Shown here: piece by piece, positions 1 through 50,740 of the stretch
How the letters are laid out: each line of letters opens with the position of its first letter
Numbering within the stretch: position 1 is the first letter of the stretch
Source of the DNA: a virus
IMG/VR virus record: IMGVR_UViG_3300010430_000069
Coordinates: 1-50,740 of that record
Strand: one strand, 5' to 3'
Length of the DNA: 50,740 bases
Made by a program: the position numbers and the translations under genes
The notes under the pieces: generated by a model
Databases searched by the model: none
Told to the model about the DNA's origin: nothing
Seen by the model: the letters and a program-made list of their open reading frames with translations, nothing else

Positions 1-276
1 AGTGGAGATCCACATTTGAGGCCCAGTATTATCAGGGGCTCCCTGAGGCACTTGAACGTTAGGTAAAGTACCCCAGTCAATACGAACAAAATCACCGTTC
101 TCAATCTTACTTGGGATCGAGGGTCCGGTGATTAATATCCGTCTCATGAAAGCTGAAGATTCTCCCATCCCTTTAGGGTGGTCGAAGTTTTCAGAGAAGA
201 ACCTAAGTTCCCCGACTCTTCCTTGCACGTTTGCGTGGAGTACTGTGTCCGTTGTCCCCGGCACTATCTGTCCCAT
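1..276 (-). CDS. Partial unknown protein, N-terminal part; cut by the window edge
   Basis: An open frame starts at an ATG at 276 (MGQIVPGTTDTVLHANVQGR...) and stays open to base 1, about 92 residues. The protein reads as ordinary globular sequence, and I do not recognise it. It lies downstream of the head-tail connector in the late operon, so a virion role is possible by position only. Its start lies 73 bases inside the preceding gene in another frame. An in-frame GTG directly before the ATG and further upstream open codons leave the true start uncertain. A ribosomal frameshift from the upstream gene is the alternative to independent initiation. Confidence 0.55.
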   Translation of the reverse strand, partial: MGQIVPGTTDTVLHANVQGRVGELRFFSENFDHPKGMGESSAFMRRILITGPSIPSKIENGDFVRIDWGTLPNVQVPQGAPDNTGPQMWIST

Positions 277-508
277 CACTACCCGTTCCGACCGCCTCAC
301 TAGGTTCAGCCGGTGGATGCTCGTCATCCGTGTCGGACTTCTCTTCACTTGCGTCCTCCTCAGACAATATAATAGGAGAGGCATCTGTGTAATGATCAGG
401 CAAAGTAAAATCCTGAAGGTTAATTTGTTGTCCCTCTGTGAAGAGCAATCGACCTTCTTTTACTCGCACTGATTTACCTGCAGGCACCGTAAAAACTTTT
501 AACACCAT
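203..508 (-). CDS. Small unknown protein with acidic middle and basic tail
   Basis: This 101-residue protein begins with a regular segment (VFTVPAGKSVRVKEGRLLF). It then has a low-complexity Glu/Asp/Ser/Gly/Pro-rich stretch (about residues 50-90) and ends in a basic RKRARKSRGT tail. Its start overlaps the end of the head-tail connector gene by 10 bases, as expected inside the late operon. I recognise no domain. The disordered acidic part followed by a basic end suggests a small virion or assembly protein, but this is inference. The last 74 bases are shared with the next gene in a different frame. Confidence 0.6.
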   Translation of the reverse strand: MVLKVFTVPAGKSVRVKEGRLLFTEGQQINLQDFTLPDHYTDASPIILSEEDASEEKSDTDDEHPPAEPSEAVGTGSDGTDSAGDNGHSTPRKRARKSRGT

Positions 509-1161
509 CGTCCACTTCCTCCGTTACAATCGTCATCTGAGGCATCACTAATAAAACTGATACCAAACTGGGCAAAAGGATTGATATACGCTTGGATCCT
601 CTCATCGAGTTCTGTAAACCCTGTAGATCCTCGCAAATTCAACAAAGTGTAGTCTTGTTGATATGACTGACTTGTATCTTCAAAGTCCTCACGAACCAAT
701 CGACTTGGACGAAGACCAGAAGAACCTGGAGTAATGTATTCCCGGGCTAAAGTAAAGACAATATCTTTGTAGCCAGCAGGCATCGTCTCACCAAATGTCC
801 CGCAGACTCGTACGTCGCGGGTTGGGAAACAATCATTACAGTACCTAATGTATCTTGGGAAGACTTCGATATAGTCAGTATCAACTGTTTCCCAATCGTC
901 GCAGGAATTGCTGCATTCTCGGATTTCCACTGACGTTAGAGACGTCAGAGGTTTCTCGGTGACTGGGAAAAGGAACAAGTCTTGTTTGCCTGTACCCAGG
1001 ACGATAATACATTCAGAAGATGGGCAGTAATCCTGCCCTGTTAACTTATCAACTAATTCCAAGGCAACGTCCAGTTTTGTTTGAACGTATGCCTCAGAAC
1101 AGCAGAGCGACTCAGTGTCGCATGAAAAATAGTCAAGCAAATCAGAAGCTAGTAGACACAT
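499..1161 (-). CDS. Head-tail connector / head completion protein (gp6-like adaptor type)
   Basis: The 220-residue protein has the usual pattern of head-tail adaptors: an N-terminal helical part with acidic and aromatic residues (LLDYF..., ALELVDKLTGQ), a beta-rich middle, and the segment VRVCGTFGETMPAGYKDIVF followed by a helix. The VxGTFG...P..i..A.re.i type of ending is common in gp6/gp15-like connectors. These sit on the portal ring after packaging and form the tail interface. Unusually many cysteines (13 or so) are present. It overlaps its upstream neighbour by 20 bases. The family call rests on pattern only. Confidence 0.6.
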   Translation of the reverse strand: MCLLASDLLDYFSCDTESLCCSEAYVQTKLDVALELVDKLTGQDYCPSSECIIVLGTGKQDLFLFPVTEKPLTSLTSVEIRECSNSCDDWETVDTDYIEVFPRYIRYCNDCFPTRDVRVCGTFGETMPAGYKDIVFTLAREYITPGSSGLRPSRLVREDFEDTSQSYQQDYTLLNLRGSTGFTELDERIQAYINPFAQFGISFISDASDDDCNGGSGRWC

Positions 1162-1423
1162 AAGATCGCCTCCTCCAAAATCTCTTGAAAAACCGTTTTC
1201 TCTGATATGGATCGGGATCTACAGTATCTTCATCTTTTGATTCATCTTGCTGACGGTCACGAAATCGTTCCCACCAGGGTTCACGATCCTCACGTTGCTC
1301 CTGTCTATCATGTCTCCACTGCTCAAAGAAATCAATGATCGGTGTAGATCTGTAGTTACAGGATTGCACCAAGAGGATAAGACAGACAAGGATCACAATC
1401 GTGAGAATCATGTACGATTTCAT
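1142..1423 (-). CDS. Small membrane-anchored charged protein
   Basis: The 93-residue protein starts with one hydrophobic segment (residues 4-21, MILTIVILVCLILLVQSC). The rest is strongly charged, rich in Asp, Glu, Arg, Gln and Trp (DRQEQREDREPWWERFRDRQ). The Cys at the end of the hydrophobic part gives a weak lipobox (LVQSC), so it could be a signal anchor or a lipoprotein. It is part of a run of membrane and secreted proteins at 1.1-3.9 kb. An outer-membrane spanin-type role is imaginable but unproved. Its start overlaps the stop of the upstream gene by one base. Confidence 0.6.
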   Translation of the reverse strand: MKSYMILTIVILVCLILLVQSCNYRSTPIIDFFEQWRHDRQEQREDREPWWERFRDRQQDESKDEDTVDPDPYQRKRFFKRFWRRRSYVSTSF

Positions 1424-1914
1424 TAGTAGCAGCCATTAGGCCCACATGTGCGAGCTCGGCCACCAAATACACCGCGGAATACTCTCCGTGGTTGGGCTAC
1501 CTGACGAACAGGAGCCTGGTAGGTTTGAGCTGGACGGTATGTAGGCTTAGCAACAGGAGCTGCATATCCAGTTACACCACCGTAGCTTACTGGAGGAACA
1601 GGAATTCCGTTGATAGCCGTTAGAGTTTCACCAGGTCGCAAACTAGCAACTGCTTGGTCGTAGTCAGACTGAGCTACGCCAGCCACAACTTGACCAGCCG
1701 GTACAGATTGAACCGTAGTGGCTGGTGCTTCCAGGCCACATTGGCAACGTGCGTCCAAAGCATCAACACGATCTTCCAGATCGTCAACTCGGCCAATCAA
1801 AGCCGACAAGGATACGTCATAAAACGTGGCGGCAATTGGCTCGCCGTCTTGTACGGGAATAGTTCCCAGTCCGCCCAAAAAGGACAGAGAATAGATCAAA
1901 GCATTCTTCAACAT
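1423..1914 (-). CDS. Secreted or membrane-tethered protein with CGPNGCY tail
   Basis: This 163-residue protein has an N-terminal hydrophobic segment (about residues 1-20), a short coiled coil (ALIGRVDDLEDRVDALDAR, residues 38-56), and a CQC pair. A long Pro/Ala/Val/Gln-rich low-complexity part follows (about 65-145). It ends in GGRARTCGPNGCY. Cysteine-containing tails of this kind remind me of small exported proteins of Planctomycetes, but this is weak. Envelope location after export is inferred. It lies just downstream of the papain-like protease gene. Confidence 0.6.
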   Translation of the reverse strand: MLKNALIYSLSFLGGLGTIPVQDGEPIAATFYDVSLSALIGRVDDLEDRVDALDARCQCGLEAPATTVQSVPAGQVVAGVAQSDYDQAVASLRPGETLTAINGIPVPPVSYGGVTGYAAPVAKPTYRPAQTYQAPVRQVAQPRRVFRGVFGGRARTCGPNGCY

Positions 1915-1924
1915 CGAGAATTCC

Positions 1925-2806
1925 TTACAGGTTTGAGTTTTCGGGGTCTTCTACAGCCCCAGTGATTACGTAAAAGTCGTGATACTTGCGGCATTGGAAA
2001 GCGGATTCCATAGTCATCAGACCAAATCCGCCTTCTCCCCAACCACTGCCCTGTGGACCATACATTGCATCCTTGGAGGGTCCCCAAGAATTGCACAGGT
2101 CGGGGTGTACTAGATCTCGCCCACCTACCCACTTACCAGCGTGGAAGAATGAGGCATGGTTACCAGGACCGCGGCCTTGAACGGCATAACCGTTTTGTAG
2201 ACGCATCGAGCTATTTGCAACATGCCATGCCATGACAATTGGATATTCTCGGGCAATGGCGGTAACAATCGTTTGCTTGAAGCCTTCGTAGTCTTCAGGG
2301 ACTCGGTAAGGTTCCCAGCCTTTGAATCGGTGAGCGGCTGCGTCAGCCTCTCGGCGAATAGCTTCTGGCACTTGGCGTTCGTTGTATACCAGGTGGCCAA
2401 TTTCACCAGATGGAAGAACGCGAGGAGCAAATCCTTGGTTCTTCAAAAATGCCATTCCGTCATCCAGCATCGAACCACGATCTTGACCACCATTGATGTG
2501 GTAGTACATGTAGTTGTCTGCCAAGGCTACGTGCTTCTGTCCCGTGATATCACGGTTTCGATACATAGCACCAGCTGCTGCCGAGGTGTTACATTTACCA
2601 ACAGACGATTGGTTGATCATCCATTTGGCAAACTTAGTTCGGATTTTCTTGTAATCCTTTGCCTTGATTAGGCGTTCTGCCTCTGATGCGTCAAGCAATT
2701 CTGCTTGCGGAAACTCCGCGTAAACACGAGGCAATTCATCAGGAACCAAGTTACCAGTAGACACCAACGTGCCATCAGGTAACTTAAACTGTTCTACTTC
2801 TGCCAT
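1925..2806 (-). CDS. Papain-like (C1 family) cysteine peptidase
   Basis: The 293-residue protein carries the three signature regions of C1 papain-fold peptidases. There is a Q-S-S-V-G-K-C motif (near residue 67-73) matching the QGxCGSC active-site region, GPGNHASFFHAGKW (around 215) matching the GGHA histidine region, and CNSWGPS...GSGWGEGGFGLM (around 238-262) matching the NSWGxxWGxxGY region. So Cys, His and Asn of the catalytic set are present, with a preceding Gln for the oxyanion hole. It would cleave peptide bonds. No signal peptide is seen, and the target is unknown. It overlaps the upstream gene by 13 bases in the late operon, so it may be a virion protein or act on the cell envelope or on virion maturation. 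Confidence 0.8.
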   Translation of the reverse strand: MAEVEQFKLPDGTLVSTGNLVPDELPRVYAEFPQAELLDASEAERLIKAKDYKKIRTKFAKWMINQSSVGKCNTSAAAGAMYRNRDITGQKHVALADNYMYYHINGGQDRGSMLDDGMAFLKNQGFAPRVLPSGEIGHLVYNERQVPEAIRREADAAAHRFKGWEPYRVPEDYEGFKQTIVTAIAREYPIVMAWHVANSSMRLQNGYAVQGRGPGNHASFFHAGKWVGGRDLVHPDLCNSWGPSKDAMYGPQGSGWGEGGFGLMTMESAFQCRKYHDFYVITGAVEDPENSNL

Positions 2807-3372
2807 GACTTAATCACCTCCTCAAGTTTCGACACAGAGTCGGGAAGAGGAGCGAACTTAACTACCTCTCCACCACGAGTAACATATACGCCAGGAGCTG
2901 GCTGTTTAGCCAAATAGGGCTGTGCTGCTGGCTGTTCATCATCCCACTTTCGGTACTCAGCAAACCCGTACTTTTCCCAGATACCCTGTCCTTCAAGAGG
3001 TCGCATGGCATCTACCAAGTCTTGCTGGGTTACCGTAGTTTCAGAGTCAACAACCAGAACCAAAGTGGCATCTGCAAAGTCGATACCGTCCTTTCGCTCG
3101 TCCTGTTGGTCATCCTTCTGGTCGTCCTGCTGGTCTTCGTCCTGCTTATCGTCCTTGTCGTTGTCATCAATTTGACCTTGGTCATCTTGATTCTGGTCAA
3201 ATGGCCACAGATCGTTATTATCTGCGTACCACCCATAACCCAGCAAGGCAATAATAAGGATGATCAGAAAAGTAGGAAAACTGCCTGAACTCTGAGGAAC
3301 TGGCTGAACTGGTTGTACAGCTTGCTGTTGTTGCTTTAGCAACTGAGCCAAAATGCTGTTCTGTTCATTCAT
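2794..3372 (-). CDS. Single-pass membrane protein with long Asp/Gln/Lys linker
   Basis: I place the start at the ATG at 3372 (MNEQNSILAQ), which has GAGGA at a good distance upstream; an in-frame TTG lies 18 bases earlier. The protein has a Gln-rich N-terminus, one membrane segment (FPTFLIILIIALLGYGWYA) and a highly charged linker rich in DDQ and DK. It then has a compact C-terminal domain of about 100 residues (DATLVLVVDSETTVTQQDLV...). The C-terminal part reads like a small sensor or binding domain, but I do not recognise it. It pairs with the membrane protein encoded just upstream. Confidence 0.6.
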   Translation of the reverse strand: MNEQNSILAQLLKQQQQAVQPVQPVPQSSGSFPTFLIILIIALLGYGWYADNNDLWPFDQNQDDQGQIDDNDKDDKQDEDQQDDQKDDQQDERKDGIDFADATLVLVVDSETTVTQQDLVDAMRPLEGQGIWEKYGFAEYRKWDDEQPAAQPYLAKQPAPGVYVTRGGEVVKFAPLPDSVSKLEEVIKSWQK

Positions 3373-3374
3373 TA

Positions 3375-3908
3375 TTATTCTTCCTCGCAAGTTAGTTGTT
3401 GCCCGGTCAGAGCTCCGTAAACTTCAGCCAATGTAGCACTGTCTTTTTCATGGCTGGCTTTAATCAAAGCAATCTCCAGCAACTGTTGTTGTTCTGCAGT
3501 CAATCGTGGCTGTGGTTTAGTTACCTGCTCCAGGATATCCCGGGCTGTTGGATCCGCGAAGTTTCCTCCAGATGGAGTTACTGTGTCGATTGGATCTTGC
3601 TGAGTGAAGTTATCAAACTGCTCACGTCCCCAGTTGAAGACATAGCTTACAAAATACCAACCTACTCCACCGACAGTGATAATGAAGTTGATGAATCCAG
3701 TTGTCCATTCAACGAATGCCGCGGAAGGTGCTTCCTGATAAACAGTGACGCCGGCAGCGTTGACAGTTTCGACATCAGGAGGCATTACGGCTGGGAGGGT
3801 AAACCACAGGAGTGTTCGAAAGGCGATATACCCAATGAACAAACCAAACAGAAGTTTCGCCCAACGATAATCTTCGTCGAGCTTCAAGTCTTTCAAAAAA
3901 TCAAGCAT
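3375..3908 (-). CDS. Two-pass membrane protein
   Basis: The likely start is the ATG at 3908 (MLDFLKDLKLDEDYRW); an in-frame start at 3938 would add ten residues over the preceding gene. Two hydrophobic segments are clear: WAKLLFGLFIGYIAFRTLLW and, about 50 residues later, FINFIITVGGVGWYFVSYVF. The C-terminal 80 residues are soluble and helical (RLTAEQQQLLEIALIKASHE). A holin role is possible for a two-pass late protein, but the long soluble tail is not typical of one. It overlaps the end of the glycosyltransferase gene by 8 bases. Confidence 0.6.
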   Translation of the reverse strand: MLDFLKDLKLDEDYRWAKLLFGLFIGYIAFRTLLWFTLPAVMPPDVETVNAAGVTVYQEAPSAAFVEWTTGFINFIITVGGVGWYFVSYVFNWGREQFDNFTQQDPIDTVTPSGGNFADPTARDILEQVTKPQPRLTAEQQQLLEIALIKASHEKDSATLAEVYGALTGQQLTCEEE

Positions 3909-4959
3909 TGCTGTCTTTCCCCGCCGTATACCAGGCATTCCTGATACCTCTAGGCAGATTCAAATAATGGGACATAAAGAGATCCTTGAAGTCCCCGATG
4001 TGGATCTCAACCATCAGGTCCTTCACAAGTATCAGATGAACGTCCTCTTCATCATCAACTATCTGAAATCCGTCTAAGTAATCTGGCAATGTGTTGTCAG
4101 CGTCGTTTGAGATCTTAACTTTGATCTTTCTAGACGTATCCGTTTTGGTGTAGGACTGACAGTGACTTATGCCGAGAAACTCGCAGATTTGGTCGGCTGT
4201 AATAGATTCAGCCAGGGCCTTAGAAACCGGACAATAGGGTTGTAGACTATGTGTTGGTTGTAGGCCGAGCTCGTCGAAGTTCTCAATCCCGAGAACTGTT
4301 GGGTATCTTTGTATTACATTATACCCTGTATTGGTTAAAATGCAAGAACTTTCTACCCCCAATACTCCAGAAATATGAATAAATCCAGAATCTATCCCCA
4401 CAAATCTACTACAAGTAGCCAAAAGCTGGGTTTGTTCAAGTAAATCTTCGGTCCAGTCAGACACCTTGTAGATATGATTTACCTTATCTGTGAACCCATA
4501 GTCACCAGAGGTACCCAGGAAATACACATGCCATCCTGCTTTGGAGGCACTATATGCCACTTCGTCCCAAACATTCTTTGGAATGTGCCGATTGGGATTA
4601 GTAGCTGTAGTGTGAATCGCTAGGGTTTGTTGTATTGGATCTACTTGAATTCTAAAACTACCAATACTTGGTTTATTCTGATTGAGCCTTTTTGCAGCCA
4701 ACTCGTAGTAGTCAAACTTGTACAACTTATCGTAGTTCGCCAGAAACATGTCTGATCGAATTACTTTGTCGTACTCTTCATCCAGGTCCAAGTTCTTGAA
4801 CTCGGGACTGTGTACGTCGAACGTTTTGTTGACATTAGTCAGTTGAGAAATCAGAGGACGTTGTGCATCTCTGATAGCCACATCTACTAAGTCCTGGCAA
4901 GCTCCAATTAAGATAATTGAATCGCCAATTCCACCATCACAAATGATCAGCTTTTTCAT
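3901..4959 (-). CDS. Family 9 (heptosyltransferase-like) glycosyltransferase
   Basis: The 352-residue protein resembles GT9 enzymes (ADP-heptose:LPS heptosyltransferase fold). The N-terminus ICDGGIGDSIIL matches the GxGD loop of the acceptor domain. The segment LAIHTTATNPNRHIPKNVW is the start of the donor domain, GWHVYFLGTSGD follows, and LATCSRFVGIDSGFIHISG is the usual donor-binding D-S/T-G-xxH region. It would transfer a sugar to a lipid or polysaccharide acceptor in the cytoplasm or at the inner membrane. The C-terminal 100 residues are extra. Its start overlaps the desaturase gene by 23 bases, so the two are co-expressed. Confidence 0.75.
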   Translation of the reverse strand: MKKLIICDGGIGDSIILIGACQDLVDVAIRDAQRPLISQLTNVNKTFDVHSPEFKNLDLDEEYDKVIRSDMFLANYDKLYKFDYYELAAKRLNQNKPSIGSFRIQVDPIQQTLAIHTTATNPNRHIPKNVWDEVAYSASKAGWHVYFLGTSGDYGFTDKVNHIYKVSDWTEDLLEQTQLLATCSRFVGIDSGFIHISGVLGVESSCILTNTGYNVIQRYPTVLGIENFDELGLQPTHSLQPYCPVSKALAESITADQICEFLGISHCQSYTKTDTSRKIKVKISNDADNTLPDYLDGFQIVDDEEDVHLILVKDLMVEIHIGDFKDLFMSHYLNLPRGIRNAWYTAGKDSNA

Positions 4960-5521
4960 GTCGTTCCTTAATCTTTTTAGTGGTTTCCCAACCTAACTTA
5001 TAAAGCACCCATTCCAACCCATACCAAATTCTAAGTCCATCTATTACTGGATTAAGATAATTAGTCATTGGACAGAATTTGTAGCCAGCTAAGTGTTTCG
5101 GGATCAGCTTTTTCATTGATCGGTGGTGAAGATCATGTTCCTCGGCGGATTGAAATAATCCTACTCGTTGCATGAACTTTATAGACCAATGAAGCTGTCT
5201 TTGAGGAACATGAGACCAGCGATGAATTAGATTACCAACACTGGTAAATAGAACCCCTAACCAGAGAATCCTTGGTGCTCCAACCAACCACAGTATAGAC
5301 GCTAAGGGTACCGCGGCTATTACCGATGATTTTATGTTTGTCCAGGGTGTTCCGAGCAGCATGGCTGTTGGCTGACGATGGTGAAGATCGTTGTCCTCGG
5401 CTATTGAGTCAAGGAAGCTTAGAGAATAATTCCCATCTAAGTAACGATCTTCCCACCAATGAACAGCACCTGAAATGAGATCGGCCAGTAACCAAGCTGC
5501 CAGAATCTCAATTAGGATCAT
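4937..5521 (-). CDS. Lipid desaturase of the Kua/TMEM189/CarF family (plasmanylethanolamine desaturase type)
   Basis: The 194-residue membrane protein shows the family's histidine signature: SGAVHWWED (H21, D25), EDNDLHHRQPTAM (HH at 47-48), NLIHRWSH, EEHDLHH, and the ending PMTNYLNPVID. Three or four hydrophobic stretches separate them. In animals and Myxococcus, members make the vinyl-ether bond of plasmalogens from alkyl-ether lipids, using a di-iron centre. Plant relatives desaturate fatty acids, so the exact substrate here is open. All key histidines appear to be present. It sits inside the late structural operon, directly before a glycosyltransferase, which suggests late remodelling of the host envelope. 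Confidence 0.82.
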   Translation of the reverse strand: MILIEILAAWLLADLISGAVHWWEDRYLDGNYSLSFLDSIAEDNDLHHRQPTAMLLGTPWTNIKSSVIAAVPLASILWLVGAPRILWLGVLFTSVGNLIHRWSHVPQRQLHWSIKFMQRVGLFQSAEEHDLHHRSMKKLIPKHLAGYKFCPMTNYLNPVIDGLRIWYGLEWVLYKLGWETTKKIKERHEKADHL

Positions 5522-6105
5522 GCCTTCACCAACATCACAATCTCGGCATCAGCCAACACAGCGGTATCTGTTACCAGATACAGGTTTGCCTTGCTATAAA
5601 GCATCAGCATTTCTGCGTCAGTAGGCTCGTAGTGGTTGTTTGTAGTCGTGAAGCTGAACAGTTCCTGAGGATCATTGTAGCTGCCGTCAAAATAGACGGT
5701 GATTACATCTCCGTTGAACTCGTCAGGAGCATAGAAGCTGCCACCATGATATGGTGCGAAGTTCTGTACGTCAGAATCAGTCTCTCCAGATGCAATCGAG
5801 AAGATCAACTCTGATCCACCTTGAAGGCTATCTGTGCTTCCTGCGGTTCCAGAGGCCTTACAGCTACTGATAAACTGCCTAACCAGAGCGTAGGTTAGAG
5901 CATCACCTGACCCACTACTAGCTAAAGCATCGTCGTCGTGAATTGCCTCAGTTCCGCTTCGAAGTGACTGTACAACCCATTTACCGTCCGTAACAAGACG
6001 AACTTCTGCTTGTGTGAGGTCGATGTCTACGGTGTGTCCCGCAGAGTTATTGAAGATCAGGTTACACCCATCAAGGGTGTAACTTTCGTATGAACAACAT
6101 GCCAT
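5518..6105 (-). CDS. Unknown late protein, probably virion-associated
   Basis: This 195-residue protein has no membrane segment. It is rich in Ser, Thr, Asp and Ala with regular beta-prone stretches (HTVDIDLTQAEVRLV, DVITVYFDGSYNDPQELFSF). It reads like a small structural or fibre-tip protein. It lies immediately downstream of the large fibre gene and its stop overlaps the start of the desaturase gene by four bases. A fibre accessory or assembly role is inferred from position only; I do not recognise the family. Confidence 0.55.
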   Translation of the reverse strand: MACCSYESYTLDGCNLIFNNSAGHTVDIDLTQAEVRLVTDGKWVVQSLRSGTEAIHDDDALASSGSGDALTYALVRQFISSCKASGTAGSTDSLQGGSELIFSIASGETDSDVQNFAPYHGGSFYAPDEFNGDVITVYFDGSYNDPQELFSFTTTNNHYEPTDAEMLMLYSKANLYLVTDTAVLADAEIVMLVKA

Positions 6106-6141
6106 TTACTGGCTCCTATGGATAGATTGGTTATTAAGAGA

Positions 6142-8313
6142 CTATGCCCAAGTATTGGAAACGCCCGGAGTTCCAGCTACAACGACCCACAAGGTTGATG
6201 TCACCGCTTCCAGAGTCAGGGCCGAATTAGCTGCCATCGTGATTGACCCGCCAGTACCGGCAGTTGTCGAATCAGCCCCACCGACTACCTGAACACTTGC
6301 TGGCTGGGCAATCGTCACCGTTCCGCCTGCTGAAATATATTGGTGTCTTTGTCCAACTTCTGCAGTTGTCGGCAACGTGTAGGTCGTTGTACCAGTGGCG
6401 GAAATGTACGACTCACCCGGCAGCGTCGTTTTGTCAGCGTTTCGAACCTGAGTCTTTGGCGTCGACAGTCCTCGATAGAATCCAGACACTCGCCCAGACA
6501 CATCGTTGTAGGAGTTTTGCAGCGACAGGACGTTTCCGCTGGACTTCACGCCATAGCTGCCGTCTTGGTCATCGCCAAGGAACTTAAACCACTCGTAGGG
6601 CCTGCTAGGGTTCGACGCGATAGATGTATCGTGCGTACTGATCCTGAATCGCTCATTCCCGTTAATGTCAAAGAACTTGAACGCGTTGACGTTTCCTTCT
6701 GTGTTCGGATTCGGGAGAAACTGTAAAACAGAATTAACCTTATCGTATTCTACGGTAAACGCTTTTTCTCGCGTTCCTAGGTTAAGTTTATCGGTGAAAA
6801 TTTCGGCGTTGGCAATGTCATAAAATGAATAGCGGTTAGGTCCAATCATAAGACAAGACAGCTCACTAAGCATCATTGCGGACAAGTAGTCATTTGCAGT
6901 ATCTGGCAAATGCGTTCCGTCACCTTCCCAGCTCAAATCTGTTAATGCCGAATACGTCTTAAAATGCCGGTAGGCGTCAAACCAATACAGCCCACGATCC
7001 TCAGCATATTGGCGAACAAGTGCGTTTTCTGCGTATGTGTCGTTCTCAGTTTCGGCCCCTGTGTCTGAACTGTCAGGCGATGTCAGTATCAATACAAATT
7101 CAGTGTTCGCCGCAGCAATAACTGCATCTAGATAATTTATGAATCCGCCTGTTTCATAGCGGGCAACATTCTCCTTGTTCTCGCAGAACCAAAGCGTTGG
7201 ACACACGTCTGCCAACATCGCATCACGAGTAGAAGTATCCCAGTCCAAATAATCCTCAAAATTCATGCCGCCGCGTTGCATACTGTGTTCAACGAAAGCG
7301 TTCTTCGACAGAGCATTGAAGATTACCCGAGTTATCCTAACACGACCGCCTGATACGTGGACCGCCTTGATACCTCGTGAGCCGAAATCACTCCTAAGAA
7401 GGATTCGACCGTATGTCGTGGTTGGGTTGTCGCAGTCAATCGACGTGTAGCCTGTGATGTCAGACCATGAACTTGGCGATCCTTCGTCGGTGCTTTCCTG
7501 CAACTTGAAGATTCCAGCTCCCGATTCCTTCACGTAATAGACAACGATGAAATCGCATTCTGGGTTGTTTCCATTTACGCTATAGGCAGCTTCACCTCCA
7601 CTACCAATAGAAGTATAGGTTCCAGCGAAGTTTACTTCGTAGTCGTATTCCTTGCCGCTGGTGCCATCTGCATCCCATGCGTCGCCAGACAGCGACTTAG
7701 TTTGAAGGTAAATATCTTTTTCAAAAGTCGCCGCCCACTTGGCTCGAAATTGGTTGTATACTTTTGGGGCAACACTGTCTCCGGTTGAACCAGTTACAAG
7801 CTGTGCCTTTAGCGTGGCAGTGATTGTCCCTGTTGCCGGTGTGGTTGGCGTTTGGTCGGTGGCCATCTCGCAAGTGAAAGTCGTGCTACTTGGAACCGTC
7901 AAGATTCGCCAACCGTTGTTGTAGTCAGTTTCGTTTGCACCAGAGATCAGCACCGAATCGCCAACAATGAACAGGTGGTCAGTCGCGGTCGTGACAGTCA
8001 TAGTTGTGCCGGATCGCGTGATACTCGATACGGAAACTGCAGATTGCGTAGTATTCACAATGTCCAGTTTACGCATAGTACGTTTGAAATTCTTCAAAGG
8101 TGCGTTGGCATCTACTAAGAAAGAGGAGTCTCTAAGAGTTTCTGCAATCTGCTTGAGGTTCTCGTTTAGGAGAATTTTTCCCTCCATAGAGTCAATTGAC
8201 ATCTCTTGTCGAAAGAGTCCCAACATCTCATACGCAATACCATGTGACTGCATAAGAGGAGTAGGAGAGGTTGCTCCGGGGGAGGCGTCTGGGTAACGTG
8301 TCCAGTCTGACAT
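6142..8313 (-). CDS. Tail fibre/spike protein with SGNH-hydrolase-like domain
   Basis: The 723-residue protein has three parts. The N-terminal 65 residues (TSPTPLMQSHGIAYEMLGLF, GKILLNENLKQIAETL) are shared with the protein at 8365-8832. The middle contains beta domains and then an SGNH/GDSL-like region (about residues 330-490). In that region FVLILTSPDSSD is followed by GLYWFDAYRHF and WEGDGTHLPDTANDYL; the DGTH pattern fits the Asp-x-x-His catalytic block V. The C-terminal 80 residues are a small beta module, also like the end of the short paralogue. The SGNH part would be an esterase acting on acylated surface sugars. The block I Ser is not clearly identified. Confidence 0.7.
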   Translation of the reverse strand: MSDWTRYPDASPGATSPTPLMQSHGIAYEMLGLFRQEMSIDSMEGKILLNENLKQIAETLRDSSFLVDANAPLKNFKRTMRKLDIVNTTQSAVSVSSITRSGTTMTVTTATDHLFIVGDSVLISGANETDYNNGWRILTVPSSTTFTCEMATDQTPTTPATGTITATLKAQLVTGSTGDSVAPKVYNQFRAKWAATFEKDIYLQTKSLSGDAWDADGTSGKEYDYEVNFAGTYTSIGSGGEAAYSVNGNNPECDFIVVYYVKESGAGIFKLQESTDEGSPSSWSDITGYTSIDCDNPTTTYGRILLRSDFGSRGIKAVHVSGGRVRITRVIFNALSKNAFVEHSMQRGGMNFEDYLDWDTSTRDAMLADVCPTLWFCENKENVARYETGGFINYLDAVIAAANTEFVLILTSPDSSDTGAETENDTYAENALVRQYAEDRGLYWFDAYRHFKTYSALTDLSWEGDGTHLPDTANDYLSAMMLSELSCLMIGPNRYSFYDIANAEIFTDKLNLGTREKAFTVEYDKVNSVLQFLPNPNTEGNVNAFKFFDINGNERFRISTHDTSIASNPSRPYEWFKFLGDDQDGSYGVKSSGNVLSLQNSYNDVSGRVSGFYRGLSTPKTQVRNADKTTLPGESYISATGTTTYTLPTTAEVGQRHQYISAGGTVTIAQPASVQVVGGADSTTAGTGGSITMAANSALTLEAVTSTLWVVVAGTPGVSNTWA

Positions 8314-8325
8314 TAGTAATTCCTA

Positions 8326-8358
8326 AAAACAAAAAGAGAGCCTCTATTACAGAGGCTC
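8326..8358 (-). terminator. Rho-independent terminator between two fibre genes
   Basis: On the minus strand an 8-bp perfect stem (GAGCCTCT / AGAGGCTC, loop of 5) is followed by a T-rich run (TCTTTTTGTTTTT). It lies just after the stop of the 155-residue fibre gene and before the start of the 723-residue one, so it may lower expression of everything downstream. Confidence 0.85.
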
Positions 8359-8364
8359 AGTGAC

Positions 8365-8832
8365 TTACGCCAAAATATCCCATTCGCCGGTTGCACCTGC
8401 TACCAAAGTAACAGAAGCGTTATCAGCCAACGAAGCAAGAGTTCCATTGATCGTAGCAGCAGTGGAGACCGTCCACGAGTTACCGGATACGTTGTTGATC
8501 CGCAGGATCTTGCCAACATCAGCAGCAGCTGGGCTGTGCAGAGTCAAAGTTTTGCTCGCACCGGCAGTCAGTCGAATGTAGGTACCAAAGTCAGCGGATA
8601 CCGTAGTGTAATCATCTGTCTTAGATTGAATCGTGAGTTTGAACAAGCTCAGCATCGTCTCAGCGATCTGCTTAAAGTTCTCGTTCAAAAGAATTTTGCC
8701 GTTTTCCGAGTCTACCGAGTCTGTCATGTTGAACAGAGCCAACATTTCATACGCATATCCATTTGCAGACATGAACGTAGTAGGCGAGGTAGCTTGGGCA
8801 GTGGCGTCATCAAAACCGGGCCAAACTGGCAT
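8365..8832 (-). CDS. Short fibre-like protein sharing modules with the large fibre
   Basis: The 155-residue protein starts with the same module as the 723-residue fibre: ATSPTTFMSANGYAYEMLAL aligns with TSPTPLMQSHGIAYEMLGLF, and GKILLNENFKQIAETM with GKILLNENLKQIAETL. It ends in a small Thr/Ala/Val-rich beta module (ASKTLTLHSPAAADVGKILR ... GATGEWDILA) that also resembles the end of the large protein. In effect it is the large fibre without its central domains. The shared N-terminus probably docks on the virion or trimerises; this is inference. Confidence 0.7.
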   Translation of the reverse strand: MPVWPGFDDATAQATSPTTFMSANGYAYEMLALFNMTDSVDSENGKILLNENFKQIAETMLSLFKLTIQSKTDDYTTVSADFGTYIRLTAGASKTLTLHSPAAADVGKILRINNVSGNSWTVSTAATINGTLASLADNASVTLVAGATGEWDILA

Positions 8833-8894
8833 AGTAAAGGACCTTTCAAAGTTAAATGGCTGCCATCATCAGGCACTGCCCACCACGGTCAGTG

Positions 8895-8920
8895 CGAAAC
8901 AAGGCAGTCCGAAGACTGCC
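8895..8920 (-). terminator. Terminator with TTCG tetraloop after the endonuclease gene
   Basis: On the minus strand a perfect 7-bp stem (GGCAGTC / GACTGCC) closes a TTCG tetraloop and is followed by TTGTTTCG. It stands 15 bases beyond the stop of the HNH gene. The T-tract is interrupted, so termination may be partial. Confidence 0.7.
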
Positions 8921-8934
8921 CTGCTTTTCGGCTT

Positions 8935-9600
8935 TTATTCAGGGAAATTTAGGTAGGCAAATTCACCAAACAGCTCTTTTGCTTTTTCATCATAAGCCTT
9001 TGCAGCTTCCAGTGCTGTATTGAACCTACCAAGATGGTGAATTTTTCCCTTATGCTGGAGTCTAGCAATATATTGATACTTGGTTTTGTTCTTCATTAGG
9101 CGTTTAGTTACTCCTTTATAACCAGATTTACAGTTTTTCTGCGGACCTGAATTTAAAACGTTTTGAGTCAAAGAGCATAAACGCAAGTTCGACTTTCTAT
9201 TGTTTAGTGGGTTTCTATCAATATGATCCACTATTTCATCGGGAAGAAGGGATCTTCCTAAAGAAAGCTCCATTACCAATCTATGAAGTTTCGTCGGTCT
9301 GGGTCTATGTGAAAAACCGTACCCATTTTGTAGGTGCCAGTTCTGCTTATAAAGTGTATCCCAATATTCGGGATCTACCAAAAGCTTATCTCCTGCTTTA
9401 GTGTATATAACAGATTTATCTTCTTGATCTGGAAAATTCAAAGGGAGATAAGGACTAATATCTTTGGCCTTTTTATCGTAGGCTCTGGCAGCTTCCTCAG
9501 GGGTTGGAAATGTGCCAAGATAATGGCGTTTCTTGTCTACTTGAATTTCAGCGGCAAATTTCCCATCTTTTTTGGGCCATACACCACGTAACTTTTTCAT
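8935..9600 (-). CDS. AP2-HNH-AP2 homing-type endonuclease
   Basis: The 221-residue protein has an AP2 DNA-binding domain at each end. The first is about residues 5-50 (GVWPKKDGKFAAEIQVDKKR, HYLGTFPTPEEAARAYDKKA). The second is about 165-221 (YKGVTKRLMKNKTKYQYIAR, HHLGRFNTALEAAKAYDEKA). Between them is an HNH_3 nuclease core (LHRLVMELSLG, DEIVDHIDRNPLNNRKSNLR). Such free-standing enzymes cut a specific site in genomes lacking their gene and spread by repair. It is inserted alone between the capsid gene and the fibre genes, with a terminator after it, as expected of a mobile gene. Confidence 0.9.
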   Translation of the reverse strand: MKKLRGVWPKKDGKFAAEIQVDKKRHYLGTFPTPEEAARAYDKKAKDISPYLPLNFPDQEDKSVIYTKAGDKLLVDPEYWDTLYKQNWHLQNGYGFSHRPRPTKLHRLVMELSLGRSLLPDEIVDHIDRNPLNNRKSNLRLCSLTQNVLNSGPQKNCKSGYKGVTKRLMKNKTKYQYIARLQHKGKIHHLGRFNTALEAAKAYDEKAKELFGEFAYLNFPE

Positions 9601-9654
9601 TTTACTTCCTTTGTAACCTATGACTCATCAGGAGGCTTTCGGTCGATAGCCTCG

Positions 9655-9681
9655 ACTAAGAAGACAGTAAGTCTTCTTAGT
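9655..9681. other. Perfect 11-bp inverted repeat downstream of the capsid gene
   Basis: ACTAAGAAGAC and GTCTTCTTAGT form a perfect 11-bp stem with a 5-nt loop, 34 bases after the capsid stop on the minus strand. No T-tract follows, so it is more likely a 3'-end stabilising or processing hairpin of capsid mRNA than a classical terminator. A second, 6-bp stem (ACTTGA / TCAAGT) lies closer to the stop. Confidence 0.6.
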
Positions 9682-9714
9682 TTCGTCTTACTTGAAATTA
9701 TCAAGTATTTAAAC

Positions 9715-10770
9715 CTAACTAGGGTCAGTCGGGTTGTGATTAACTGGAGCCGTACCAGCCGAGCAGATGCCAGTAGCTGGCGTTCCGCACAGACGCAGGT
9801 TCTTAACCAGGACAACCATGTCAGGGTTTTCAACCATGAAGTCAGCTTCCCACCACATGGTGTATTCGAAGCTGTCACAACGAGGCTTACGTTCACGCTC
9901 AATCGACAATTCGCGACCGGTAACGTAGATCAGGTTGCTCAATGGCGTGTAAACCATGTAAGTACCGTCAGTTTCCCCGCCACCATTGTCCAGGTTTTCT
10001 GGCCAGTTGTTAACGCGGAAGACAGATTCACCAAGTGGGTTGACGCCTTGGCCGCCACTCAGGATGATCTGATCACCCAGGTTGGTAGCTCGGCTGGTCA
10101 ACTGCTGTACCCATCGGTTGTACAGGCGAGGACCCAGTACCCATCGATACTGATCCAATTCGCTCAAATACTCAACAGGGATGCGGTTCTGGATTTCGAA
10201 CAACAGTTCGGTAGAGATACCAGCACCAGCAGCGTCGATAATTTGGGTGGAGGGAACGCAAGACTTCAACAGACGGATGAAACCGTCGTTAACGCCCAAC
10301 AGGTTGTTCAGATCGGATTGACTGTCGCCAGTAGGAATAGCGGTGTCGCCCATAACAGCGGCACGTTCCATGTCAACAGCAATACGCTTCTGGAATTGAC
10401 CCAGCAACGTTTGGGTTACTTGCTCCCGTTCGACGTTGTAACGCAGGAAGTCACTCTTTACCGAAAAGAAGCTTCCATACTTTTCCAAGTCGTAGGTCAG
10501 CATCGAGTCGGTAGGACGAGATTCCTGAGGGCAGCTCGTAGCATGAGCACCCTGAGAAACAACACCACCGAGGTCCAGACGGTGGATCTTACCTTTACGG
10601 TTGTCCACTCGCATGGTACGAATATTTTGCAACAGGTTTGAGGTGTTGCGAACCATGTCGAAGAAACGGTCGGACTGAGTCCGATCCAACATGGCGTTAG
10701 GGTTGGTTGCTTCGCTGATCGGGATTTGACAGCCCTTAATCAGATCAACCATTTCAAGTTTGCCACTCAT
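9715..10770 (-). CDS. Major capsid protein (HK97 fold)
   Basis: The protein (351 residues from the ATG at 10770; an ATG 3 bases earlier is possible) directly follows the protease-scaffold gene, as usual for HK97-type head modules. An N-terminal helical part is followed by E-loop-like segments and a P-domain-like stretch (ERAAVMGDTAIPTGDSQSDL, DYLSELDQYRWVLGPRLY-like). The end EADFMVENPDMVVLVKNLRL resembles the final strand of HK97-fold capsids. It builds the icosahedral shell. The long N-terminus is not obviously a cleaved delta domain, consistent with a separate scaffold. Function rests on synteny plus overall pattern. Confidence 0.85.
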   Translation of the reverse strand: MSGKLEMVDLIKGCQIPISEATNPNAMLDRTQSDRFFDMVRNTSNLLQNIRTMRVDNRKGKIHRLDLGGVVSQGAHATSCPQESRPTDSMLTYDLEKYGSFFSVKSDFLRYNVEREQVTQTLLGQFQKRIAVDMERAAVMGDTAIPTGDSQSDLNNLLGVNDGFIRLLKSCVPSTQIIDAAGAGISTELLFEIQNRIPVEYLSELDQYRWVLGPRLYNRWVQQLTSRATNLGDQIILSGGQGVNPLGESVFRVNNWPENLDNGGGETDGTYMVYTPLSNLIYVTGRELSIERERKPRCDSFEYTMWWEADFMVENPDMVVLVKNLRLCGTPATGICSAGTAPVNHNPTDPS

Positions 10771-10782
10771 CAAGTGTTTTCC

Positions 10783-12243
10783 TTATACGAAAAATTGGCC
10801 GAACAAGTCCTGGTCAGTCACTTCGCCGCTGTCGCCCTTAGCGACTTCTCGGCGTTCCTCACGGTTGGTCAAGTTGATCTTCAGGAGACCAGACAGATCA
10901 TTCAAGATTTCACTCTTGATGGCTTCTGCCAATTCTTCTGCGGATTCTTGAGCAGGTGCTGACTCTTGCTTAGGGGGATCTTGTTCTTGTTCTTGAGAGG
11001 GCAATCGAGCTTCAAAAGCTTCGAATCGCTTGTTGAAGTCATCCTGCATTTTAGCCAACTGGGCTACCAGGGCATCATTTGCAGAAGGTTCTTGTGTTGG
11101 TTCTTGAGTTGCTTCAGCAGCTGGTTCAGTGGCCTTAGCAGGTTCTGCAGGAGCAGCCTGTAGTGCTTCAAAATCAGCTTCTTGCAAATCAATGTGTACA
11201 ACTTCTTGCTTTGCTGCTTCACCTTCTTCATTGGTGATTTCTTCCGACTTCAGAACTTCCTTTTTGCAATTTGGGAAGTACTTGTCGATCAGACCTTCAT
11301 CAACCAGGCAGACTCGCAAGGACTTAACTACTTGAGTTTCTTCACTCACAGTGTTATCCTCTACTGGAATATCATTAAGTTCGCCGACTTGCTCGGCATT
11401 AGAAGAATCATGATCTAATCGTGCAGCAGTGACGACCGAAACATCACCTAGCTTAACTAGGTAACTCTTTTCGATGTCAAACTGAGCCTGGTCTTGAACC
11501 ACAGCAAAGTAGTCCGTGTCATTCTCAGTGATGGATGTATATTCAATTCCCCGAGCCTGTAAATAAGCTTTCGCTACATCAACAGTTGGGTAGTAACTCT
11601 TGGACAGTTTGAATTTGATAATCTCAGTAGGCACAGCCTCAGAGGTTTCAAAATCAACAGATTTTCCAATAGTCAGGGCAGACGAAGTGTGCTGCGGCAT
11701 GTGTACGATACTGATTTCCTTGAGGTCAATCATCTTCAGTAGGTCATAAGGTTGTCCGATATCGACACCTTTAACCAACTGAACAAGACCACGCCAGGAA
11801 AATGCACCTAGATGCCCTTTCAGTACTTCCTCTTTGGCCAAATCATTTGTTACTTCTGCAACAACAAAGAGTCCGCGGTCACCGACTTTCAAATCGGGGT
11901 AGCGTTTTACAGGAAGTCGATTAATGACTTCCATGTTTCTAGCAGAAGAGATAACAAACTCATCGTCCTCTTGGTCGGAAATAAAGGCAGCTTCAGCCTC
12001 CCTGACTACACCTGCAGAAACATCATTCCCGTGAGGGTCTTTGATGAACTTGTGATCCCGCAGCAAAGTACCAGTGTTGAGAAATGTGTCAACATTGAAC
12101 TCGGAAGCAGGAGCGAAGTGATTTTGTCGATCAGGAGACTCAACAGAAGCAAAACCCTTAACGAATACCGACTGATCCGATTCTTGAATGTCCGCAGCTA
12201 ACGCTGAAGAACCTTCAATCATTTCGTAGGTTGGTAGAGACAT
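10783..12243 (-). CDS. Prohead protease fused to scaffolding domain
   Basis: The N-terminal 200 residues match the HK97-type prohead protease family (U35 fold). They include VFVKGFASVESPDRQNHF, a TLLRDHKF segment with the likely catalytic His, GHLGAFSWRG with the likely Ser, and LKEISIVHMPQHTSSA near the domain end. The rest is Glu/Gln/Ala/Pro-rich with coiled-coil stretches (LVAQLAKMQDDFNKRFEAFE), typical of scaffold. A single protein that scaffolds the procapsid and then digests the scaffold is a known arrangement. It starts one base from the end of the portal gene and precedes the capsid gene by 12 bases. Confidence 0.82.
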   Translation of the reverse strand: MSLPTYEMIEGSSALAADIQESDQSVFVKGFASVESPDRQNHFAPASEFNVDTFLNTGTLLRDHKFIKDPHGNDVSAGVVREAEAAFISDQEDDEFVISSARNMEVINRLPVKRYPDLKVGDRGLFVVAEVTNDLAKEEVLKGHLGAFSWRGLVQLVKGVDIGQPYDLLKMIDLKEISIVHMPQHTSSALTIGKSVDFETSEAVPTEIIKFKLSKSYYPTVDVAKAYLQARGIEYTSITENDTDYFAVVQDQAQFDIEKSYLVKLGDVSVVTAARLDHDSSNAEQVGELNDIPVEDNTVSEETQVVKSLRVCLVDEGLIDKYFPNCKKEVLKSEEITNEEGEAAKQEVVHIDLQEADFEALQAAPAEPAKATEPAAEATQEPTQEPSANDALVAQLAKMQDDFNKRFEAFEARLPSQEQEQDPPKQESAPAQESAEELAEAIKSEILNDLSGLLKINLTNREERREVAKGDSGEVTDQDLFGQFFV

Positions 12244-13988
12244 TAAGTTTGCTCACTTTCAGGATCAACATTATCATCCGTAGATGGAGGAGTATCCTGC
12301 GTTTGAGTCGCTGTTTGGTCTACAGCAGTCGTTGGTAAATCATTTAAATCCTGAATCTTCAAAATCTGTCCACCAGATGTGCGGAGGAAGTTAACATTAC
12401 CACCAGGAATGGATTCCATTCCAAGGTTAGTACGAACTTCATTGATATCCTTAACACCATTCAACAAGTACATTTGATCAACTTCAGCCTGCATTCGCAT
12501 ATCGCGAACATCGTAAGGATCAAACTTGATGTAGCTGTGAATAATTCCCAGGCCTTTAGAGAGTAGCCTGTAGATTTGGTTTTGCCAGTATTTCTGGCGA
12601 GGTGTTACGATACGATCTTTGTACAGTTCAGCTTGAGACAATCCTTTACCTGAGCCAAGCTCTGCGGACTCAGCGATACCAAGAATTGCTGGGCTTGTTC
12701 CATGAGCTACCTGAATAGCTTGTGAGTTTGCTTTGTAAGTCTCAAGGAAGTCTGCTTCCTTTCGATCAGCCTCAACTCGTTCGAACTTTACAGAGACAGT
12801 CTTTCCGGCTCTATGTGGAATCGCCAATACCATTGTCTTATGGTATTGACCACGTACTTCCTTCGAAAAGTATTCCGTAATCGTCTTGCGGAACTCTGCA
12901 TCGACATTGGCACCCTCAACAATAACAGCATATCGTGGTACTGTATTGTTGTCGAAGAATTGACTAGTATAGTCTTTGATTCGGGTGTTCGTTTGAATCG
13001 CTGAGAGAGCTGGTATTGCATCACAGAAGCCATAGTAGATAGTATTAGGGTGTGAGTTAACTAACCACAAAACTTCATTTGCTGATTCCAAGACATTATC
13101 AGTAGTTTCTCCAGTTTTTGGATCTACGAGGTTCCACTCGGCTTTAGCCTTATCCAACGGCCCGTGCTTGACTGGGTCGTACGGTTCATAATAATCACGT
13201 TTCTTGGATCCGACTTTAATTGATTTTCGTACACGAACCTTCTCACCGAAATTCTGATAGTAGGTATATTGCGTTGTACCATTGACATCGCTCTCCTCTA
13301 CAAAACCTTCCCAGTTACGAAGGACTTTTATCCTAGCAGCCGGAATGTGTTGGATGTGCTCGATCTTTTTCGTGATGGGGTTACGAGTAACCTCGATAGC
13401 AGCCCATCCAATAGCTTCCCAATCTTGGGCTGCATTTCGGAGAACTTCTTCAAATCCCAACCGCGGATTGCAGTCATGGATAAAGGTTCTAATCTCTTCC
13501 AGTTCGGAATTGAACAACGACTTTGGAATTACTTCCTGACCCTCAGCTAGCTGTTCAATCTCGTCGTCCTCGATGACCTTTTTGAAGGAGTCAATCGTGT
13601 AGTTTCGATTTACAGCATCTGTGACTTTGGTTCGTACTGCTCGGTAGTGAACTTCATTAGTGTGTAAAAGATCAGCTACTTTTCGTGGGCAGTATGGAGG
13701 ATCAATAACGTGCCATTTACCTTGCAGAGCATAATGGTAAATGTCTGACTGATTAATCTCATCTGCACTCTGATTTAACCCTTCGATACCTTTAAGAACT
13801 TCTGTTCTTTTAAAGCCAGGGATATCAATTTCGGTGTAGGTATCCACCTTTCTGGTGGAAAGACCACTCCAAATTTCAGAGATTCCCTTTGCTAGGTCAG
13901 CAGATAAGGTGAAGTGAACTTCTCCGTCAGAGCCTTCAGTAATGAAGCCAGTGACTACAGGCTCTTCGAATTCAGTTGTTTGCTTCAT
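12243..13988 (-). CDS. Portal protein
   Basis: The roughly 580-residue protein has features of HK97/PBSX-type portals. The region HTNEVHYRAVRTKVTDAVN is followed by AAQDWEAIGWAAIEVTRNPI, HIPAARIKVLRN, NEVLWLVNSHPNTIYYGFCD, TRIKDYTSQFFDNNTVPRYA and GTSPAILGIAESAELGSGKG, with a charged disordered end. Twelve copies form the vertex ring through which DNA is packaged. I use the ATG at 13988, a few bases after the terminase stop; an in-frame TTG at 14000 would overlap the terminase. It stands between terminase and protease-scaffold, as usual. Confidence 0.88.
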   Translation of the reverse strand: MKQTTEFEEPVVTGFITEGSDGEVHFTLSADLAKGISEIWSGLSTRKVDTYTEIDIPGFKRTEVLKGIEGLNQSADEINQSDIYHYALQGKWHVIDPPYCPRKVADLLHTNEVHYRAVRTKVTDAVNRNYTIDSFKKVIEDDEIEQLAEGQEVIPKSLFNSELEEIRTFIHDCNPRLGFEEVLRNAAQDWEAIGWAAIEVTRNPITKKIEHIQHIPAARIKVLRNWEGFVEESDVNGTTQYTYYQNFGEKVRVRKSIKVGSKKRDYYEPYDPVKHGPLDKAKAEWNLVDPKTGETTDNVLESANEVLWLVNSHPNTIYYGFCDAIPALSAIQTNTRIKDYTSQFFDNNTVPRYAVIVEGANVDAEFRKTITEYFSKEVRGQYHKTMVLAIPHRAGKTVSVKFERVEADRKEADFLETYKANSQAIQVAHGTSPAILGIAESAELGSGKGLSQAELYKDRIVTPRQKYWQNQIYRLLSKGLGIIHSYIKFDPYDVRDMRMQAEVDQMYLLNGVKDINEVRTNLGMESIPGGNVNFLRTSGGQILKIQDLNDLPTTAVDQTATQTQDTPPSTDDNVDPESEQT

Positions 13989-13992
13989 TCTT

Positions 13993-15696
13993 TTATCCAA
14001 TGGTTAGGCAATCTGCCGATAAAGTATCTTGGTTCATTTCGTTGTGAGCTAGGATGTCATATACGTCAGCATGACGAGAGTGATCCTGGTTGGATCCAAC
14101 CCATTCATTCTTTGGGTTGCCTTTTTTGTCCTCAGTATAATTTCTTACCAAGGCCTTCATTTCCTTTAAGTAATCACCACCGTAGACAAACTCAACACCT
14201 TGGGGTAGTTGATTTCTCTTAGACCTTAGTTGTGCATATCCGCGGTCTAATGCTTCAGTACGATCAATGGAAATGATCATGTCGTTGTAATTGTACTTCT
14301 GAGTACGGTCAGTACCCTCACCCAAGTATTTACAACGCCAAACGACACAATTGGCTTCCTTTTGGAAGTCTTGAGCTAACTTCGACTCAGGGCCTGAGTC
14401 AATGACTGCTACCTTGACATTGTATCTCTCGATGAGATTGTGAAGGTCAGCCCAGCCAGTAGTTGTATCCAGTTTTCCAAAGAATACTGCTTGTCGCTTA
14501 CCCTTTACTGATCTACTAATACGAACGTCTAACCTACTAGGAGCGACGTCAATACCCATTGAGCAAGGTTCCTCAACACTATCGGATGGTATGTAGGACA
14601 TCTCAGGAAGATGTACCATCTCGATACCTGTAGCACATTGCTTAAGGAGATCGCCAGTAACAGAGTTACCTTGGGCTGAGAATGGCAAACCAAGACGCAT
14701 ATTGTAAAAATAACGCATCTTGGAGGGGTTGGTTAACCCAGCCTGAAACTCTGCATAAAGTTCAGCAACGGTAACCAGGGGAGAGACGATAGAAGGAACA
14801 TGATACCCTTCAATGTTCTCGGGACTGTGGGCATGTGGTAGCCAATGACAGTCATCGTCAAAACGTTGAACGATTCCTTCTGAGCAGTGAGGACATTTGA
14901 TATAAATATCTCTCCCACAACCTGGCGTCCACTCTTTATCCCGCAGTTGATAACTGACAATGCTGCCAGCACTATCCTTAATAGGATCAACTACAGTTTC
15001 AAACCAGTCCATATTACAGAACTTACCGCACGAATCACATGGAGCCATCCATCTTCTCTGATCCGACTTCAGAAACATCTGGTGGATCTTACCATCTGGA
15101 GTGGATGGGTTCGATAGGTAGATCTGAAACTTGTACTGGCTGGACGCCAGGCGTGACATTCCTAACTCAACATTTTCCCAGGTTTGTACCTGGTCAGTTT
15201 CGTCAACGCAGTAGAGATCGCCGGCAAATTCAACGAAATCAGACTCTACATTAGCTCCAACAAAGCGAAGCATTCCCTTACCAAAGGACAGAGTGACAGT
15301 CGAGTTCATGTTACCATCGCGAACAATCGACTGGTATTCAGTAGATTGGTTGATTGGCCTTTTTACCCGTGAAAGTACGTATGATTCTTTCATTTCGTAC
15401 TTAGGCAAAATACAGAACACATTGCACCCACAATATGCAGTTGCTAACATGTTGATGACCATGAATTCAGACTTACAAATCTGAGCAGCTCCCATCAAGA
15501 CCATGTGAGGGCTTAATGATTCGTACCATGCAATGCAATGCTTGAACTTCTGGAAATCCATTGGTTCGTTACGAGTTGTCTTGTGGTACTCAGTTGCGAA
15601 CCTAATCCTTGTGTTTCGGATCTCGATCAATCGTGATAACTTCTTCAGCTCCACTTCGCTCAGATCCAACACTGCGTTCGTCAAGTTGCTCGACAT
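13993..15696 (-). CDS. Terminase large subunit (GpA family)
   Basis: The 567-residue protein has a Walker A motif of the GpA type (GAAQICKSE, residues 69-77) and a Walker B acid pair (CVDETDQ, about 163-169). It also has the zinc-binding insertion found in GpA-type terminases (PCDSCGKFC at 219-227 and CPHC at 268-271). The C-terminal RNase H-like nuclease is seen at MGIDVAPSRLDV and VAVIDSGPES. It is the ATP-driven motor that cuts and packages DNA into the prohead. Its first 95 bases overlap the small terminase gene, an unusually long overlap. Confidence 0.92.
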   Translation of the reverse strand: MSSNLTNAVLDLSEVELKKLSRLIEIRNTRIRFATEYHKTTRNEPMDFQKFKHCIAWYESLSPHMVLMGAAQICKSEFMVINMLATAYCGCNVFCILPKYEMKESYVLSRVKRPINQSTEYQSIVRDGNMNSTVTLSFGKGMLRFVGANVESDFVEFAGDLYCVDETDQVQTWENVELGMSRLASSQYKFQIYLSNPSTPDGKIHQMFLKSDQRRWMAPCDSCGKFCNMDWFETVVDPIKDSAGSIVSYQLRDKEWTPGCGRDIYIKCPHCSEGIVQRFDDDCHWLPHAHSPENIEGYHVPSIVSPLVTVAELYAEFQAGLTNPSKMRYFYNMRLGLPFSAQGNSVTGDLLKQCATGIEMVHLPEMSYIPSDSVEEPCSMGIDVAPSRLDVRISRSVKGKRQAVFFGKLDTTTGWADLHNLIERYNVKVAVIDSGPESKLAQDFQKEANCVVWRCKYLGEGTDRTQKYNYNDMIISIDRTEALDRGYAQLRSKRNQLPQGVEFVYGGDYLKEMKALVRNYTEDKKGNPKNEWVGSNQDHSRHADVYDILAHNEMNQDTLSADCLTIG

Positions 15697-16264
15697 CTGT
15701 AATCGCCCTTAAGGTCCTAATAGATTGTAATTGCTCAATGACCCTTTGTTGTTGTTGCTCACTGGTAAGTTGTGCAAATTCATCCTCAGTTCCGGTGTCC
15801 TTACTATCAGCAATTCGATGATAGATTTCGGTTGCTTTCTTAGGAAGAATTCCAACAGATTGTTGAAGATCGATGAGAGTCTTCTGAAACTGATGTAAAG
15901 TTCTCATTGACTCATTGAAAGCTTTGTGATCAGGTGCTTTCTTAGTAATCTCATCCTTAATTGGATCGTACACTGGTTTTGCTTCAGAATACTTAGATGC
16001 CTGGTAGAGGCACATATCTATGTATTTTTGAAGCGAATACATGTGATCAATTAGGATATCAACAGGCCGCTGATCTTCTAGGTGCTCAAGAGCTGATTCC
16101 CTGGCTTTCTGAAGCCATAGGTAAATTGTTCTCTCAGAGACGTCAAAGAACTTTGCAAGTTGTGGTACAGAAATACCGTCGTACTTCCATTGAAGACAGT
16201 ATTCTGCTTTACGCTCCAAAGGAAGTGATTTGAAATTTTCTGGCTTGAGTTTTTGAAAAGCCAT
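15602..16264 (-). CDS. Terminase small subunit
   Basis: The 220-residue protein has an N-terminal helix-turn-helix (AEYCLQWKYDGISVPQLAKF, FDVSERTIYLWLQKARE; about residues 20-57), as in many small terminases that bind the packaging site. The rest is helical and highly charged with Gln repeats, and the C-terminus overlaps the large-subunit gene by 95 bases. It would select phage DNA and load it on the motor. The call rests on the DNA-binding domain plus its position directly before the large subunit. Confidence 0.75.
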   Translation of the reverse strand: MAFQKLKPENFKSLPLERKAEYCLQWKYDGISVPQLAKFFDVSERTIYLWLQKARESALEHLEDQRPVDILIDHMYSLQKYIDMCLYQASKYSEAKPVYDPIKDEITKKAPDHKAFNESMRTLHQFQKTLIDLQQSVGILPKKATEIYHRIADSKDTGTEDEFAQLTSEQQQQRVIEQLQSIRTLRAITDVEQLDERSVGSERSGAEEVITIDRDPKHKD

Positions 16265-16277
16265 ATCTAATCACTTT

Positions 16278-16505
16278 CTAGTCGTCACCCATAGCCCATT
16301 CTAAATGGCCAGTCCAGAACGTATCGAAGCACCAAATAATTGCCATCCAAACGTCTAAGGGTAAAGGAAATAAAATGTCGTGGTTGCCATACTTTATTCT
16401 TCCGGTTCTGGAAGAAAAGGTTTCATTTGGGTTACCAGCCAGTATGACGTTGAGGCCTTGACTAAATGCTTCTAGTAGGTTCAATCCATACTGTTTGAGA
16501 GTCAT
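16278..16505 (-). CDS. Small unknown protein
   Basis: A 75-residue protein with a hydrophobic, Trp-rich C-terminal half (LPLDVWMAIIWCFDTFWTGH), possibly membrane-associated. It starts exactly at the last base of the upstream stop and ends 13 bases before the small terminase gene. I recognise no family. Confidence 0.5.
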   Translation of the reverse strand: MTLKQYGLNLLEAFSQGLNVILAGNPNETFSSRTGRIKYGNHDILFPLPLDVWMAIIWCFDTFWTGHLEWAMGDD

Positions 16506-17068
16506 TATTCACCCGTTGCTTGAATAGCTACCATCTCTGGTGCAGTGATATAGGTAAACCCACGGGCAAACGCTGCCGAGACTTCCTCGTACCTGCCTTT
16601 GTAGAAGCTACTTGCTGCCCAAGTGTTTCCATCTTGGTCGATGATAGGCTGCCGGTTGCTGTTGGCATCGAAGTATTCCTGCCACGTAGTGGCTACCGGA
16701 TTACCATCTTCGTCCTGCAGCCTCAGATCATCTGGAACTGCATCGGTCAAAGTGATTTGCCAATACAGGGGAACATTCTCAATTGTCCCACCAAGCCCCA
16801 CTACTACTTGTAGCATCGGAATCGTAAAGAACTCCAGTGCTACATTGGCGTAGTAGTGATACATGCCATCAGAAGTTGAGAAGCGGTTAAGCTTTTTCTT
16901 TTGGTCAGGCCGCTTTGGCACGTTATCGTTCATATAGAGAACGAGCTTTTTATAGAACTCATTCTCCGTACCGTTAAGGAAGTCAACTGCACCTGATTCC
17001 GCATCAGGAGTGACAGGCATGACTAGATATTCAGGGACATGAATTTCAATGTCCTTATACGTAGGCAT
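16505..17068 (-). CDS. Unknown late protein, possibly fibre accessory
   Basis: The 187-residue protein lacks membrane segments and has regular beta and loop patterns (LEFFTIPMLQVVVGLGG, NRQPIIDQDGNTWAASSFYK). It sits just downstream of the giant fibre gene and upstream of the terminase block. A fibre-chaperone or tail accessory role is a guess from position. I do not recognise the family. Confidence 0.5.
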   Translation of the reverse strand: MPTYKDIEIHVPEYLVMPVTPDAESGAVDFLNGTENEFYKKLVLYMNDNVPKRPDQKKKLNRFSTSDGMYHYYANVALEFFTIPMLQVVVGLGGTIENVPLYWQITLTDAVPDDLRLQDEDGNPVATTWQEYFDANSNRQPIIDQDGNTWAASSFYKGRYEEVSAAFARGFTYITAPEMVAIQATGE

Positions 17069-17083
17069 TCTCTGCCCTCCTAG

Positions 17084-20000
17084 TTAGAAAGTTAAACCAG
17101 CACCAAAGTGGTTACACAAGTTCTTAATGCGTACATAAAGCTTGGCTCTCTGCTCTTTACTCAGAGTCTCTTTACCGATAATGATAAGTGGAGTTCTGAA
17201 GGCACCTGTTCCAGCCGGAGAGCCGCTTCTGTTGAGGGTAAATAACCAAAGGTCGTTTACTCCTCCGGGTACACGAATGTTTGTCCCAGATTGAATGGTA
17301 TCTACTGCTGTGGTGTTGGAGTACACTGATTGGTCAGACCAGTCAGACATATCTCCGATGAGAACATTAGGGAAGTAATCAGGGTAGTTTTCTACCCTAC
17401 CTCCATTGCCTCCTCCAGTAGAGTTATTGGCAACAGCTAGCTCAGTGGCAGTGCCTGTAGTTCCTACTCTATAAACAGAGTCATTGACGTTCTTTTCAAC
17501 ACCTACTAACACTTTGTAAGTGCGTTCATCAATTTCGGTAAGCACTGATGCAAAGTACCCAGCATCGACAGGAATGGCATCGTCTAAAAGCCCAGTCTCA
17601 AGATACGAGCTGCTGTCGCCTTTAAGGCCAAGTAAAGTGCCGGTGGCATTGTAGTCACCTGCTGCAAATCCGTTGTTTGTCAACGAACTGCCCGCAGGAC
17701 CATAATACTTAAGCTTCTCAGTAACTCCGTCAAAGCTGCCGCCGAGGAACAAGTAAGCCTCTAGAACAGTGCTCCATAGTCCGTCATCTTGCATACCTTG
17801 CACAAACTCATCGATGGCTTTGGTGTCTGCTTCGTAGTCCGAGAAAGTACCGCCAGCGTCAGAGAACCTAGTAAGGTAATCATTAGTGGCTGAGCGAAAC
17901 TTCTGGATACTGAAGCGAGCTTCGTATTTAGGTTTGACAGTACCAATTACTACGTCACCTGTGGGTTCGCCTTCGGTATAAGGGTCTAGAACTAAGTCGC
18001 CGGGAACAGAGATGTTAGGAGGCAGAGCCTCTACCACTGGAGCAAAGTTTACCTTTGACTCAGCATAGTTATACCAAGGTCCAGCAGGATTGGTCAGTGT
18101 GTTGCCGAGATCGTCGGTGCCATCGGCTGCGAGTGATGCTGGGATTCGGACGTTTTCTAGTGGCGTGTCGGTGGTTGGGTAGTATGGATAGTCCGAAGGA
18201 AAATCTGTCACTCCCTTAACGATCTGCATTTCCCTGTACCAGTACGAAACAGACGCGTCCCCTGTGTAGCTTCCGTTTGCCCGATGTCGCCAGTTGATAA
18301 AGTTATTTGTCCCACCCATCGTTCCGCCGACTTCGCACCGGTAGGTGTTAGGAGCTATTTCGACGATGGACGCATTAACATAACTTCCGCTAAGCGAAGC
18401 GGTGACATTTTCAAAGTCAAACTCAACCGACCCAACACCGTCAGAAGCAACGTGGAGATTGGTTGCCGTTGTTGTGTAAACAACAAACCGAACAGCCCAT
18501 GATGTACTAGCGAGAATTGGATGCCGTACCCTGTGTTGCCCCGTTGTTTCATCTTCGGTAGCAACTTGCCAGTCGCCGGAAGTCGTTACGGTCATATCTA
18601 AGGTTTGCCAGTCGCCATTCGTCGGGTCGCCAAACTCATCCGAATAAAGTGCTTCGTTCCACGCCAAACTGAAACCCTCATCCCAGTTGACGTTTTCCCC
18701 AAGCGTCATCGTGCCCCAGTTCGATGCCGCATTGGTGATGTCGAGCCACGTTTGCGAAACACGTTCACGAACACGGGTTCCAGCACCTTCGGCACATGGG
18801 ACATCAACGACTTTCGTTCCGTCAGTCCAGAATTCGAAATTCGACAACTTACCTTCAAACGGTGCATTTGTGGCTTCCGAGTTTGCACCCAAACGCCATG
18901 CGGTCGAAACATTCAACACGCCAGAAACGGTGTCTGAATACCGTTCAACTTCATCGACATATAGAGTCCGATCCCCACCAGAAACAACAAGCCGAACCGT
19001 GTGATCAGCACCGTCGTTAATCGAATACGAAACCGTTGGTGACGAACTGTTGTGTTGAAATGACAGATTCCCAGAACTGTTTGTCAGAATTCGGAATCCA
19101 TCCGTTCCGCTGTCTCGCCAACCGAAAATTACATAATTTGCAGCAGCCCCTGTCGTGTTCACAACGAAGCTGATTTCATAGTCGGTAACGTCGCCGCTAA
19201 TCACGTTCCCAGTGACATACTGAGAACTCGCACTTGCCAACACCAACGCACTATGTTCAACCACTTCCGGCTTCCACGGACAGATGCCGGTATTGTCAGC
19301 ATCGTTCTCATTGATGTCTTTCGTCAGATCAGTTGACAAGACTGGAAGTAGCGTTCCGATTGGTTGGTCATCAATAGCTTGGAATTCGGTGATTATTGAA
19401 CCGGCTTCGAATTGGAATTCAGCACGATAGTCGGTTCCAATGTCTCCGTATCGGTTCATAAAGATTGTACTGCCCCAAGCGCCAGAGATAGTCCCAGTTC
19501 TGAAGGTAATGAACAATTGAACCCAGTCACCGTCAGTTGCAGCGACACCGTGAGCGAGGGTTACTCCTCCTTTATTCTTAATTCCACTTGTGCTTGTTGT
19601 GTTACTTGTCCAGTTGTACGCGAGCTGGAATCTGTCTCCGGCAAATCCATTTGTGTCAATCTCGAATGTCGATGTGTTTTTTGTTCCCTGCTTAACCCAC
19701 ACCGAGGCGGTATAAATCGAATCAGGAGATGTCGAGTTACTGCCCCATCCAAGTGACGTGTTTACTGAAATGTAGACATGATCTGACAAGCCGGACGTTG
19801 GTTGGTTAAGTAGAACAGCCGTGTTGCCTCCATGCCGGTCGGTTTGCCCTCCAGTAAATTCAGAGTTTCCTGACGTTATCCAAAGCCCAGCACCTGTTGG
19901 ATAATCCCCAAGTGTTAAAGGGATTTGATTTCGAACTGTCGAAAACCCAACAGTGTTGTGGTAGCTGTATGGGATGTCTTGATCGCTGTAGACAGTTGGC

Positions 20001-20797
20001 GAGTTTTGCCAGATGATGTAGTTTTCGTTTCCTGAACAGTCGATCCCGATCACTTGCGAATTATCGTCAAGGTGCCAACGATGATAGATTTCAGAATCAG
20101 GATCGAAATTGGGGTTTGTTCCAGATAAACCAAACGTTCGAATAAACTCTAGTTCGGATGCCGACAATGCACGGTTGACGATGCCACAATCGAACAGTTT
20201 TCCGTTGTGATAATTCGACAGACCGCCGCCACCAATATTGGAACACCCGAAACCATAATTTTCATCTGTCGTGGCAACCGTTGCTGACGTTGCAGATGAG
20301 GTCGATTCTGAATCTCCATTGACGTACATAATGTGGTCCTGAAGATTGTCCCCGTCTAACACCACTGCCCAAAAGAACCATTCACCAACAGTGCAAACAA
20401 GTGACGATTCGTAGAAGTTGCTGTTTATCTCAACACGAAGAACATCTGAAACAGAAACAGCCCGGACAGCCCATCTTTGGCTTGCTGTGCTTGGGTGCCC
20501 CATGTTGAAAAAGCTGTTATTCGTTGAAGCGTCACGCTTCGCCCATCCCCAAACAGTTCGGTTCTGCGAACCACTGATTCCAAGATTGTCAATCGTTCCA
20601 TATTGGCTCGATCCGTTCAGTTCAATCGCATACTTCGGAACTAGGTCACGATCTGTACCCAGACCTACACGCTCGTCTTTCAGAGTATTGTCGGACTGTA
20701 TTCCTTGGTTTACAAGCCATGCACCTTCGCTATTATCTACGGTCAGCAGCTTGTTTGAGCCGGGGATTCCCAGCAATTTGCCGATGGTACTTGGCAT
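17084..20797 (-). CDS. Giant fibre/adhesin with LamG-type and carbohydrate-binding-like domains
   Basis: The 1237-residue protein contains repeated beta-sandwich modules. LamG/concanavalin-like domains are visible at about residues 55-230 (GSSQYGTIDNLGISGSQN ... LFDCGIVNRALSASELEFI) and 530-690 (ALVLASASSQYVTGNVISGD ... FEGKLSNFEFWTDG). CBM-like jelly rolls are likely at about 300-480 and 720-880 (ending AEFQFEAG and SYWYREMQIVKGV). The end (IIIGKETLSKEQRAKLY) looks like a further module. These domains bind glycans, so this is the likely receptor-binding fibre. The stretch around 18.15-20.7 kb uses a different codon style from neighbouring genes, as in exchanged host-range modules. Confidence 0.75.
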   Translation of the reverse strand: MPSTIGKLLGIPGSNKLLTVDNSEGAWLVNQGIQSDNTLKDERVGLGTDRDLVPKYAIELNGSSQYGTIDNLGISGSQNRTVWGWAKRDASTNNSFFNMGHPSTASQRWAVRAVSVSDVLRVEINSNFYESSLVCTVGEWFFWAVVLDGDNLQDHIMYVNGDSESTSSATSATVATTDENYGFGCSNIGGGGLSNYHNGKLFDCGIVNRALSASELEFIRTFGLSGTNPNFDPDSEIYHRWHLDDNSQVIGIDCSGNENYIIWQNSPTVYSDQDIPYSYHNTVGFSTVRNQIPLTLGDYPTGAGLWITSGNSEFTGGQTDRHGGNTAVLLNQPTSGLSDHVYISVNTSLGWGSNSTSPDSIYTASVWVKQGTKNTSTFEIDTNGFAGDRFQLAYNWTSNTTSTSGIKNKGGVTLAHGVAATDGDWVQLFITFRTGTISGAWGSTIFMNRYGDIGTDYRAEFQFEAGSIITEFQAIDDQPIGTLLPVLSTDLTKDINENDADNTGICPWKPEVVEHSALVLASASSQYVTGNVISGDVTDYEISFVVNTTGAAANYVIFGWRDSGTDGFRILTNSSGNLSFQHNSSSPTVSYSINDGADHTVRLVVSGGDRTLYVDEVERYSDTVSGVLNVSTAWRLGANSEATNAPFEGKLSNFEFWTDGTKVVDVPCAEGAGTRVRERVSQTWLDITNAASNWGTMTLGENVNWDEGFSLAWNEALYSDEFGDPTNGDWQTLDMTVTTSGDWQVATEDETTGQHRVRHPILASTSWAVRFVVYTTTATNLHVASDGVGSVEFDFENVTASLSGSYVNASIVEIAPNTYRCEVGGTMGGTNNFINWRHRANGSYTGDASVSYWYREMQIVKGVTDFPSDYPYYPTTDTPLENVRIPASLAADGTDDLGNTLTNPAGPWYNYAESKVNFAPVVEALPPNISVPGDLVLDPYTEGEPTGDVVIGTVKPKYEARFSIQKFRSATNDYLTRFSDAGGTFSDYEADTKAIDEFVQGMQDDGLWSTVLEAYLFLGGSFDGVTEKLKYYGPAGSSLTNNGFAAGDYNATGTLLGLKGDSSSYLETGLLDDAIPVDAGYFASVLTEIDERTYKVLVGVEKNVNDSVYRVGTTGTATELAVANNSTGGGNGGRVENYPDYFPNVLIGDMSDWSDQSVYSNTTAVDTIQSGTNIRVPGGVNDLWLFTLNRSGSPAGTGAFRTPLIIIGKETLSKEQRAKLYVRIKNLCNHFGAGLTF

Positions 20798-20808
20798 GTA
20801 AAGGTTCC

Positions 20809-21630
20809 TTATTCGTCCTGAGGAAGCTCCTCAAGCATTTTTCCAATGACGTAAGGCTTTTCCCCAATAATGATTGGTGTTTTCTTGAAGGTACCCTTTA
20901 TGAACTGGGTACATTGAGGATTAGCAATTTCTTTTCGCACCTCATCAGTAAAGACAATAGGTGCTCCGACTTTTAATACTCTCTCGTCCTGCTCAATAAA
21001 CTCGGAGGCTTGCTCAAACGAGTACATTCCAAGGATGTTAATCCCTTGCCAGAACGATGAACGTTGAACACTGAAGAACCTGCAATATTCATCGTTTAGG
21101 TACCATCGATCAGCGGACATATCATGAATCCAGGCAGGACCTGAGAAGACATTATTGAAAACTTGCTCAAGTAATGTCTTACTATCGGTGATGGCTGGGT
21201 TTTCCTCATAGAACCGAATTAGGTTCTTGCATTCTTCTAGATCATCTCTGCACCCAGCTACCGCGGTATTGAGATCAGCGTTCGCCTGGATCAATACCTT
21301 AATTTGCTCTGCCATTTGCTCAAAGGTAGATTTGTTTTGCTCTTTGAGCTCTCGGTAATAATCAATCATTACCTGATGTTCTGATTTCTTGAGCTCGGCC
21401 TGCATTTCTGCCTTTACCTTCTCAATTTCACGAGCCTTATCTACTTCTTTCTGAAGGAGCTCATTTTCATACTCTGCTTTTTTCTTTTTGGCTTCCTGCC
21501 GTTCCTTGTACCAAAAACCGACTCCTGTGATTATACTACTGAGAATAATTCCCCCAATAGTTACCCATGGAATTGATCCGTCCGGATTTGCTTGTAATGG
21601 GATTTCGGTTTGGGCTAGTAGTTCAAACAT
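20809..21630 (-). CDS. Membrane-anchored coiled-coil protein with PAS-like domain
   Basis: The 273-residue protein has one membrane segment (WVTIGGIILSSIITGVGFWY, about residues 22-41) and a long coiled coil (about 45-140, Lys/Glu-rich). It ends in a C-terminal domain of about 105 residues resembling PAS: PAWIHDMSADRWYLNDEYCR, FFSVQRSSFWQGINILGMY, then a helix and beta strands ending KPYVIGKML. PAS folds sense ligands or mediate contacts. It is the first gene of the late operon after the long leader. A role in host sensing, lysis timing or injection is open; the PAS call is by pattern and needs a profile search. Confidence 0.6.
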   Translation of the reverse strand: MFELLAQTEIPLQANPDGSIPWVTIGGIILSSIITGVGFWYKERQEAKKKKAEYENELLQKEVDKAREIEKVKAEMQAELKKSEHQVMIDYYRELKEQNKSTFEQMAEQIKVLIQANADLNTAVAGCRDDLEECKNLIRFYEENPAITDSKTLLEQVFNNVFSGPAWIHDMSADRWYLNDEYCRFFSVQRSSFWQGINILGMYSFEQASEFIEQDERVLKVGAPIVFTDEVRKEIANPQCTQFIKGTFKKTPIIIGEKPYVIGKMLEELPQDE

Positions 21631-21639
21631 GGTGATGAC

Positions 21640-22340
21640 CTATATTGGGCCGGCGAGGGGCGTAACTTATTTACTGTTAGGACAAAAAGAATGCCTCGTG
21701 CTGCAGGTATACAAAGGTGGGCAACCCAGATTTGATTACAACTGAGTATGCTAGGCAGAAAAAGAGCGAAGCGAATGAGAAATCCGACTTGGTTTTTACC
21801 AATAGGGTATCAAGGAAAAGAACATGGTGTGACAAGCGTCGAGCTGTCACTACATACTCTGATTGGGAACCTGTTGGGCGTTCACTACATCCCAGGTGAT
21901 ACACCGGGCTACGATACGTAGCTCTGTATTATCTTAGGCTACGCGAAAGCGGCTCCCGCCTGCTTTATCTCTGTAGGTAGTGGATCCTATATTGGAGAAC
22001 CTGTCGGTTTTTTCACTTACACTTCGTTCCAGTTAGTATTACTAGGCGTAGCCAGGCTTTTGTTAAAAGCTAGGCTTGCCAGGCAACCTTACGATTGCAA
22101 AGCAATACCGGATGACCATTAGATAAGACGTTCGTCCCATGGTCATAAAAAAGGTGTTAGAGCACCGTAAAACTCTCTTGGAAAACACCATATCAACAGG
22201 TGTCACCGGGTTACTCCCGTAGGGGTTGGCTGGGTTCTGATTACCACCAGCACTGTTTTCCTCAATCTTACTCACGACCCTTTTGAGCGGGCAGATAGTC
22301 ACTGGTAAGATACTTGTGACTGTCCAAAGTAGAGATGGAC
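21640..22340 (-). ncRNA. Stem-loop-rich, gene-poor late leader; candidate large structured RNA
   Basis: About 700 bases lie between the minus promoter at 22347-22375 and the first late gene. No convincing gene is seen on either strand. Many local inverted repeats are present. Read on the minus strand these include AGTCAC/GTGACT, ATGACCAT/ATGGTCAT (8 bp), ATTGC/GCAAT, CTTTT/AAAAG, CGTAGC/GCTACG, GTGAC/GTCAC and TTGGT/ACCAA. An attenuator-like stem with six Ts lies inside. This density suggests a folded RNA, like the large ornate RNAs of phages (GOLLD, ROOL), or a complex leader. The strand is inferred from the promoter. Confidence 0.45.
22147..22189 (-). terminator. Terminator/attenuator-like hairpin inside the late leader
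   Basis: On the minus strand GGTGTT pairs with AACACC, with an inner AGAG/CTCT helix, followed directly by six Ts. It lies about 150-190 bases after the predicted transcription start. It could therefore end a short RNA or act as an attenuation point controlling late expression. Confidence 0.55.
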
Positions 22341-22346
22341 GCTAAC

Positions 22347-22375
22347 ATTATACCAATCGGTAGATATTAGGTCAA
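22347..22375 (-). promoter_or_regulatory. Late-side sigma70-type promoter
   Basis: On the minus strand: TTGACC (22375-22370), a 17-base spacer, then TATAAT (22352-22347). This is a near-perfect housekeeping promoter pointing at the leader and the structural operon. Transcription should begin near 22340. Confidence 0.85.
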
Positions 22376-22401
22376 GCAGAAAACGGAATATTAGAGAATT
22401 T

Positions 22402-22440
22402 TAAAGAAAAAACCCTCAAAGGATGATCCCCTGAGGGTTT
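22402..22440 (-). terminator. Terminator between the divergent promoters
   Basis: A 9-bp stem (AAACCCTCA / TGAGGGTTT) is followed on the minus strand by TTTCTTTAA. It would stop leftward transcription arriving from the right before it reaches the late promoter, insulating that promoter. No clear T-tract exists on the plus strand. Confidence 0.75.
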
Positions 22441-22535
22441 AGCTGCTCGTAACATAAGTGCCAGGCTGTGAATAATTCCCAGAGCGTAGAGTTCGGGTCG
22501 GTTTGACCAATTTTGGGAATTTTCTTGAAAACTAG

Positions 22536-22564
22536 TTGACTTATTTTCCGCAGTTCGGTATAAT
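22536..22564 (+). promoter_or_regulatory. Promoter for the rightward metabolic operon
   Basis: TTGACT (22536-22541), a 17-base spacer, then TATAAT (22559-22564). The RNA start should be near 22571, giving a leader of about 130 bases before the first gene. A small dyad (GTAGGA / TCCCAC with one mismatch) lies at the start site. Confidence 0.85.
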
Positions 22565-22703
22565 GTAGGAAAATCCCACAAAATGCCATAAAAGCCGGGC
22601 CTCTACTTGTTAGTACGCCCTTAGACGAGCAAATCTACAAGAAACCGAGAAATTTCTGTATTTTCTCCATTTTTCTCTAAACTCTAGCTTTGGGTGCTAT
22701 TTT

Positions 22704-23195
22704 GTGACTCTTCTGCAGGAAATTAACAAACAATTCGGCAATTGGGACTCTTTCTACGAAATACATGAGTCCTTCATTCGTCAAAAGTTCTCCGAGACTA
22801 CCAGGTCGCCAAAAACAGGCGATGCTTATGATACCGCTTTAGCTGAGGGGTACATTCGCTGTTGCTCACAAGATCCAGATGTATCTATGGAAATTCACGA
22901 GCAATTCGCCCGCATGGTTATTGGTGGTCATAATGCTGAGCGATCCAGGGAAAACCGTCACCGCTTTCGACAAACCTCCCGGGATGAGTTGAATTACCAC
23001 ACCGCTGATGTACACCAAGTTAGAAGCTACCACGCCAAGATTGAAGAGCTGGAAGCTAAACTAAACCCTACTGAGTACAAGGTGGCTATGTATTTCTTTG
23101 TTCACGAGTGGACACGCACCCAAATAGCCAAAGAATTGAATATCGATTCACGAAAAGTTTCTTCCATCATTTCCCACGTAAAGAAAATTGCTTAA
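22704..23195 (+). CDS. Sigma-region-4-like DNA-binding protein
   Basis: The 163-residue protein begins at a GTG. Its C-terminal 50 residues (LNPTEYKVAMYFFVHEWTRT, QIAKELNIDSRKVSSIISHV) form a helix-turn-helix of the sigma70 region 4 / LuxR type. The N-terminal part is helical and contains a possible coiled coil near 105-118. As first gene of the plus operon it may be a transcription factor redirecting host RNA polymerase, for example to late genes. A complete sigma factor is not present (no clear region 2). It is followed directly, without a gap, by the reductase gene. Confidence 0.65.
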   Translation: MTLLQEINKQFGNWDSFYEIHESFIRQKFSETTRSPKTGDAYDTALAEGYIRCCSQDPDVSMEIHEQFARMVIGGHNAERSRENRHRFRQTSRDELNYHTADVHQVRSYHAKIEELEAKLNPTEYKVAMYFFVHEWTRTQIAKELNIDSRKVSSIISHVKKIA

Positions 23196-25079
23196 ATGTC
23201 TGACGTATCAAATCAGATTCTCTCCGATATCACAGTCTGGATGAAATATTCTCGGTATCTTCCAAACAAGCGTAGGCGTGAAACTTGGGAAGAGCTGGTA
23301 ACTAGCAACAAAGAGATGCACCAGCGAAAATACCCTGAGATCTCCGATGAGATTGAGGAAGCATACAAGTTTGTCTACGAGAAGAAAGTTCTTCCGTCGA
23401 TGCGATCCATGCAGTTTGCTGGTAAGCCGATTGAGGTTAATCCTGCTCGGATCTATAACTGCTCATTCTTACCCGCGGACTCACCAGATGCTTTTGCCGA
23501 GATTATGTTTCTCTTGCTAGGTGGCACTGGTGTAGGTTTCTCGGTCCAGAAAGCCCACGTACGCCGTCTTCCTCCTGTCATGGGTCCTCTACGACCTGAA
23601 GGACGTAAACGGGCTAAGAGGTATCTTGTAGGCGATTCTATTGAGGGTTGGGCTGACGCTGTAAAGGTACTGGTAGAATCATATTTCTACTCCAAACCAG
23701 AAATCGATTTCGACTTCAGCGACATTCGCTCTAAGGGTACGCAGCTTGTCACAAGTGGTGGTAAGGCTCCTGGTCCCGAACCTCTACGATTATGCCTCAC
23801 GCATATCAAGAGTATTCTTGAAAATGCTATCCAGGAGCGTGGTCCTGGAACAAAGCTGAAGCCAATTGAAGTACATGACATTATCTGCCTAATCGCAGAT
23901 GCTGTTCTGGCTGGTGGTATTCGACGAGCCGCTTTGATCTCCCTGTTCTCCAAAGACGATAAGGAAATGCTGTTTTGTAAGTCAGGAGCTTGGTGGGAAA
24001 AAGCACCATGGCGAGGACGTGCCAACAATTCTGCTGTTTTTGTTCGGTCTCGGGCCAAGAAAGAGGACTTCGATGACTTTTGGGAAGTCGTCAAGAACTC
24101 TGGATCCGGGGAACCAGGAATCTATTTTACCAATGATGCGAGCTGGGGAACTAATCCCTGCGTAGAAATTGGTCTCCGTCCATTCCAAATGTGCAACCTG
24201 ACTGAGATCAACGCAGGGTGTATTGAAACTCAGGAAGACCTAAACAATGCTGCTCGGGCAGCTTCGTTCATTGGTACACTGCAGGCCGGCTACACTGATT
24301 TCCACTACTTGCGTGATGAATGGCAAGAAACCTGTGAGAAAGATGCGTTGATTGGTGTGTCAATGACAGGCATTTGCTCTGGCAATGTCTTGAGCTTGGA
24401 TACCACAGAGGCAGCCAATGTAGTAACTCAAGAAAATGCACGAGTAGCCAAGCTAATTGGAATTAACCCAGCTGCTCGATGCTGTTGTGTTAAGCCAGCC
24501 GGTACCACTAGTTTGACATTGGGAACGTCATCTGGAATTCACGCTTGGCACAATTATTTCTACCTTCGACGAATTCGTGTTAACAAGAACGAAGCCATCT
24601 ATAAGTACTTGTTGAGGCATCATCCAGAGCTTGTAGAAGATGAGTCGTTCGATCCACTGAACACCGCGGTAATCACTATTCCTCAGAAGGCTCCAGAAGG
24701 GGCTATTCTGCGACATGAAGCTGCCCTTGAAACATTGGCACGGGTCAAACACTTTGCCACTTCCTGGGTTAAGCCTGGTCACAGAACTGGAGTTAATGGA
24801 CACAACGTAAGTTGCACCATTAGTGTCAAGGACGATGAATGGGACTCTGTTGGATCCTGGATGTGGAAGAATCGAGAGCATTACAATGGAATTGCTGTTC
24901 TTCCTTACGATGGTGGTACCTACGTACAAGCTCCATTCGAAGATTGCGACAAAAAGACCTTTGAAAAGCTATCCAAGTCTCTCACAGCTATTGATCTAAC
25001 CAAGATCAGGGAAACTCAGGATAACACCAACCTAGCTGGAGAGATTGCTTGTGGACCACAAGGCTGTGAAATTAAGTAA
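23196..25079 (+). CDS. nrdJ: Adenosylcobalamin-dependent (class II) ribonucleotide reductase
   Basis: The 627-residue protein reduces ribonucleotides to deoxyribonucleotides with vitamin B12 coenzyme. Diagnostic segments include the first active-site Cys in RIYNCSFLP, GGTGVGFSVQ, GGIRRAALISLFS, and the thiyl-radical Cys with Asn and Glu in TNPCVEIGL. Further ones are FQMCNLTEIN, KPAGTTSLTLGTSSGIHAW, and a C-terminal redox pair in ACGPQGCEIK. It resembles the monomeric Lactobacillus type and is shorter, as many phage forms are. It supplies DNA precursors together with ThyA, dNMP kinase and the nucleotidase encoded downstream. Confidence 0.93.
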   Translation: MSDVSNQILSDITVWMKYSRYLPNKRRRETWEELVTSNKEMHQRKYPEISDEIEEAYKFVYEKKVLPSMRSMQFAGKPIEVNPARIYNCSFLPADSPDAFAEIMFLLLGGTGVGFSVQKAHVRRLPPVMGPLRPEGRKRAKRYLVGDSIEGWADAVKVLVESYFYSKPEIDFDFSDIRSKGTQLVTSGGKAPGPEPLRLCLTHIKSILENAIQERGPGTKLKPIEVHDIICLIADAVLAGGIRRAALISLFSKDDKEMLFCKSGAWWEKAPWRGRANNSAVFVRSRAKKEDFDDFWEVVKNSGSGEPGIYFTNDASWGTNPCVEIGLRPFQMCNLTEINAGCIETQEDLNNAARAASFIGTLQAGYTDFHYLRDEWQETCEKDALIGVSMTGICSGNVLSLDTTEAANVVTQENARVAKLIGINPAARCCCVKPAGTTSLTLGTSSGIHAWHNYFYLRRIRVNKNEAIYKYLLRHHPELVEDESFDPLNTAVITIPQKAPEGAILRHEAALETLARVKHFATSWVKPGHRTGVNGHNVSCTISVKDDEWDSVGSWMWKNREHYNGIAVLPYDGGTYVQAPFEDCDKKTFEKLSKSLTAIDLTKIRETQDNTNLAGEIACGPQGCEIK

Positions 25080-25179
25080 GGAATTTTTACTTTCCCGCGG
25101 ATCTTGCTGCGGAAATCAATGTTCCAATTGTCCATACGTGCCGCGGCACGAGAAGGGTAGTACGAAAACAAATGAGTGA
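25051..25179 (+). CDS. Small CCGNxCxxCPY cysteine protein
   Basis: A 42-residue frame overlaps the end of the reductase gene and the start of the next gene. It starts at a GTG with GGAGAG 7 bases upstream (a GTG at 25066 is the alternative). It encodes ...FLLSRGSCCGNQCSNCPYVP, then RHEKGSTKTNE. The CCGN-C-CPY motif is shared with a family of very short proteins of unknown function (I recall DUF5522) and is probably a metal- or redox-binding knuckle. Its place directly after the reductase suggests a link to thiol or metal handling, which is inference. Confidence 0.6.
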   Translation: MDHKAVKLSKEFLLSRGSCCGNQCSNCPYVPRHEKGSTKTNE

Positions 25180-25528
25180 CGAACCAGTGATCTATCGATG
25201 TTTTTTCAATCGTAGACAAAGGCAGTTTATTGACTGTGATCATGTTTTTTCCAGCATCAAAGATTCTTTAGCAGAAGCTGGAATAAAATTTACTGAAGTA
25301 GAAAACCAGACTCTCTACTTTCCAGTTAAACACACTCAAGTGGAGGACCTCAAGAAACGAGGAATCTTTGTTGTTATGTATGAACAGAATTACTGCATTG
25401 CTACCCAGCAGTTGGTATTGGACGTTCATTCGACTGAAAAGACTCCAGAAGAAATCGATGAACTCACCCAACATCAGATGACATCGATCATGATTTATCA
25501 ACGTATCAACTTCGAGCGAGATCTTTAA
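25172..25528 (+). CDS. Unknown small protein
   Basis: A 118-residue protein with mixed alpha/beta character (FFNRRQRQFIDCDHVFSSIK, GIFVVMYEQNYCIATQQLVL). It begins inside the stop region of the small cysteine protein, and its last base is shared with the start of the exonuclease gene. No family recognised. Position in the nucleotide-metabolism block is the only hint. Confidence 0.6.
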   Translation: MSDEPVIYRCFFNRRQRQFIDCDHVFSSIKDSLAEAGIKFTEVENQTLYFPVKHTQVEDLKKRGIFVVMYEQNYCIATQQLVLDVHSTEKTPEEIDELTQHQMTSIMIYQRINFERDL

Positions 25529-26289
25529 TGAGTAAGCCTAAGATTCTCTTGTTTGATATTGAGACAAGACCTATGACTATCCATTCATGGACTGTCTGGA
25601 AAGCAAACGCTTTGGAGGTTTTGGAGAATGTCAAACTTATGTCAGTAGCCTGGAAATGGTTTGGTGAAAAGAAAGTATACTTTGCCGGCCTTCCTGACTA
25701 TGAGCTGTATGATGACGATCCTTCAGACGATTATGCTGTTGTTCTTGAATTAAGAAATCTCTTGGACGAAGCAGACATCGTAATTGCCCACAATGGAAAA
25801 GCTTTTGATATCCCTAGAACTAACGCTAGAATGGCTGTTCATGGAATTGCTCCACCGAGCCCTTACTTGGTAATTGACACTCTTAAGGTTGCCAGAACCT
25901 TCTTCAAGTTTGACTCCAATCGTCTTAACGATCTTGGACAAGTACTAGAAGTAGGTAAAAAACTACCTCACACAGGTTTTGACTTGTGGAAGCGTTGTAT
26001 GCAAGGTGACCCGTCTGCCTGGAAGTTGATGAAAGACTACAACATTCAGGACGTCCAGCTTCTGGAAGACGTTTACGTAAAACTACGTCCGTTCATCCAA
26101 GGTCACCCAAACATGGGTCTGCACTTCGAAAACATGTGTTGTACCAACTGTGGTTCTGAAAACGTACAGCAGCGTGGGTATAAGCACACTAGAACTCGTA
26201 GGTACAAGCAGTACGTGTGTAACGACTGTGGTGCCTGGTGCCGACATCGCCTGTCTGAAAAAGAAAACCTTCCATCCTTGACTAACTAG
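25528..26289 (+). CDS. DnaQ-type 3'-5' exonuclease with C-terminal zinc ribbon
   Basis: The 253-residue protein has the DEDD exonuclease motifs. They are FDIET (D10, E12) near the start, IAHNGKAFDIPR in the middle with the second Asp, and YNIQDVQLLEDVY (Tyr and Asp) near residue 172, so it is the DEDDy type. The C-terminal 50 residues add a four-cysteine zinc ribbon (CCTNCGS ... CNDCGAWC). It could proofread, trim or degrade DNA or RNA. Its C-terminal zinc module suggests nucleic acid binding. It starts on the last base of the preceding stop codon. Confidence 0.85.
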   Translation: MSKPKILLFDIETRPMTIHSWTVWKANALEVLENVKLMSVAWKWFGEKKVYFAGLPDYELYDDDPSDDYAVVLELRNLLDEADIVIAHNGKAFDIPRTNARMAVHGIAPPSPYLVIDTLKVARTFFKFDSNRLNDLGQVLEVGKKLPHTGFDLWKRCMQGDPSAWKLMKDYNIQDVQLLEDVYVKLRPFIQGHPNMGLHFENMCCTNCGSENVQQRGYKHTRTRRYKQYVCNDCGAWCRHRLSEKENLPSLTN

Positions 26290-26301
26290 AAAGACCGAGC
26301 C

Positions 26302-26670
26302 ATGCTTTCCGTACCTATGCCTGTCGGCGAGATTCTAGACAGGATCTCTATCCTTACTATCCGCCGAAAACGAAAAGGTCTCAGCCAAAACCAACTTGAG
26401 TATTTGGGAGATCTTAAAGAGGCTGTGCGTCACCTTCGTAACTGGGAGGAGTTGTCTGAACAGGTGACTCTTTTGAATCATTACAACGAACTGCTCTGGG
26501 AACTAGAAGATCAGATCAGATCAGTTATTGATCGAGACACTATTGCTAAGACGGCTTTAGAAATCATCAAGACCAATGATTCCCGTTGCGAAGCCAAGGC
26601 TCAAATCAACCGTTTAACCAATTCTACTGGTGAACTTAAACAGTACACCCGCGGAGCTCAAAATGCTTAG
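26302..26670 (+). CDS. DUF6165-like protein
   Basis: The 122-residue helical protein matches a pattern I know from the DUF6165 family: PVGEILDRISILTIRRKR, then LNHYNELLWELEDQIR, then TNDSRCEAKAQINRLTNSTG. Bacterial members often sit near surface-polysaccharide or glycosyltransferase genes; their function is not known to me. Family assignment is from memory of the motif order. The stop overlaps the start of the next gene by 8 bases. Confidence 0.65.
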   Translation: MLSVPMPVGEILDRISILTIRRKRKGLSQNQLEYLGDLKEAVRHLRNWEELSEQVTLLNHYNELLWELEDQIRSVIDRDTIAKTALEIIKTNDSRCEAKAQINRLTNSTGELKQYTRGAQNA

Positions 26671-27169
26671 AATGTGTAAATTCTACTCTCTGGAGCCGAT
26701 TTCTCCTGAGGTACGCAAGAACTTTACTCTGCCTTCTTGGCCATTTTACAATGGACCTACTGGACCTATCCCACCAGATTGTTTACAATACTTTCAGAAA
26801 CTGAGAATTATTCACTGGAATGATCCCAACAGCAAAGTGAAGAAAGTACCAAACAGCATCATGGTGCCAGACGAAAATGGATATACACCTGATGAATTAC
26901 AACCTCCATTGGAAATTAAGGCTTATCGCCACCTGGTTTCGATTGACCTCGACACCTTCAAAGTAGCTGAGATCCCAAAGGAATACCGAGGTGGTATTTC
27001 TGATAAAGATTGGCTTGACTTCTATGGTGACTTTAAGTGGTGGTTAGAGTGTAACACACTTGGGACCATTTACGGAATCTCCAATACAAGAGTAAAGTTT
27101 GTGATCGATGACAAAACTAAAGGACGCGGACTGCATAATCTCCAGAGTTTTCGCCCAGAGACTGGTTGA
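26663..27169 (+). CDS. Unknown protein
   Basis: I start this at the ATG at 26663 (MLRMCKFYSLEPISPEVRKN), preceded by GCGGAG. The 168-residue protein is rich in Pro, Trp and Tyr, with segments LPSWPFYNGPTGPIPPDCLQ and DWLDFYGDFKWWLE. It is probably a compact globular protein. I recognise no domain. It overlaps the preceding and following genes in other frames. Confidence 0.6.
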   Translation: MLRMCKFYSLEPISPEVRKNFTLPSWPFYNGPTGPIPPDCLQYFQKLRIIHWNDPNSKVKKVPNSIMVPDENGYTPDELQPPLEIKAYRHLVSIDLDTFKVAEIPKEYRGGISDKDWLDFYGDFKWWLECNTLGTIYGISNTRVKFVIDDKTKGRGLHNLQSFRPETG

Positions 27170-27590
27170 TGATACTGAGTTGATTGATGAGATTCTGGTT
27201 CACTACGAAAAAGTAACCGATTATGCCAAGAAACTATACAAGATCCAGAGTGATTTCCCTGATCTTGATATTGAGTTCTGGCAATATCGATTTTCGGAAC
27301 TTCAGAATAAAATCGACCTGTTAAAACAACAGTCAGAAGATGCCAAGGCGGAAGGTCGAAGAGACGATAAAAAGTCTATTGACTCCAAACTTCGAGAACT
27401 CAAAGGTCGTATGAAACTTGACGAGGAAAAACTTAAGCTTCAAGGGATCAAAGGTCTCAAGAATGCTTGCGTAAAACTAGTTGAGTTTCAGGCAGAGCTT
27501 AAGAGGCTATGCAAGACTTTTGAAGCACGGCATTATAGTGAAGACTTCACAGTAGTTGATGCGATTCCCTGCGTAAAGAGGTATCTATGA
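27108..27590 (+). CDS. Coiled-coil protein
   Basis: The 160-residue protein is almost wholly helical, with a charged coiled coil in the middle (FSELQNKIDLLKQQSEDAKA, KLRELKGRMKLDEEKLKLQG). It overlaps the upstream gene by 62 bases; a later start near 27180 (LIDEILVHYE) is possible but has no better start codon. A role in assembly or binding is unknown. Four bases overlap with the acetyltransferase gene. Confidence 0.6.
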   Translation: MTKLKDADCIISRVFAQRLVDDTELIDEILVHYEKVTDYAKKLYKIQSDFPDLDIEFWQYRFSELQNKIDLLKQQSEDAKAEGRRDDKKSIDSKLRELKGRMKLDEEKLKLQGIKGLKNACVKLVEFQAELKRLCKTFEARHYSEDFTVVDAIPCVKRYL

Positions 27591-28081
27591 TTCTTTTGAG
27601 ATTTGCCCAGGCTAGTGATGAAGCCGCAATTAAAGCAATCGAGAACTCATTGCCTAAGGTAGCAGCGTACTCGCCTGATATTCTGGACAAGATAACCCAG
27701 CTAGACTTCAAACACATAGTTGTTGAAGTTGACAACGAAGTTGTAGGTCATTGCATCTACTCTTCGGAGCCTGGGACTCAAGATATTCAGATCATCCGTA
27801 TTGCCGTTCATTCAACTAAACATCGCAAGGGATACGGGTATGCCATGGTTAACTCATTAATAGTGAAAGCCCGGCACACCCATGTCAGTTGTAGAGTTTC
27901 TGCAGTAATCAATGAAACCCGACCGTGGGAGCGACTGTTCTTCTCAGCGTGTGGTCTTATCCTAGTTGAGAAGTGCCAGGGTGAGGACGAGTATCTCATG
28001 GAGATTTCCCACCCCACTGTTGAAATCCAGAAAATCAAGAAACGTCCTCGTTTCTTGGTAAAACCAGACAAGCAGTCTTGA
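27587..28081 (+). CDS. GNAT-family N-acetyltransferase
   Basis: The 164-residue protein has a GNAT fold pattern: an N-terminal strand (LLRFAQASDEAAIKAIE), the central strands VVEVDNEVVGHCIYSS and IQIIRIAVHS, and the acetyl-CoA loop HRKGYGYAMV (the R/QxxGxG/A motif A). A C-terminal part ends LFFSACGLILVEKCQ. It would acetylate an amine on a protein or small molecule; the acceptor cannot be predicted. The C-terminal tail KIKKRPRFLVKPDKQS is basic. A promoter begins inside its stop region. Confidence 0.8.
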   Translation: MILLRFAQASDEAAIKAIENSLPKVAAYSPDILDKITQLDFKHIVVEVDNEVVGHCIYSSEPGTQDIQIIRIAVHSTKHRKGYGYAMVNSLIVKARHTHVSCRVSAVINETRPWERLFFSACGLILVEKCQGEDEYLMEISHPTVEIQKIKKRPRFLVKPDKQS

Positions 28082-28106
28082 CGTCAAACTAACCTAGTGC
28101 TACAAT
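28078..28106 (+). promoter_or_regulatory. Internal sigma70-type promoter
   Basis: TTGACG (28078-28083), 17-base spacer, TACAAT (28101-28106). It begins in the stop codon of the acetyltransferase gene and should start RNA near 28112, driving the dNMP kinase, ThyA and RNA ligase block. Confidence 0.8.
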
Positions 28107-28107
28107 G

Positions 28108-28133
28108 AGGCCTCAGGGATTTCCCTGTGGCCT
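28108..28133 (+). promoter_or_regulatory. Hairpin/operator at the promoter start site
   Basis: AGGCC-T-CAGGGA, loop TT, TCCCTG-T-GGCCT: an almost perfect 12-bp inverted repeat two bases after the -10 box, followed by TTTACTTTTG. It may be a 5'-end stabilising hairpin, a repressor site, or an early attenuator. Confidence 0.6.
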
Positions 28134-28154
28134 TTACTTTTGTTCGGAGTATTT

Positions 28155-28694
28155 ATGAAGACAATTATTTTCAACGGTCCTCCAAGATCAGGCAAAGATG
28201 AATGTTGCCGGATCCTTATGGGTCTCCATAGTTTCATGCCAACTAAGATTGCGGATCCTCTGGTTGAGGCGGTAGCAAAAACTCTTGGGCTCAGTAAAGA
28301 ACAGACAGATTATTATCGGGAAGCTGGTAAAGACGAACCCATTTTTAATGGACTGTCATTTCGAGACATGTTGATCAACTACTCCGAGAAGGTAGCTATT
28401 CCCCGGCATGGGAAAAACTACTGGATCGAACAGTGGCACGAGAATGTGACAAAACATAGTCACAGGTTATTTTCAATCTCAGATATGGGGTTTGACCGTG
28501 AGCTCAAATACTTAGATGAGAGATACTCCGCGAATGAGATCTGTATTGTTCGCCTGGAGAGACCTGGAAAGACGTTTGAGAATGATTCCCGCGATTATGT
28601 CTATCGCTTCGACTACAAGATAGTGAACGACGGATCATTGTCTGATTTGTATACAGCAGTTGACAAAGTTGCAAAGGACTTCCTACAAGGTTAA
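28155..28694 (+). CDS. Deoxynucleoside monophosphate kinase
   Basis: Starting at the ATG at 28155 (GGAG upstream; a TTG at 28140 is less likely), the 179-residue protein opens with a P-loop, IIFNGPPRSGKDECCRIL (Lys14). It resembles T4 gp1-type dNMP kinases. It has the helix ADPLVEAVAKTLGLSKEQTD and segment LFSISDMGFDRELKYL, which fits a base-recognition or lid part. It would phosphorylate dNMPs, including dTMP made by the ThyA encoded downstream, for DNA synthesis in the host cytoplasm. Confidence 0.78.
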   Translation: MKTIIFNGPPRSGKDECCRILMGLHSFMPTKIADPLVEAVAKTLGLSKEQTDYYREAGKDEPIFNGLSFRDMLINYSEKVAIPRHGKNYWIEQWHENVTKHSHRLFSISDMGFDRELKYLDERYSANEICIVRLERPGKTFENDSRDYVYRFDYKIVNDGSLSDLYTAVDKVAKDFLQG

Positions 28695-28696
28695 TT

Positions 28697-28951
28697 ATGG
28701 ATCTTTTTATGGTTTCCGGTTTTGCCGGTCGCGATCAGATATTCATCGTAGCCTTCAATGAATATGAGGCTTGGGATTACCTGAAAGAACAACACGGACT
28801 TGATTTTTTCCGCAGCCGTTTTCCAATTATGAGAAAGCTAGACGAAAATGAATGTGTGGAAGTGAACAACACAGAAATGGGAGTTGGTGTATACATCTCC
28901 TATTGGCCCAGCGAAGGAATTGTTGAAGAGGAAATGCAACTATGTCTTTAG
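28697..28951 (+). CDS. Unknown small protein
   Basis: An 84-residue protein with a ferredoxin-like alpha/beta feel (MDLFMVSGFAGRDQIFIVAF, NEYEAWDYLKEQHGL) and an acidic C-terminus. It lies 2 bases after the kinase and overlaps the thyA start by 10 bases. No family recognised. Confidence 0.6.
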   Translation: MDLFMVSGFAGRDQIFIVAFNEYEAWDYLKEQHGLDFFRSRFPIMRKLDENECVEVNNTEMGVGVYISYWPSEGIVEEEMQLCL

Positions 28952-29775
28952 ATGATCACTATTATCACTTAGCTGATGGGATCCTTGAGTATGGCGAAGA
29001 CTCAGAGGACCGCACTGGTACCGGCACTCGCCGGCGATTTGGAACACGACTGTTTTACCTTGCCCGCCCAACAGAATTTCCTATTCTGACGACAAAGTAC
29101 ATCAGTTTTAAGGCGGTCTACGATGAGCTGAAGTGGTTCTATAGTGGAAGCACAAAAGTTTCAGACTTGCCGAAGCATATTCAGCACTGGTGGAAGCCAT
29201 TTGCCGACGAATCTGGCGATATTGGTCATTCCTATGGAAAGAACCTGCGTACTTTTCCGGACTACCAATATCCTGGCATCACCCACGACCAACTGGGTGG
29301 CGTTCTAAGGTCTCTGACCGAAAATACGACGAGCCGTCGTCACATCATGTCTACATGGAATCCAGGTAGTGTGCCCGACCTTACGCTACCGCCATGCCAT
29401 GGTTTGGTGATTCAGTTCTACGTTACAAAGTTTGGACAACTCAGGATGCAGACGTACCAGCGATCTGCTGATGTTTTCTTGGGTCTGCCAATTAACTTGA
29501 GTCACTATGCGTTGCTTCTCAACATGGTTGCTTTTTCTACTGGTTTGGATCCACATAGTATTGTCTATATCATAGGCGACACTCATATTTACAATGATCA
29601 CATTCCACTGATTACTGAGCAGCTGTCTCGGGAGCACTATGAGCCTCCAGGACTATTTATCAACGCCAAAAAGTATAACGACCCTCTCGAAACATTCCTG
29701 AACATTGAGTTCTCAGACCTAGAATTGGTCGGATATAAAAGTCACCCAAAAATTAAAGGAAACATGTCTGTATGA
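28942..29775 (+). CDS. thyA: Thymidylate synthase
   Basis: The 277-residue protein methylates dUMP to dTMP using methylene-tetrahydrofolate. It has EDRTGTGTRRRFG (phosphate-binding Arg), the active-site Cys152 in TLPPCHGLVIQFY, the RSADVFLGLPINLSHYALLL segment, and DTHIYNDH. The Asn in LGLPINL is the residue that distinguishes dUMP from dCMP enzymes, which favours true ThyA over dCMP hydroxymethylase. Length is close to the bacterial standard. It is part of the dNTP supply block with the reductase and kinase. Confidence 0.92.
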   Translation: MSLDDHYYHLADGILEYGEDSEDRTGTGTRRRFGTRLFYLARPTEFPILTTKYISFKAVYDELKWFYSGSTKVSDLPKHIQHWWKPFADESGDIGHSYGKNLRTFPDYQYPGITHDQLGGVLRSLTENTTSRRHIMSTWNPGSVPDLTLPPCHGLVIQFYVTKFGQLRMQTYQRSADVFLGLPINLSHYALLLNMVAFSTGLDPHSIVYIIGDTHIYNDHIPLITEQLSREHYEPPGLFINAKKYNDPLETFLNIEFSDLELVGYKSHPKIKGNMSV

Positions 29776-31031
29776 AAACGTCATTGACCAACGAGAATTA
29801 TTGCTGCGAGATCATTGAACTGCCGGTTATTGAGACCGTCGAAGGCTTCGATAATCTGGGAGCAGTTTATCTCTATGGATACACAGCATTAGTCCCAAAA
29901 ACGATGAATCCTGGCGAAAAATGCTTGTTTTTCACTGCAGAATCACAAATTTCAGAGAAATTTTGTCACGAAAACAACCTGTTTCGAGACAACAATCTGA
30001 ACAAAAACACTGAGGAAAAGGGGTATTTTGAGCCTACTAGACGTGTTAAGGCCTTAAAAATGAAGGGGGTAATCTCATCTGCACTTATTTTGCCAGCGGA
30101 TTCTCTTCCAGAGGCTAAAGATCTTCCAATTGGAACGCGATTTAACTACATTTCTGGACATGAGCTAGTTAAAAAGTACCAAGTGCCTCAGAATTCGTCA
30201 GGTCTTGGAGGAAAATCCAGAAAAGGTAAGGGTACTAAAGTACTTCGAGCGACAACAGAGCATTTTCCAAAGCATTTCGACACCAGCAACTACCACAAAA
30301 ACAAGAAATTTTTGCCTGAGGTTGGCACCTACTATGTGAGCCAGAAACTGCATGGAACCTCCGCTAGATTCGGTAACGTAAAGGTGAGTAAAGCTGCCCG
30401 GATTCGAGACCGCATTGCCTCATTCTTTGGTGTTTCTGTTGAATCGAAAGAATACAAATTTATTGCTGGCAGTCGAAAGGTTGATTTCCTACCAAATATC
30501 GGAAAAGTACCAAAATGGCACTCCGATGAGTCTGGAAATGTTTGGGAGTACTGGCGTAAGAAACTCGTTGGTAAAATACCTAAGGACTTTATCGTTTACG
30601 GTGAGATTGTTGGGTACTATGGAAAAAAAGAGATCCAGGCGGGCTTTGATTACGGGTTCAAACCTGGTGAATCTGGATTTTTCGTCTATCGTGTAGTTCA
30701 TATTACAGACAACGGTCTCGCGATTGACTTATCTTGGGACCAAGTTACTCAGTTTTGCTCTCATAACGGACTGTCTATTGTGCCCACTATTACATGTCCG
30801 GAGGCAAACCTTGAATGGATTGAAATGTTCATGGATTCCCGTTCAGATACACGTTTGAATGATTACTATCCAGGATTTCTTCCCGTCAAAAAAGTTGACG
30901 AGGGTTTTTGCGTACGAGTTGATGGATACCCAGGGCCTCTTGTGTTAAAATACAAGTTTCCTAAGTTTTTAGCGTATGAAACCGGGCAACTAGATAAAGG
31001 GATAGTCGATATTGAATCACTCGAAGTGTAA
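29772..31031 (+). CDS. RNA ligase, DRB0094-like family
   Basis: The 419-residue protein has an N-terminal OB-like domain (about residues 10-130) and a nucleotidyltransferase core with motif I QKLHGTSARFG (Lys192 is the predicted AMP-accepting lysine). Later motifs include DFIVYGEIVGYYG (motif III/IIIa type), GFFVYRV, and VDEGFCVRVDGYPG with VLKYK near the C-terminus (motifs IV and V). Known DRB0094-type ligases seal 3'-OH/5'-phosphate nicks with an RNA 3'-OH strand. It could repair host tRNAs or help process the phage's unusual tRNA-like genes; both are inference. Confidence 0.85.
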   Translation: MKTSLTNENYCCEIIELPVIETVEGFDNLGAVYLYGYTALVPKTMNPGEKCLFFTAESQISEKFCHENNLFRDNNLNKNTEEKGYFEPTRRVKALKMKGVISSALILPADSLPEAKDLPIGTRFNYISGHELVKKYQVPQNSSGLGGKSRKGKGTKVLRATTEHFPKHFDTSNYHKNKKFLPEVGTYYVSQKLHGTSARFGNVKVSKAARIRDRIASFFGVSVESKEYKFIAGSRKVDFLPNIGKVPKWHSDESGNVWEYWRKKLVGKIPKDFIVYGEIVGYYGKKEIQAGFDYGFKPGESGFFVYRVVHITDNGLAIDLSWDQVTQFCSHNGLSIVPTITCPEANLEWIEMFMDSRSDTRLNDYYPGFLPVKKVDEGFCVRVDGYPGPLVLKYKFPKFLAYETGQLDKGIVDIESLEV

Positions 31032-31155
31032 ACATAATTGGGTGACATTCGGATTTCCACTGATAACACCTGATGGAATCTTTTACTATCAGAAGTGCTC
31101 TGAATGCCCAGCGTTTCGCAGCACTAAACCTCGAAACAAGGAATACAAAAAATGA
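31012..31155 (+). CDS. Small zinc-ribbon protein
   Basis: A 47-residue frame begins at a TTG at 31012, just after an in-frame stop, with AAAGGGATAG upstream. It reads MNHSKCKHNWVTFGFPLITP, then DGIFYYQKCSECPAFRSTKP and a Lys-rich end. Cys6, His8, Cys29 and Cys32 make a plausible zinc site, and the pattern is common among short phage zinc ribbons. It overlaps the ligase end and the next start (ATGA). Confidence 0.6.
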   Translation: MNHSKCKHNWVTFGFPLITPDGIFYYQKCSECPAFRSTKPRNKEYKK

Positions 31156-31376
31156 CAGAGCGTAACCCAACAGAAGCCGAAGAGGCATATTCCGGCTTCA
31201 AAAGTTCGTTGATCCACACTTTGGCTTCCTTGAATCATATAGTCATTGACGAGCCTGAGGGATACCATGATCTTCCTGAAGAGTTCAGGCAGGCCCACAA
31301 CCACATGCACTCCCAACTACTAAGTATGAGGCAATTGTGTGACAAAATCGAAAAGGATAATCCTGGATCACCTTAA
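31152..31376 (+). CDS. Unknown small helical protein
   Basis: A 74-residue acidic protein with His-rich middle (FRQAHNHMHSQLLSMRQLCD). It starts in an ATGA overlap with the zinc-ribbon gene and its end overlaps the next gene by 38 bases. No family recognised. Confidence 0.6.
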   Translation: MTERNPTEAEEAYSGFKSSLIHTLASLNHIVIDEPEGYHDLPEEFRQAHNHMHSQLLSMRQLCDKIEKDNPGSP

Positions 31377-31656
31377 CTACTTGCTTGAGAGCCAGGATTA
31401 TGATACATTGGTACTAATCAACCTTCGGTTGAGTCAAATAATGACTGAAGTACGAGAACAGATTTACCCAGAGGAAAAAATGGACGAAGAATACTTGGAT
31501 TTGGTGGAGCAATGTGAAACTTGCGAAGGCTGCGGGCGAGAAACCTGCGAACCAGTCTTTGATGAGGAAAACAATCCATGGTGTAAGCAGTGTTTTGTCT
31601 GGGATGAAGAGCCCACAGAGGATCTTGAGCAATTTGAGGACGATTCTGATGAGTGA
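31339..31656 (+). CDS. Small protein with four-cysteine knuckle
   Basis: The 105-residue protein starts at a GTG. Its N-terminal half is helical (HLNYLLESQDYDTLVLINLR). The C-terminal half holds CETCEGCGRETCEP and WCKQCFVWDEE, a clustered Cys arrangement that probably binds zinc. It ends in a very acidic tail (EDLEQFEDDSDE). Binding partner unknown. An 8-base overlap (ATGAGTGA) links it to the next gene. Confidence 0.65.
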   Translation: MTKSKRIILDHLNYLLESQDYDTLVLINLRLSQIMTEVREQIYPEEKMDEEYLDLVEQCETCEGCGRETCEPVFDEENNPWCKQCFVWDEEPTEDLEQFEDDSDE

Positions 31657-31786
31657 TTCTTCCAGAAAGTTGCTTGAAGGCATTAAGGAAGAGCTAGAAA
31701 TGCTGATTTCTTGGCCTTATACAGGGTATGCTCGGGCCGTTTTTCAACGTTGGCACTCCGCAATAGAGGAGATTTTGAGTGAATAA
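31649..31786 (+). CDS. Small unknown helical protein
   Basis: A 45-residue protein from the ATG at 31649 (MSDSSRKLLEGIKEELEMLI), overlapping the preceding stop by 8 bases in the ATGAGTGA style seen throughout this operon. The rest (SWPYTGYARAVFQRWHSAIE) is amphipathic. An upstream in-frame ATG at 31514 would lie deep in the previous gene and is unlikely. Confidence 0.55.
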   Translation: MSDSSRKLLEGIKEELEMLISWPYTGYARAVFQRWHSAIEEILSE

Positions 31787-32348
31787 AGTGTGTTTTTTGG
31801 ACCTAGACGGCATCATTTGCAACTTTGTCCAAGGATTGATCGACTTTCATGGACTAAATATCCACCATGATGACTGGACTTGTTGGAATTTTCATCGTCA
31901 ACTAGGAATGACAGACAACGATCTGTTTGGACCGACTGAGAACGGCACATTTTGGCGTAAATTAAAGCCATACCCTTGGGCAAATAGGGTGATAAACCGG
32001 ATTGAAGAAAGTGGATACAAGATTATCTTCGCCACATCCCCAAATCAGGATCCAAAATGTGCTTCCCAGAAGGTTCACTGGTTAATTGACCATGGATTCA
32101 TGGAAAAATCTTCACGAAACTACAACATCGGGCATTACAAAGAGTATTTATCCCAACCTGGGACGATTTTGGTTGATGATAAGCCTGAAAATTGTCAAAA
32201 ATTCGACAAAGGTCTAGGTAACGCCCATTTGTTCGAGCAACCTTGGAATTCAAGCCGCCCTTTATGGGTCGCTCGCCTCACAAATCTGGATATTTTCCTG
32301 AATGACCAAAAAAGTCAGGACTTTTTAACAACTCCCAACGAAATCTGA
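31779..32348 (+). CDS. 5'(3')-deoxyribonucleotidase (HAD superfamily, NT5C-like)
   Basis: The 189-residue protein starts at a GTG and has the HAD motifs. VCFLDLDGIICNFVQG gives D8xD10 (nucleophile and acid), IIFATSPNQDP supplies motif II, KVHWLIDHG a helix before motif III, and TILVDDKPENCQKF motif IV with the acidic pair. Insert helices between motif I and II (WNFHRQLGMTDNDLFG) are as in NT5C-type enzymes. It would remove the phosphate from dNMPs, adjusting pool balance with the kinase, reductase and ThyA. Confidence 0.82.
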   Translation: MNKVCFLDLDGIICNFVQGLIDFHGLNIHHDDWTCWNFHRQLGMTDNDLFGPTENGTFWRKLKPYPWANRVINRIEESGYKIIFATSPNQDPKCASQKVHWLIDHGFMEKSSRNYNIGHYKEYLSQPGTILVDDKPENCQKFDKGLGNAHLFEQPWNSSRPLWVARLTNLDIFLNDQKSQDFLTTPNEI

Positions 32349-32356
32349 AGAAAAAT

Positions 32357-32869
32357 ATGACAATTGTAGCTGCTCGCAAGTATTCAGACTGTATTTTGTT
32401 CTCGTGTGATAGCCAGGTAACCCGGGGTAATCGAAAAACAACGCCACCAAACCTCCAAGCCAAGAAAATTTTCACTTCCGGTGAGATGACTATCGGAGGA
32501 GCCGGTCTGTTATCGGATCTCCAATGGCTCCACAAGTATTCTGAGAGCCATGGAGTAGGAACCAACGTAAATGAGTACTCTATTTCTGAGTACATGACAG
32601 ATTTTGTTCGCTGGATGCGGAAGCTCGATTCAAATTACCAGTGCAAATCAGATTTTCTAATAGCTCATGGTACCAATTTGTTCGAATGCTTTGAAGCAAC
32701 TTCCGTATTTGTAGTTCCTGAGTATTCTTGTATTGGGAGCGGGCGTGATTTTGCCTTAGCAGCCATGTACCTGAATAACACACCCGAACAAGCCTGTACT
32801 GTAGCAACAGCTTTTTGTCTATACTGCCAAGGACCTGTTTCAACCTACCGCCATCAATTTGGAAAGTAA
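32357..32869 (+). CDS. HslV/proteasome-beta-like N-terminal nucleophile peptidase
   Basis: The 170-residue protein lines up with HslV over its length. Thr2, after removal of Met1, is the likely nucleophile (MTIVAARKYSD). FSCDSQVTRGN matches HslV IAGDGQATLGN with the Asp at mature position 17. NLQAKKIF matches the Lys33 region, MTIGGAGLLSDLQWL matches IAGFAGGTAD, and CIGSGRDFALAAMYLNNTPE matches IGSGGNYAQAAARAL. HslV is a threonine protease forming double hexamers and needs the HslU ATPase, which is not seen here. It may be a phage peptidase of the Ntn family that works alone or with host ATPases. Confidence 0.78.
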   Translation: MTIVAARKYSDCILFSCDSQVTRGNRKTTPPNLQAKKIFTSGEMTIGGAGLLSDLQWLHKYSESHGVGTNVNEYSISEYMTDFVRWMRKLDSNYQCKSDFLIAHGTNLFECFEATSVFVVPEYSCIGSGRDFALAAMYLNNTPEQACTVATAFCLYCQGPVSTYRHQFGK

Positions 32870-32871
32870 CC

Positions 32872-33066
32872 ATGGGATTAGATGTAGTTCGTATTGCAGC
32901 CAACGAAGTTCAGCTTGCTTTGAAAGAATTGGAGGCTTGTGATAACATTGACAAGTTAGACACCATCTTCCAACGGGGTTTGGATGCCTGGGAAGCTCTG
33001 TCAAATGCCAAGCAAGCCCAACTGGACATGTTTATTGAGGATCCTACTGATGTACGAGATAATTGA
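32872..33066 (+). CDS. Unknown small helical protein
   Basis: A 64-residue protein from the ATG at 32872 (MGLDVVRIAANEVQLALKEL), 2 bases after the HslV-like gene. It is helical and acidic, and overlaps the start of the next gene. No family recognised; its position between two peptidase genes is the only hint. Confidence 0.6.
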   Translation: MGLDVVRIAANEVQLALKELEACDNIDKLDTIFQRGLDAWEALSNAKQAQLDMFIEDPTDVRDN

Positions 33067-33691
33067 CGTACCTGCTGAGCGATCCGCCAGCCACCCCATG
33101 CGACTGATTAAGGACTTGGAAGAACGTATGCCAAGGAATCACCCATACCGTGACTCCGCTCCTGTTACATACGCTCATGAGACCACACATGGACTTAACT
33201 CCAGGCTTCGCAACAAGTATGCGAACCGAGGTAAGGTTAATTGCTTTTACTTGTATGACGGCAAGGCTTTGATTACTGATGAGCCAGACTTTGATCTGCG
33301 GTCAATTGCTCCGCAGATTCCTGCTCAACTCCGTGGAAACATCTACCAACTTTACGTTGTCAACCAGGCTCGTAGTTGGAATGACAGACCTCTGTATTTA
33401 TTTGACGAATGGTCTGCTTATCAAAATGGATGCCTTCTCCGCAATTCTGAGAAACTTGTTGATCGGGCAGATTCCATCACGAGTATGATTGAGATGTCGG
33501 CATACTGTGCCTACATTGTATTGACTAAGTTTGACGACTATGGTGTTAGCGGAACGTATGAGTATCTTGCTAGGCGAATGAAGGACATCTATGATGCCTC
33601 TGCCGGCAAACAGGCAGCCGCGTCTTACATTGCACAACTAAAGGATACAGATGTCGAAGCCTTTCTGTATAAAAATGGGGTACGCTTTTGA
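33050..33691 (+). CDS. Predicted zinc metallopeptidase (HExxH zincin)
   Basis: From the ATG at 33050 the protein has 213 residues. It carries AHETTHGLNSRLRNKY, a HExxH motif (H43, E44, H47) followed by Gly. FDEWSAYQNG lies 73 residues later, where E120 could be the third zinc ligand, as in gluzincins. The C-terminal half is helical (MKDIYDASAGKQAAASYIAQ). No signal peptide. A cytoplasmic protease acting on host or phage proteins is inferred. It follows the HslV-like peptidase by one small gene. Confidence 0.68.
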   Translation: MYEIIDVPAERSASHPMRLIKDLEERMPRNHPYRDSAPVTYAHETTHGLNSRLRNKYANRGKVNCFYLYDGKALITDEPDFDLRSIAPQIPAQLRGNIYQLYVVNQARSWNDRPLYLFDEWSAYQNGCLLRNSEKLVDRADSITSMIEMSAYCAYIVLTKFDDYGVSGTYEYLARRMKDIYDASAGKQAAASYIAQLKDTDVEAFLYKNGVRF

Positions 33692-33990
33692 TTGTATTTC
33701 TTCTACTCGTGTCCATGCTTTACGATGCACCATGGCCTGACTATCAGTTGCCTAAGGTTCATCTGAAAAGGATTTCTCCTAACTACATGGAGATACGTGG
33801 AGAAGTAGATGACATTATTGACTTTGTTGAGCGAGTAGATGACAAGATTATCCCTGGCTGGAGATCTTGGCACTACATGCAAATCGCACACGAGATGAGA
33901 AAAACTATGATCTACCGTCGTGGTTATCATACGATGTATATAGGTCGCCACTACAAGGTGTTTTATGAATGTCTGACAACCCAAAGATAA
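33688..33990 (+). CDS. Unknown protein with hydrophobic N-terminus
   Basis: The 100-residue frame starts at a TTG overlapping the preceding stop, with GGGGT upstream. The first 12 residues (MIVFLLLVSMLY) are hydrophobic and could be a signal or short anchor; an ATG ten codons later (MLYDAPW) would remove most of it. The rest is basic and His-rich (GYHTMYIGRHYKVFYE). No family recognised. Confidence 0.5.
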   Translation: MIVFLLLVSMLYDAPWPDYQLPKVHLKRISPNYMEIRGEVDDIIDFVERVDDKIIPGWRSWHYMQIAHEMRKTMIYRRGYHTMYIGRHYKVFYECLTTQR

Positions 33991-34370
33991 ATGAGTTTTA
34001 CGTATACCCCATGCCTTTGAATGAGTTTGGGGAAGGACCGGAAACGGAACCTAGTGAAGTGAAAGGATTTGTATTCCAAGTCTGGAGCGACTGCAACATT
34101 ACTTGGGGTGAATACTCTACATGGAGGGAAGCTGAATTTAACGCCGCTCGTTTGAATCAGTTAGTTAGTTTGTTTCATTCACATAAGGCTGTCTATGTTC
34201 AGCTACGCCCTACTGATGGATTTCGCTTGTCTCCCAGAAAGATCTTGAACATCCATAAAGGAATGCTAACTATTGAGATCTGGGAACGAGAAATGCACCT
34301 TCCCTTTGACAGTTCGATGATTGAATACTACACGCTTGAGCCAAAATCAGGAAGTCCTCAATCATGGTAG
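33969..34370 (+). CDS. Unknown protein
   Basis: A 133-residue protein with beta-rich segments (GFVFQVWSDCNITWGEYSTW, HKAVYVQLRPTDGFRLSPRK, GMLTIEIWEREMHL). It overlaps the preceding gene by 22 bases and the following one by 7. No family recognised. Confidence 0.6.
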   Translation: MSDNPKINEFYVYPMPLNEFGEGPETEPSEVKGFVFQVWSDCNITWGEYSTWREAEFNAARLNQLVSLFHSHKAVYVQLRPTDGFRLSPRKILNIHKGMLTIEIWEREMHLPFDSSMIEYYTLEPKSGSPQSW

Positions 34371-34615
34371 ATATCATTATTGGATGGGTATTACTAATTG
34401 GATTTCTTGCCTGGTATCCCATTTTGTTTTATATCCTGGCACGGTATAAGAAAGAAATAGGACCAGACACTGGTATACTACTTATGCTTGGAGGGTTCCT
34501 CTGGCCTTTCACACTTTTACTAATTGCCGTGTTTTCTTTGATGGACTTTGCGTGTAGTCTGGGTGAAAGACATAGGTTGCAAGATGAAGAAAAAAGACGT
34601 TCGGACCAAATCTGA
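34364..34615 (+). CDS. Two-pass small membrane protein
   Basis: An 83-residue protein with two hydrophobic segments (IIIGWVLLIGFLAWYPILFY and ILLMLGGFLWPFTLLLIAVF) and a charged tail (RHRLQDEEKRRSDQI). It could be an inner-membrane protein with both ends on one side. Whether it is holin-like or a host-modifying protein is unknown. Confidence 0.62.
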   Translation: MVDIIIGWVLLIGFLAWYPILFYILARYKKEIGPDTGILLMLGGFLWPFTLLLIAVFSLMDFACSLGERHRLQDEEKRRSDQI

Positions 34616-35126
34616 CTTCCTACGACGTTGGCAAAAAGGCGAATTCGGTAATCGCCTGCGAGTCTGGGAAAATATCAATGAAATTGATTGTCCACTTGTT
34701 GGCATTAGATATAAAATCCAAGAATCTAAATTCATGGTGTATGGTGTTGCCCGATCTGACGTAGCAGAAAGAGTCTCTGCTATGGTCTCCCAGGGAGCCT
34801 CCAGGGAATTATTCTACTTTGGGGAAGCAGCACCTGACGAAGATTTAATTCTGCAGGGAGAACTTCAGCAATCCGTAGGACACTACGATCTGTGTTATAG
34901 CACGGTCAAAGATCGAATGCGTGTCGCTATGAAACATCAACAGTACTGCAGTGGTCTACAGGTGGTCCACACCCTACGAAACCATTGTACAGAGGGAAGC
35001 TACCACGACCTAATGCAGCTTCTGGAGGACTATCCCGACCACATTGTGGAATTCAGCGTGTACCGCTATTGTCTTGGTGATACTCCTGGTAGAAACACTC
35101 TGATATGGGAGGTTAGAAAATACTAA
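34584..35126 (+). CDS. Unknown protein
   Basis: I use the ATG at 34584 (MKKKDVRTKSDFLRRWQKGE), which overlaps the membrane protein gene by 32 bases. The 180-residue product has an N-terminal basic helix, a beta segment (LVGIRYKIQESKFMVYGVAR) and a helix-rich C-terminus with several Cys and His. No family recognised. Confidence 0.6.
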   Translation: MKKKDVRTKSDFLRRWQKGEFGNRLRVWENINEIDCPLVGIRYKIQESKFMVYGVARSDVAERVSAMVSQGASRELFYFGEAAPDEDLILQGELQQSVGHYDLCYSTVKDRMRVAMKHQQYCSGLQVVHTLRNHCTEGSYHDLMQLLEDYPDHIVEFSVYRYCLGDTPGRNTLIWEVRKY

Positions 35127-35308
35127 TGAAACGAGTCTCTTGGATTTTGTTCTGGGTCTACCTTGTGGTTTGTCTTCTAGCAATACTGGACCTCTACTTC
35201 TCAGACCTACGAGTACTCGCAAAAGTATTTTTGGGCCTTTTGGTTTTTAACAGCTTGTTAGGTTTTGTTCCGAAGGACATAACACATGATCGACTACCAA
35301 CTAATTAA
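35126..35308 (+). CDS. Very small two-pass membrane protein
   Basis: A 60-residue protein with two hydrophobic stretches (WILFWVYLVVCLLAILDLYF and VFLGLLVFNSLLGFV) and a basic N-terminus. It shares one base with the preceding stop and its end overlaps the synthetase-like gene by 23 bases. Confidence 0.6.
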   Translation: MKRVSWILFWVYLVVCLLAILDLYFSDLRVLAKVFLGLLVFNSLLGFVPKDITHDRLPTN

Positions 35309-35846
35309 TGATTGCGAGAACTGGTGGAGAGACAAAGGCTTCACCAAGGTACAAGTTCCTTGGACTGTTACCCAGCAGATCATGGAAATCACTTGTCCCG
35401 AAGACGTGACACCTCTAAAGCTGGAGCATGAGGATGGAAAGTGTTTGATCGGCTCTGGAGAGCAAGGTTTTCTCTACCAACTGAGTAAGGGTTACCTTCC
35501 TTGGGGTAAATACGTGACAACTACCCCATGTTTCCGACAGGAATCCCACGATGTTCTACATCAGAAGAACTTCATGAAGACCGAACTCATCATTGTAGGA
35601 AATACTTTAAATAGTGTTCTTGAGAAAATGGTCGAAGATGCAATGGAGTTCTTTGAACTAGTTTGGGATGGTGTAGAACTAGAAACCTTAAAGACGAGTG
35701 GAACATCAATCGACATCATTGGGCCACTTGGTGTTGAATTAGGCTCGTATGGCATTCGACACCACAGGCATTTGAGTTGGATTTACGGTACTGGGATTGC
35801 AGAACCACGGTTTTCAAATTTGAGGAGTTGTGATGGGTTATCATAG
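35286..35846 (+). CDS. Free-standing class II aminoacyl-tRNA-synthetase-like domain
   Basis: The 186-residue protein resembles the catalytic core of class II synthetases. KLEHEDGKCLIGSGEQGFLY is followed by YVTTTPCFRQESHDVLHQKN and FMKTELIIV, the motif 2 strand-loop-strand with F83-R84-Q-E86. YGTGIAEPRFSNL near the end is a motif 3 pattern with the final Arg. Motif 1 would be near WWRDKGFTKVQVPW. No anticodon- or tRNA-binding domain is present. Known lone relatives (HisZ, AsnA, EpmA) adenylate amino acids for other uses. The substrate here is unknown. Confidence 0.7.
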   Translation: MIDYQLINDCENWWRDKGFTKVQVPWTVTQQIMEITCPEDVTPLKLEHEDGKCLIGSGEQGFLYQLSKGYLPWGKYVTTTPCFRQESHDVLHQKNFMKTELIIVGNTLNSVLEKMVEDAMEFFELVWDGVELETLKTSGTSIDIIGPLGVELGSYGIRHHRHLSWIYGTGIAEPRFSNLRSCDGLS

Positions 35847-36105
35847 AAGTGAAATTGTTCCTGGAATTCATGGAGAAGCCTCCAAGATCCGCGAGGAATT
35901 CGAGGAGTTTCAAGATGCCTTACGTCAGCAAAATCCTGTTATGTTGCTTGTTGAGCTGTCAGACCTAATAGGTGCTATTGAGGGGTACACCGAAAAGCAT
36001 TATAACATCACTCTGGACGATCTAGTCACCATGAAGAACGCTACACAGAGAGCGTTTGCAGATGGCACCAGAACACCGAAACCAGTGCCGGAAACTAAGG
36101 AATAA
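35833..36105 (+). CDS. MazG-like nucleotide pyrophosphohydrolase
   Basis: The 90-residue protein has the all-alpha NTP pyrophosphatase signature. EASKIREEFEEFQDAL provides the ExxE pair and LLVELSDLIGAIEGYTEK the ExxD pair that hold Mg ions. The end (MKNATQRAFADGTR) is typical of short MazG-like or phosphoribosyl-ATP-hydrolase-like proteins. It would cleave a (d)NTP to NMP and pyrophosphate; phage forms are often linked to ppGpp or dUTP control. A GTG directly before the ATG is an alternative start. Confidence 0.8.
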   Translation: MGYHRSEIVPGIHGEASKIREEFEEFQDALRQQNPVMLLVELSDLIGAIEGYTEKHYNITLDDLVTMKNATQRAFADGTRTPKPVPETKE

Positions 36106-36108
36106 TCT

Positions 36109-36318
36109 ATGAAACTTCACACGATCTGGGTTCAAGACGATCCATCTGAGGGACCCTGGCTGTACGATACTTGGGATGAACAGGCCCTAGATGAGAATTT
36201 TGGTGGATGGGAAAACAAAGTAGAAGCAGCTAAAAAAGAGCATTTGTCTTACCGAATTGTCATTATCGAAGTGCCTGCAAAACCAATAGTTGATTCCTTC
36301 AAACCTCTTGAGCTTTAA
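36109..36318 (+). CDS. Unknown small acidic protein
   Basis: A 69-residue protein (MKLHTIWVQDDPSEGPWLYD...) with Trp and acidic residues and a short strand YRIVIIEVP. This layout is common among small phage proteins. It lies 3 bases after the MazG-like gene. No function is known to me. Confidence 0.55.
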   Translation: MKLHTIWVQDDPSEGPWLYDTWDEQALDENFGGWENKVEAAKKEHLSYRIVIIEVPAKPIVDSFKPLEL

Positions 36319-36339
36319 AATAAAAGGCGGATTATTTTA

Positions 36340-36585
36340 ATGTGCTCCAATCACTTTAAAATGACAGAGTATCAAATATCAGCTCTGAGCCGCCTGGCTA
36401 TGCTGAGGATTCCGCGGCTGAGGGCAAATTCCAGATTTCAAGAGGTAAAGTCTAGACTTTCTGGAATATGTCTTGACATAGCCCAGGCAATCGAGGACAA
36501 TGACAGGACAAACTCAATTGCCTGCTCCCTTTTGGAGTGGGCGGAACACGAACTAGGAACAAAGATAGATGCCAACCACCGCTAG
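36340..36585 (+). CDS. Unknown small helical protein
   Basis: An 81-residue basic, Leu-rich protein (YQISALSRLAMLRIPRLRAN) with two possible helices. It is preceded by AAAGGCGG and overlaps the following gene by 17 bases. No family recognised. Confidence 0.55.
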   Translation: MCSNHFKMTEYQISALSRLAMLRIPRLRANSRFQEVKSRLSGICLDIAQAIEDNDRTNSIACSLLEWAEHELGTKIDANHR

Positions 36586-36946
36586 ATCTCAATGTGTGCC
36601 TGTTGAAACCTCAGTTACCGTTTTAGTCCCTAAGGGATATCAAATTGAGGACTATCGCCAGGCACAACCAGGTGAACACTACATTCATGGCTACGTAGTC
36701 AAGATTTGGATGGATTCCTGTCCCTCAACTACGATGTTATTTATTGTGACTCGTAAGCCTTTTTGGAGACAAGCCATTCTGGATGACCTGAAGTTTATTT
36801 CAGACGAAACTCCAATTCCGGCTCAGATTGGAAAGTATAAAGGGACTTTAGTGGGCTGGGAAGATCACCAGTTTATCATGGAATACTACGACAATGGCAT
36901 TCGCCGCATTCTGAAAGACAGTCGGATTGAGATCCTAGTAACATAG
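36569..36946 (+). CDS. Unknown protein
   Basis: A 125-residue mainly beta protein (SVTVLVPKGYQIEDYRQAQP, YVVKIWMDSCPSTTMLFIVT, IPAQIGKYKGTLVGWEDHQF). The start overlaps the preceding gene. No family recognised. Confidence 0.58.
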   Translation: MPTTARSQCVPVETSVTVLVPKGYQIEDYRQAQPGEHYIHGYVVKIWMDSCPSTTMLFIVTRKPFWRQAILDDLKFISDETPIPAQIGKYKGTLVGWEDHQFIMEYYDNGIRRILKDSRIEILVT

Positions 36947-36962
36947 TAAAAGTGGCTTTCTT

Positions 36963-37112
36963 ATGCTTAGTAACGACTATCGAGACATAACTTCCTGGCT
37001 TTTAGAAATGGCTTGTAGCTTGTTGATTTTTTTCGTTGTCTTCGCAGTTCTAGTTGGAATGGCTTTTGGCGGCTTAATTGGTTTCATTTTATGGAGAATT
37101 ATTCTCGGATGA
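36963..37112 (+). CDS. Short single-pass membrane protein
   Basis: A 49-residue frame (MLSNDYRDITSWLLEMACSL, then LIFFVVFAVLVGMAFGGLIG and FILWRIILG) that fills an otherwise empty stretch between two genes. About 30 hydrophobic residues with glycines give one long or two short membrane helices. Its stop overlaps the ATGA start of the next gene, as in the rest of the operon. Confidence 0.55.
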   Translation: MLSNDYRDITSWLLEMACSLLIFFVVFAVLVGMAFGGLIGFILWRIILG

Positions 37113-37369
37113 TTTCTAAAGAGTTTTTCACTTACGCAGAGCAGTCCTATGCTCCGATTCGCATTTATCCTGGTGTTTTGTATTTGTATCAAGGCAATGT
37201 TGTTCTTCCAGTGGAGGAAGATAGCAATACAAAACACTTGATTTGTTTGCATCCGGAACCTAACAGCGGCAACAAAGTGGGGCAAACTATCAAAACTGTT
37301 CGGAGAGATGACACAATTCAGCTTATGTTGCTCCCACCGGGGTACAAGTTGATTCTGGAACAAGAGTGA
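37109..37369 (+). CDS. Unknown small protein
   Basis: From the ATG at 37109, placed in an ATGA overlap with the membrane gene and 9 bases after GGAGAA, the protein has 86 residues (MISKEFFTYAEQSYAPIRIY...). An ATG 18 bases earlier is possible. Beta-rich middle (GVLYLYQGNVVLPVEEDSNT). It closes the tightly packed part of the operon; a 75-base gap follows. Confidence 0.55.
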   Translation: MISKEFFTYAEQSYAPIRIYPGVLYLYQGNVVLPVEEDSNTKHLICLHPEPNSGNKVGQTIKTVRRDDTIQLMLLPPGYKLILEQE

Positions 37370-37444
37370 CCTAGTTGTTAACCCTACCTTGTGTATGCGG
37401 AGTACACCGGGTAAACCTTTAACTTGAAAGATGGAGAGTAAAAG

Positions 37445-37684
37445 ATGCGAGTTTACGAATTAATGGAGAAGCTATCGAAGTTTCCCAGCGGTGCGGAAGT
37501 TTTGATTAACGGTACGTCAACGATGAGTGCTGATATTGAATCGGTTAGCCAAGACTATCCTGATTACCACGTTGAAATCAAATTCGATGACATTGAGTTG
37601 ATCGACGACGATGACAACTCGATTGGTTTTGTTTCGGAAATAGTTGCAGAGCGGTCGGCGTCCGAAGAAGACGAAGACGAGTAA
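37445..37684 (+). CDS. Unknown small acidic protein
   Basis: A 79-residue protein with GGAGAG eight bases before the ATG. Pattern MRVYELMEKLSKFPSGAEVL, then strands (YHVEIKFDDIELID) and a Glu/Asp tail; many phages carry small proteins that open with a similar YELxxxLxxxPxxxxV stretch, of unknown function. It is the first gene of a block with a different base and codon style (37.4-40.0 kb). Confidence 0.6.
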   Translation: MRVYELMEKLSKFPSGAEVLINGTSTMSADIESVSQDYPDYHVEIKFDDIELIDDDDNSIGFVSEIVAERSASEEDEDE

Positions 37685-37711
37685 CGAAGGTGAAGTGTGG
37701 AGGTGGAAGTG

Positions 37712-37900
37712 ATGAGCGGACAGAGGAGTCAGCCGATGACGACTAAACAAGGAATTAGTGGGTGGTGTACGAAGTGCGGTGAACGGAAGGTGTTAAAACT
37801 CAGCGGCCTGTTTGATTCTCCGGTTTGCTACGACTGCATCCAGAAGGAACGAACCCGAATCATTGAAATGAAAACAGGACAGGAGTCAGCCGATGAGTGA
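37712..37900 (+). CDS. Small four-cysteine zinc-finger protein
   Basis: A 62-residue protein from the ATG at 37712, with GGAGGTGG upstream. GWCTKCGERK and VCYDCIQKER form a CxxC...CxxC zinc site. It ends in an ATGAGTGA overlap with the next gene. Possible nucleic acid or protein binding; no further call. Confidence 0.6.
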   Translation: MSGQRSQPMTTKQGISGWCTKCGERKVLKLSGLFDSPVCYDCIQKERTRIIEMKTGQESADE

Positions 37901-38195
37901 AGCCCGAATCGAGAAGACGAAAGCGGACGTACGAGAGTCAATCGAAAAACGCAAAGCTCTAGTGGAATCACGTTACGAGGAAGCAATGGAGAATGCCCGC
38001 TACATTTGCTTCGAGGCAAATCGTCGTGATGATCCGTACGCCTTCGAAAAAGCAATTGAAAGCCTGCCGATTGAAGTTCTGATTGAGCTGATTCACAGGA
38101 AGACGTCCAGAATCATGGCGGATGACAATTGGGCACCATCAAGGCCAGGGCCGTGGGATCATTTACTAGAGAAGAAAGGGGAAGCCGATGAGTGA
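37893..38195 (+). CDS. Unknown helical protein
   Basis: A 100-residue charged helical protein (MSEARIEKTKADVRESIEKR, EVLIELIHRKTSRIM). AGGAG lies upstream. Its start and end both lie in ATGAGTGA overlaps, and the start context (GCCGATGAGTGAAGC) is repeated at the next gene. No family recognised. Confidence 0.6.
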   Translation: MSEARIEKTKADVRESIEKRKALVESRYEEAMENARYICFEANRRDDPYAFEKAIESLPIEVLIELIHRKTSRIMADDNWAPSRPGPWDHLLEKKGEADE

Positions 38196-38499
38196 AGCGA
38201 AACACACGCCCGAATGGGAAATGAAGCTGTTTGATGATGGTGATTTCATTATTGCGGAGGGTCCAGTTGATGAGCTTGATTCTCGTATCGTTGCAGCCCG
38301 CTTGGCCTATTCCGACCCGGAATACGGAAAGCAGATTGCCAGTCTTTTGTTTGCCTCTCCCGACCTGTTGGCGGCGTGCAAAGCGGCAAGGAACTATTTC
38401 GAAAACATGGCTGAATGGTCAGACATTGACGGGACTGACTTGGAATCAGTCAAAAACCAACTAACGGCAGCAATCGAGAAAGCGGAGGGGAACGGATGA
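38188..38499 (+). CDS. Unknown phage-type small protein
   Basis: A 103-residue protein. The middle (DSRIVAARLAYSD ... LLFASPDLLAACKAARNYFE) has the A-x-PDLLxALxx pattern often seen in small proteins of phages and prophages, function unknown. The C-terminus is a helix (VKNQLTAAIEKAEG). Overlaps both neighbours. Confidence 0.62.
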   Translation: MSEAKHTPEWEMKLFDDGDFIIAEGPVDELDSRIVAARLAYSDPEYGKQIASLLFASPDLLAACKAARNYFENMAEWSDIDGTDLESVKNQLTAAIEKAEGNG

Positions 38500-38663
38500 G
38501 GAAGCTGTTAATCCTGCGACCATACTTGGCCGTGTTGATGTTGTTCTGCACTATCGGATGGTACGTCTCGTACTTGGTCAACCACGACGATCAATCGTTC
38601 GTCAACATGGTATGGTGCGGATTGTTGGCGATTCTGAATCAGTCAGGCGAGGGGAACAAATGA
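38496..38663 (+). CDS. Short single-pass membrane protein
   Basis: A 55-residue frame in an otherwise uncovered gap, starting in an ATGA overlap. Basic N-terminus (MRKLLILRPYLAVLMLFCTI) leads into a hydrophobic segment, then a second moderately hydrophobic part (FVNMVWCGLLAILNQS). Its stop overlaps the next ATGA. Confidence 0.55.
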   Translation: MRKLLILRPYLAVLMLFCTIGWYVSYLVNHDDQSFVNMVWCGLLAILNQSGEGNK

Positions 38664-39001
38664 CTAAGAAATGCAAAACCTGCGGCGATGTAGCCGGTCC
38701 TTGGCATCGATGCCTTACAAGAGCGGGCCACGGACGAATCATGGCGAGTGCGGAACGGACTTTCGAAGCATTCAAAAACGGCACTGCAAAGGTCATCACG
38801 GTCTGCAAGAGTTGCAAGCGAGTTGTCCCGACCGATGAGGATGCCCAACGTCGTCGCCAGTTGTGCGAGGAAGTTGTGGAGATTTTACAAGACTGTAGGC
38901 AGCGGGATATCGCAATGTCAACGCTTGGGTTCTCTAGCATTGAAGAAATCAACGAACACTACGCCGACCTGATCGAACGGGTCAGAAGGGAGTTGCAGTG
39001 A
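38660..39001 (+). CDS. Zinc-finger and helical protein
   Basis: From the ATG at 38660 (MTKKCKTCGDVAGPWHRCLT) the protein has 113 residues. Two Cys pairs (CKTC ... C, and CKSCKR) could bind zinc; the rest is helical and ends in DLIERVRRELQ. It overlaps the membrane gene before it by 4 bases and the next gene by 4. No family recognised. Confidence 0.6.
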   Translation: MTKKCKTCGDVAGPWHRCLTRAGHGRIMASAERTFEAFKNGTAKVITVCKSCKRVVPTDEDAQRRRQLCEEVVEILQDCRQRDIAMSTLGFSSIEEINEHYADLIERVRRELQ

Positions 39002-39228
39002 GTGAAACGGAAGAACTGAAAAAAGAAACAACTGAAACATTCGTGGCCAGTATTGGACTGGTTTTCGTAGGTGCAATGCTTTTGATTGTAGAAGGACCAC
39101 GATTCCATCACGGGTTGATGATCGGAGCAGGTTTGATGCTTCCCCTAACGGCATCGTGGCGTAAACGGGCATTGCTTTCAGAAACCGCCGCAACAGCGGC
39201 ACAAGGCACGACGGAAACTGAGGAGTAA
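38998..39228 (+). CDS. Small membrane protein; its tail lies in a direct repeat
   Basis: A 76-residue protein starting at a GTG in a 4-base overlap. It has one or two membrane segments (FVASIGLVFVGAMLLIVEGP, GLMIGAGLMLPLT). The last 17 residues (SETAATAAQGTTETEE) are encoded in a direct repeat that recurs at 39965-40009, suggesting that this gene end has been copied or used in recombination. Confidence 0.6.
   Translation: MSETEELKKETTETFVASIGLVFVGAMLLIVEGPRFHHGLMIGAGLMLPLTASWRKRALLSETAATAAQGTTETEE
39180..39225 (+). repeat. Direct repeat, copy 1
   Basis: Contains CAGAAACCGCCGCAACAGCG then GCACAA and, after a short divergent part, GACGGAAACTGAG. The same words in the same order return at 39965-40009. 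An inner GCCGC/GCGGC hairpin (loop AACA) lies within. The two copies bracket the genes at 39232-39897. Confidence 0.85.
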
Positions 39229-39231
39229 ATA

Positions 39232-39585
39232 ATGGGCGTAGACGTTGAATTGTACTTTGAGCAAATTAACGATCTTGAATTTGAATCCGACTCGGGTTCA
39301 GCCGATTGTTATGCGTTTAATTACGAAATGATTTTGACATGCAAGATTGATGGGCAAGATTTCGAATTTCACAAGACATTCAGTTCCCCTGTCCAATTTC
39401 GTGTCGGTGACTATGTTTACGTCAGTGGGCTAGAGGAAGTTTCTGTTACCAAGGTTGTTTGGTATTTGGACAAGCCCGGCAATGCGTTTATTGAACTGGC
39501 TGAGCAGGACTGCGGCGGTATCGTAGAAGACTGGGCTTGCATTTTAGATGATATGGATTTTGTTGTTCCAAGTTTGACCGCATAA
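39232..39585 (+). CDS. Unknown protein
   Basis: A 117-residue acidic, beta-rich protein (MGVDVELYFEQINDLEFESD, VQFRVGDYVYVSGLEEVSV, ACILDDMDFVV). It lies between two copies of a 45-bp direct repeat, so it may be a later insertion into the operon. No family recognised. Confidence 0.6.
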   Translation: MGVDVELYFEQINDLEFESDSGSADCYAFNYEMILTCKIDGQDFEFHKTFSSPVQFRVGDYVYVSGLEEVSVTKVVWYLDKPGNAFIELAEQDCGGIVEDWACILDDMDFVVPSLTA

Positions 39586-39618
39586 CGTCAGCCGTCAGCG
39601 GGCGGCGAAAGGAAAGCT

Positions 39619-39897
39619 ATGAATAAATCAAACGACGCTGACGCCGCTCCGTTGCACGGCATTGTTATGCGGCTTCGCAATTACGACGAGTGTCACGATG
39701 GCGATGTGGATGAAGCAGCCGACATGCTGGAGTTCTTCTTCGGCCAAATGCAGATGCACAGTCCAGATATGGGTGGTCAGCATAGTTACAGGTTCCGTTC
39801 CGGCGGCTGGCCGATGACGCATTGCAAAGGGCCGAATGCAGAGGATGCAGTCAGGTCGGCAATTCTGGAAATCAAGCGAGAGCGGGAGTCCGCATAA
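39619..39897 (+). CDS. Unknown small protein
   Basis: A 92-residue protein (MNKSNDADAAPLHGIVMRLR...) with an acidic helix EAADMLEFFFGQMQM and a His/Gly-rich middle. It is separated from the previous gene by 33 bases holding a GTCAGC repeat and followed by a strong hairpin, so unlike most neighbours it is not overlapped. It is also bracketed by the direct repeat. Confidence 0.58.
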   Translation: MNKSNDADAAPLHGIVMRLRNYDECHDGDVDEAADMLEFFFGQMQMHSPDMGGQHSYRFRSGGWPMTHCKGPNAEDAVRSAILEIKRERESA

Positions 39898-39905
39898 CAG
39901 TATTA

Positions 39906-39932
39906 GTTATTCCCAACTCAGTTGGAAATAAC
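39906..39932. other. Strong inverted repeat in a 110-base gap
   Basis: GTTATT-C-CCAAC, loop TCA, GTTGG-A-AATAAC: a 12-position stem with one mismatch, 8 bases after a stop codon. No T-tract follows. It may be a weak terminator, mRNA processing hairpin, or recombination scar next to the second repeat copy. Confidence 0.6.
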
Positions 39933-39964
39933 ACCCGAATATCAGGATTTTCTCCAGCTCGGAT

Positions 39965-40009
39965 CAGAAACCGCCGCAACAGCGGCACAACCCAAGACGG
40001 AAACTGAGT
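39965..40009 (+). repeat. Direct repeat, copy 2
   Basis: Repeats CAGAAACCGCCGCAACAGCG, GCACAA and, after four changed bases, GACGGAAACTGAG from 39180-39225, 785 bases further on. Here it is mostly non-coding and ends just before the next start codon, so it looks like a copied gene end. Confidence 0.85.
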
Positions 40010-40010
40010 G

Positions 40011-40238
40011 ATGAGTGAAAATACAAAACACCCGCTTCAACAATTCTGGACTGAGAAGTCTGGCTGGAGCTCAGAGCTACATCCTTTACCTGAAATGGGT
40101 CTTAGTGAGGGCACACTGTGCATTGAAACATGGAACGCCGCTATTCAGGCGGTTATTGACTCCGTTGACATGGAGGACTGTAACGAGGAGAATGAAGAGA
40201 AGATTCACCGCCTGTTTTACCGCGGAGCTTTTGGATGA
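40011..40238 (+). CDS. Unknown small protein
   Basis: A 75-residue protein from the ATG at 40011 (a GTG lies directly before it). Sequence MSENTKHPLQQFWTEKSGWS then LCIETWNAAIQAVIDSVDME; helical C-terminal half. It opens the last part of the operon, which returns to tight ATGA overlaps. No family recognised. Confidence 0.58.
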   Translation: MSENTKHPLQQFWTEKSGWSSELHPLPEMGLSEGTLCIETWNAAIQAVIDSVDMEDCNEENEEKIHRLFYRGAFG

Positions 40239-40462
40239 TATCGAAGGAACAAAGGCTGCAGTCAGAGCTGGAGCAAGTTGATATTCAGATTGCCAACGTA
40301 CAGAAGTCGATCATGACTACTACTAATACCGATATCCTGTGTGTACAGGAGCACCGGTTGGAAGACTTGTTGGACTACCGAGCCAATCTATCGTCTCAGC
40401 TCCGTAGCATTGCTTTGGACAAACTGGTGGCAGACGCCCAGGAAATGGATATGGGGTATTAG
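40235..40462 (+). CDS. Small coiled-coil protein
   Basis: A 75-residue helical protein (EQRLQSELEQVDIQIANVQK, LEDLLDYRANLSSQLRSIAL) with heptad-like spacing. ATGA overlap with the upstream gene. Probably a dimeric helical hairpin; no family recognised. Confidence 0.6.
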   Translation: MISKEQRLQSELEQVDIQIANVQKSIMTTTNTDILCVQEHRLEDLLDYRANLSSQLRSIALDKLVADAQEMDMGY

Positions 40463-40463
40463 T

Positions 40464-40526
40464 ATGTCAGGACTTATTGGACTTGTTGTGCTCATCATCA
40501 TATTTATCGCACTTTTCGAGGATTAA
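40464..40526 (+). CDS. 20-residue membrane microprotein
   Basis: MSGLIGLVVLIIIFIALFED: an almost purely hydrophobic peptide between two genes with no spare sequence (one base before, one after). GGGG lies upstream of the ATG. A one-helix membrane peptide is likely; toxin, holin regulator or translational-coupling relay are all possible. Confidence 0.5.
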   Translation: MSGLIGLVVLIIIFIALFED

Positions 40527-40527
40527 T

Positions 40528-40767
40528 ATGAAGACTGACATATTTGTTAGTTTTGTTAACGGCGAGTCAATTATCATCCAGAATGATACTGAGGAAAAAG
40601 CCGAAGCTCTTTTTATTCATTTTGATGCACTTATGAGTAGCTCCCAGCGAGTTTTGAAGTATAATGATGTGATCTACAACCTGGATCACATTGTTCTTGT
40701 AGAACTTCGTGAGCCGCTTAACACCAATACTCCTCCTATGTCATCCGACTTTAAGGACATGATATGA
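40528..40767 (+). CDS. Member of a four-copy small protein family
   Basis: From the ATG at 40528 (MKTDIFVSFVNGESIIIQND) the protein has 79 residues. It shares a layout with the products at 41009, 41754 and 41990. There is a strand with a short turn (FxNGES), then a strand, a helix of E/A-rich sequence (TEEKAEALFIHFDALMSS), and two strands (NDVIYNLDHIVLVEL). The family is unknown to me. Four copies within 1.7 kb suggest local duplication and divergence. Confidence 0.62.
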   Translation: MKTDIFVSFVNGESIIIQNDTEEKAEALFIHFDALMSSSQRVLKYNDVIYNLDHIVLVELREPLNTNTPPMSSDFKDMI

Positions 40768-41012
40768 CCGACTACAAACGCCTGGTGGTTGAAACGCTTG
40801 GTGGAGCCTATGGGAAGGTGGCTGTTCGCCGCGGGCGAGGCACCAGTCAAGCGTGGATTTACATTTCAACTGAGCTCAAAGTAAGACCTGAGCACGTTGT
40901 GGCGACCGAGAAGGCTTTGCTGGACGCCGGCCACTGTGGCATTTACTACGACGATTGCCAGCCGGCCAGTAACCACGCCTTCGTTTTGTGGGCACATGGA
41001 GAGCGATCATGA
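40764..41012 (+). CDS. Unknown small protein
   Basis: An 82-residue protein (MTDYKRLVVETLGGAYGKVA ... HAFVLWAHGERS) with alternating strands and a helix, possibly ferredoxin-like. It overlaps both neighbours by 4 bases. No family recognised. Confidence 0.58.
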   Translation: MTDYKRLVVETLGGAYGKVAVRRGRGTSQAWIYISTELKVRPEHVVATEKALLDAGHCGIYYDDCQPASNHAFVLWAHGERS

Positions 41013-41461
41013 GCAGCATACTGTGTATTGCCTTGAAAGACAACACCTGGCACGAGTTTGTCTATGATAATGATCGGGAGGCTGAAGAGCTTATGGCGAA
41101 CATCAACACAATATTAAACAGTCCTTTGGGTTCGGTAGGCTCGATTTCCTTGGAGGGGGAGACTATCGCCTTTAAAGATATTGAGAGTCTTGCTCTTAAG
41201 GAATCACCCAAACCAAGGCAAAGCCTGGAAACTTTGCAGTTTATCCGTAAGAAAATACTGGATGACATCAATCGGTATAGTTTGGACGAGACGCACTGTA
41301 AGGAACTGGCTGATTATTACGAGAGTACTGGTGACGATAAACATTCCAAGTTACTCTTAAACCAGGCGTACCACGTTGCCTGTGCCCGCCAGCTTCTGCA
41401 AATGAGGCTAGAGCTCATTGAGGCAGATCTGTTTGCCTTGCAGGCTGAGGGGATGTTCTAG
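41009..41461 (+). CDS. Member of the four-copy family with helical extension
   Basis: From the ATG at 41009 the protein has 150 residues. The first 65 (MSSILCIALKDNTWHEFVYD, NDREAEELMANINTILNS, EGETIAFKDIESLAL) follow the same strand-turn-strand-helix-strand-strand plan as the products at 40528, 41754 and 41990. The remaining 85 residues are helical (LETLQFIRKKILDDINRYSL and later). So this copy is a fusion of the small domain with a helical tail. Confidence 0.62.
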   Translation: MSSILCIALKDNTWHEFVYDNDREAEELMANINTILNSPLGSVGSISLEGETIAFKDIESLALKESPKPRQSLETLQFIRKKILDDINRYSLDETHCKELADYYESTGDDKHSKLLLNQAYHVACARQLLQMRLELIEADLFALQAEGMF

Positions 41462-41757
41462 TGCACACGAGTATTGACATTTGGCCGAGTCACCTGAAAT
41501 CTTTGGAGGCGAAGCTCCTGTCAAAGGCCGCCGATGAGACTAAAGAACTTCGTATTCTTGAGGGAACAATTCGCTGGTTTGAGGACCGAGCTCCCCGGGA
41601 AACCTGCGACCTGATGAATCTCCAGGCCGGCATCATGCGGGAATACATTGAAGTTTTGAGGAAGCGGGCTGAATTAGTACGTAAGCAGCTAGACACCTAC
41701 ATGCGTCTAACAGACGACCAACGACAGACTTTTAAGAAAAACCGGAGGATGGGATGA
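41461..41757 (+). CDS. Helical basic protein
   Basis: A 98-residue protein starting at a GTG that shares a base with the preceding stop. Two long charged helices (SHLKSLEAKLLSKAADETKE, GIMREYIEVLRKRAELVRKQ) and a basic end. It resembles the helical tail of the protein encoded just upstream in general character, but no clear homology is seen by eye. Confidence 0.58.
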   Translation: MHTSIDIWPSHLKSLEAKLLSKAADETKELRILEGTIRWFEDRAPRETCDLMNLQAGIMREYIEVLRKRAELVRKQLDTYMRLTDDQRQTFKKNRRMG

Positions 41758-41993
41758 ACTACGGACTTACTGTTTACTTCAAAGACGGTACACACAAGAC
41801 CTTCCTGTGCCGAGAAGACACCGCCGAAGCTGCCAAGGAAATGTTTGCCGATATTTGGACGGCATTCTATGGTGACTCGACCTGGATCAGGATTCGTCAC
41901 GTAGCTATTTCACTGGATAACGTAAGTAACATTTGTGCAACATACTGGAATGGCTCAATCCGTACCCATTTGGATGAGGACATGGTCGTATGA
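41754..41993 (+). CDS. Member of a four-copy small protein family
   Basis: A 79-residue protein: MNYGLTVYFKDGTHKTFLCR, helix EDTAEAAKEMFADIWTAFYG, strands RIRHVAISLDNVSNICATYW. The FKDGT turn and the helix match the layout of the copies at 40528, 41009 and 41990. GGAGGA precedes the start. Function unknown. Confidence 0.64.
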   Translation: MNYGLTVYFKDGTHKTFLCREDTAEAAKEMFADIWTAFYGDSTWIRIRHVAISLDNVSNICATYWNGSIRTHLDEDMVV

Positions 41994-42235
41994 GGGAATT
42001 TGCCGTAAGTGTTACCTTTGACAACAAAACTGCCCGTGTGGTCTATGCTCCCGAGGATACCTACGAATCCGCCAAGAAAATGCTGGATGACTTCTGTATT
42101 ATCCTTGCTGACAAAGAGGACTACTTTGGCATCGAGAACACCATCTACCGCAAGGACACCGTACGCAAGATAGCCGTGAGCTGTGTTACGGGTGAAAAGA
42201 TGCTTCGGTACGACTACGACGAGGTTACCAAATGA
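41990..42235 (+). CDS. Member of a four-copy small protein family
   Basis: An 81-residue protein: MREFAVSVTFDNKTARVVYA, helix EDTYESAKKMLDDFCIILAD, strands NTIYRKDTVRKIAVSC. It is closest in plan to the product encoded just before it (both have EDT-xx-(A/S)A(K)-x-M at the helix). ATGA overlaps on both sides. Confidence 0.64.
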   Translation: MREFAVSVTFDNKTARVVYAPEDTYESAKKMLDDFCIILADKEDYFGIENTIYRKDTVRKIAVSCVTGEKMLRYDYDEVTK

Positions 42236-42519
42236 CCCGAGTATATTTTAAAGGCCCGTTTGAGGCGGAGATGGTTGAGGTTGCCCGGCAATGTGGAGGT
42301 GAGTTGCCCAGTTACCTCATGCTCTACCGCGGTAATGAATCCTGGTACCTAGGAGAAGACTTGTACTATGAGATCGATGACTACCGTCTAGTTCGAGACC
42401 TAGGAGACGTAGCCGTCTATGAATACGTGGGAGTCATGCCCGTTGCTGCTCCTCCGAGATTCCAGAGAGTGAAGATTGACCTGGAAGGTAGTGATCCACA
42501 GGAAAGCCTGGAATCGTAG
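42232..42519 (+). CDS. Unknown small acidic protein, last gene of the operon
   Basis: A 95-residue protein (MTRVYFKGPFEAEMVEVARQ ... YEYVGVMPVAAPPRFQRVKI) with mixed strands and a Glu/Ser-rich end. After it the gene order stops and an A-rich tract begins. No family recognised. Confidence 0.58.
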   Translation: MTRVYFKGPFEAEMVEVARQCGGELPSYLMLYRGNESWYLGEDLYYEIDDYRLVRDLGDVAVYEYVGVMPVAAPPRFQRVKIDLEGSDPQESLES

Positions 42520-42787
42520 GAAAGCCTTGAAAGCCCTGGAAAACTACAAGAAAAAAAAAACACAGGAAAAAAAAATAGAGAACGCAAGAAAGCACAAGAA
42601 AAAATAAGGAAAAAAAGAGAGAACGGTTAGTGTAGACCCTGCCCAGGGGTGAAACCGGACATACCCCCGGGGGTCGCGGTCTCGGTCCCTGTCCTCCTAG
42701 GCGATTCTAGCCGCCTGGGATCGATTCTCATGAGCTCCTAACCGCCCGGGCTATCCCGGGCGGGATTCTATCGGGATCCCTTACGGG
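42520..42787. repeat. Non-coding A-rich and palindromic junction
   Basis: No gene. The first 20 bases repeat GAAAGCCTTGAA-like words from the preceding gene end. Bases 42541-42625 are an A/G tract with long A runs. Then come a perfect 12-bp palindrome ACCCCCGGGGGT (42663-42674) and a 9-bp hairpin CCGCCCGGG / CCCGGGCGG with loop CTAT (42742-42763). The hairpin sits after the stop of the next minus gene and is probably its terminator, though it lacks a T-run. Confidence 0.7.
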
Positions 42788-43213
42788 CTAACCTGTGGCC
42801 CCATGTCGCCATAGCTGAGATCGGTAGGCAATCGCCTGATTGTACAGTTTGACATAACCAATTGGGTGATCCCAGGATACCCGCTCGGCTAGTTGGCGGG
42901 CACGGGTAGCAACCGGGCGGGATAGGCTCGCCCGTAGCTTGTCACACTCCTCTAGAATCTGATCGGTTACCTGTAGAATCTTTAGGTCACCTGGGATCCC
43001 ACGACAAACGTATACTTTCGCCCGTTCTGCTTTGATAACCTGGGAATAGTTCTCACCGTTCCACTCATAACCGTATACGGTACCTTGAAACCAGGTTAGT
43101 TTGTCGCACGCGTATTCTCGCCCGCCCACCCGGATAACCCAACCGTATCCGCGGTTGTTTGCGTCGAGTATATCTGCTTTTGTGATTCTACGATGCGATT
43201 GTCGGATTCCCAT
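42788..43213 (-). CDS. Cassette gene: unknown protein
   Basis: A 141-residue basic protein (MGIRQSHRRITKADILDANN, GYGWVIRVGGREYACDKLTW, IKAERAKVYVCRGIPGDL) with an N-terminal beta-rich part and a helical end. CTAGGAGA lies upstream of the ATG. It has its own promoter (43256-43284) and a GC-rich hairpin after its stop, the cassette plan of this island. No family recognised. Confidence 0.62.
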   Translation of the reverse strand: MGIRQSHRRITKADILDANNRGYGWVIRVGGREYACDKLTWFQGTVYGYEWNGENYSQVIKAERAKVYVCRGIPGDLKILQVTDQILEECDKLRASLSRPVATRARQLAERVSWDHPIGYVKLYNQAIAYRSQLWRHGATG

Positions 43214-43255
43214 AGCTTTAATCTCCTAGGAGGTTGTTCGGTTGTTCTGTCGGTT

Positions 43256-43284
43256 ATCTTACCGCCCGGGCGGGCTAGTGTCAA
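43256..43284 (-). promoter_or_regulatory. Cassette promoter with palindromic spacer
   Basis: Minus strand: TTGACA (43284-43279), 17-base spacer CTAGCCCGCCCGGGCGG, TAAGAT (43261-43256). The spacer holds the perfect 12-bp palindrome CCGCCCGGGCGG, a likely operator between -35 and -10. Its leader holds AACAACC twice. Confidence 0.8.
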
Positions 43285-43412
43285 CTAGGATTCCCGGTTA
43301 TTTGCTGAATTGCCCAATATAGTAACAGGCGGGCGGTCTCGGTTAAATAATCCGCTCCCAGGACGATAGTAAGCGTAGCAAGCAGCCCCTGCCAATATTC
43401 TCGATCAAACAT
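43281..43412 (-). CDS. Short cassette gene: 43-residue unknown protein
   Basis: An ATG at 43412 is preceded at 9 bases by AGGAGG, within the palindromic CCTCCTAGGAGG. It encodes MFDREYWQGLLATLTIVLGA, then DYLTETARLLLYWAIQQITG and NPS. One moderately hydrophobic helix pair. Its stop codon lies inside the -35 box of the next promoter. The strong ribosome site is the main support. Confidence 0.62.
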   Translation of the reverse strand: MFDREYWQGLLATLTIVLGADYLTETARLLLYWAIQQITGNPS

Positions 43413-43489
43413 AGGTTGTTTCCTCCTAGGAGGATAATCGGTTATTCGCCCGGGATCCCTTGAGAATTATTCCCATCCTGGACAAATTT

Positions 43490-43732
43490 TTATTCTATCG
43501 TCCTGCAATCCGCCCGGGTTACTCGCCTGGAAGTATGGAAGGAATCCGCCCGGGTTAGGAAACCTAGCTTGCCAATAAAATCCTGACCGGTTAGTTGCTG
43601 GGAGCCTAGCCCGGTAGTATCGGGTGGCAGGTATATTGTCCACCCGTCAGCATGATAGACAAACCAGCTATTGAGATGACCTAATTGGCCACCATGGAAA
43701 ACCAGGCTATCAAAGTTAGAAGGCAATTGCAT
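43490..43732 (-). CDS. Cassette gene: unknown small protein
   Basis: I start at the ATG at 43732 (MQLPSNFDSLVFHGGQLGHL), which has TTAGGAGC upstream; an in-frame start at 43810 would overlap the previous gene by 65 bases. 80 residues with WFVYHADGWTIYLPPDTTGL, beta-type, and a basic end. The gap to its upstream neighbour is 13 bases, so both share a transcript. Confidence 0.55.
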   Translation of the reverse strand: MQLPSNFDSLVFHGGQLGHLNSWFVYHADGWTIYLPPDTTGLGSQQLTGQDFIGKLGFLTRADSFHTSRRVTRADCRTIE

Positions 43733-43745
43733 AATCCCAGGGCTC

Positions 43746-43988
43746 CTAAAATCCGTGTACAGTTTCGGTTGGCGGGGTAATGTTGGGCGAGAATCGGCTA
43801 GTGTGGGCAATTACCATCTTACCACCCGCCCGGCGAACAACTACATAGGAGGGACAAACATAGGCGATCCCAGGGAAGTATAACCCGGGCTCCACTCGCA
43901 CGAGGGTAACCCGTTCTCCCAGGTTAGGAGATGCCGGGTTATCCCGATCCGGGCGAACACAAGTTAGCTGCAACGGTATCCTCAACAT
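43746..43988 (-). CDS. Cassette gene: unknown small basic protein
   Basis: An 80-residue protein (MLRIPLQLTCVRPDRDNPAS, RVTLVRVEPGLYFPGIAYVC). CCCAGGAGAT lies before the ATG. The C-terminal half is basic (VVVRRAGGKMVIAHTSRFSP). No cassette-type promoter is seen upstream, but a 6-bp hairpin (CCCCTA / TAGGGG) lies 20-35 bases before the start. Confidence 0.55.
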   Translation of the reverse strand: MLRIPLQLTCVRPDRDNPASPNLGERVTLVRVEPGLYFPGIAYVCPSYVVVRRAGGKMVIAHTSRFSPNITPPTETVHGF

Positions 43989-44326
43989 AATGTTATATCT
44001 CCTGGGAGCCCCTACCGATAGGGGGATAGGTAATTTTAGGTTGACACTTGGTATTTTGCTGGGTACACAGGCAGCGAGAGAGAAAGCAGTCTAAAAAATA
44101 GGAGCCTAGGAGCCTAGGAGCCTAGGAGCCTAGGAGCCTAGGAGGTTATAAGGGATCCCACTATAACATAACCTGGGAGGCTATTCTATTCTAATCCCCC
44201 TGGGATATTCTCCTAGTAGTTGTTCGCCCGTTCGCCCGTCCTGGGATCCCTGGGAATTATTCTCCCAGGTTAGGAGGTTAGGAGCAAAATAGCCCGCCCG
44301 GGATCCCAGGCGGGTTAGTTTCAATC
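43989..44326. repeat. Non-coding stretch with 8-bp tandem repeat and hairpins
   Basis: No gene. Bases 44101-44145 are five copies of GGAGCCTA plus GGAGG, an 8-bp tandem array that multiplies the ribosome-site/CCTAGG word of this island. Hairpins CCCCTACCGATAGGGG (44005-44030 region) and CTGGGA/TCCCAG (44249-44267) flank it. A plus-strand TTGACA at 44041 has only a poor -10 partner. The stretch probably arose by slippage of island boundary words. Confidence 0.75.
44293..44314 (-). terminator. Cassette terminator
   Basis: Minus strand: CCCGCC-T-GGGATCCC-G-GGCGGG forms a 6-bp stem with an inner palindrome, followed by CTATTTTG. It lies 12 bases after the stop of the 83-residue cassette gene. 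Confidence 0.72.
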
Positions 44327-44578
44327 CTAGCACTCAACGGTTAGCATTCTCAGCGGGTTACCCTGGATAACATAATCCTCCCGCCAATGAGCTGGAATAG
44401 TTGAGGGATACCGCGGGTTTACGTCTCCTAGGTCGCTCGTTTCCAGCTGAATAACGGTTGGGTCTGGGTGATTGCACTCGGTCTCAATTTTCACGACTAA
44501 TAGTCGCCGCCCATGGTAGTGTATAACCTGATTTTTTCGAACGTTTACAATGCTGGTTTCGGTTGTTTGCTTGGCCAT
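44327..44578 (-). CDS. Cassette gene: unknown small protein
   Basis: An 83-residue protein (MAKQTTETSIVNVRKNQVIH, YHGRRLLVVKIETECNHPDP ... LRMLTVEC), beta-rich and basic, perhaps a small nucleic-acid-binding barrel, but not recognised. It has every cassette element: promoter at 44619-44647, AACAACC leader, CCTAGGAGC before the ATG, and a terminator after the stop. Confidence 0.65.
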   Translation of the reverse strand: MAKQTTETSIVNVRKNQVIHYHGRRLLVVKIETECNHPDPTVIQLETSDLGDVNPRYPSTIPAHWREDYVIQGNPLRMLTVEC

Positions 44579-44618
44579 GGTTGGGCTCCTAGGCGGTTAG
44601 TTGGTTGTTCTGCTTTTC

Positions 44619-44647
44619 AATATATCGACCGCCCGTCCGCCCGTCAA
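44619..44647 (-). promoter_or_regulatory. Cassette promoter
   Basis: Minus strand: TTGACG (44647-44642), 17-base spacer GGCGGACGGGCGGTCGA, TATATT (44624-44619). The GGTCGATA junction before the -10 is shared with the promoter at 46026-46054. It lies directly after the terminator of the previous cassette. Confidence 0.82.
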
Positions 44648-44655
44648 TACTAATT

Positions 44656-44722
44656 CAAAAAATAACCTGGGAGCCCGATAGAACAACCGCCCGGGATCCC
44701 AGGTTATACGCTCCCAGGTTAT
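44656..44722 (-). terminator. Long-stem cassette terminator
   Basis: Minus strand: ATAACCTGGGAGC and GCTCCCAGGTTAT form a perfect 13-bp stem around a GC-rich 35-base loop, followed by a run of five Ts. It overlaps the stop codon of the 199-residue gene. The same arms reappear at 46071-46195. Confidence 0.88.
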
Positions 44723-45318
44723 GAGACCAGGGAGCCCGTTCTGTCGGCTATAGGTCCCAATGGGAACCGGTAACCGTACGCTTGCCAATTTCGATATTCA
44801 TGCATGATTGGAAAGAAACCTACCGCCCGTTCAAGCTTAACTTGATAGCCTACCCAAAGACAAGCTTGTGTTTGAGCGTAGGTTAACCCGTGCACGCGGG
44901 CTAGTCGTTTGATAGCCCGGGTTATCCGCCCGTAGTTGTCCGCTCGAAATAGTTTTTCCTGGGGTACCTTGAATATTTTTCCCATCCAGCTATCGAGCAC
45001 GATAGCCCGCCCGTTACCAAGTAAAGCTTGCTGGAAAGCGGAGGTTTTTCTCCCGCGTATTTCGCCCGTCAAAATGTAGTGTTCTGTGGCAATGATCACA
45101 TTGTCCATGGCGTCAAGATAATTGGAATTGCCCATGACTTCAAATGCTATGCGGATATTACGCTTTACCGATACTTTCGGGCTAGTCGTGGCAATCACGC
45201 CAGCGAGGTTAACGGGATCCCACCCGTTTAAATCAGCAACCGTCCGGAGCTCATCTTCCGCCCGGGAATACCATTCCCGCCCGGTCTCGCCCGCCAATTC
45301 TATTAGCTTTGAATACAT
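44719..45318 (-). CDS. DUF7178-like protein (helix-hairpin-helix glycosylase-like pattern)
   Basis: The 199-residue protein resembles a phage family I recall as DUF7178. REWYSRAEDELRTVADLNGW is followed by LAGVIATTSPKVSVKRNIRI, an A-F-Q-Q-A-L-L-G-N-G segment with IVLDSWMGKIF, and LTYAQTQACLWVGYQVK. The pattern of helices with a lone Lys and Asp is like HhH-GPD DNA glycosylases, but an active site is not proven. It could act on damaged or modified DNA. GTTAGGAGA precedes the ATG. No own promoter is visible, so it probably depends on the upstream cassette. Confidence 0.6.
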   Translation of the reverse strand: MYSKLIELAGETGREWYSRAEDELRTVADLNGWDPVNLAGVIATTSPKVSVKRNIRIAFEVMGNSNYLDAMDNVIIATEHYILTGEIRGRKTSAFQQALLGNGRAIVLDSWMGKIFKVPQEKLFRADNYGRITRAIKRLARVHGLTYAQTQACLWVGYQVKLERAVGFFPIMHEYRNWQAYGYRFPLGPIADRTGSLVS

Positions 45319-45362
45319 TATTAGCTTTCTCCTAACCTGGGATCCTCCCAGGATAATAATGC

Positions 45363-45396
45363 GAAAGAATAGGAGCCCGATAGAATACCGGGCTCC
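45363..45396 (-). terminator. Cassette terminator
   Basis: Minus strand: GGAGCCCG / CGGGCTCC, a perfect 8-bp stem with a 9-base loop, followed by TATTCTTTCG. It lies 15 bases after the stop of the 45412-45960 gene. Confidence 0.75.
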
Positions 45397-45411
45397 CAGG
45401 TTAACCGCCCG

Positions 45412-45960
45412 TTAGATACGGATCTCGGAACGGTTGCTGATATCCCATATCGCCAATTGACGGTTATATCTTCCCACCCGGATAGCCTCGGATAATTCCG
45501 GGATCCAAATAGATCTATCTAGATACAGCTGATTGGAGTCAATCCAGCCTCCCAGGAAACGTTCGCCCGTTCGCCCGTCCTGCAACCAGTCCAGGTTATC
45601 CCAGGTGAATCGGAAAACATCGGCGACCGAGAATCCGACGTCAATAGTTTCTCCGCGGTAGTTTACCATGGTTTGACGTTGGAGGATATCGCCTCCAATC
45701 ATGGAAACGAGATAGCCCGTTTCTCGACAATCCCAGGGAGCTACCGAAAACCCGCCCGATCCCAATTGACTAAAAGCCAGGGCGGTTAGGTCCGCGGCTA
45801 GTTTCATAGCCCGGGCGGTTGTTCGGCTATCGTCATCCTGGGAAACAAAGCCACAATATGAGGCGAAGCGGGATTCTCCTATAGTATAGGAAAGCACTGG
45901 GAATAGTTCTCCCTGGGAGTGCCCTTGAATGCCGGCAACATTATCACGCAAGTTCAACAT
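45412..45960 (-). CDS. Cassette gene: unknown protein
   Basis: The start is set at the ATG at 45960 (MLNLRDNVAGIQGHSQGELF), which has GAGGAG 9 bases upstream. The in-frame start at 46026 would fall in the -10 box and is excluded. The 182-residue protein is mixed alpha/beta (AMKLAADLTALAFSQLGSGG, FSVADVFRFTWDNLDWLQDG). No family recognised. Own promoter at 46026-46054 and terminator after the stop. Confidence 0.65.
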   Translation of the reverse strand: MLNLRDNVAGIQGHSQGELFPVLSYTIGESRFASYCGFVSQDDDSRTTARAMKLAADLTALAFSQLGSGGFSVAPWDCRETGYLVSMIGGDILQRQTMVNYRGETIDVGFSVADVFRFTWDNLDWLQDGRTGERFLGGWIDSNQLYLDRSIWIPELSEAIRVGRYNRQLAIWDISNRSEIRI

Positions 45961-46025
45961 ACTTCTGACTCCTCGAAAGTTTGAAAAATAGCCCGGTTGA
46001 TTAATTCGCCCGGTTGCTGCAATCA

Positions 46026-46054
46026 ATACTATCGACCGTCCGGGCGGTTGTCAA
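46026..46054 (-). promoter_or_regulatory. Cassette promoter
   Basis: Minus strand: TTGACA (46054-46049), 17-base spacer ACCGCCCGGACGGTCGA, TAGTAT (46031-46026). The spacer contains CCG(CCCGGA)CGG-type dyad sequence and the shared GGTCGATA junction. Confidence 0.8.
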
Positions 46055-46066
46055 TTGCAATTATGG

Positions 46067-46200
46067 AAAAATAACCTGGGAGGCTCCCAGGTAAACCGAG
46101 CTCCCAGGATCCCAGGATCCCAGGCTCCCAGGACAACCGGGCTCCCAGGACAACCGGGCTCCCAGGATCCCAGGACAACCGGGCTCCCAGGTTATTTTTT
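46067..46200. terminator. Bidirectional terminator-like inverted repeat filled with 17-bp repeats
   Basis: ATAACCTGGGAG (46071-46082) and CTCCCAGGTTAT (46184-46195) form a 12-bp stem. A-runs on the left and T-runs on the right give T-tracts on both strands. Between the arms the words CTCCCAGGACAACCGGG and CCCAGGATCC are repeated several times. It sits exactly between the divergent cassette promoters at 46026-46054 and 46230-46258 and would insulate them from each other. Confidence 0.7.
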
Positions 46201-46207
46201 GAAAATT

Positions 46208-46227
46208 GTCAATTCTATAGAATTGAC
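46208..46227. promoter_or_regulatory. Perfect 20-bp palindrome beside the plus cassette promoter
   Basis: GTCAATTCTATAGAATTGAC is its own reverse complement and ends three bases before the -35 box at 46230. A symmetric protein-binding site (activator or repressor) is the simplest reading. Confidence 0.65.
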
Positions 46228-46229
46228 TG

Positions 46230-46258
46230 TTGACGGGCGGGCTAGTTGTCGATATTAT
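46230..46258 (+). promoter_or_regulatory. Cassette promoter, plus strand
   Basis: TTGACG (46230-46235), 17-base spacer GGCGGGCTAGTTGTCGA, TATTAT (46253-46258). Same spacing, GTCGATA junction and GAACAACCTCCTA leader word as the minus-strand cassettes, although it faces the other way. Confidence 0.82.
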
Positions 46259-46301
46259 TAAAGCACGACAAACGAACAACCTCCTAACCTGGAAACCTAC
46301 A

Positions 46302-46463
46302 ATGTATCGAAAATTATTTTCTCAATCTGACTTTGATTCTTTCTGTGAAGCTGTCGCCGAATTAATAGGAGCCCGAAACGTTGCAAATAATCTTAAGAGA
46401 ATCCTGCACTACTACCAAAACGACTACACGCCAGGGGAAACCGCGGATATCCTGGGAGAATAG
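46302..46463 (+). CDS. Cassette gene: 53-residue unknown protein
   Basis: From the ATG at 46302 (MYRKLFSQSDFDSFCEAVAE, then LIGARNVANNLKRILHYYQN and DYTPGETADILGE), a small helical protein. Its promoter starts 72 bases upstream. An 8-bp GAAA-loop hairpin follows the stop. It is the only plus-strand gene of the island. No family recognised. Confidence 0.62.
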   Translation: MYRKLFSQSDFDSFCEAVAELIGARNVANNLKRILHYYQNDYTPGETADILGE

Positions 46464-46474
46464 GGAAACCCGGG

Positions 46475-46494
46475 CTCCCTGGGAAACCAGGGAG
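46475..46494 (+). other. GAAA-tetraloop hairpin after the plus cassette gene
   Basis: CTCCCTGG, loop GAAA, CCAGGGAG: a perfect 8-bp stem 11 bases beyond the stop. There is no T-run, so it may stabilise the 3' end or end transcription only weakly. A GCCCGCGGGC palindrome follows it. Confidence 0.65.
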
Positions 46495-46726
46495 ATTGCC
46501 CGCGGGCGGGCGATCCGACCAGAGGGAGGAGGGGGAGGAGATTTTGATTTTTTTCGCGTGCACACGTACGTGTAGGCGGTTAATACGGGCCGGCGTCAAA
46601 TTCTGGAATAATACCATAGATTAACAAATTCAAGGTTCAGTATATAATACACTGCCGCCGCGGCCCGGTTCAGCTTCAGTTTCCCCAATTCAGCCAGCCG
46701 GCCACAAATTTCCAGGTTAGTCTATA
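46495..46726. other. Non-coding stretch with palindromes and a lone TATAAT
   Basis: No gene seen. It holds GCCCGCGGGC, a G/A-rich run, the 12-bp palindrome ACACGTACGTGT near 46562, and three related CAAATT-type words (near 46597, 46626 and 46704). A TATAAT at 46643-46648 has no matching -35 box. Confidence 0.5.
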
Positions 46727-46804
46727 AATAGAAAGAGGCTAGGACCCCCCTCAGGCTCCGGGAGCGGAGAAACGAAACTCCGGGAGCTCAAAGTCCTAGC
46801 CTCT
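46727..46804 (-). terminator. Elaborate terminator of the 46817-47266 gene
   Basis: Minus strand: AGAGGCTAGGAC and GTCCTAGCCTCT form a 12-bp outer stem; inside are two copies of GCTCCCGGAG-type hairpins; TTTCTATTTATAG follows. It starts 12 bases after the stop codon. Confidence 0.78.
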
Positions 46805-46816
46805 CATTCAGAGAAG

Positions 46817-47266
46817 TCAATCAAGTTGTTCATCTTCATTCCACATGTCCAAGACTTCTCGGCCATGCTCTGTCAGCCCAACTGCAGTCCAGTCTTTTGT
46901 ATCTGCGGTGATCAGCATGTCTGCAGATATCGCATAGGCTATCTTATTCTGTTCCCCCAGTGAGTCAGACTCAAAGCAGGATGTTCGCCCAACCTCTAGC
47001 AGATTCGCTGGAACTGCTATTACTTTGTGGGGAATGTTTGGGTCATGGTTTTCCTGTATCGACTCCAGAGGACCAACTGAAATGAGGGTTTCAAAGTCCT
47101 GGTAGTGTATCAGGAAGTCCATGAACATTCCCAGGTCGGCGAAGTTCGTATGCTGTACGTACAGGCCAACCCATCGGTTTTGGTCTTTTACGGTTATCCA
47201 GGCAATCATAGAATGCAGGACCCCGCTATTAGACCGAAGATTAGACTCAGTAACAAAGTGAGCCAC
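46817..47266 (-). CDS. Unknown protein
   Basis: The 149-residue frame starts at a GTG (MAHFVTESNLRSNSGVLHSM); an internal ATG at residue 20 is an alternative. The middle (WVGLYVQHTNFADLGMFMDF, LISVGPLESIQENHDPNIPH) is alpha/beta and the end (VGLTEHGREVLDMWNEDEQ) looks like a winged-helix fragment, though uncertain. It has a strong terminator downstream and an A-rich (minus-strand) leader upstream. Confidence 0.6.
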   Translation of the reverse strand: MAHFVTESNLRSNSGVLHSMIAWITVKDQNRWVGLYVQHTNFADLGMFMDFLIHYQDFETLISVGPLESIQENHDPNIPHKVIAVPANLLEVGRTSCFESDSLGEQNKIAYAISADMLITADTKDWTAVGLTEHGREVLDMWNEDEQLD

Positions 47267-47309
47267 AATCTAGGCGGTTTCATTTCTCGTTTCTCCGAAT
47301 GTTTTAAAG

Positions 47310-47349
47310 AACCCCTGGGAATAATTCCCAGAGGGTTTTTTTTTATTTT
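47310..47349 (+). terminator. Strong plus-strand terminator
   Basis: AACCC / GGGTT enclosing TGGGAA / TTCCCA with loop TAA, followed by nine Ts, an A, and more Ts. It would stop rightward transcripts, such as those from 46230 that run on through the opposite-strand gene. Confidence 0.85.
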
Positions 47350-47520
47350 TTTTCTTCCTGAGAATTTTTTTTTCTCTAGGATTTTTTTTCTCCTGGGGAA
47401 AATTATTTTCTCTAGGATTTTTTTTTTCTCTTAGAAAACTTTTTTTTCCTAGAAATTAATTTTTTCCCCATGTGGGAAAATTATTGTTTTCTGGAAAAAG
47501 TTTTCTTCTCAGGAAAATTA
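47338..47520. repeat. T-rich low-complexity tract with repeated words
   Basis: About 180 bases made of T-runs broken by short words. TTTTCTCTAGGATTTTTTTT occurs twice and GGAAAATTATT three times, with many self-complementary AATTTTCC/GGAAAATT pairs. No gene. It mirrors the A-rich tract at 42541-42625, so the two tracts flank the cassette island in inverted orientation. Confidence 0.75.
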
Positions 47521-47796
47521 TTCTCCCTTGAAGAAATTGGCAGCTCCAAACCCTTCGGCAATGGAGTCAAGGGAGCCCTGCTGGGAATCATCCAGTGTCG
47601 AATAGATGTCCTGGCAAATGTCTTTCAGGCAATTGTCAATTGCTTCGCTGATGGTTTGCAGGTGTGTCAGGGTGCGAACCTTGTGTCCATCGTTGTCTGA
47701 AGTCATGACCAGAGCGGCACCATGCTTCAAATGTTCCTGGCCTGATTGGATCCGTTTTAGCAATTCAATTGCTTCAATACTAGCTTTATCAAACAT
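47518..47796 (-). CDS. Unknown helical protein
   Basis: A 92-residue helical acidic protein (MFDKASIEAIELLKRIQSGQ, LTHLQTISEAIDNCLKDICQ). Small helical proteins of similar size follow upstream in the same strand, perhaps distant relatives. A role is unknown. Confidence 0.58.
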   Translation of the reverse strand: MFDKASIEAIELLKRIQSGQEHLKHGAALVMTSDNDGHKVRTLTHLQTISEAIDNCLKDICQDIYSTLDDSQQGSLDSIAEGFGAANFFKGE

Positions 47797-47869
47797 ATCG
47801 TATTTCCGAAGTGAGGGAAAGTGAAAAATAAGGGATTTTTGGATTTTCTTGTGGGTGCGTCAGAGCTCC

Positions 47870-48154
47870 TCAGGGCCTCTGTAACGTCCTCTCAAGGTTA
47901 TCCGCAATCTCATTCAAGTGAGGGTCGGAGAACTCGTCTCCGATGTTCCTGGACAGCTTAATGACAGCCTGAAGGCAGGTGTCATGGTTTGCATCGTCAG
48001 CCTCGTATCGGCAGACTTCATTCCTAGTTCTGACAACATCCGTCATTAGAGCCTTTGGATCCGCCACAGCATCCTGATTGCGAAGTACCAGGCTCTCGGC
48101 TGAGTCCAACAGTAACTGAAGCGTAGTCACGAGTGTAGACTTGTAGGAGCTCAT
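47870..48154 (-). CDS. Unknown helical protein
   Basis: From the ATG at 48154 (AGGA 8 bases upstream) the protein has 94 residues (MSSYKSTLVTTLQLLLDSAE, LSRNIGDEFSDPHLNEIADN). An in-frame start at 48193 lacks a ribosome site. It overlaps the upstream gene by 131 bases in another frame, far more than its neighbours do, so a frameshift or one false end is possible. Confidence 0.55.
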   Translation of the reverse strand: MSSYKSTLVTTLQLLLDSAESLVLRNQDAVADPKALMTDVVRTRNEVCRYEADDANHDTCLQAVIKLSRNIGDEFSDPHLNEIADNLERTLQRP

Positions 48155-48392
48155 CTCGTTGATCCTGAATGTGTTGTCCGAGTTGCCGTGCATACGAATC
48201 AGTTTTGGCTGCTTCCTGTGCCATCAGGATAGCTGCATCGTGGTAGTCAATTAAGCATTCCACAAGTTTCTTTTCCACTTGAGGAACTACCGCCGAGAAA
48301 TCGACAATCTCAGAATCCAATGCTAGGTAGATCGAAGGAATCGACTCGACCAGCTCTTCAATACGTTCTTGGATCAGGTCACGATTAGACAT
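48024..48392 (-). CDS. Unknown helical protein with Cys-rich tail
   Basis: A 122-residue protein; the first 80 residues are regular helix (MSNRDLIQERIEELVESIPS, LIDYHDAAILMAQEAAKTDS). The last 25 (SQSGCCGGSKGSNDGCCQN) are low-complexity and lie where another frame also codes. The true C-terminus may be shorter or joined to the next gene by frameshift. Confidence 0.52.
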   Translation of the reverse strand: MSNRDLIQERIEELVESIPSIYLALDSEIVDFSAVVPQVEKKLVECLIDYHDAAILMAQEAAKTDSYARQLGQHIQDQRDELLQVYTRDYASVTVGLSREPGTSQSGCCGGSKGSNDGCCQN

Positions 48393-48717
48393 TCGGTTTC
48401 TCCCATGTCAGTAGTGTTTCTTTTCCCCATTGTTCTTCCATTTCTGAAAGATTCTCCTGCATCGTCCGCATCTCATTGGCATTTGCCTCCAGAACATCTG
48501 GTGGCATAAACTTAGCTGCTTCGGAGATTACCAGTCCGCAGTAGTACTTGAGTTTTGTGATGCTCAGATCGTAGAAATCCAGCATTTCCGAAGAATCTTT
48601 CCCTTGGAATTCGTTGAGCAGGACTCCTGCCTTAACCATTTCCAACAAAGCTGGGCAAAGATCAACGATCAGCTGGAGATTACTTACAATCTCGGTATCT
48701 TGGAGTGTCTTACTCAT
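48385..48717 (-). CDS. Unknown helical protein
   Basis: From the ATG at 48717 (MSKTLQDTEIVSNLQLIVDL), in an ATGAGTAA overlap with the previous gene, the protein has 110 residues. Mostly helical with acidic patches (ANEMRTMQENLSEMEEQWGK). Longer in-frame starts lie inside the previous gene and are unlikely. No family recognised. Confidence 0.58.
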   Translation of the reverse strand: MSKTLQDTEIVSNLQLIVDLCPALLEMVKAGVLLNEFQGKDSSEMLDFYDLSITKLKYYCGLVISEAAKFMPPDVLEANANEMRTMQENLSEMEEQWGKETLLTWEKPNV

Positions 48718-49000
48718 TTTCAAAGGTCTCTTGGAAGGAACGAAGATCTTGCAAGTCAGCAGCCAGCTGGTCCAAACCATCAACGATACTTTGATCGTCC
48801 TGGTAGTTGGGGATGGATCGGACGCCAGCTTCCAGCTTTTCCCCACAGAAGATTGCTGAAGCAACCAAGCTCTGGGTGATATCCTCGTAGCTGTTGGGGG
48901 GCATTTTGTTCAGAGCAGCATTGCCCATGAAATCTGCAGCCTCTGAGATGATGTTGAACGAAGTCTGAACGTTGTCTTCGCGTGTCTTGTCTTCCGACAT
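48710..49000 (-). CDS. Unknown helical acidic protein
   Basis: A 96-residue protein (MSEDKTREDNVQTSFNIISE, YEDITQSLVASAIFCGEKLE, GLDQLAADLQDLRSFQETF), with TTAGGAGAA before the ATG. It heads the run of four small helical proteins transcribed leftwards from near the tRNA-like cluster. No family recognised. Confidence 0.6.
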   Translation of the reverse strand: MSEDKTREDNVQTSFNIISEAADFMGNAALNKMPPNSYEDITQSLVASAIFCGEKLEAGVRSIPNYQDDQSIVDGLDQLAADLQDLRSFQETFENE

Positions 49001-49145
49001 CTGTTTCTCCTAATGAAACGAAAGTAAAAGGTCAGGTAGGTAGGAGTTTCACCTACGATGGGATGGTAATATTCCACTCAGGGACGCCAAAGTCCCCCGC
49101 TAATTTTTGTAGCTTACCACACTACTGTCCGCGTTCTACCTGGAG
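49001..49145. other. Gap with hairpins; no gene
   Basis: No coding sequence. GTAGG / CCTAC with a 7-base loop (49038-49054) and GGGAC / GTCCC with a 6-base loop (49080-49095) are visible and may process or end the tRNA-like transcript. Confidence 0.5.
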
Positions 49146-49211
49146 AAGTCACCGCTGGAATCGAACCAGCGTTCCCTCAATTGAGGTGTCCTACCACTGG
49201 ACGAGGCGACT
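49146..49211 (-). tRNA. tRNA-like element with a 2-nt anticodon loop
   Basis: Minus strand: acceptor AGTCGCC / GGTGACT (7 bp with one G-T), T8, D stem GTCC / GGAC with A14, GG and A21 in the loop, then T arm GCTGG-TTCGATT-CCAGC. Variable region GAAC. The anticodon stem CCTCA / TGAGG is intact, but only AT lies between its strands where seven bases are expected. So the body is a normal tRNA with its anticodon missing. Pseudogene, decoy, or a substrate for insertion/editing are possible; normal decoding is not. Confidence 0.7.
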
Positions 49212-49311
49212 TTAAAATGCTCCCATCGCATAGCCGACGACAGGAGCGGATAGATTAAAAGTCTATTTGTTTTCCCTCGCAATTGTACAACGTTTAACCG
49301 TAAGGTTTAGT

Positions 49312-49402
49312 CTGACAGGGTTTCGTCTTAGCCTTTGGACAACCTCCCAGGATATTGTTTGCCCCGAGCTGGGAGGGCCGGACTCGAACCGGCATAAAAC
49401 CC
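49312..49402 (-). tRNA. Circularly permuted tRNA-like gene (3' half before 5' half), unit B
   Basis: Minus strand order: 49402-49369 holds G38, GGTTT, variable TAT, T arm GCCGG-TTCGAGT-CCGGC, 3' acceptor CCTCCCA and discriminator G. A 19-base linker follows. Then 49349-49312 holds 5' acceptor TGGGAGG, TT, D arm GTCC-AAAGGCTAA-GAC, G26, AAACC, and loop CTGTCAG. Acceptor pairs 7/7 and anticodon stem 5/5 only in permuted order. T33 and anticodon GTC (Asp) are readable in the 5' half if the join is near 37/38; T1-A72 with G73 is otherwise a Gln-type end. So identity is open. Confidence 0.75.
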
Positions 49403-49481
49403 GCATAAAGGTCCCACGGAATCGATTACAATCGCAATTCGTTGTCTAAGTCTCAAGCAATAACCTAAGACTAAATTGTCC

Positions 49482-49556
49482 TCCTGCCTCCTCGGCCACT
49501 GGGATACCTCCCGTTAAAAGTCGGGAGGGTTGGATTCGAACCAACGTCTAACAGGG
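49482..49556 (-). tRNA. Circularly permuted tRNA-like gene, unit C
   Basis: Minus strand order: 49556-49521 holds CCTGT, variable TAGAC, T arm GTTGG-TTCGAAT-CCAAC, 3' acceptor CCTCCCG and discriminator A. A 7-base linker follows. Then 49513-49482 holds 5' acceptor CGGGAGG, TA, D arm TCC-CAGTGGCCGA-GGA, G26 and GCAGG. Acceptor pairs 7/7; anticodon stem GCAGG/CCTGT pairs 5/5 with one G-T; A14, G15-C48, G18G19 and A21 are in place. The anticodon cannot be read, because neither flank gives a T33. C1-G72 with A73 recalls proline tRNAs. Confidence 0.72.
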
Positions 49557-49602
49557 TGGACGGTTCAAGCTGAGCTTACTACTAAGCCTGTTTGCTTGTA
49601 TC

Positions 49603-50337
49603 CTATTCGCCCCACAGGTAGTCAAAGACTGCCTCTGAAACGTGTTGTTCTTGTACGTCCAGGCTGTTGGCCTGTTCGCGAGCTTTCTTCACTGCCTCAA
49701 CCAGTTTGGTCAGTCGAGCCTGGATCTCACGCTTCTCAGCCGGCGACAATGCCGCGGCAAAGTTAACGCTCTTCCAGTAACCAACCAGGACATCCTCATT
49801 GTAGGCCTGAACCTGTGCTGGATGTTTGTCGGTTGCTTCGTAGAGTACTTGCACCTTTGGTACTTTCTTGCTACGAATGGTTTCCACAGGAGCTGACACG
49901 TACAGTTCCTGGTTGCTGTCCCAGGTCCAGTCTACGGAATCGCTGAGCTCTGGGAGCTTGTCAACGAAGGTACGTAGGTTGACCAATTGCTTCTCCAGGA
50001 AAAGCAGGTAGGTGACCGGGGCATCTGCAATCACAGTCTTACCGTCTATCTCGACATCAGCCGTTGCAGTTTGATTTCCCCATTCCTGGGTAGCTACCAC
50101 GTCAAAGTAGTCTTGCAGTGGAGCCTGAGCAGACGTCAGGATGTCCCGTACGCGACTCACGACTTTCTTGTTTTCTGCCGGCAGGCGATCACCCTCGTCA
50201 TCTTTCGGAGTGTACGTTCGACTCAAACCAACGAAGTTGTCGGTTCGCTGTGATGCATGATGAAGTTCGGTCAGGGTCTTCTCGGCACGAGTTTTCTTGC
50301 CTTTGAGGACAGCCAGGACTTGGTTAAGTTTTCCCAT
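49603..50337 (-). CDS. Conserved phage protein (DUF7873-like)
   Basis: The 244-residue protein matches a family I recall as DUF7873, common in actinobacterial phages. Matching segments are KLNQVLAVLKGKKTRAEKTL, ELHHASQRTDNFVGLSRTY, VTYLLFLEKQLVNLRTFVDK, WTWDSNQELYVSAP, EATDKHPAQVQAYNEDVLVG and YWKSVNFAAALSP. Function is unknown; the long helical C-terminus (RLTKLVEAVKKAREQANSLD) suggests assembly or binding. It lies directly upstream of the permuted tRNA-like genes on the same strand. Confidence 0.78.
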   Translation of the reverse strand: MGKLNQVLAVLKGKKTRAEKTLTELHHASQRTDNFVGLSRTYTPKDDEGDRLPAENKKVVSRVRDILTSAQAPLQDYFDVVATQEWGNQTATADVEIDGKTVIADAPVTYLLFLEKQLVNLRTFVDKLPELSDSVDWTWDSNQELYVSAPVETIRSKKVPKVQVLYEATDKHPAQVQAYNEDVLVGYWKSVNFAAALSPAEKREIQARLTKLVEAVKKAREQANSLDVQEQHVSEAVFDYLWGE

Positions 50338-50340
50338 CGA

Positions 50341-50682
50341 TCAATCTCCTACAGGGGTTGCTGAAATAACGTTTCGGTAAGTGCTAAGCCATTTGATTCG
50401 CCAGCCAACTACCTTTAAGTCGTACTTGCCAGGATGAATCTTACCGTATAAATCAGAAGAATCAAACTTTCCTAGCAAAATGTTGTCGGTGTTTTTGAAC
50501 GTCTCGCCTTCGGTGTAGATCAAGTAGTAGCTTGAATCTCCGGAGGTAACTCGTTCGGTTTTGGTCACCGTTGCCGTGATGTGATCCATTGTACCGTAGG
50601 CTTCAAAGGCCGGCAACACCAAAACTGCCAAAATCATCAAAATAATGGTGACGACAATAAATCGGTCTGTCCCTTTACCCAT
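50341..50682 (-). CDS. DUF1523-like membrane protein
   Basis: A 113-residue protein with one N-terminal membrane helix (FIVVTIILMILAVLVLPAFE). A small beta domain follows, with ITATVTKTERVTSGDSSYYL, IYTEGETFKNTDNILLGKFD, SSDLYGKIHPGKYDLKVVGW and LSTYRNVI. This order matches DUF1523-type proteins seen in phages and proteobacteria, as I recall them; function unknown. It would sit in the inner membrane with the beta domain outside. Confidence 0.7.
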   Translation of the reverse strand: MGKGTDRFIVVTIILMILAVLVLPAFEAYGTMDHITATVTKTERVTSGDSSYYLIYTEGETFKNTDNILLGKFDSSDLYGKIHPGKYDLKVVGWRIKWLSTYRNVISATPVGD

Positions 50683-50740
50683 TACGTTGTTTCTCCAATG
50701 CTCGAAGTTCTGAAAGTTTTCGTTCGTAGGCTCGTTCCGC
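50675..50740 (-). CDS. Partial gene, C-terminal end only
   Basis: The last 21 codons of a frame entering from the right edge (AERAYERKLSELRALEKQRN, then G and stop). Charged and helical, possibly coiled coil. Its stop overlaps the next start by 8 bases (ATGGGTAA). Identity cannot be given. Confidence 0.5.
   Translation of the reverse strand, partial: AERAYERKLSELRALEKQRNG

Follow-up and report, generated by a model that had tools for sequence, protein, structure and literature searches.

Gene organization around the gap

The DNA comes from an uncultured phage represented by a 105,608-base IMG/VR record (~105 kb), half of which, a stretch of 50,740 nt, was analyzed and is called the window here. 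Window positions 1-25333 correspond to contig positions 80276-105608, and window positions from 25334 onward correspond to the contig from position 1, with 100% identity where the two were compared. A gap of 1,073 nt (21631-22703; contig 101,906-102,978 on the record) separates a leftward gene block from a rightward gene block, and the two blocks are divergently transcribed (Table 1). The leftward block keeps to one strand from the 273-aa gene through the 1237-aa gene to the terminase, portal and capsid-type genes, and the tape-measure gene, which lies in the remainder of the record, shares that strand. In the rightward block, the 163-aa gene is followed by genes for ribonucleotide reductase, the exonuclease subunit of DNA polymerase, thymidylate synthase and RNA ligase. 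With its sigma-region-4-like end, the 163-aa protein is a candidate regulator; its structure model was poor (mean pLDDT 58.8), and Foldseek returned no match at E <= 0.001. Elsewhere in the window, the proteins encoded at 6142-8313 and 8365-8832, which are neighbors, are 58% identical over their first 60 residues, as after a duplication.

Table 1. Features in and around the gap, in window coordinates. Ranks refer to 490 U-tract sites.
Feature	Position	Strand	Remarks
Large terminase subunit	13993..15696	-	Virion-gene marker of the leftward block
Second leftward-block gene, 1237 aa	17084..20797	-	Weak laminin-G match
First leftward-block gene, 273 aa	20809..21630	-	Without a confidently assigned family
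Untranslated leader, ~710 nt, expected start to ATG of the first late-block gene	21631..22340	-	Extent predicted from promoter and gene start
Confident helices in series, opposite strand	21693..22321	+	710-nt fold, z = -4.65
Domain closed by long-range helix 21764-21795 / 21997-22029	21764..22029	both foldable	More complete on +
Second terminator-like hairpin, T-rich tail (hairpin at 21863-21822)	21815..21863	-	-14.8 kcal/mol, rank 27
T6 attenuator-like stem	22147..22188	-	-9.6 kcal/mol, rank 129, weak
Competing hairpin GACACC...GGTGTT, sharing the 5' arm of the T6 stem	22184..22204	-	Possible antiterminator, putative role
Two adjoining small hairpins at the extreme 5' end of the leader (22340-22322 and 22321-22297)	22297..22340	-	
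Leftward promoter P-, TTGACC-17-TATAAT, extended -10 (TGG before TATAAT)	22347..22375	-	11/12 sigma70 consensus
Strong intrinsic terminator, T-rich tail	22410..22440	-	-18.8 kcal/mol, rank 11
Copy of dispersed near-palindrome CTGTGAATAATTCCCAG	22466..22482	either	
Terminator-like hairpin, T-rich tail, directly before P+	22473..22527	+	-16.0 kcal/mol, rank 18
Rightward promoter P+, TTGACT-17-TATAAT	22536..22564	+	11/12 sigma70 consensus
First rightward-block gene, 163 aa	22704..23195	+	C-terminal sigma-region-4-like helix-turn-helix, weak scores

The best relatives of the phage (G002, L044 and L051) are fragments only, and none of them matches the gap. G002, in which the terminase is 72% and the capsid 75-76% identical, is a 47.7-kb record that ends ~2 kb upstream of the terminase gene, short of the expected position of the gap, and the L050 contig and the window share 4,653 bases at full identity, all outside the gap. 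By blastn, no homologue of the gap was found among phages and plasmids, in 12 related viral records or in the compared related loci, and tblastx of the gap against the compared related loci detected no related gene. The ribonucleotide reductase of L039 and L040 (8936-9728) and of L041 (4985-5670) was found to be split near residue 302-324 by ~700-800 bases, in an intein- or intron-like manner.

Coding content of the gap

The longest open reading frames inside 21640-22340 encode 75 and 79 aa; neither had a PHROG match, and their overall hexamer coding scores were -0.12 and 0.04. On this leave-one-out score, the median for true 120-nt coding pieces is 0.30, and 0.12 is the 99th percentile for wrong frames. 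Two stretches of the gap exceeded 0.12 and were coding-like, one on the minus strand (22160-22309, +0.24 to +0.29) and one on the plus strand (21680-21799, +0.24), both without a convincing gene in frame. By hexamer score, no frame of the gap was both open and coding-like over a long span. The coding-like stretches may at most be traces of former genes. A hidden protein extending across the whole stretch was ruled out by stop codons and coding scores, and the short reading frames and low hexamer scores bear out the original prediction that 21640-22340 contains no convincing genes.

Divergent promoters and their upstream terminator-like hairpins

The consensus promoter predicted at 22347-22375 was recovered on the minus strand as TTGACC-17-TATAAT with a TG before the -10 element, and transcription from it is expected to start at ~22340. 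The whole window contains three sites that match the sigma70 consensus at 11/12 positions; two of the three lie inside this one gap, and P- is the sole such site on the minus strand. An 11/12 match alone is not significant, because block-shuffled windows (8 shuffles) yielded 0-3 sites at this level. What is persuasive is the arrangement, in which two of the three 11/12 sites lie in one 1-kb gap, are divergent and front two gene blocks. The promoter, the absence of genes and the gene order together support the earlier claim that the late block is preceded by a long untranslated leader.

A hairpin with a T-rich tail lies upstream of each promoter. The terminator upstream of P- would end leftward read-through and thereby shield P-, and the hairpin directly before P+ would likewise shield P+. 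A promoter-like site within a gene of L055 (12927-12899, minus strand) has TATAATGTTAGC in common with P-.

RNA folding on both strands

The 710-nt sequence folded to -210.9 kcal/mol on the minus strand (z = -2.79) and to -237.6 kcal/mol on the plus strand (z = -4.65), and on either strand 0 of 100 dinucleotide shuffles were as low. Since this genome folds better than shuffled sequence in general, segments of the same length from the genome were used as controls. On the minus strand, the value of the leader in that comparison (-2.3) was reached by 32 of the 75 controls (14/36 in the window and 18/39 in the rest of the genome); on the plus strand, -4.5 was reached by 2/36 segments in the window and 1/39 in the rest of the genome. 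The leader strand folds in a manner ordinary for the genome, while the opposite strand ranks within the top few per cent. With 200-nt pieces as a genome-wide control, the minus strand of the leader again did not stand out (rank fractions of 0.12 to 0.92 for 6 pieces). Judged from the shuffles, composition alone favors the plus strand by ~15 kcal/mol, compared with an observed difference of 27, and the plus-strand preference of structure is suggestive. When the whole ~1,070-nt gap was folded, the minus strand came out ahead (z = -6.63, versus -5.31 for the plus strand; 40 shuffles per strand), a minus-strand value that does not speak for the leader because the extra 360 nt contain the strong minus-strand terminator upstream of P-. 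Nested long-range helices were predicted on both strands, and much of the helix closing 21764-22029 forms on the minus strand too. Any ornate RNA could be on either strand, because the opposite strand folds unusually well.

The stretch had also been described as dense in perfect hairpins. It contains 6 perfect stems of at least 6 bp, where shuffling predicts 2.4 (as many arose in 1 of 100 shuffles), and to that extent the description holds; however, as many such stems were counted in 12 of 72 segments taken from the same window, and the single 8-bp stem was matched in 16 of 100 shuffles. Elsewhere in the window, 4 kb of sequence (42500-46500) consists largely of a few GC-rich words (CCTGGGAG, GGGATCCC, CCGCCCGGGC and CCTAGGAG); its hairpins are very strong (to -31 kcal/mol), and the scored genes there lie far apart.

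A 17-bp near-palindrome, CTGGGAATNATTCCCAG, is dispersed through the DNA, with copies at 22466-22482, 12535-12551, 47315-47331, 26801-26817, 44250-44266, 21539-21555 and other positions, and is also present in L048 and L051. The window contains 9 matches with up to 3 mismatches, both strands counted, versus 0.20 expected, and the record contains 24 sites with up to 4 mismatches, whereas up to 40 half-shuffled controls averaged 4.1 and had at most 11. The sites lie within genes as well as between genes and recur in related records; they may be sites for a phage DNA-binding protein.

Terminator-like stems in the leader

The T6 attenuator-like stem of the original prediction is present at 22188-22147 of the minus strand, and a transcript stopping there would be ~194 nt long. 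By its numbers it cannot be told from a chance hairpin: it ranks 129 of 490, and the 195-nt stretch from the promoter to the T6 tract folds like its shuffles (z = -0.62). The T6 stem and an upstream hairpin that uses the same arm are mutually exclusive, and a further terminator-like hairpin lies closer to the late block (Table 1).

Interpretation of the locus

The gap is real and holds no convincing gene. Our best reading of these sequence features, which we hold tentatively, is that it acts as a divergent control region and gives the late operon a long leader. Two host-type sigma70 promoters point apart at the switch between the rightward and leftward blocks of a tailed phage, and P- would transcribe the ~710-nt leader and then the virion genes, the start site and the late-block reading from here both being predicted. 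Since a near-consensus host promoter leaves little room for control at initiation, the leader is the likely site of post-initiation control. RNA polymerase would partly stop at the T6 stem (~+194) and at the hairpin 21863-21822, and a phage factor or a refolding of the RNA would let it through to the virion genes by a presumed termination/antitermination step. The region is compatible with an antitermination leader, though the attenuator stem is weak, and no antiterminator gene was recognized among the 37 proteins given to PHROGs. Also counting against this reading are the shuffle-like folding of the first 195 nt, the better fold of the opposite strand and the lack of any homologue, among the sequences searched, in which the leader is conserved. 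A divergent control region between the nucleotide-metabolism and virion blocks, with post-initiation control as the likely role of its ~710-nt leader, appears quite possible, short of being probable.

A different reading, possible though on the unlikely side, is that P- or the opposite strand gives rise to a stable large structured noncoding RNA that works like the ~800-nt RNA of phage ICP1 or like GOLLD and ROOL without being a member of those families. The ~700 nt without genes, the nested long-range helices on both strands and the plus-strand fold (z = -4.65, a level attained by only 3 of 75 control segments) would fit such an RNA, and the ~800-nt transcript of ICP1 (PMC7567579) folds no better (z -2.5 to -3.6) and likewise stays below every Rfam gathering score. 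Folded on the strand that carries the neighboring genes, the ICP1 gap gave z = -3.56 over 850 nt and -2.47 over 710 nt, with 26 background segments ranging from -4.4 to +2.4; since an RNA that is seen in transcriptomes folds no better, folding scores can rule the present gap neither in nor out. Against a noncoding RNA, the stretch has no Rfam match and no homologue among the searched sequences, no sigma70-like promoter precedes the plus-strand fold (one 8/12 site lies inside it), and the minus strand lacks a strong terminator directly before 21630. That the stretch would represent a new large RNA class, unrelated to GOLLD and ROOL in sequence and possibly encoded opposite the late-leader strand, seems improbable; if it did, the two strands of one 700-bp stretch would have separate roles, one as late leader and the other as a structured RNA gene. 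About as improbable is a leader that has decayed from earlier coding or spacer sequence and, apart from the promoter it carries, has no function as RNA. The ordinary minus-strand structure and the two stretches scoring above the wrong-frame 99th percentile (minus 22160-22309 and plus 21680-21799) would suit decay, but tblastx found no related gene, the plus-strand fold is unusual, and as much as 700 nt without a use is seldom retained in phage genomes. The remaining reading, to which we give slightly less weight still, takes the gap chiefly as a replication origin, a hairpin-rich and partly AT-rich DNA where gene blocks and replication forks diverge. Across the whole record, cumulative GC skew is lowest in the bin ending at 103,276, next to the gap, and highest at 19,001, next to the convergence point of the two blocks, although the skew is confounded because it also follows gene direction. 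AT content is 57-65% in 100-base windows over 22320-22703, and one perfect TTATNCACA box lies at 22475; however, the record has only 3 such boxes, unclustered and all within the dispersed 17-bp motif, and no iteron array was found.

Large structured RNAs and long late leaders are few in phages, and their functions are mostly unknown. Should a discrete RNA be shown here, it would be an example without a family from a phage lineage that has no close relatives in culture. If there is no discrete RNA, the gap would be an ordinary divergent control region, and the case would show that hairpin counts made by eye do not separate structured RNA from the background of this genome.

Comparison with known RNA families and leaders

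Membership of GOLLD or ROOL had been suggested in the original prediction, together with an Rfam covariance scan as the check. At Rfam gathering scores no family matched the window (all 4227 families scanned, with the inclusion of GOLLD assumed), and the remaining record yielded nothing but two tRNAs. A lax scan of the gap gave six matches, all below the cut-off and neither ROOL nor GOLLD; the best was His_leader (E 0.01), which lay on the strong terminator upstream of P-. A ROOL (RF03087) search of two related records found no match, with 14 control genomes that included no positive control. GOLLD, ROOL and any other Rfam family were rejected on this lack of covariance-model matches, and the suggested membership was not upheld at gathering or lax scores.

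GOLLD and ROOL are described as phage or prophage RNAs that often lie near tRNA islands and have covariation-supported structures; many GOLLD members exceed 800 nt (PMC12286853). The GOLLD covariance model, with its universally conserved 3' region, gave no match here. In size the stretch may compare with these RNAs, with 710 nt between the expected start and the adjacent gene and at most 1,073 nt if the entire gap is counted; it resembles them in belonging to a phage genome, in lacking genes and in its predicted nested long-range helices. It is unlike them in matching no covariance model and in its distance from tRNA genes, the only two found being at ~contig 29,170 and 30,190, ~32 kb from the gap, away from the tRNA-island setting often seen with ROOL. 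In phage K, two long noncoding RNAs were likened to GOLLD and ROOL by their proximity to tRNA genes and their abundance (PMC9241854).

With the Q-type late leader of lambda the locus shares a strong sigma70 (host) promoter before late genes and a terminator-like site ~194 nt downstream, a distance that the promoter-to-terminator spacing of the lambda late leader resembles. Unlike in lambda, the terminator is weak and is followed by ~500 nt of further leader. Q acts at the lambda late genes (PMC7171158); no Q-like gene was recognized among the 37 proteins given to PHROGs. As in attenuators with competing hairpins, such hairpins surround the T6 tract, and a possible 16-codon mini-ORF with an upstream GAGGA site was noted by eye; unlike known attenuators, the leader had no family match above the cut-off.

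The most abundant transcript of ICP1 is ~800 nt long and comes from an ORF-less ~1-kb gap adjoining the start of the lysis cluster (PMC7567579). A blastn search of the present gap against the phage collection gave no match of any kind. The ICP1 RNA was seen in RNA-seq, whereas an RNA from the present gap is predicted. The two are alike in their fold scores, in that the ICP1 gap does not reach an Rfam gathering score either, and in their setting, since the ICP1 RNA, between gp139 and gp140, also occupies an ORF-less ~1-kb gap adjoining the start of a late gene cluster.

Follow-up and report, generated by a model that had tools for sequence, protein, structure and literature searches.

An island of eight small genes, several of which are preceded by a copy of one control sequence, lies at about 42.64–46.56 kb of the window (the whole 50,740-nucleotide stretch of viral DNA analysed here), within a tailed phage of about 105 kb. 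We read the island, with a probability of about 0.6, as a phage-native array of accessory genes that uses host RNA polymerase, with diverged promoter-leader cassettes and insulating terminators. The initial annotation was right that an island exists, but the limits it gave, 42788–46463, are slightly exceeded by the true extent, which we set from the word density profile and 8-mer counts. The flanking operons converge on the island, the left one (plus strand) ending at 42519 and the right one (minus strand) at 46817; the ATGA coupling proposed for the neighbouring genes is found in the left flank, with 4-base gene overlaps at 41754, 41990 and 42232. The features are as follows:

42640–46560, no strand: whole island, the repeated-word region (word density profile, 8-mer counts)
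42788–43213, minus: gene A, 141 aa, ORF with AGGAG site
43256–43284, minus: promoter of A, TTGACA-N17-TAAGAT, CCGCCCGGGCGG in spacer (cassette alignment)
43281–43412, minus: gene B, 43 aa, CCTAGGAG ribosome site, AACAACC leader
43490–43732, minus: gene C, 80 aa counted from ATG, TTAGGAG site
43746–43988, minus: gene D, 80 aa
44099–44144, no strand: tandem repeat, TAGGAGCC x 5.8
44293–44314, minus: terminator-like hairpin after E, fold z -3.8
44327–44578, minus: gene E, 83 aa, CCTAGGAG ribosome site
44619–44647, minus: promoter of E, TTGACG-N17-TATATT (cassette alignment, GTCGATA junction)
44655–44707, minus: terminator-like hairpin after F, long stem, T6, fold z only -1.7
44719–45318, minus: gene F, 199 aa, DUF7178, predicted OGG2-like HhH DNA glycosylase/AP lyase
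45370–45398, minus: terminator-like hairpin after G, fold z -4.3
45412–45960, minus: gene G, 182 aa, C-terminal part resembling phrog_17808 and phage proteins
46026–46054, minus: promoter of G, TTGACA-N17-TAGTAT (cassette alignment, GTCGATA junction)
46058–46208, no strand: insulator-like block separating the divergent promoters of G and H, fold z -3.3 (plus), -4.4 (minus)
46230–46258, plus: promoter of H, TTGACG-N17-TATTAT (cassette alignment, GTCGATA junction)
46302–46463, plus: gene H, 53 aa, no clear ribosome site, the weakest gene call

All four TTGAC(A/G) promoters with spacing of exactly 17 that were first proposed lie where they had been placed, and they align as one duplicated promoter-leader cassette of roughly 62–75 bases. 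At a threshold of at least 10 of 12 matches the island holds 4 promoters, where 200 shuffles average 0.33, and four further regions of the window, counted likewise, show no clear excess; a looser scan of 40000–50740 returned 15 against 10.5 ± 3.1, a weak excess taken alone. The -10 boxes match at 4–5 of 6 bases. The GTCGATA junction described for three promoters is specific to them, as GTCGATA with TATT occurs three times in the window, each time at one of these promoters (0.04 expected), and the GC boxes reported in the spacers are present as GGGCGG/CCGCCC-type boxes in all four (15% for random 17-mers of island noncoding DNA). A common leader word is found by alignment in A, E and H, and AACAACC also lies upstream of B, in keeping with the shared leaders first noted; the proposed CCTAGGAG ribosome sites hold for A, B and E but not for the other five genes (3 of 8 overall), C, D, F and G having other AGGAG sites and H no visible site at all. 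Five more copies of CCTAGGAG fall in the (TAGGAGCC)n tandem repeat.

The GC-rich stems said to end the genes are T-tailed hairpins at E, F and G, whereas the hairpins at A and H lack a T run. A 24-base part of the F-terminator hairpin recurs at 46180–46203 as an exact inverted copy, and the insulator-like block has 25-base inverted arms and T runs on both strands, with a tandem array enclosed. RNA structure across the island is otherwise ordinary (mean z -1.0/-1.2, against -1.2/-1.2 in the right flank), and an Rfam scan gave sub-threshold matches only. At sequence level the proposal of a multi-gene array with promoters and terminators of its own is supported, and comparable arrays surround relatives of one of its genes in other phages (see below).

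We propose that these eight genes, placed between two convergent operons, would work as follows. At least four would be driven by diverged copies of one cassette, read by the housekeeping RNA polymerase of the host, and the hairpins would insulate the units; own promoters and insulating hairpins together would let genes come and go while the operons stay undisturbed. The promoters presumably fire, probably early, and the GGGCGG/CCGCCC boxes may allow common control, with CCGCCCGGGCGG as candidate operators. CCGCCCGGGCGG-type words occur throughout the genes as well as in the promoter spacers. Host-takeover modules, for example that of Bacillus phage SPO1, may offer a parallel, since they too combine numerous small genes with numerous promoters and terminators of host type.

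The repeated words are not equally common elsewhere, which would have spoken against the island: they are ~100x denser inside it, and eight-base words are confined to 42.6–46.5 kb. Absent from the initial annotation is that the words, which form several unrelated families, also fill coding sequences, where 62 are found against 20 ± 4 under synonymous codon permutation. GGGATCCC occurs 8 times in the 3.92-kb island (2041 per Mb) and 0 times in the remaining 46.8 kb of the window, and CCTGGGA reaches 9694 per Mb in the island. The general repeat score of the island, 0.213, is exceeded in four other loci (L014, L048, L082 and L089), a rise due to high G+C or to coding repeats, or to a cassette array together with pentapeptide genes in the case of L082. 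We tentatively suggest, as a possibility held at low confidence, that the word excess within codons is a sequence dialect confined to one 4-kb phage block, in synonymous positions and control regions, and perhaps maintained by recombination between words, as homology tags for gene swapping, or by mutation or selection peculiar to this locus.

Such words could instead be the dialect of a donor, had the island been recently imported from a cellular genome, or its plasmid, saturated with HIP-like vocabulary. The words at synonymous positions fit this account, as do codon usage and G+C unlike those of the remaining phage and a GGGATCCC density resembling that of HIP in two hot-spring Synechococcus strains, given as 1160 and 1345 per Mb (PMC4390886). 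Recent import from a host chromosome is nevertheless unlikely because the island shares the near-total GCGC avoidance of the phage: GCGC is absent from the island (12.3 expected; 7.5 in the island genes alone) and occurs once in the remaining phage (114 expected). Counts are also low in the relative G003 (7 vs 79 expected) and in the two closest relatives of gene F (L080, 0 vs 60; L081, 2 vs 28), and fall below 0.15 of expectation in only 4 of 79 DUF7178 loci. A word-triple pattern, present 3 times in the island, was run against 84,980 species genomes and gave 12 scattered single matches, none in word-rich DNA, and the plasmid search gave no match. The CCTGGGA density, moreover, lies above the HIP range, HIPs being described as over-represented genome-wide at about 1000–2000 per Mb (PMC4390886). 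The island resembles cyanobacterial HIPs in its over-represented GC-rich words, GGGATCCC included, but HIPs are genome-wide, whereas within the window GGGATCCC keeps to one 4-kb phage block that has several non-palindromic words besides (PMC4390886). HIPs are expected to go with a matching DNA methyltransferase in the genome; the profiles PF01555, PF00145 and PF02086 had no match in the sister contig.

More doubtful is a role for the words as binding sites, recognised by a regulator of the phage or the host or by a DNA-organising protein, with CCGCCCGGGCGG and CCTGGGATCCCAGG as candidates, and selected inside genes too. The boxes in all four spacers and a word density ~4x higher in noncoding than in coding island DNA are consistent with this, but the several word families do not describe one site, and no regulator was recognised in the island with Pfam, PHROG, NCBIfam or PADLOC profiles. 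Less probable again is that the words arose by local slippage and conversion alone, the promoter-like sites being functionless by-products; the island does have tandem arrays with units of 8, 17 and 25 bases, and the sister contig carries 43 additional bases in the array within 46058–46208, but all four sites stand ahead of genes, have their elements and leaders properly ordered and spaced, and far outnumber what shuffles yield. An assembly artefact or chimera, which the sharp word boundary and repetitive DNA might suggest, is hardly credible, as a second, longer contig carries the same island and flanks, with those 43 columns as the sole difference, and the genes are intact and have homologues. 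The two contigs may derive from related samples.

Under the phage-native array, we provisionally attribute the words in synonymous positions to local homogenisation, by copying between units or by a bias acting in this block only, rather than to a foreign host chromosome, and phages that face the same GCGC-cutting hosts may trade these genes. The same vocabulary was absent from every other virus, plasmid and genome collection searched. In IMG/VR, two word patterns returned scattered chance matches besides the phage itself (L053, L054); L015, with one dense stretch, and L019 proved to hold repeats of unrelated proteins or regions. Searches for related phages by megablast or blastn gave nothing of value. 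G003 (TerL 72%) aligns solely to the structural part of the window, and its high-repeat stretch is a coding 15-base repeat; L068, picked up through a right-flank protein, is a high-G+C phage with only that gene in common.

Gene F matches Pfam PF23802 (DUF7178) with E 9.6e-18 and 65.2 bits, above the curated cut-off of 27, and thus belongs to this family. Its structure model (pLDDT 90.8) was compared by VIA, in which the best rows are OGG structures (archaeal OGG; Z 12.4, 158 residues, rmsd 3.1), followed by other HhH glycosylases; Foldseek alone gave a weak match (E 0.13), the sequence alone had no match in the PDB, and the F-family profile reached OGG entries at E 0.37 and 0.57. In a 34-sequence family alignment K91 and D109 do not vary; they presumably correspond to the catalytic Lys/Asp pair of OGG, and we predict an OGG2-like HhH DNA glycosylase/AP lyase. 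A literature search found no publication on DUF7178. Some of the phage proteins that resemble the C-terminal part of G are encoded near DUF7178 genes; G had weak, unrelated matches in a sequence search of the PDB, and A had no family at meaningful score in Pfam, PHROG, NCBIfam or PADLOC.

An association with promoters is evident around DUF7178 genes: 18 of 79 viral loci are promoter-rich, against 2 of 44 controls, with 228 promoters observed and 66 expected, and in the 49 records longer than 30 kb, 95 of 202 strict promoters lie within the 11% of sequence around the DUF7178 gene. Many of the promoter-rich records have similar spacers and resemble one group of related phages. Explicit arrays in L082, L099 and L101 likewise place small genes, a relative of F included, behind copies of a common control cassette, and in L099 a relative of G adjoins that of F; the shared sequences are unrelated to those of the island, however, and in L082, the only array tested, words barely enter genes (22 vs 15.0 ± 3.4), unlike here. 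Since relatives of F often lie in promoter-rich arrays with other sequences, the island array belongs to an already known kind. Several observations count against the phage-native reading: this promoter type precedes four of the eight genes only, with the imperfect -10 boxes described above; codon usage and G+C differ from the remaining phage as in an import; the strict promoter pattern applied to other phages gives 8 sites in the rest of the sister contig and 0 in the island; many promoter-rich DUF7178 records may stem from that one phage group; 61 of the 79 DUF7178 loci are not promoter-rich; and L080 and L081, the closest relatives of F, have no repeat array.

The likeness to mycobacteriophage start-associated sequences noted at first did not hold up. 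Cluster K genomes are described as having 11–19 copies of GGGATAGGAGCCC, mostly 3–7 bases before start codons (PMC3203893), whereas a scan of the window allowing up to two deviations found one match (2 mismatches; 0.74 expected), not at a start codon, so that the consensus is absent as a start-site repeat. The SAS/ESAS of Cluster K (PMC3203893) and of Microbacterium Cluster EF (PMC7302621) do share with the island short repeated words at the starts of small non-structural genes and, in some cases, upstream inverted repeats, but the island words also build promoter spacers and terminators, lie on both strands and fill genes. The 17-bp palindromic repeats of Cluster O likewise put dyad words both between and within the genes of one phage, but as one nearly invariant motif genome-wide rather than a vocabulary confined to 4 kb (PMC4351075). 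The comparison with morons is a loose fit: odd composition and a spot between convergent operons agree, and the putative own promoters (matches for 4 of 8 genes) and terminators (T-tailed hairpins after E, F and G) may do so. A literature search found no account of such an array or dialect, and a search of papers for the environment of the metagenomes yielded nothing.

Small accessory genes that each bring along one copy of a control cassette are a recurring phage design, of which the island is a further clear example. The word excess in its genes, despite GCGC avoidance, poses the question of whether a vocabulary can arise and persist in one phage block and guide gene exchange, and DUF7178, the predicted OGG2-like glycosylase, provides a marker for finding further such arrays.

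The repeated-word island, at about 42.64-46.56 kb, is set apart from its surroundings by its predicted promoters. A strict scan, more stringent than the built-in one, finds 4 in the island vs 0.33 expected, with no clear excess in four other parts of the window; the built-in scan by itself gives 15 vs 10.5 ± 3.1 for 40000-50740. The four coincide with those of the initial annotation (43256, 44619 and 46026 on the minus strand, 46230 on the plus strand), and the 17-base spacing claimed for them holds in every one. The features referred to below are:

Window, 50,740 bases: a single IMG/VR virus record
42788-43213, minus strand: gene A
43281-43412, minus strand: gene B
44327-44578, minus strand: gene E
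44719-45318, minus strand: gene F
45412-45960, minus strand: gene G
46302-46463, plus strand: gene H

The upstream regions of all four promoters align as one cassette, in the order -35, GGGCGG or CCGCCC box, GTCGATA, -10, GCAGAACAACC-like leader and AGGAG-type site (missing in H). GTCGATA had been described as shared by three promoters, and the GTCGATA-TATT junction does occur three times in 50.7 kb, each time in the island, vs 0.04 expected; the proposed ribosome site CCTAGGAG was recovered for genes A, B and E and does not extend beyond them. T-run terminator-like hairpins lie 3' of E, F and G, and the divergent G/H promoters are kept apart by a bidirectional terminator-like hairpin with an internal tandem array; hairpin fold z is -3.8 for E, -4.3 for G, -3.3 and -4.4 for the G/H block, and merely -1.7 for F. 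Directly left of the island, at 42540-42640, is a purine-rich stretch with A runs. Elsewhere in the window, an AT-rich hairpin array with long T runs and a 36-base period lies between two leftward genes at 47300-47540 and is perhaps a multiple terminator, and divergent strict promoters ending in TATAAT stand between leftward structural and rightward genes at about 22347 and 22536 (mapped from 102622 and 102811 of G001, the sister contig IMGVR_UViG_3300006467_000134).

The island also has a vocabulary of its own. Words of 8 bases with at least five island copies reach 122 per kb there vs 1.0 per kb in the 42.6 kb before it, a contrast that is partly built in because the words were picked in the island. 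The fair test is a word set drawn solely from the island's noncoding DNA; these words occur at 44 per kb in island genes vs 2.2 per kb in the remaining window, and number 116 in those genes vs 17.7 ± 5.5 under synonymous codon permutation (maximum 35 in 500 permutations). Non-overlapping 7-base words give 62 vs 20.3 ± 3.8 (maximum 30 in 400), and in seven of the eight genes, H being the exception, the count lies at least one standard deviation over the gene's own mean. Within gene F the words fall in motifs common to its relatives, e.g. TGEIRG and AIVLD, which indicates that they arose through codon choice and not repeat insertion. In L082, a comparable DUF7178 array, the excess in genes is slight (22 vs 15.0 ± 3.4; maximum 24 in 300). 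The octamer GGGATCCC is described in PMC4390886 as over-represented in two hot-spring Synechococcus strains, a match that offers a possible lead to host or donor.

Gene F is a member of DUF7178, a family named in no paper found by a literature search of limited reach. Its structure model has a pLDDT of 90.8 from a 34-sequence alignment, drawn entirely from the window and fetched loci, in which K91 and D109 are invariant. The solved folds closest to the model come from 8-oxoguanine glycosylases of the OGG type (158 residues aligned at rmsd 3.1, Z 12.4), with the caveat that helical proteins may reach Z 13 by chance; Foldseek alone gives E 0.13, below significance, and the upper fold-match list belongs throughout to one superfamily, that of these glycosylases. 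The C-terminal part of G recurs in phage proteins without known function, and for the other island genes the family libraries searched gave no known relative. Beside a G relative in Gordonia phage Fryberger (L072, 2848-5420), six gaps between genes measure 75-81 bases; by eye they contain stem-like repeats, and their ribosome sites are mostly of the GAGAGAGGAAAGA type.

Promoter richness recurs around F relatives in other phages. An alignment search with F supplied the best 80 of 110 loci, of which L079, this phage itself, was excluded; a sigma-70-type promoter excess (z over 3) is present in 18 of the remaining 79 vs 2 of 44 controls, and promoter totals are 228 vs 66 expected and 18 vs 11, respectively, the controls being word-pattern matches rather than random phage DNA. 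Across all 49 records over 30 kb (11 first chosen for high scores, 38 added later), the 355 kb fetched around the gene, from a total of 3,145 kb, contain 95 of 202 strict promoters. A large share of the signal is contributed by one set of phages, probably related to each other, whose promoter spacers are similar.

Three of these loci hold arrays of their own. In L101, CTTGACAC recurs 11 times, on both strands, in each case upstream of a -10 box; at 500-6000 of this locus, and at 81.3-93.5 kb of the phage contig G004, TTGACA-N17-TACAAT-like promoters are dense on both strands, and in G004 the array occupies one 12-kb part of 137 kb. In L082 the near-identical spacers of about 140 bases before genes combine a terminator, a GATCCGATC palindrome, a -10-like box and a ribosome site (by eye); at 3400-7455, near a terminase, they precede most of about seven small genes. 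L099 carries nine TGTC(C/G)GTG-TATAAT leader copies before small genes at 600-8200, a stretch that includes F and G relatives. Because some DUF7178 loci are promoter-rich and these three hold such arrays, the island can, judged by sequence, be called a variant of an already known design.

The phage encodes a GpA-type terminase, a capsid-like protein, a B12-type ribonucleotide reductase, thymidylate synthase and a lipid desaturase (4937-5521, PF10520). The right part of the window is present at 99.7% in G001 (105,608 bases), both ends of which match window 25207-25333, so that G001 is probably circular or terminally redundant. The 43 extra alignment columns are a single 43-base length difference in a tandem array near 46.1 kb; this change, at 46102-46191, is the sole difference between the contigs in 14 kb.

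Outside the island, the phage (G001, L042-L047) has one GCGC vs 114 expected; in G001 outside the island, CGATCG, CTCGAG, CACGTG, GCATGC, CGGCCG and GGGCCC have no copies, and GTCGAC and ATGCAT one each vs about 19. Such avoidance, which is seen in the window as well, suggests that the hosts carry a large number of type II specificities. The island is richer in G and C than the remaining phage and has no GCGC vs 12.3 expected (1000 shuffles, minimum 3), or vs 7.5 in its genes under synonymous permutation (0 reached in 1 of 1000). This avoidance, common to island and phage, speaks against a fresh import; the island has probably long been under the same pressure, presumably restriction. G003, a relative by its terminase, likewise avoids GCGC (7 vs 79); its L048 stretch has, at 10680-12260, a long, apparently coding 15-base repeat, presumably for a coiled-coil protein.

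Among the 79 loci with F relatives, GCGC falls below 0.15 of expectation in four: L080, L081, L099 and L138, the last resting on just 4.2 expected. Within the best 80 of 110, L080 and L081 are among the three F relatives of highest identity and are the top two by E-value; the other member of that trio, L082, shows no avoidance (79 vs 44). In L099 the F and G relatives adjoin. Low GCGC in the loci with the closest or adjoining relatives (L080, L081 and L099) suggests that genes are exchanged among phages meeting the same hosts.

Follow-up and report, generated by a model that had tools for sequence, protein, structure and literature searches.

A phage noncoding RNA with two permuted tRNA-mimic modules, linked to DUF7873 genes, and an adjacent tRNA body without a usable anticodon

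Several described systems come close to the locus reported here. The bacterial Y RNA YrlA (RF02553), the partner of Ro60/Rsr, carries a T-arm, an acceptor hairpin and a D-arm on a basal helix, as seen in the Rfam alignment. YrlA is described as binding Ro60 and mimicking tRNA arms (PMC8394870). Permuted tRNA genes of algae and archaea encode the 3' half ahead of the 5' half; PMC3978253 reports that they are spliced at a BHB motif by the tRNA endonuclease and lists six algae and one archaeon. Two-piece tmRNA possesses a permuted tRNA-like domain with an excisable linker between the acceptor strands. Finally, there is the ordinary phage tRNA gene (RF00005).

The window, i.e., the complete stretch of 50,740 nucleotides of the IMG/VR virus record IMGVR_UViG_3300010430_000069, shares traits with all of them. 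An original prediction, made from the letters alone, had reported a tRNA-like element with a complete body and a two-base anticodon loop, next to two permuted units with a break at this same loop, and had proposed that the locus targets the anticodon loop specifically. The explanation which we consider probable is a different one: a decoding-dead tRNA occupies a tRNA slot beside a conserved two-module tRNA-mimic RNA, and this RNA would work together with a DUF7873 protein. The loop-less tRNA is an ordinary and minor point beside this tandem RNA. The features are collected in Table 1.

Table 1. Features of the locus in window coordinates
Feature	Position	Strand	Basis or remark
DUF7873 protein gene, 244 aa	49603..50337	minus	Pfam PF25283, 318.7 bits (cut-off 27)
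Tandem noncoding RNA, approximate body	49273..49607	minus	alignment A4 and structure, model R1; would reach 49219 with the 3' hairpin
Permuted tRNA-mimic module 1	49483..49555	minus	module finder; R1 38.4 bits, E 3.3e-8 over 49455-49570
Module 1, 3' half	stem strand 49551-49555, T-arm 49529-49545, acceptor 49522-49528	minus	
Module 1, linker	49514-49521	minus	
Module 1, 5' half	49483-49513	minus	
Conserved middle motif	49452..49468	minus	TTATTGCT in the window, TTATCGCTC in most relatives; alignment A4
Permuted tRNA-mimic module 2	49319..49401	minus	module finder; R1 67.4 bits, E 1e-15 over 49273-49442
Module 2, 3' half	stem strand 49397-49401, T-arm 49377-49393, acceptor 49370-49376	minus	
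Module 2, linker	49350-49369	minus	
Module 2, 5' half	49319-49349	minus	
Conserved trailer motif TTAAACG of the tandem RNA	49288..49299	minus	alignment A4
3' hairpin of the tandem RNA, conserved GGNTA(T) loop	49219..49247	minus	11-bp hairpin; GGCTATG in the window
tRNA body, anticodon arm five nt short	49146..49211	minus	RF00005, fold, blastn neighbours
Anticodon arm of the tRNA body	49175-49186	minus	CCTCAATTGAGG; 12 nt instead of 17

The DUF7873 gene lies directly upstream of the tandem RNA on the same strand. We found 73 homologues in phage records, which comprise Gordonia, Arthrobacter, Rhodococcus, Rhizobium, Vibrio, Klebsiella, Serratia and cyanobacterial phages, and a further set of 110 in IMG/VR. 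The 350-550 bases behind the gene are mostly unannotated in the records examined and carry permuted units. That the tandem RNA has apparently escaped annotation would be explained by the fact that tRNA finders seek cis-order cloverleaves. AlphaFold2 models the DUF7873 protein confidently, with a mean pLDDT of 92.9. A Foldseek search with this model returned no match at E <= 0.001 in PDB or BFVD, and a VIA structure comparison gave Z values of up to 7.0 at 15 Å rmsd, from which no function is read. A PDB sequence search was empty at useful E-values, and PADLOC, NCBIfam and PHROGs have no family for DUF7873. No fold of the protein has been solved or recognised, so that its putative RNA binding is guessed from the linkage alone. 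Searches of the open-licence literature retrieved no paper on DUF7873 and none on permuted tRNAs in phages, absences which carry little weight.

The upstream element, a phage noncoding RNA of about 330-390 nt, is conserved and comprises two tRNA-mimic modules in circularly permuted form. The order within the modules is T-arm, acceptor hairpin, D-arm, and each module sits on a helix at the position of the anticodon stem of a tRNA, as in YrlA. In module 2 this helix extends as nine covarying pairs into the RNA core. The permuted units thus lack an anticodon because the anticodon stem is replaced by a helix which joins the module to the core. The leader in alignment A4, about 50 nt ahead of module 1, contains repeats of a six-base pattern such as AAGCTGAAACTGA, and these are echoed in the middle part of the RNA, where CAGACTCAG flanks TTATCGCTC on both sides. 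The predicted pairs do not explain these repeats; possibly they are protein-binding sites. Beyond the tRNA body, at 47518-49000 on the minus strand, is a row of short overlapping ORFs which by eye look like diverged copies of each other; a PHROG search with those ORFs that were tested returned no family.

The arrangement is not peculiar to this virus. We searched with a pattern consisting of T-arm, acceptor strand, linker, complementary acceptor strand and D-arm. Of 89 DUF7873 loci, 84 have at least one permuted module no further than 900 nt away and 57 have at least two, whereas control stretches from these loci, 267 in number, gave 20 hits (the count leaves out L034, the sister of the window, as well as L114 and L115, and retains near-duplicate contigs). 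Perfect 5-bp stems at the anticodon position, joining the two halves, are present in 33 of 85 first and 32 of 55 second modules, as against about 6 and 5 in shuffles. From 49 two-module sequences those with short linkers, 39 in number, were aligned with the window; L056 was dropped as out of range, leaving 38 loci and the window (alignment A4). RNAalifold on these 39 sequences predicts 46 pairs, with compensatory changes in 44. For module 2 and the core, 93.0% of the cells pair in 35 sequences versus 59.7% in shuffled ones (equalled in 0 of 500) and 39-46% after sliding.

The covariation reaches the tertiary structure. The top covarying column pairs fall almost all within the structure, and the first outside of it is the tertiary pair 15-48 of module 2, which is T-A in 21, C-G in 17 and something else in 1 of the 39 sequences. 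Pair 8-14 is T-A in 39 of 39. The partners of 15-48 are located on opposite sides of the permutation; therefore the two halves fold as one tRNA-like domain. A scan for further long-range pairs turned up none that convinced beyond the structure and 15-48. The permuted units are a real RNA structure which mimics tRNA, and they are not tRNAs.

Model R1 was built from 35 loci of A4 with the window excluded, and it retrieved the window at E 1e-15. The two neighbouring units of the original prediction are thus confirmed, and as structural RNA, by the module finder as well as by R1. Among 45 held-out DUF7873 loci 43 matched at E <= 2e-5; this number excludes pieces of G001, G002 and the phages GodonK and Phendrix, which were searched in addition. 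The two misses are L102, a weak match, and L105, with too little flanking DNA. In L029 the RNA is about 2 kb away, in L075 it is on the other strand. In all of 12 whole records the best R1 match adjoins the DUF7873 gene. The reverse direction leads to the same partner. Scans of IMG/VR by the middle motif alone gave 79 places, of which 12 have a module 70-74 nt further on. DUF7873 is encoded in the retrieved stretch at 10 of these 12 and on the same contig at the other two, where the stretches start too near the motif. Three of the motif-plus-module contigs were new to our locus set, and all three carry DUF7873; most others were already in the set.

How does the tandem RNA relate to YrlA? Known YrlA RNAs bind PNPase in addition to Ro60, and TruB and DusA modify them. 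Topologically the likeness is evident. The differences are that the phage RNA unites two modules in one molecule, that its partner gene is DUF7873 and not Ro60, and that its modules often encode a CCA after the acceptor. The YrlA model matches on modules with 44.7 bits in L048, 32.9 bits in phage Mimi and 23.5 bits in the species of the window, at a cut-off of 69 bits; in none of 12 records was this Rfam gathering cut-off exceeded, and similarly weak matches occur in 13 of 14 control genomes. These matches therefore demonstrate topology, not membership. A Ro60/TROVE gene was found in 7 of 62 records and is absent in 55, including the sister contig of the window (the search of IMG/VR covered 50 of 79 contigs). 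Rhizobium phage RHph_TM21B (L120; regions 112.2-112.5 kb and 113.4-114.1 kb) has a TROVE gene, about 1 kb upstream of which lie two YrlA-like RNAs; 5 kb away it also has a DUF7873 locus with a permuted module of its own. By analogy the tandem RNA would work like a YrlA module, and we do not file it as YrlA.

An identity as two-piece tmRNA can be rejected. The alanine identity pair G3-U70 is present in 1 of 78 first and 0 of 50 second modules, the RNA has two tRNA-like domains, and the permuted-tmRNA model matches the modules weakly, with 14.9 of 47 bits. Inspection by eye showed no tag reading frame. In this count, as in those of position 33 and CCA below, near-duplicates or fragments were dropped (L039, L057, L068, L074, L079, L082, L087, L098). 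A permuted group I intron was rejected as well: the units are too close together and there is no Rfam hit.

The element behind the tandem RNA is of another kind. In the window record RF00005 matches it with 46.4 bits (E 1.8e-10, cut-off 29), and the score in the sister contig G001 is the same, which excludes chance. Default Rfam scans and ARAGORN made no call there or elsewhere in the window; a permissive Rfam scan of 48.9-49.8 kb gave sub-threshold matches only. Read on the minus strand, the acceptor is AGTCGCC/GGTGACT, the D-arm GTCC-AGTGGTA-GGAC, the anticodon arm CCTCA-AT-TGAGG, the variable region GAAC and the T-arm GCTGG-TTCGATT-CCAGC. The bases for the tertiary contacts, as read from the sequence, are in place (G15/C48, U8/A14, GG in the D-loop, TTC in the T-loop). 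A 68-nt cloverleaf is the minimum-energy fold (z -3.4), and none of 200 shuffles was equally stable. The complete tRNA body of the original prediction thus stands, and so do the letters of its 5-bp stem CCTCA/TGAGG with AT between; the two-base loop does not, since free-energy folding closes the arm with 4 bp and a 4-nt AAUU loop. Compared with an ordinary phage tRNA gene, the element shares the acceptor, D and T arms and the tertiary contacts and differs in the shortened anticodon arm, without the normal 7-nt loop. It has no usable anticodon and cannot decode.

The nearest phage DNA by blastn is annotated as tRNA-Glu in Vibrio phage JSF10 and as tRNA-Gln in Phaeobacter phage MD18, at 74-77% identity with weak E-values. 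Bodies of less than 68 nt are rare: in 750 kb of related phage DNA they number 5 among 233 distinct cis-order tRNA bodies, the element included (15 duplicate or overlapping loci were skipped). Another one, at 4155-4218 of L070, lies downstream of a tandem RNA; it is a cis-order body of 64 nt, and its anticodon arm is damaged. The remaining ones are doubtful or near-normal by eye. A body with this short a loop is known from one virus only.

This virus was probably assembled twice. The stretch 50337-49000, i.e., 1,338 bases with the element included, is letter-identical in IMGVR_UViG_3300006467_000134 (G001). G001, of 105,608 bases, covers the whole window at 99.8-100% identity and is probably a separate assembly of the same virus. 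The window aligns to it in three pieces, and the ends of G001 overlap on the window by 127 bases (25207-25333); probably this is a complete circular genome of about 105.5 kb. An indel separates the two in a repeat near 46.1 kb (46081-46191). The agreement speaks against a one-off assembly error in the letters of the element; G001 is not an independent or distant homologue.

The position of the element bears on its interpretation. It starts 7 nt from the end of the 3' hairpin of the tandem RNA. A hairpin of at least 10 bp with the GGNTA loop is present in 59 loci. In 10 of them, the element included, the start of a tRNA falls between -8 and 25 nt past the end of the hairpin, versus 0.93 expected; the maximum in 10,000 scatterings was 6. 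The element was entered into this count by hand, without an ARAGORN call, and L039, L056, L057, L068, L071, L074, L079, L082, L087, L088, L098 and L105 were left out as duplicates or as too short downstream. At nine of the 58 other loci ARAGORN calls a tRNA 3-11 nt behind the hairpin and assigns the amino acid in eight; the calls are Lys, Val, Leu, Ile and one undetermined. Normal-loop homologues at the same place, which the original prediction had named as evidence against itself, are therefore largely found by position; as the anticodons differ, they are not proven homologues by sequence. In another 9 of the 59 loci the tRNA comes before the hairpin, and most loci have no abutting tRNA. Those with a tRNA or tRNA-like element directly before the hairpin are L041, L043, L046, L048, L066, L089, L108, L031 and L032; several of these elements have odd ARAGORN calls (tRNA-???, SeC). 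The slot tRNAs may reflect merely a dense tRNA cluster. The element occupies this tRNA slot, and only the part needed for decoding is gone.

Most likely, then, the element is a decoding-dead tRNA, perhaps kept as processing punctuation: either a recent pseudogene, or a slot tRNA which is put up with or which persists because tRNA-processing enzymes cut there. A tRNA gene with a Glu/Gln-like body would have lost five anticodon-loop bases in this virus, which would have ended decoding. That nothing else happened, i.e., that a phage tRNA gene was recently inactivated when 5 nt were deleted from the tip of its anticodon hairpin, and that its remainder is unselected, has in our estimate a nearly even chance. 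The state is confined to one virus, and L070 offers a second short body with a damaged anticodon arm. Around DUF7873 in GodonK there are about 30 ordinary tRNAs versus two called in the sister contig, as if the cluster were shrinking. Against a plain pseudogene stand the intact stems and tertiary contacts, and the location 7 nt behind a conserved hairpin in a slot which is filled in nine of 58 other loci. According to the earlier argument, a random pseudogene should have lost stem pairs as well; for one recent deletion of 5 nt this is not valid. Nor would a common cause for three 'broken' elements be needed, because two lack the anticodon by design and one by deletion. The proposal that the locus targets the anticodon loop finds no support: the two neighbours are permuted mimic modules, and the third element is a separate cis-order tRNA of this virus only.

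Punctuation of transcripts by tRNAs is established. With acceptor, D and T arms intact, host RNase P and 3'-end nucleases should still cut the element, which immediately follows the terminal hairpin of this RNA, in a slot taken by ordinary tRNAs in some relatives. If the element has any use left, this would therefore be to free the 3' end of the tandem RNA upstream; in such a role loss of the loop costs nothing, whereas loss of the body would. That the body was kept for this purpose is conceivable though somewhat unlikely. The slot enrichment and the intact arms argue for it; the lack of a tRNA in the slot of most loci, and the tRNAs ahead of the hairpin in some, argue against it. A recent neutral deletion accounts for the element equally well without a punctuation role.

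The element as a decoy for, or a tRNA resistant to, host anticodon nucleases was among the earlier suggestions, and we consider it very improbable. Phage tRNAs with altered anticodon loops have been proposed, in PMC10264068, to evade such nucleases. However, for want of an anticodon such a tRNA cannot stand in for one of the host, and a decoy would have to present the loop to which the nuclease binds. The occurrence is also single, and the neighbouring permuted units are explained otherwise.

Even less credit can be given to the view that the permuted units are true tRNA genes of the circularly permuted type and that splicing joins their halves into decoding tRNAs, in the manner of red algae and one archaeon. 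The 3' half does precede the 5' half, the cloverleaf stems are formed, and CCA follows the discriminator in 40 of 78 first and 24 of 50 second modules; this encoded CCA points to a tRNA-like 3' end being produced or recognised in at least part of the family. Yet there is no anticodon loop, T at position 33 is seen in only 10 of 32 first and 14 of 29 second modules with a perfect stem, and in module 2 the helix at the anticodon position reaches into the core by nine covarying pairs. A tRNA-splicing endonuclease is not known in bacteria, and it was found in none of 12 whole phage records; BHB splicing was rejected for this reason and for the missing loop. RtcB was found in 1 of the 12 and a T4-type RNA ligase above cut-off in 2; the sister contig has none of the three. 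After these searches the idea that the loop is supplied after transcription is left without support. Least credible is that an assembly or sequencing error took out the five bases. In its favour, both records derive from metagenome assemblies; against it, the shared 1,338 bases agree in two separately assembled contigs.

With a decoding-dead slot tRNA beside a conserved tRNA mimic as the preferred reading, the most likely mechanism is that a two-headed mimic, once expressed, would offer tRNA-like surfaces to tRNA-binding enzymes together with DUF7873. A more far-reaching proposal, which we regard as unlikely, is that the DUF7873-linked RNAs form a new, Ro60-independent class of two-headed tRNA mimics. 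With both modules cut at the linker by RNase P and 3' nucleases of the host, the RNA would consist of three pieces, and its two CCA-bearing heads would be held together by the covarying core and DUF7873. Phages of several bacterial phyla would in this manner capture or redirect a tRNA-binding host machine, and the loop-less tRNA would be kept only as a cut site that frees the 3' end.

In phages of Gordonia, Arthrobacter, Rhodococcus, Rhizobium, Vibrio and cyanobacteria a conserved, covarying two-module RNA thus accompanies a single protein family that is uncharacterised. The phages GodonK, Mimi and NiceHouse are models in which the tandem RNA can be tested. 'Permuted tRNA genes' in phage clusters, be warned, need not be tRNAs. 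Above all, these observations suggest that tRNA mimicry of the YrlA type is not tied to Ro60.

What the first reader, a model, noticed from the sequence alone, without database searches (positions are those of the whole stretch)
49312..49556. Two tandem circularly permuted tRNA-like genes in a phage
On the minus strand, two units each have a T arm plus 3' acceptor strand upstream of a 5' acceptor strand plus D arm. Joined in permuted order, unit B gives 7/7 acceptor and 5/5 anticodon-stem pairs. Unit C gives 7/7 and 5/5 (one G-T), with T54-T55-C56, A58, G18-G19, A14 and a 5-nt variable loop in place. Cross-pairing (C 5' half with B 3' half, the only normal-order option) fails: GCAGG does not pair with GGTTT and the first acceptor pair is C-A. 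Permuted tRNA genes are known in some algae and archaea; I am not sure they are described in phages. Joining and linker removal would be needed to make a tRNA.
Basis: partly seen in the sequence, partly recalled or inferred. Interest (0 to 1): 0.95.

Follow-up and report, generated by a model that had tools for sequence, protein, structure and literature searches.

The report
Phage tRNA-mimic Y-like RNA pair
Next to a conserved gene of unknown function this phage encodes two small RNAs whose heads imitate a transfer RNA with its halves in swapped order; they are not tRNA genes but members of a large, apparently undescribed family of "Y RNA"-like molecules, found in the same place in phages and bacteria of several phyla, where the usual protein partner (Ro60) seems to be replaced by the unknown protein DUF7873.

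Summary
In detail: on the minus strand two units have T arm + 3' acceptor strand before 5' acceptor strand + D arm, with 7/7 acceptor and 5/5 anticodon-like pairs each. It is no accident. The adjacent gene is DUF7873 (Pfam). Across 140 non-duplicate DUF7873 loci (phage and bacterial), T arms picked by T-arm sequence alone have a perfect permuted acceptor in 88% of cases, against 5% with swapped partners and 5% for other T arms in the same loci. Covariance models built without the window recover both units full length (E 3e-14 and 5e-13). The consensus also has outer stems with conserved internal loops where an anticodon would be; U33 is not conserved. That is the architecture of bacterial Y RNAs (YrlA), whose circularly permuted tRNA-like module is known from a crystal structure and which sit beside Ro60/TROVE genes; Ro60-linked permuted pairs were recovered independently. 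Here Ro60 is mostly absent and DUF7873, without solved structural relative, takes its place. So 'permuted tRNA genes needing splicing' is the wrong reading; 'Y-RNA-like tRNA mimics with a new partner gene' is supported. New variant of a known kind. RNA expression and DUF7873 binding are untested.

The parts
49603..50337 (-). DUF7873 gene (244 aa), directly upstream of the RNA; proposed protein partner
   Evidence: Pfam PF25283, 318.7 bits; conserved beside the RNA in phages and bacteria; confident model, no PDB relative
   Evidence: covariance model R2 built without the window: 70.7 bits, E=2.7e-14, full length
49551..49555 (-). unit 1, 3' strand of anticodon-like stem (CCTGT, pairs with 49483-49487)
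   Evidence: 5/5 pairs, one G-T
49529..49545 (-). unit 1, T arm GTTGG TTCGAAT CCAAC
49522..49528 (-). unit 1, 3' acceptor strand CCTCCCG
   Evidence: 7/7 with 49507-49513
49514..49521 (-). unit 1, acceptor hairpin loop ACTTTTAA
   Evidence: loop of 6-8 nt in 118 of 200 relatives
49507..49513 (-). unit 1, 5' acceptor strand CGGGAGG
49488..49506 (-). unit 1, D-arm region with G18-G19
49483..49487 (-). unit 1, 5' strand of anticodon-like stem GCAGG
   Evidence: covariance model R1 built without the window: 56.6 bits, E=4.6e-13, full length; Rfam YrlA 23.5 bits, below cut-off
49397..49401 (-). unit 2, 3' strand of anticodon-like stem GGTTT
   Evidence: 5/5 with 49319-49323
49377..49393 (-). unit 2, T arm GCCGG TTCGAGT CCGGC
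49370..49376 (-). unit 2, 3' acceptor strand CCTCCCA
   Evidence: 7/7 with 49343-49349
49350..49369 (-). unit 2, 20-nt acceptor hairpin loop
49343..49349 (-). unit 2, 5' acceptor strand TGGGAGG
49324..49342 (-). unit 2, D-arm region with G18-G19, A14
49319..49323 (-). unit 2, 5' strand of anticodon-like stem AAACC

Best explanation
The region downstream of the DUF7873 gene makes one or two noncoding RNAs, each built like a bacterial Y RNA: a long base stem broken by a conserved asymmetric internal loop, topped by a head that folds like a tRNA body (T arm, acceptor helix closed by a hairpin loop, D arm) with the tRNA order circularly permuted so that the RNA's own ends leave through the anticodon stem. 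Shown by comparative sequence: the fold, its conservation, its coupling to DUF7873, and the likeness to Ro60-linked Y RNAs. Inferred: DUF7873 binds the base stem as Ro60 does in Ro60 particles; the head recruits or occupies proteins that recognise tRNA elbows and acceptor stems (modification enzymes, RNase P, PNPase-type nucleases), so that DUF7873 works as part of a tethered RNA-handling particle. No splicing or decoding is involved.
For: Permuted units lie directly downstream of DUF7873 in 66 of 71 phage loci and 77 of 80 bacterial loci; own-versus-swapped control 88.5% vs 5.3%. Consensus of unit 2: 36 pairs, 33 with changes on both sides, covariation 0.616 vs 0.218 in shuffles and 0.10-0.14 when slid, including outer stems. 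Window units recovered by models that never saw them. In 119 Actinomycetota genomes, strong full-length hits of both models occur only in the 2 genomes with DUF7873, beside it. The best other R1 hit was a permuted tandem pair about 0.9 kb from a TROVE/Ro60 gene; 9 of 14 actinobacterial TROVE loci and a Rhizobium phage TROVE locus carry the same kind of unit. Bacterial Y RNA 6CU1 is a circularly permuted tRNA fold (PMC11472068). U33 not conserved (20%).
Against: No transcript or binding data. The RNAs do not reach Rfam's YrlA cut-off (38 bits at best vs 69), although the Ro60-linked actinobacterial unit tested does not either (41 bits). DUF7873 shows no sequence or fold likeness to Ro60. 27% of units encode N-CCA after the 3' acceptor and 90% have C at that place, which a closed hairpin does not need. 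In 12 of 20 bacterial genomes tested a Ro60 gene exists elsewhere in the genome, so Ro60 could still be the binder there.
Confidence: 0.82

Rival explanations
1. Circularly permuted tRNA genes, as in some algae and archaea: the transcript is joined at the anticodon, opened at the acceptor by RNase P and a 3' nuclease, and decodes codons.
For: Permuted order with full acceptor, T and D arms; N-CCA encoded in 55 of 200 units; the downstream window unit would read C-T-G-T-C-A with G73, Asp-like; the window encodes an RNA ligase at 29772-31031.
Against: U33 in only 20% of units; flanks form conserved covarying outer stems and internal loops instead of a bulge-helix-bulge splice motif; RNA ligase found in only 13 of 30 DUF7873 phage records and not in complete GodonK; the same heads occur in Ro60-linked Y RNAs; 73% lack CCA.
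Confidence: 0.06
2. tRNA decoy: the RNAs are Y-like in fold, but act by soaking up tRNA-cutting or tRNA-modifying enzymes (for a phage, host anticodon or acceptor nucleases), with DUF7873 as carrier or protector. This is a rival for the function only, not for the fold.
For: The head keeps elbow and acceptor but has no anticodon loop, as a decoy would; Hughes et al. suggest competitive inhibition of an anticodon nuclease as one possible role of YrlA (PMC7790460); the cassette is patchy in bacteria (2 of 119 genomes) and frequent in tRNA-rich phages.
Against: No direct evidence; DUF7873 has no match in the PADLOC defence library and no conserved neighbour gene.
Confidence: 0.3
3. A classical Ro60 Y RNA that serves a host or phage Ro60 protein; DUF7873 is a linked but independent gene.
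For: Same permuted architecture; Ro60 in 12 of 20 bacterial genomes tested and 5 of 48 DUF7873 phage records.
Against: Ro60 genes are not beside these RNAs; 8 of 20 bacterial genomes and complete GodonK lack a TROVE match; Ro60-linked units have different conserved stems; the RNA tracks DUF7873, not TROVE.
Confidence: 0.1
4. Degraded or recombined tandem tRNA genes.
For: tRNA-rich phage region with other odd tRNA-like pieces downstream; tandem normal tRNAs can mimic weak YrlA hits.
Against: Compensatory change in 33 of 36 pairs and conservation across phyla.
Confidence: 0.01

Closest known systems
Bacterial Y RNA YrlA (Rfam RF02553; structure 6CU1), partner of Ro60/Rsr
   Same: Base stem, conserved internal loop, then a circularly permuted tRNA-like module (T arm, acceptor hairpin, D arm) closed by an anticodon-stem-like helix; often in tandem beside the protein gene
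   Different: Scores below the Rfam cut-off; different conserved stem and loop sequences; linked to DUF7873 instead of Ro60
Ro60-linked Y RNA pairs of Actinobacteria found here (e.g. L184, L182)
   Same: Tandem permuted units with short acceptor loops, including ACCACAC and TTCGG
   Different: Their flank motif CAGGACCTACTTCCACT is not seen in the DUF7873 family; they lie beside TROVE
Permuted tRNA genes of red/green algae and archaea
   Same: 3' half before 5' half
   Different: No splice motif, no conserved U33 or anticodon, long conserved outer stems
Permuted two-piece tmRNA (Rfam RF04321)
   Same: tRNA-like domain in permuted order with a linker in the acceptor region
   Different: Weak local Rfam hit only, and only in GodonK (19.3 bits vs cut-off 47); nothing of the tmRNA's tag part is matched

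Membership tests
YrlA (RF02553) bacterial Y RNA | Curated Rfam score of 69 bits or more | tested here: not met
   window 23.5, GodonK 38.2, L003 28.1 bits; a Ro60-linked actinobacterial unit scores 41.2
YrlA (RF02553) bacterial Y RNA | Permuted tRNA-like module: T arm, acceptor hairpin, D arm | tested here: met
YrlA (RF02553) bacterial Y RNA | Base stem joining 5' and 3' ends, with conserved internal loop | tested here: met
   (helices 1-3), MFE folds
YrlA (RF02553) bacterial Y RNA | Encoded beside Ro60/Rsr (TROVE) | tested here: not met
   no TROVE in the window or in the 105.6-kb contig with the identical locus; TROVE in 5 of 48 DUF7873 phage records
YrlA (RF02553) bacterial Y RNA | Bound by Ro60 in the cell | not testable with these tools
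   needs biochemistry
Circularly permuted tRNA gene | 3' half upstream of 5' half with full cloverleaf pairing | tested here: met
Circularly permuted tRNA gene | Functional 7-nt anticodon loop with U33 after joining | tested here: not met
   T at the place of U33 in 28 of 138 units
Circularly permuted tRNA gene | Splice motif at the anticodon ends and joined product | tested here: inconclusive
   consensus shows outer stems and large internal loops, no bulge-helix-bulge; a joined RNA can only be shown by sequencing
Tandem normal tRNA genes | Acceptor halves pair within one normal-order gene | tested here: not met
   ARAGORN none; cross-pairing fails

The most novel reading that the evidence does not exclude
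DUF7873 and its tandem Y-like RNAs are a second Y ribonucleoprotein system, with a protein of new fold in place of Ro60, spread between phages and bacteria of several phyla and used to handle or shield tRNA-like RNA during infection or stress.
Probability: 0.6. Interest if true: 0.85.

Novelty: new variant of a known kind. Interest (0 to 1): 0.76.

Why it matters
Y RNAs are known in bacteria as partners of Ro60. A large RNA family with the same permuted tRNA mimicry but a different, uncharacterised protein partner would mean that tRNA-headed tether RNAs arose or were re-partnered more than once, would give DUF7873 (hundreds of bacterial genomes, many phages, no known function) a first testable role, and would add an unannotated noncoding RNA to many sequenced phages (GodonK, Phendrix, Mimi, Racecar, Fryberger, RHph_TM21B, Vibrio D505, Klebsiella KpLz-2_45), several of which can be grown in the laboratory. 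It also warns that a 'permuted tRNA gene' in a phage or bacterium should first be tested as a Y RNA.

Tried and rejected
A permuted group I intron as the joining device: considered because it would explain a permuted exon order; the stretch between the units is too short for an intron core and Rfam finds none. The Rfam YrlA hit alone: rejected as proof, because tandem normal tRNAs in GodonK score up to 25.7 bits with it. Counting detector hits alone: rejected as biased, replaced by the T-arm-only test with swapped partners. Conserved neighbour genes in bacteria: none; the top clusters are reading frames antisense to or overlapping DUF7873 or the RNA. Promoter/terminator scan: nothing above chance. 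The key Y RNA papers (Chen 2014; Wang 2018; Sim & Wolin 2018, 2020) are not held in the library, so their content is cited through other papers or marked as memory.

Full report
Observation. The minus strand of the window at 49556-49312 was read directly. Both units are there as described, each with the T arm and 3' acceptor strand upstream of the 5' acceptor strand and D arm. ARAGORN reports no tRNA in the window, and no Rfam family reaches its cut-off. With relaxed limits Rfam's YrlA (Y RNA-like) matches the downstream unit over its full length at 23.5 bits, against a cut-off of 69. That was a lead only: in Gordonia phage GodonK two neighbouring ordinary tRNAs can give up to 25.7 bits.

The locus. 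The gene directly upstream of the units, 50337-49603, is DUF7873. The window is a 50.7-kb virus record; an identical locus lies in a 105.6-kb contig. DUF7873 occurs in phages of Gordonia, Arthrobacter, Rhodococcus, Rhizobium, Vibrio, Klebsiella/Serratia and cyanobacteria, in at least 63 IMG/VR contigs and, in bacterial genomes, in hundreds of records, the best mostly Streptomyces, Nocardia, Actinomadura and relatives, also Chloroflexi. In named phages the stretch after DUF7873 is an unannotated gap of some 400-700 bases in most records.

Test by relatives. A detector for permuted tRNA-like units finds them directly downstream of DUF7873 in 66 of 71 phage loci and 77 of 80 bacterial loci, usually as a tandem pair about 140-180 nt apart. 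Because that detector demands pairing, an unbiased test was made: 226 T arms picked by T-arm sequence alone in the 460 bases after DUF7873 (130 loci). Of these 88.5% have a perfect 7/7 acceptor in permuted order within 40 nt; with partners swapped between loci 5.3% do, and of 301 other T arms in the same loci 5.0% do. For the anticodon-like stem the figures are 69% against 22.7%.

The whole RNA. Aligning second units (43 sequences) gives a consensus of 36 pairs, 33 with changes on both sides; 95.9% of cells pair, covariation score 0.616 against 0.218 in shuffles (0 of 500 reach it) and 0.10-0.14 when slid. Besides T arm, acceptor and D arm it contains three outer helices that join the two flanks, with conserved internal loops (AUCGACC on the 5' side, CUUAAACG on the 3' side). 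First units have their own conserved flanks (GCUGAAACUGA on the 5' side, AGAUUAUCGCUCCAGACUCAG on the 3' side). Covariance models built without the window recover both window units full length: R1 at 49443-49273, 56.6 bits, E=4.6e-13; R2 at 49600-49436, 70.7 bits, E=2.7e-14. The E-values are from short calibrations and are rough.

Linkage to DUF7873. In 119 Actinomycetota genomes DUF7873 is found in two. Strong full-length hits of R1 (134-148 bits) and R2 (135-142 bits) occur in exactly those two, beside DUF7873; every other hit scores at most 52 bits and nearly all are partial. Two positives is a small number, but it agrees with the 143 of 151 loci above. No other neighbour gene is conserved.

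Relation to Y RNAs. The best R1 hit outside DUF7873 genomes, in genome G087, is a tandem permuted pair some 0.9 kb from a TROVE (Ro60) gene. Scanning 14 actinobacterial TROVE loci finds permuted units beside TROVE in 9, and a Rhizobium phage with both genes has a separate pair beside its TROVE gene. This is the known Y RNA arrangement: YrlA has a base stem that holds Rsr/Ro60 and a tRNA-like domain that can bind PNPase and is a substrate of DusA and TruB (PMC8394870), and its crystal structure 6CU1 superposes on tRNA with a circular permutation (PMC11472068). The Ro60-linked units have other conserved stems than the DUF7873-linked ones, and the one tested falls below the Rfam cut-off too (41 bits), so the Rfam score does not decide. 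TROVE is absent from the window, the longer contig and complete GodonK, present in 5 of 48 DUF7873 phage records and in 12 of 20 bacterial genomes, not beside the RNA.

Why not tRNA genes. Among 138 units with a 5/5 anticodon-like stem, T stands at the U33 position in 28 (20%). The flanks are tied into conserved helices rather than a splice motif. An RNA ligase is encoded in the window at 29772-31031, but a ligase is found in only 13 of 30 DUF7873 phage records and not in complete GodonK. One feature stays open: 90% of units have C after N73 and 27% encode N-CCA, with acceptor loops mostly of 6-8 nt. This may be a trace of tRNA ancestry or a sign that some loops are opened; some Ro60-linked units share it (ACCACAC).

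DUF7873. The alignment-based model is confident (mean pLDDT 91.8, pTM 0.75) and has no PDB match below E=0.001 and no convincing viral one. It is not a Ro60 relative by sequence or fold. That it binds these RNAs is inferred from linkage only.

Verdict. The permuted tRNA-like head is a known kind; the DUF7873-linked family, its breadth and its independence from Ro60 appear to be new as far as the held literature (no paper mentions DUF7873) and Rfam show. I could not read the original Y RNA survey (Chen et al. 2014), which from memory reported Y RNAs near Ro60 in more than 250 bacterial and phage species; some Ro60-linked units seen here may be among those.

Noticed in passing
window 49211-49146 (-): A normal-order tRNA-like gene (Rfam tRNA 46.4 bits) whose anticodon loop is only 2-4 nt (CCTCAATTGAGG), so it has no anticodon; ARAGORN does not call it.
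   Followed up: partly
window 49143-49033 (-): A second odd tRNA-like element: acceptor CAGGTAG/CTACCTG 7/7, T arm GTAGG TGAAACT CCTAC, several extra arms.
   Followed up: partly
window 49267-49219 (-): A Lys-like anticodon arm (ATAGA CTTTTAA TCTAT) beside a hairpin, without a recognisable D arm.
   Followed up: no
window 29772-31031 (+): RNA ligase (PF09414, 47.9 bits).
   Followed up: yes
L184 (genome G087), L172-L182: Tandem permuted Y RNA units beside TROVE/Ro60 genes in Actinobacteria; the pair tested scores 41 and 31 bits with Rfam YrlA (cut-off 69), so the Rfam model probably misses this branch.
   Followed up: partly
L186 (Rhizobium phage RHph_TM21B): One phage carries both systems: a DUF7873-linked unit and a separate permuted pair just before its TROVE gene.
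   Followed up: partly
DUF7873-linked second units, e.g. L035, L040, L083: Many phage second units have acceptor loops of about 30 nt that contain a small hairpin (GTGTC...GACAC); function unknown.
   Followed up: no
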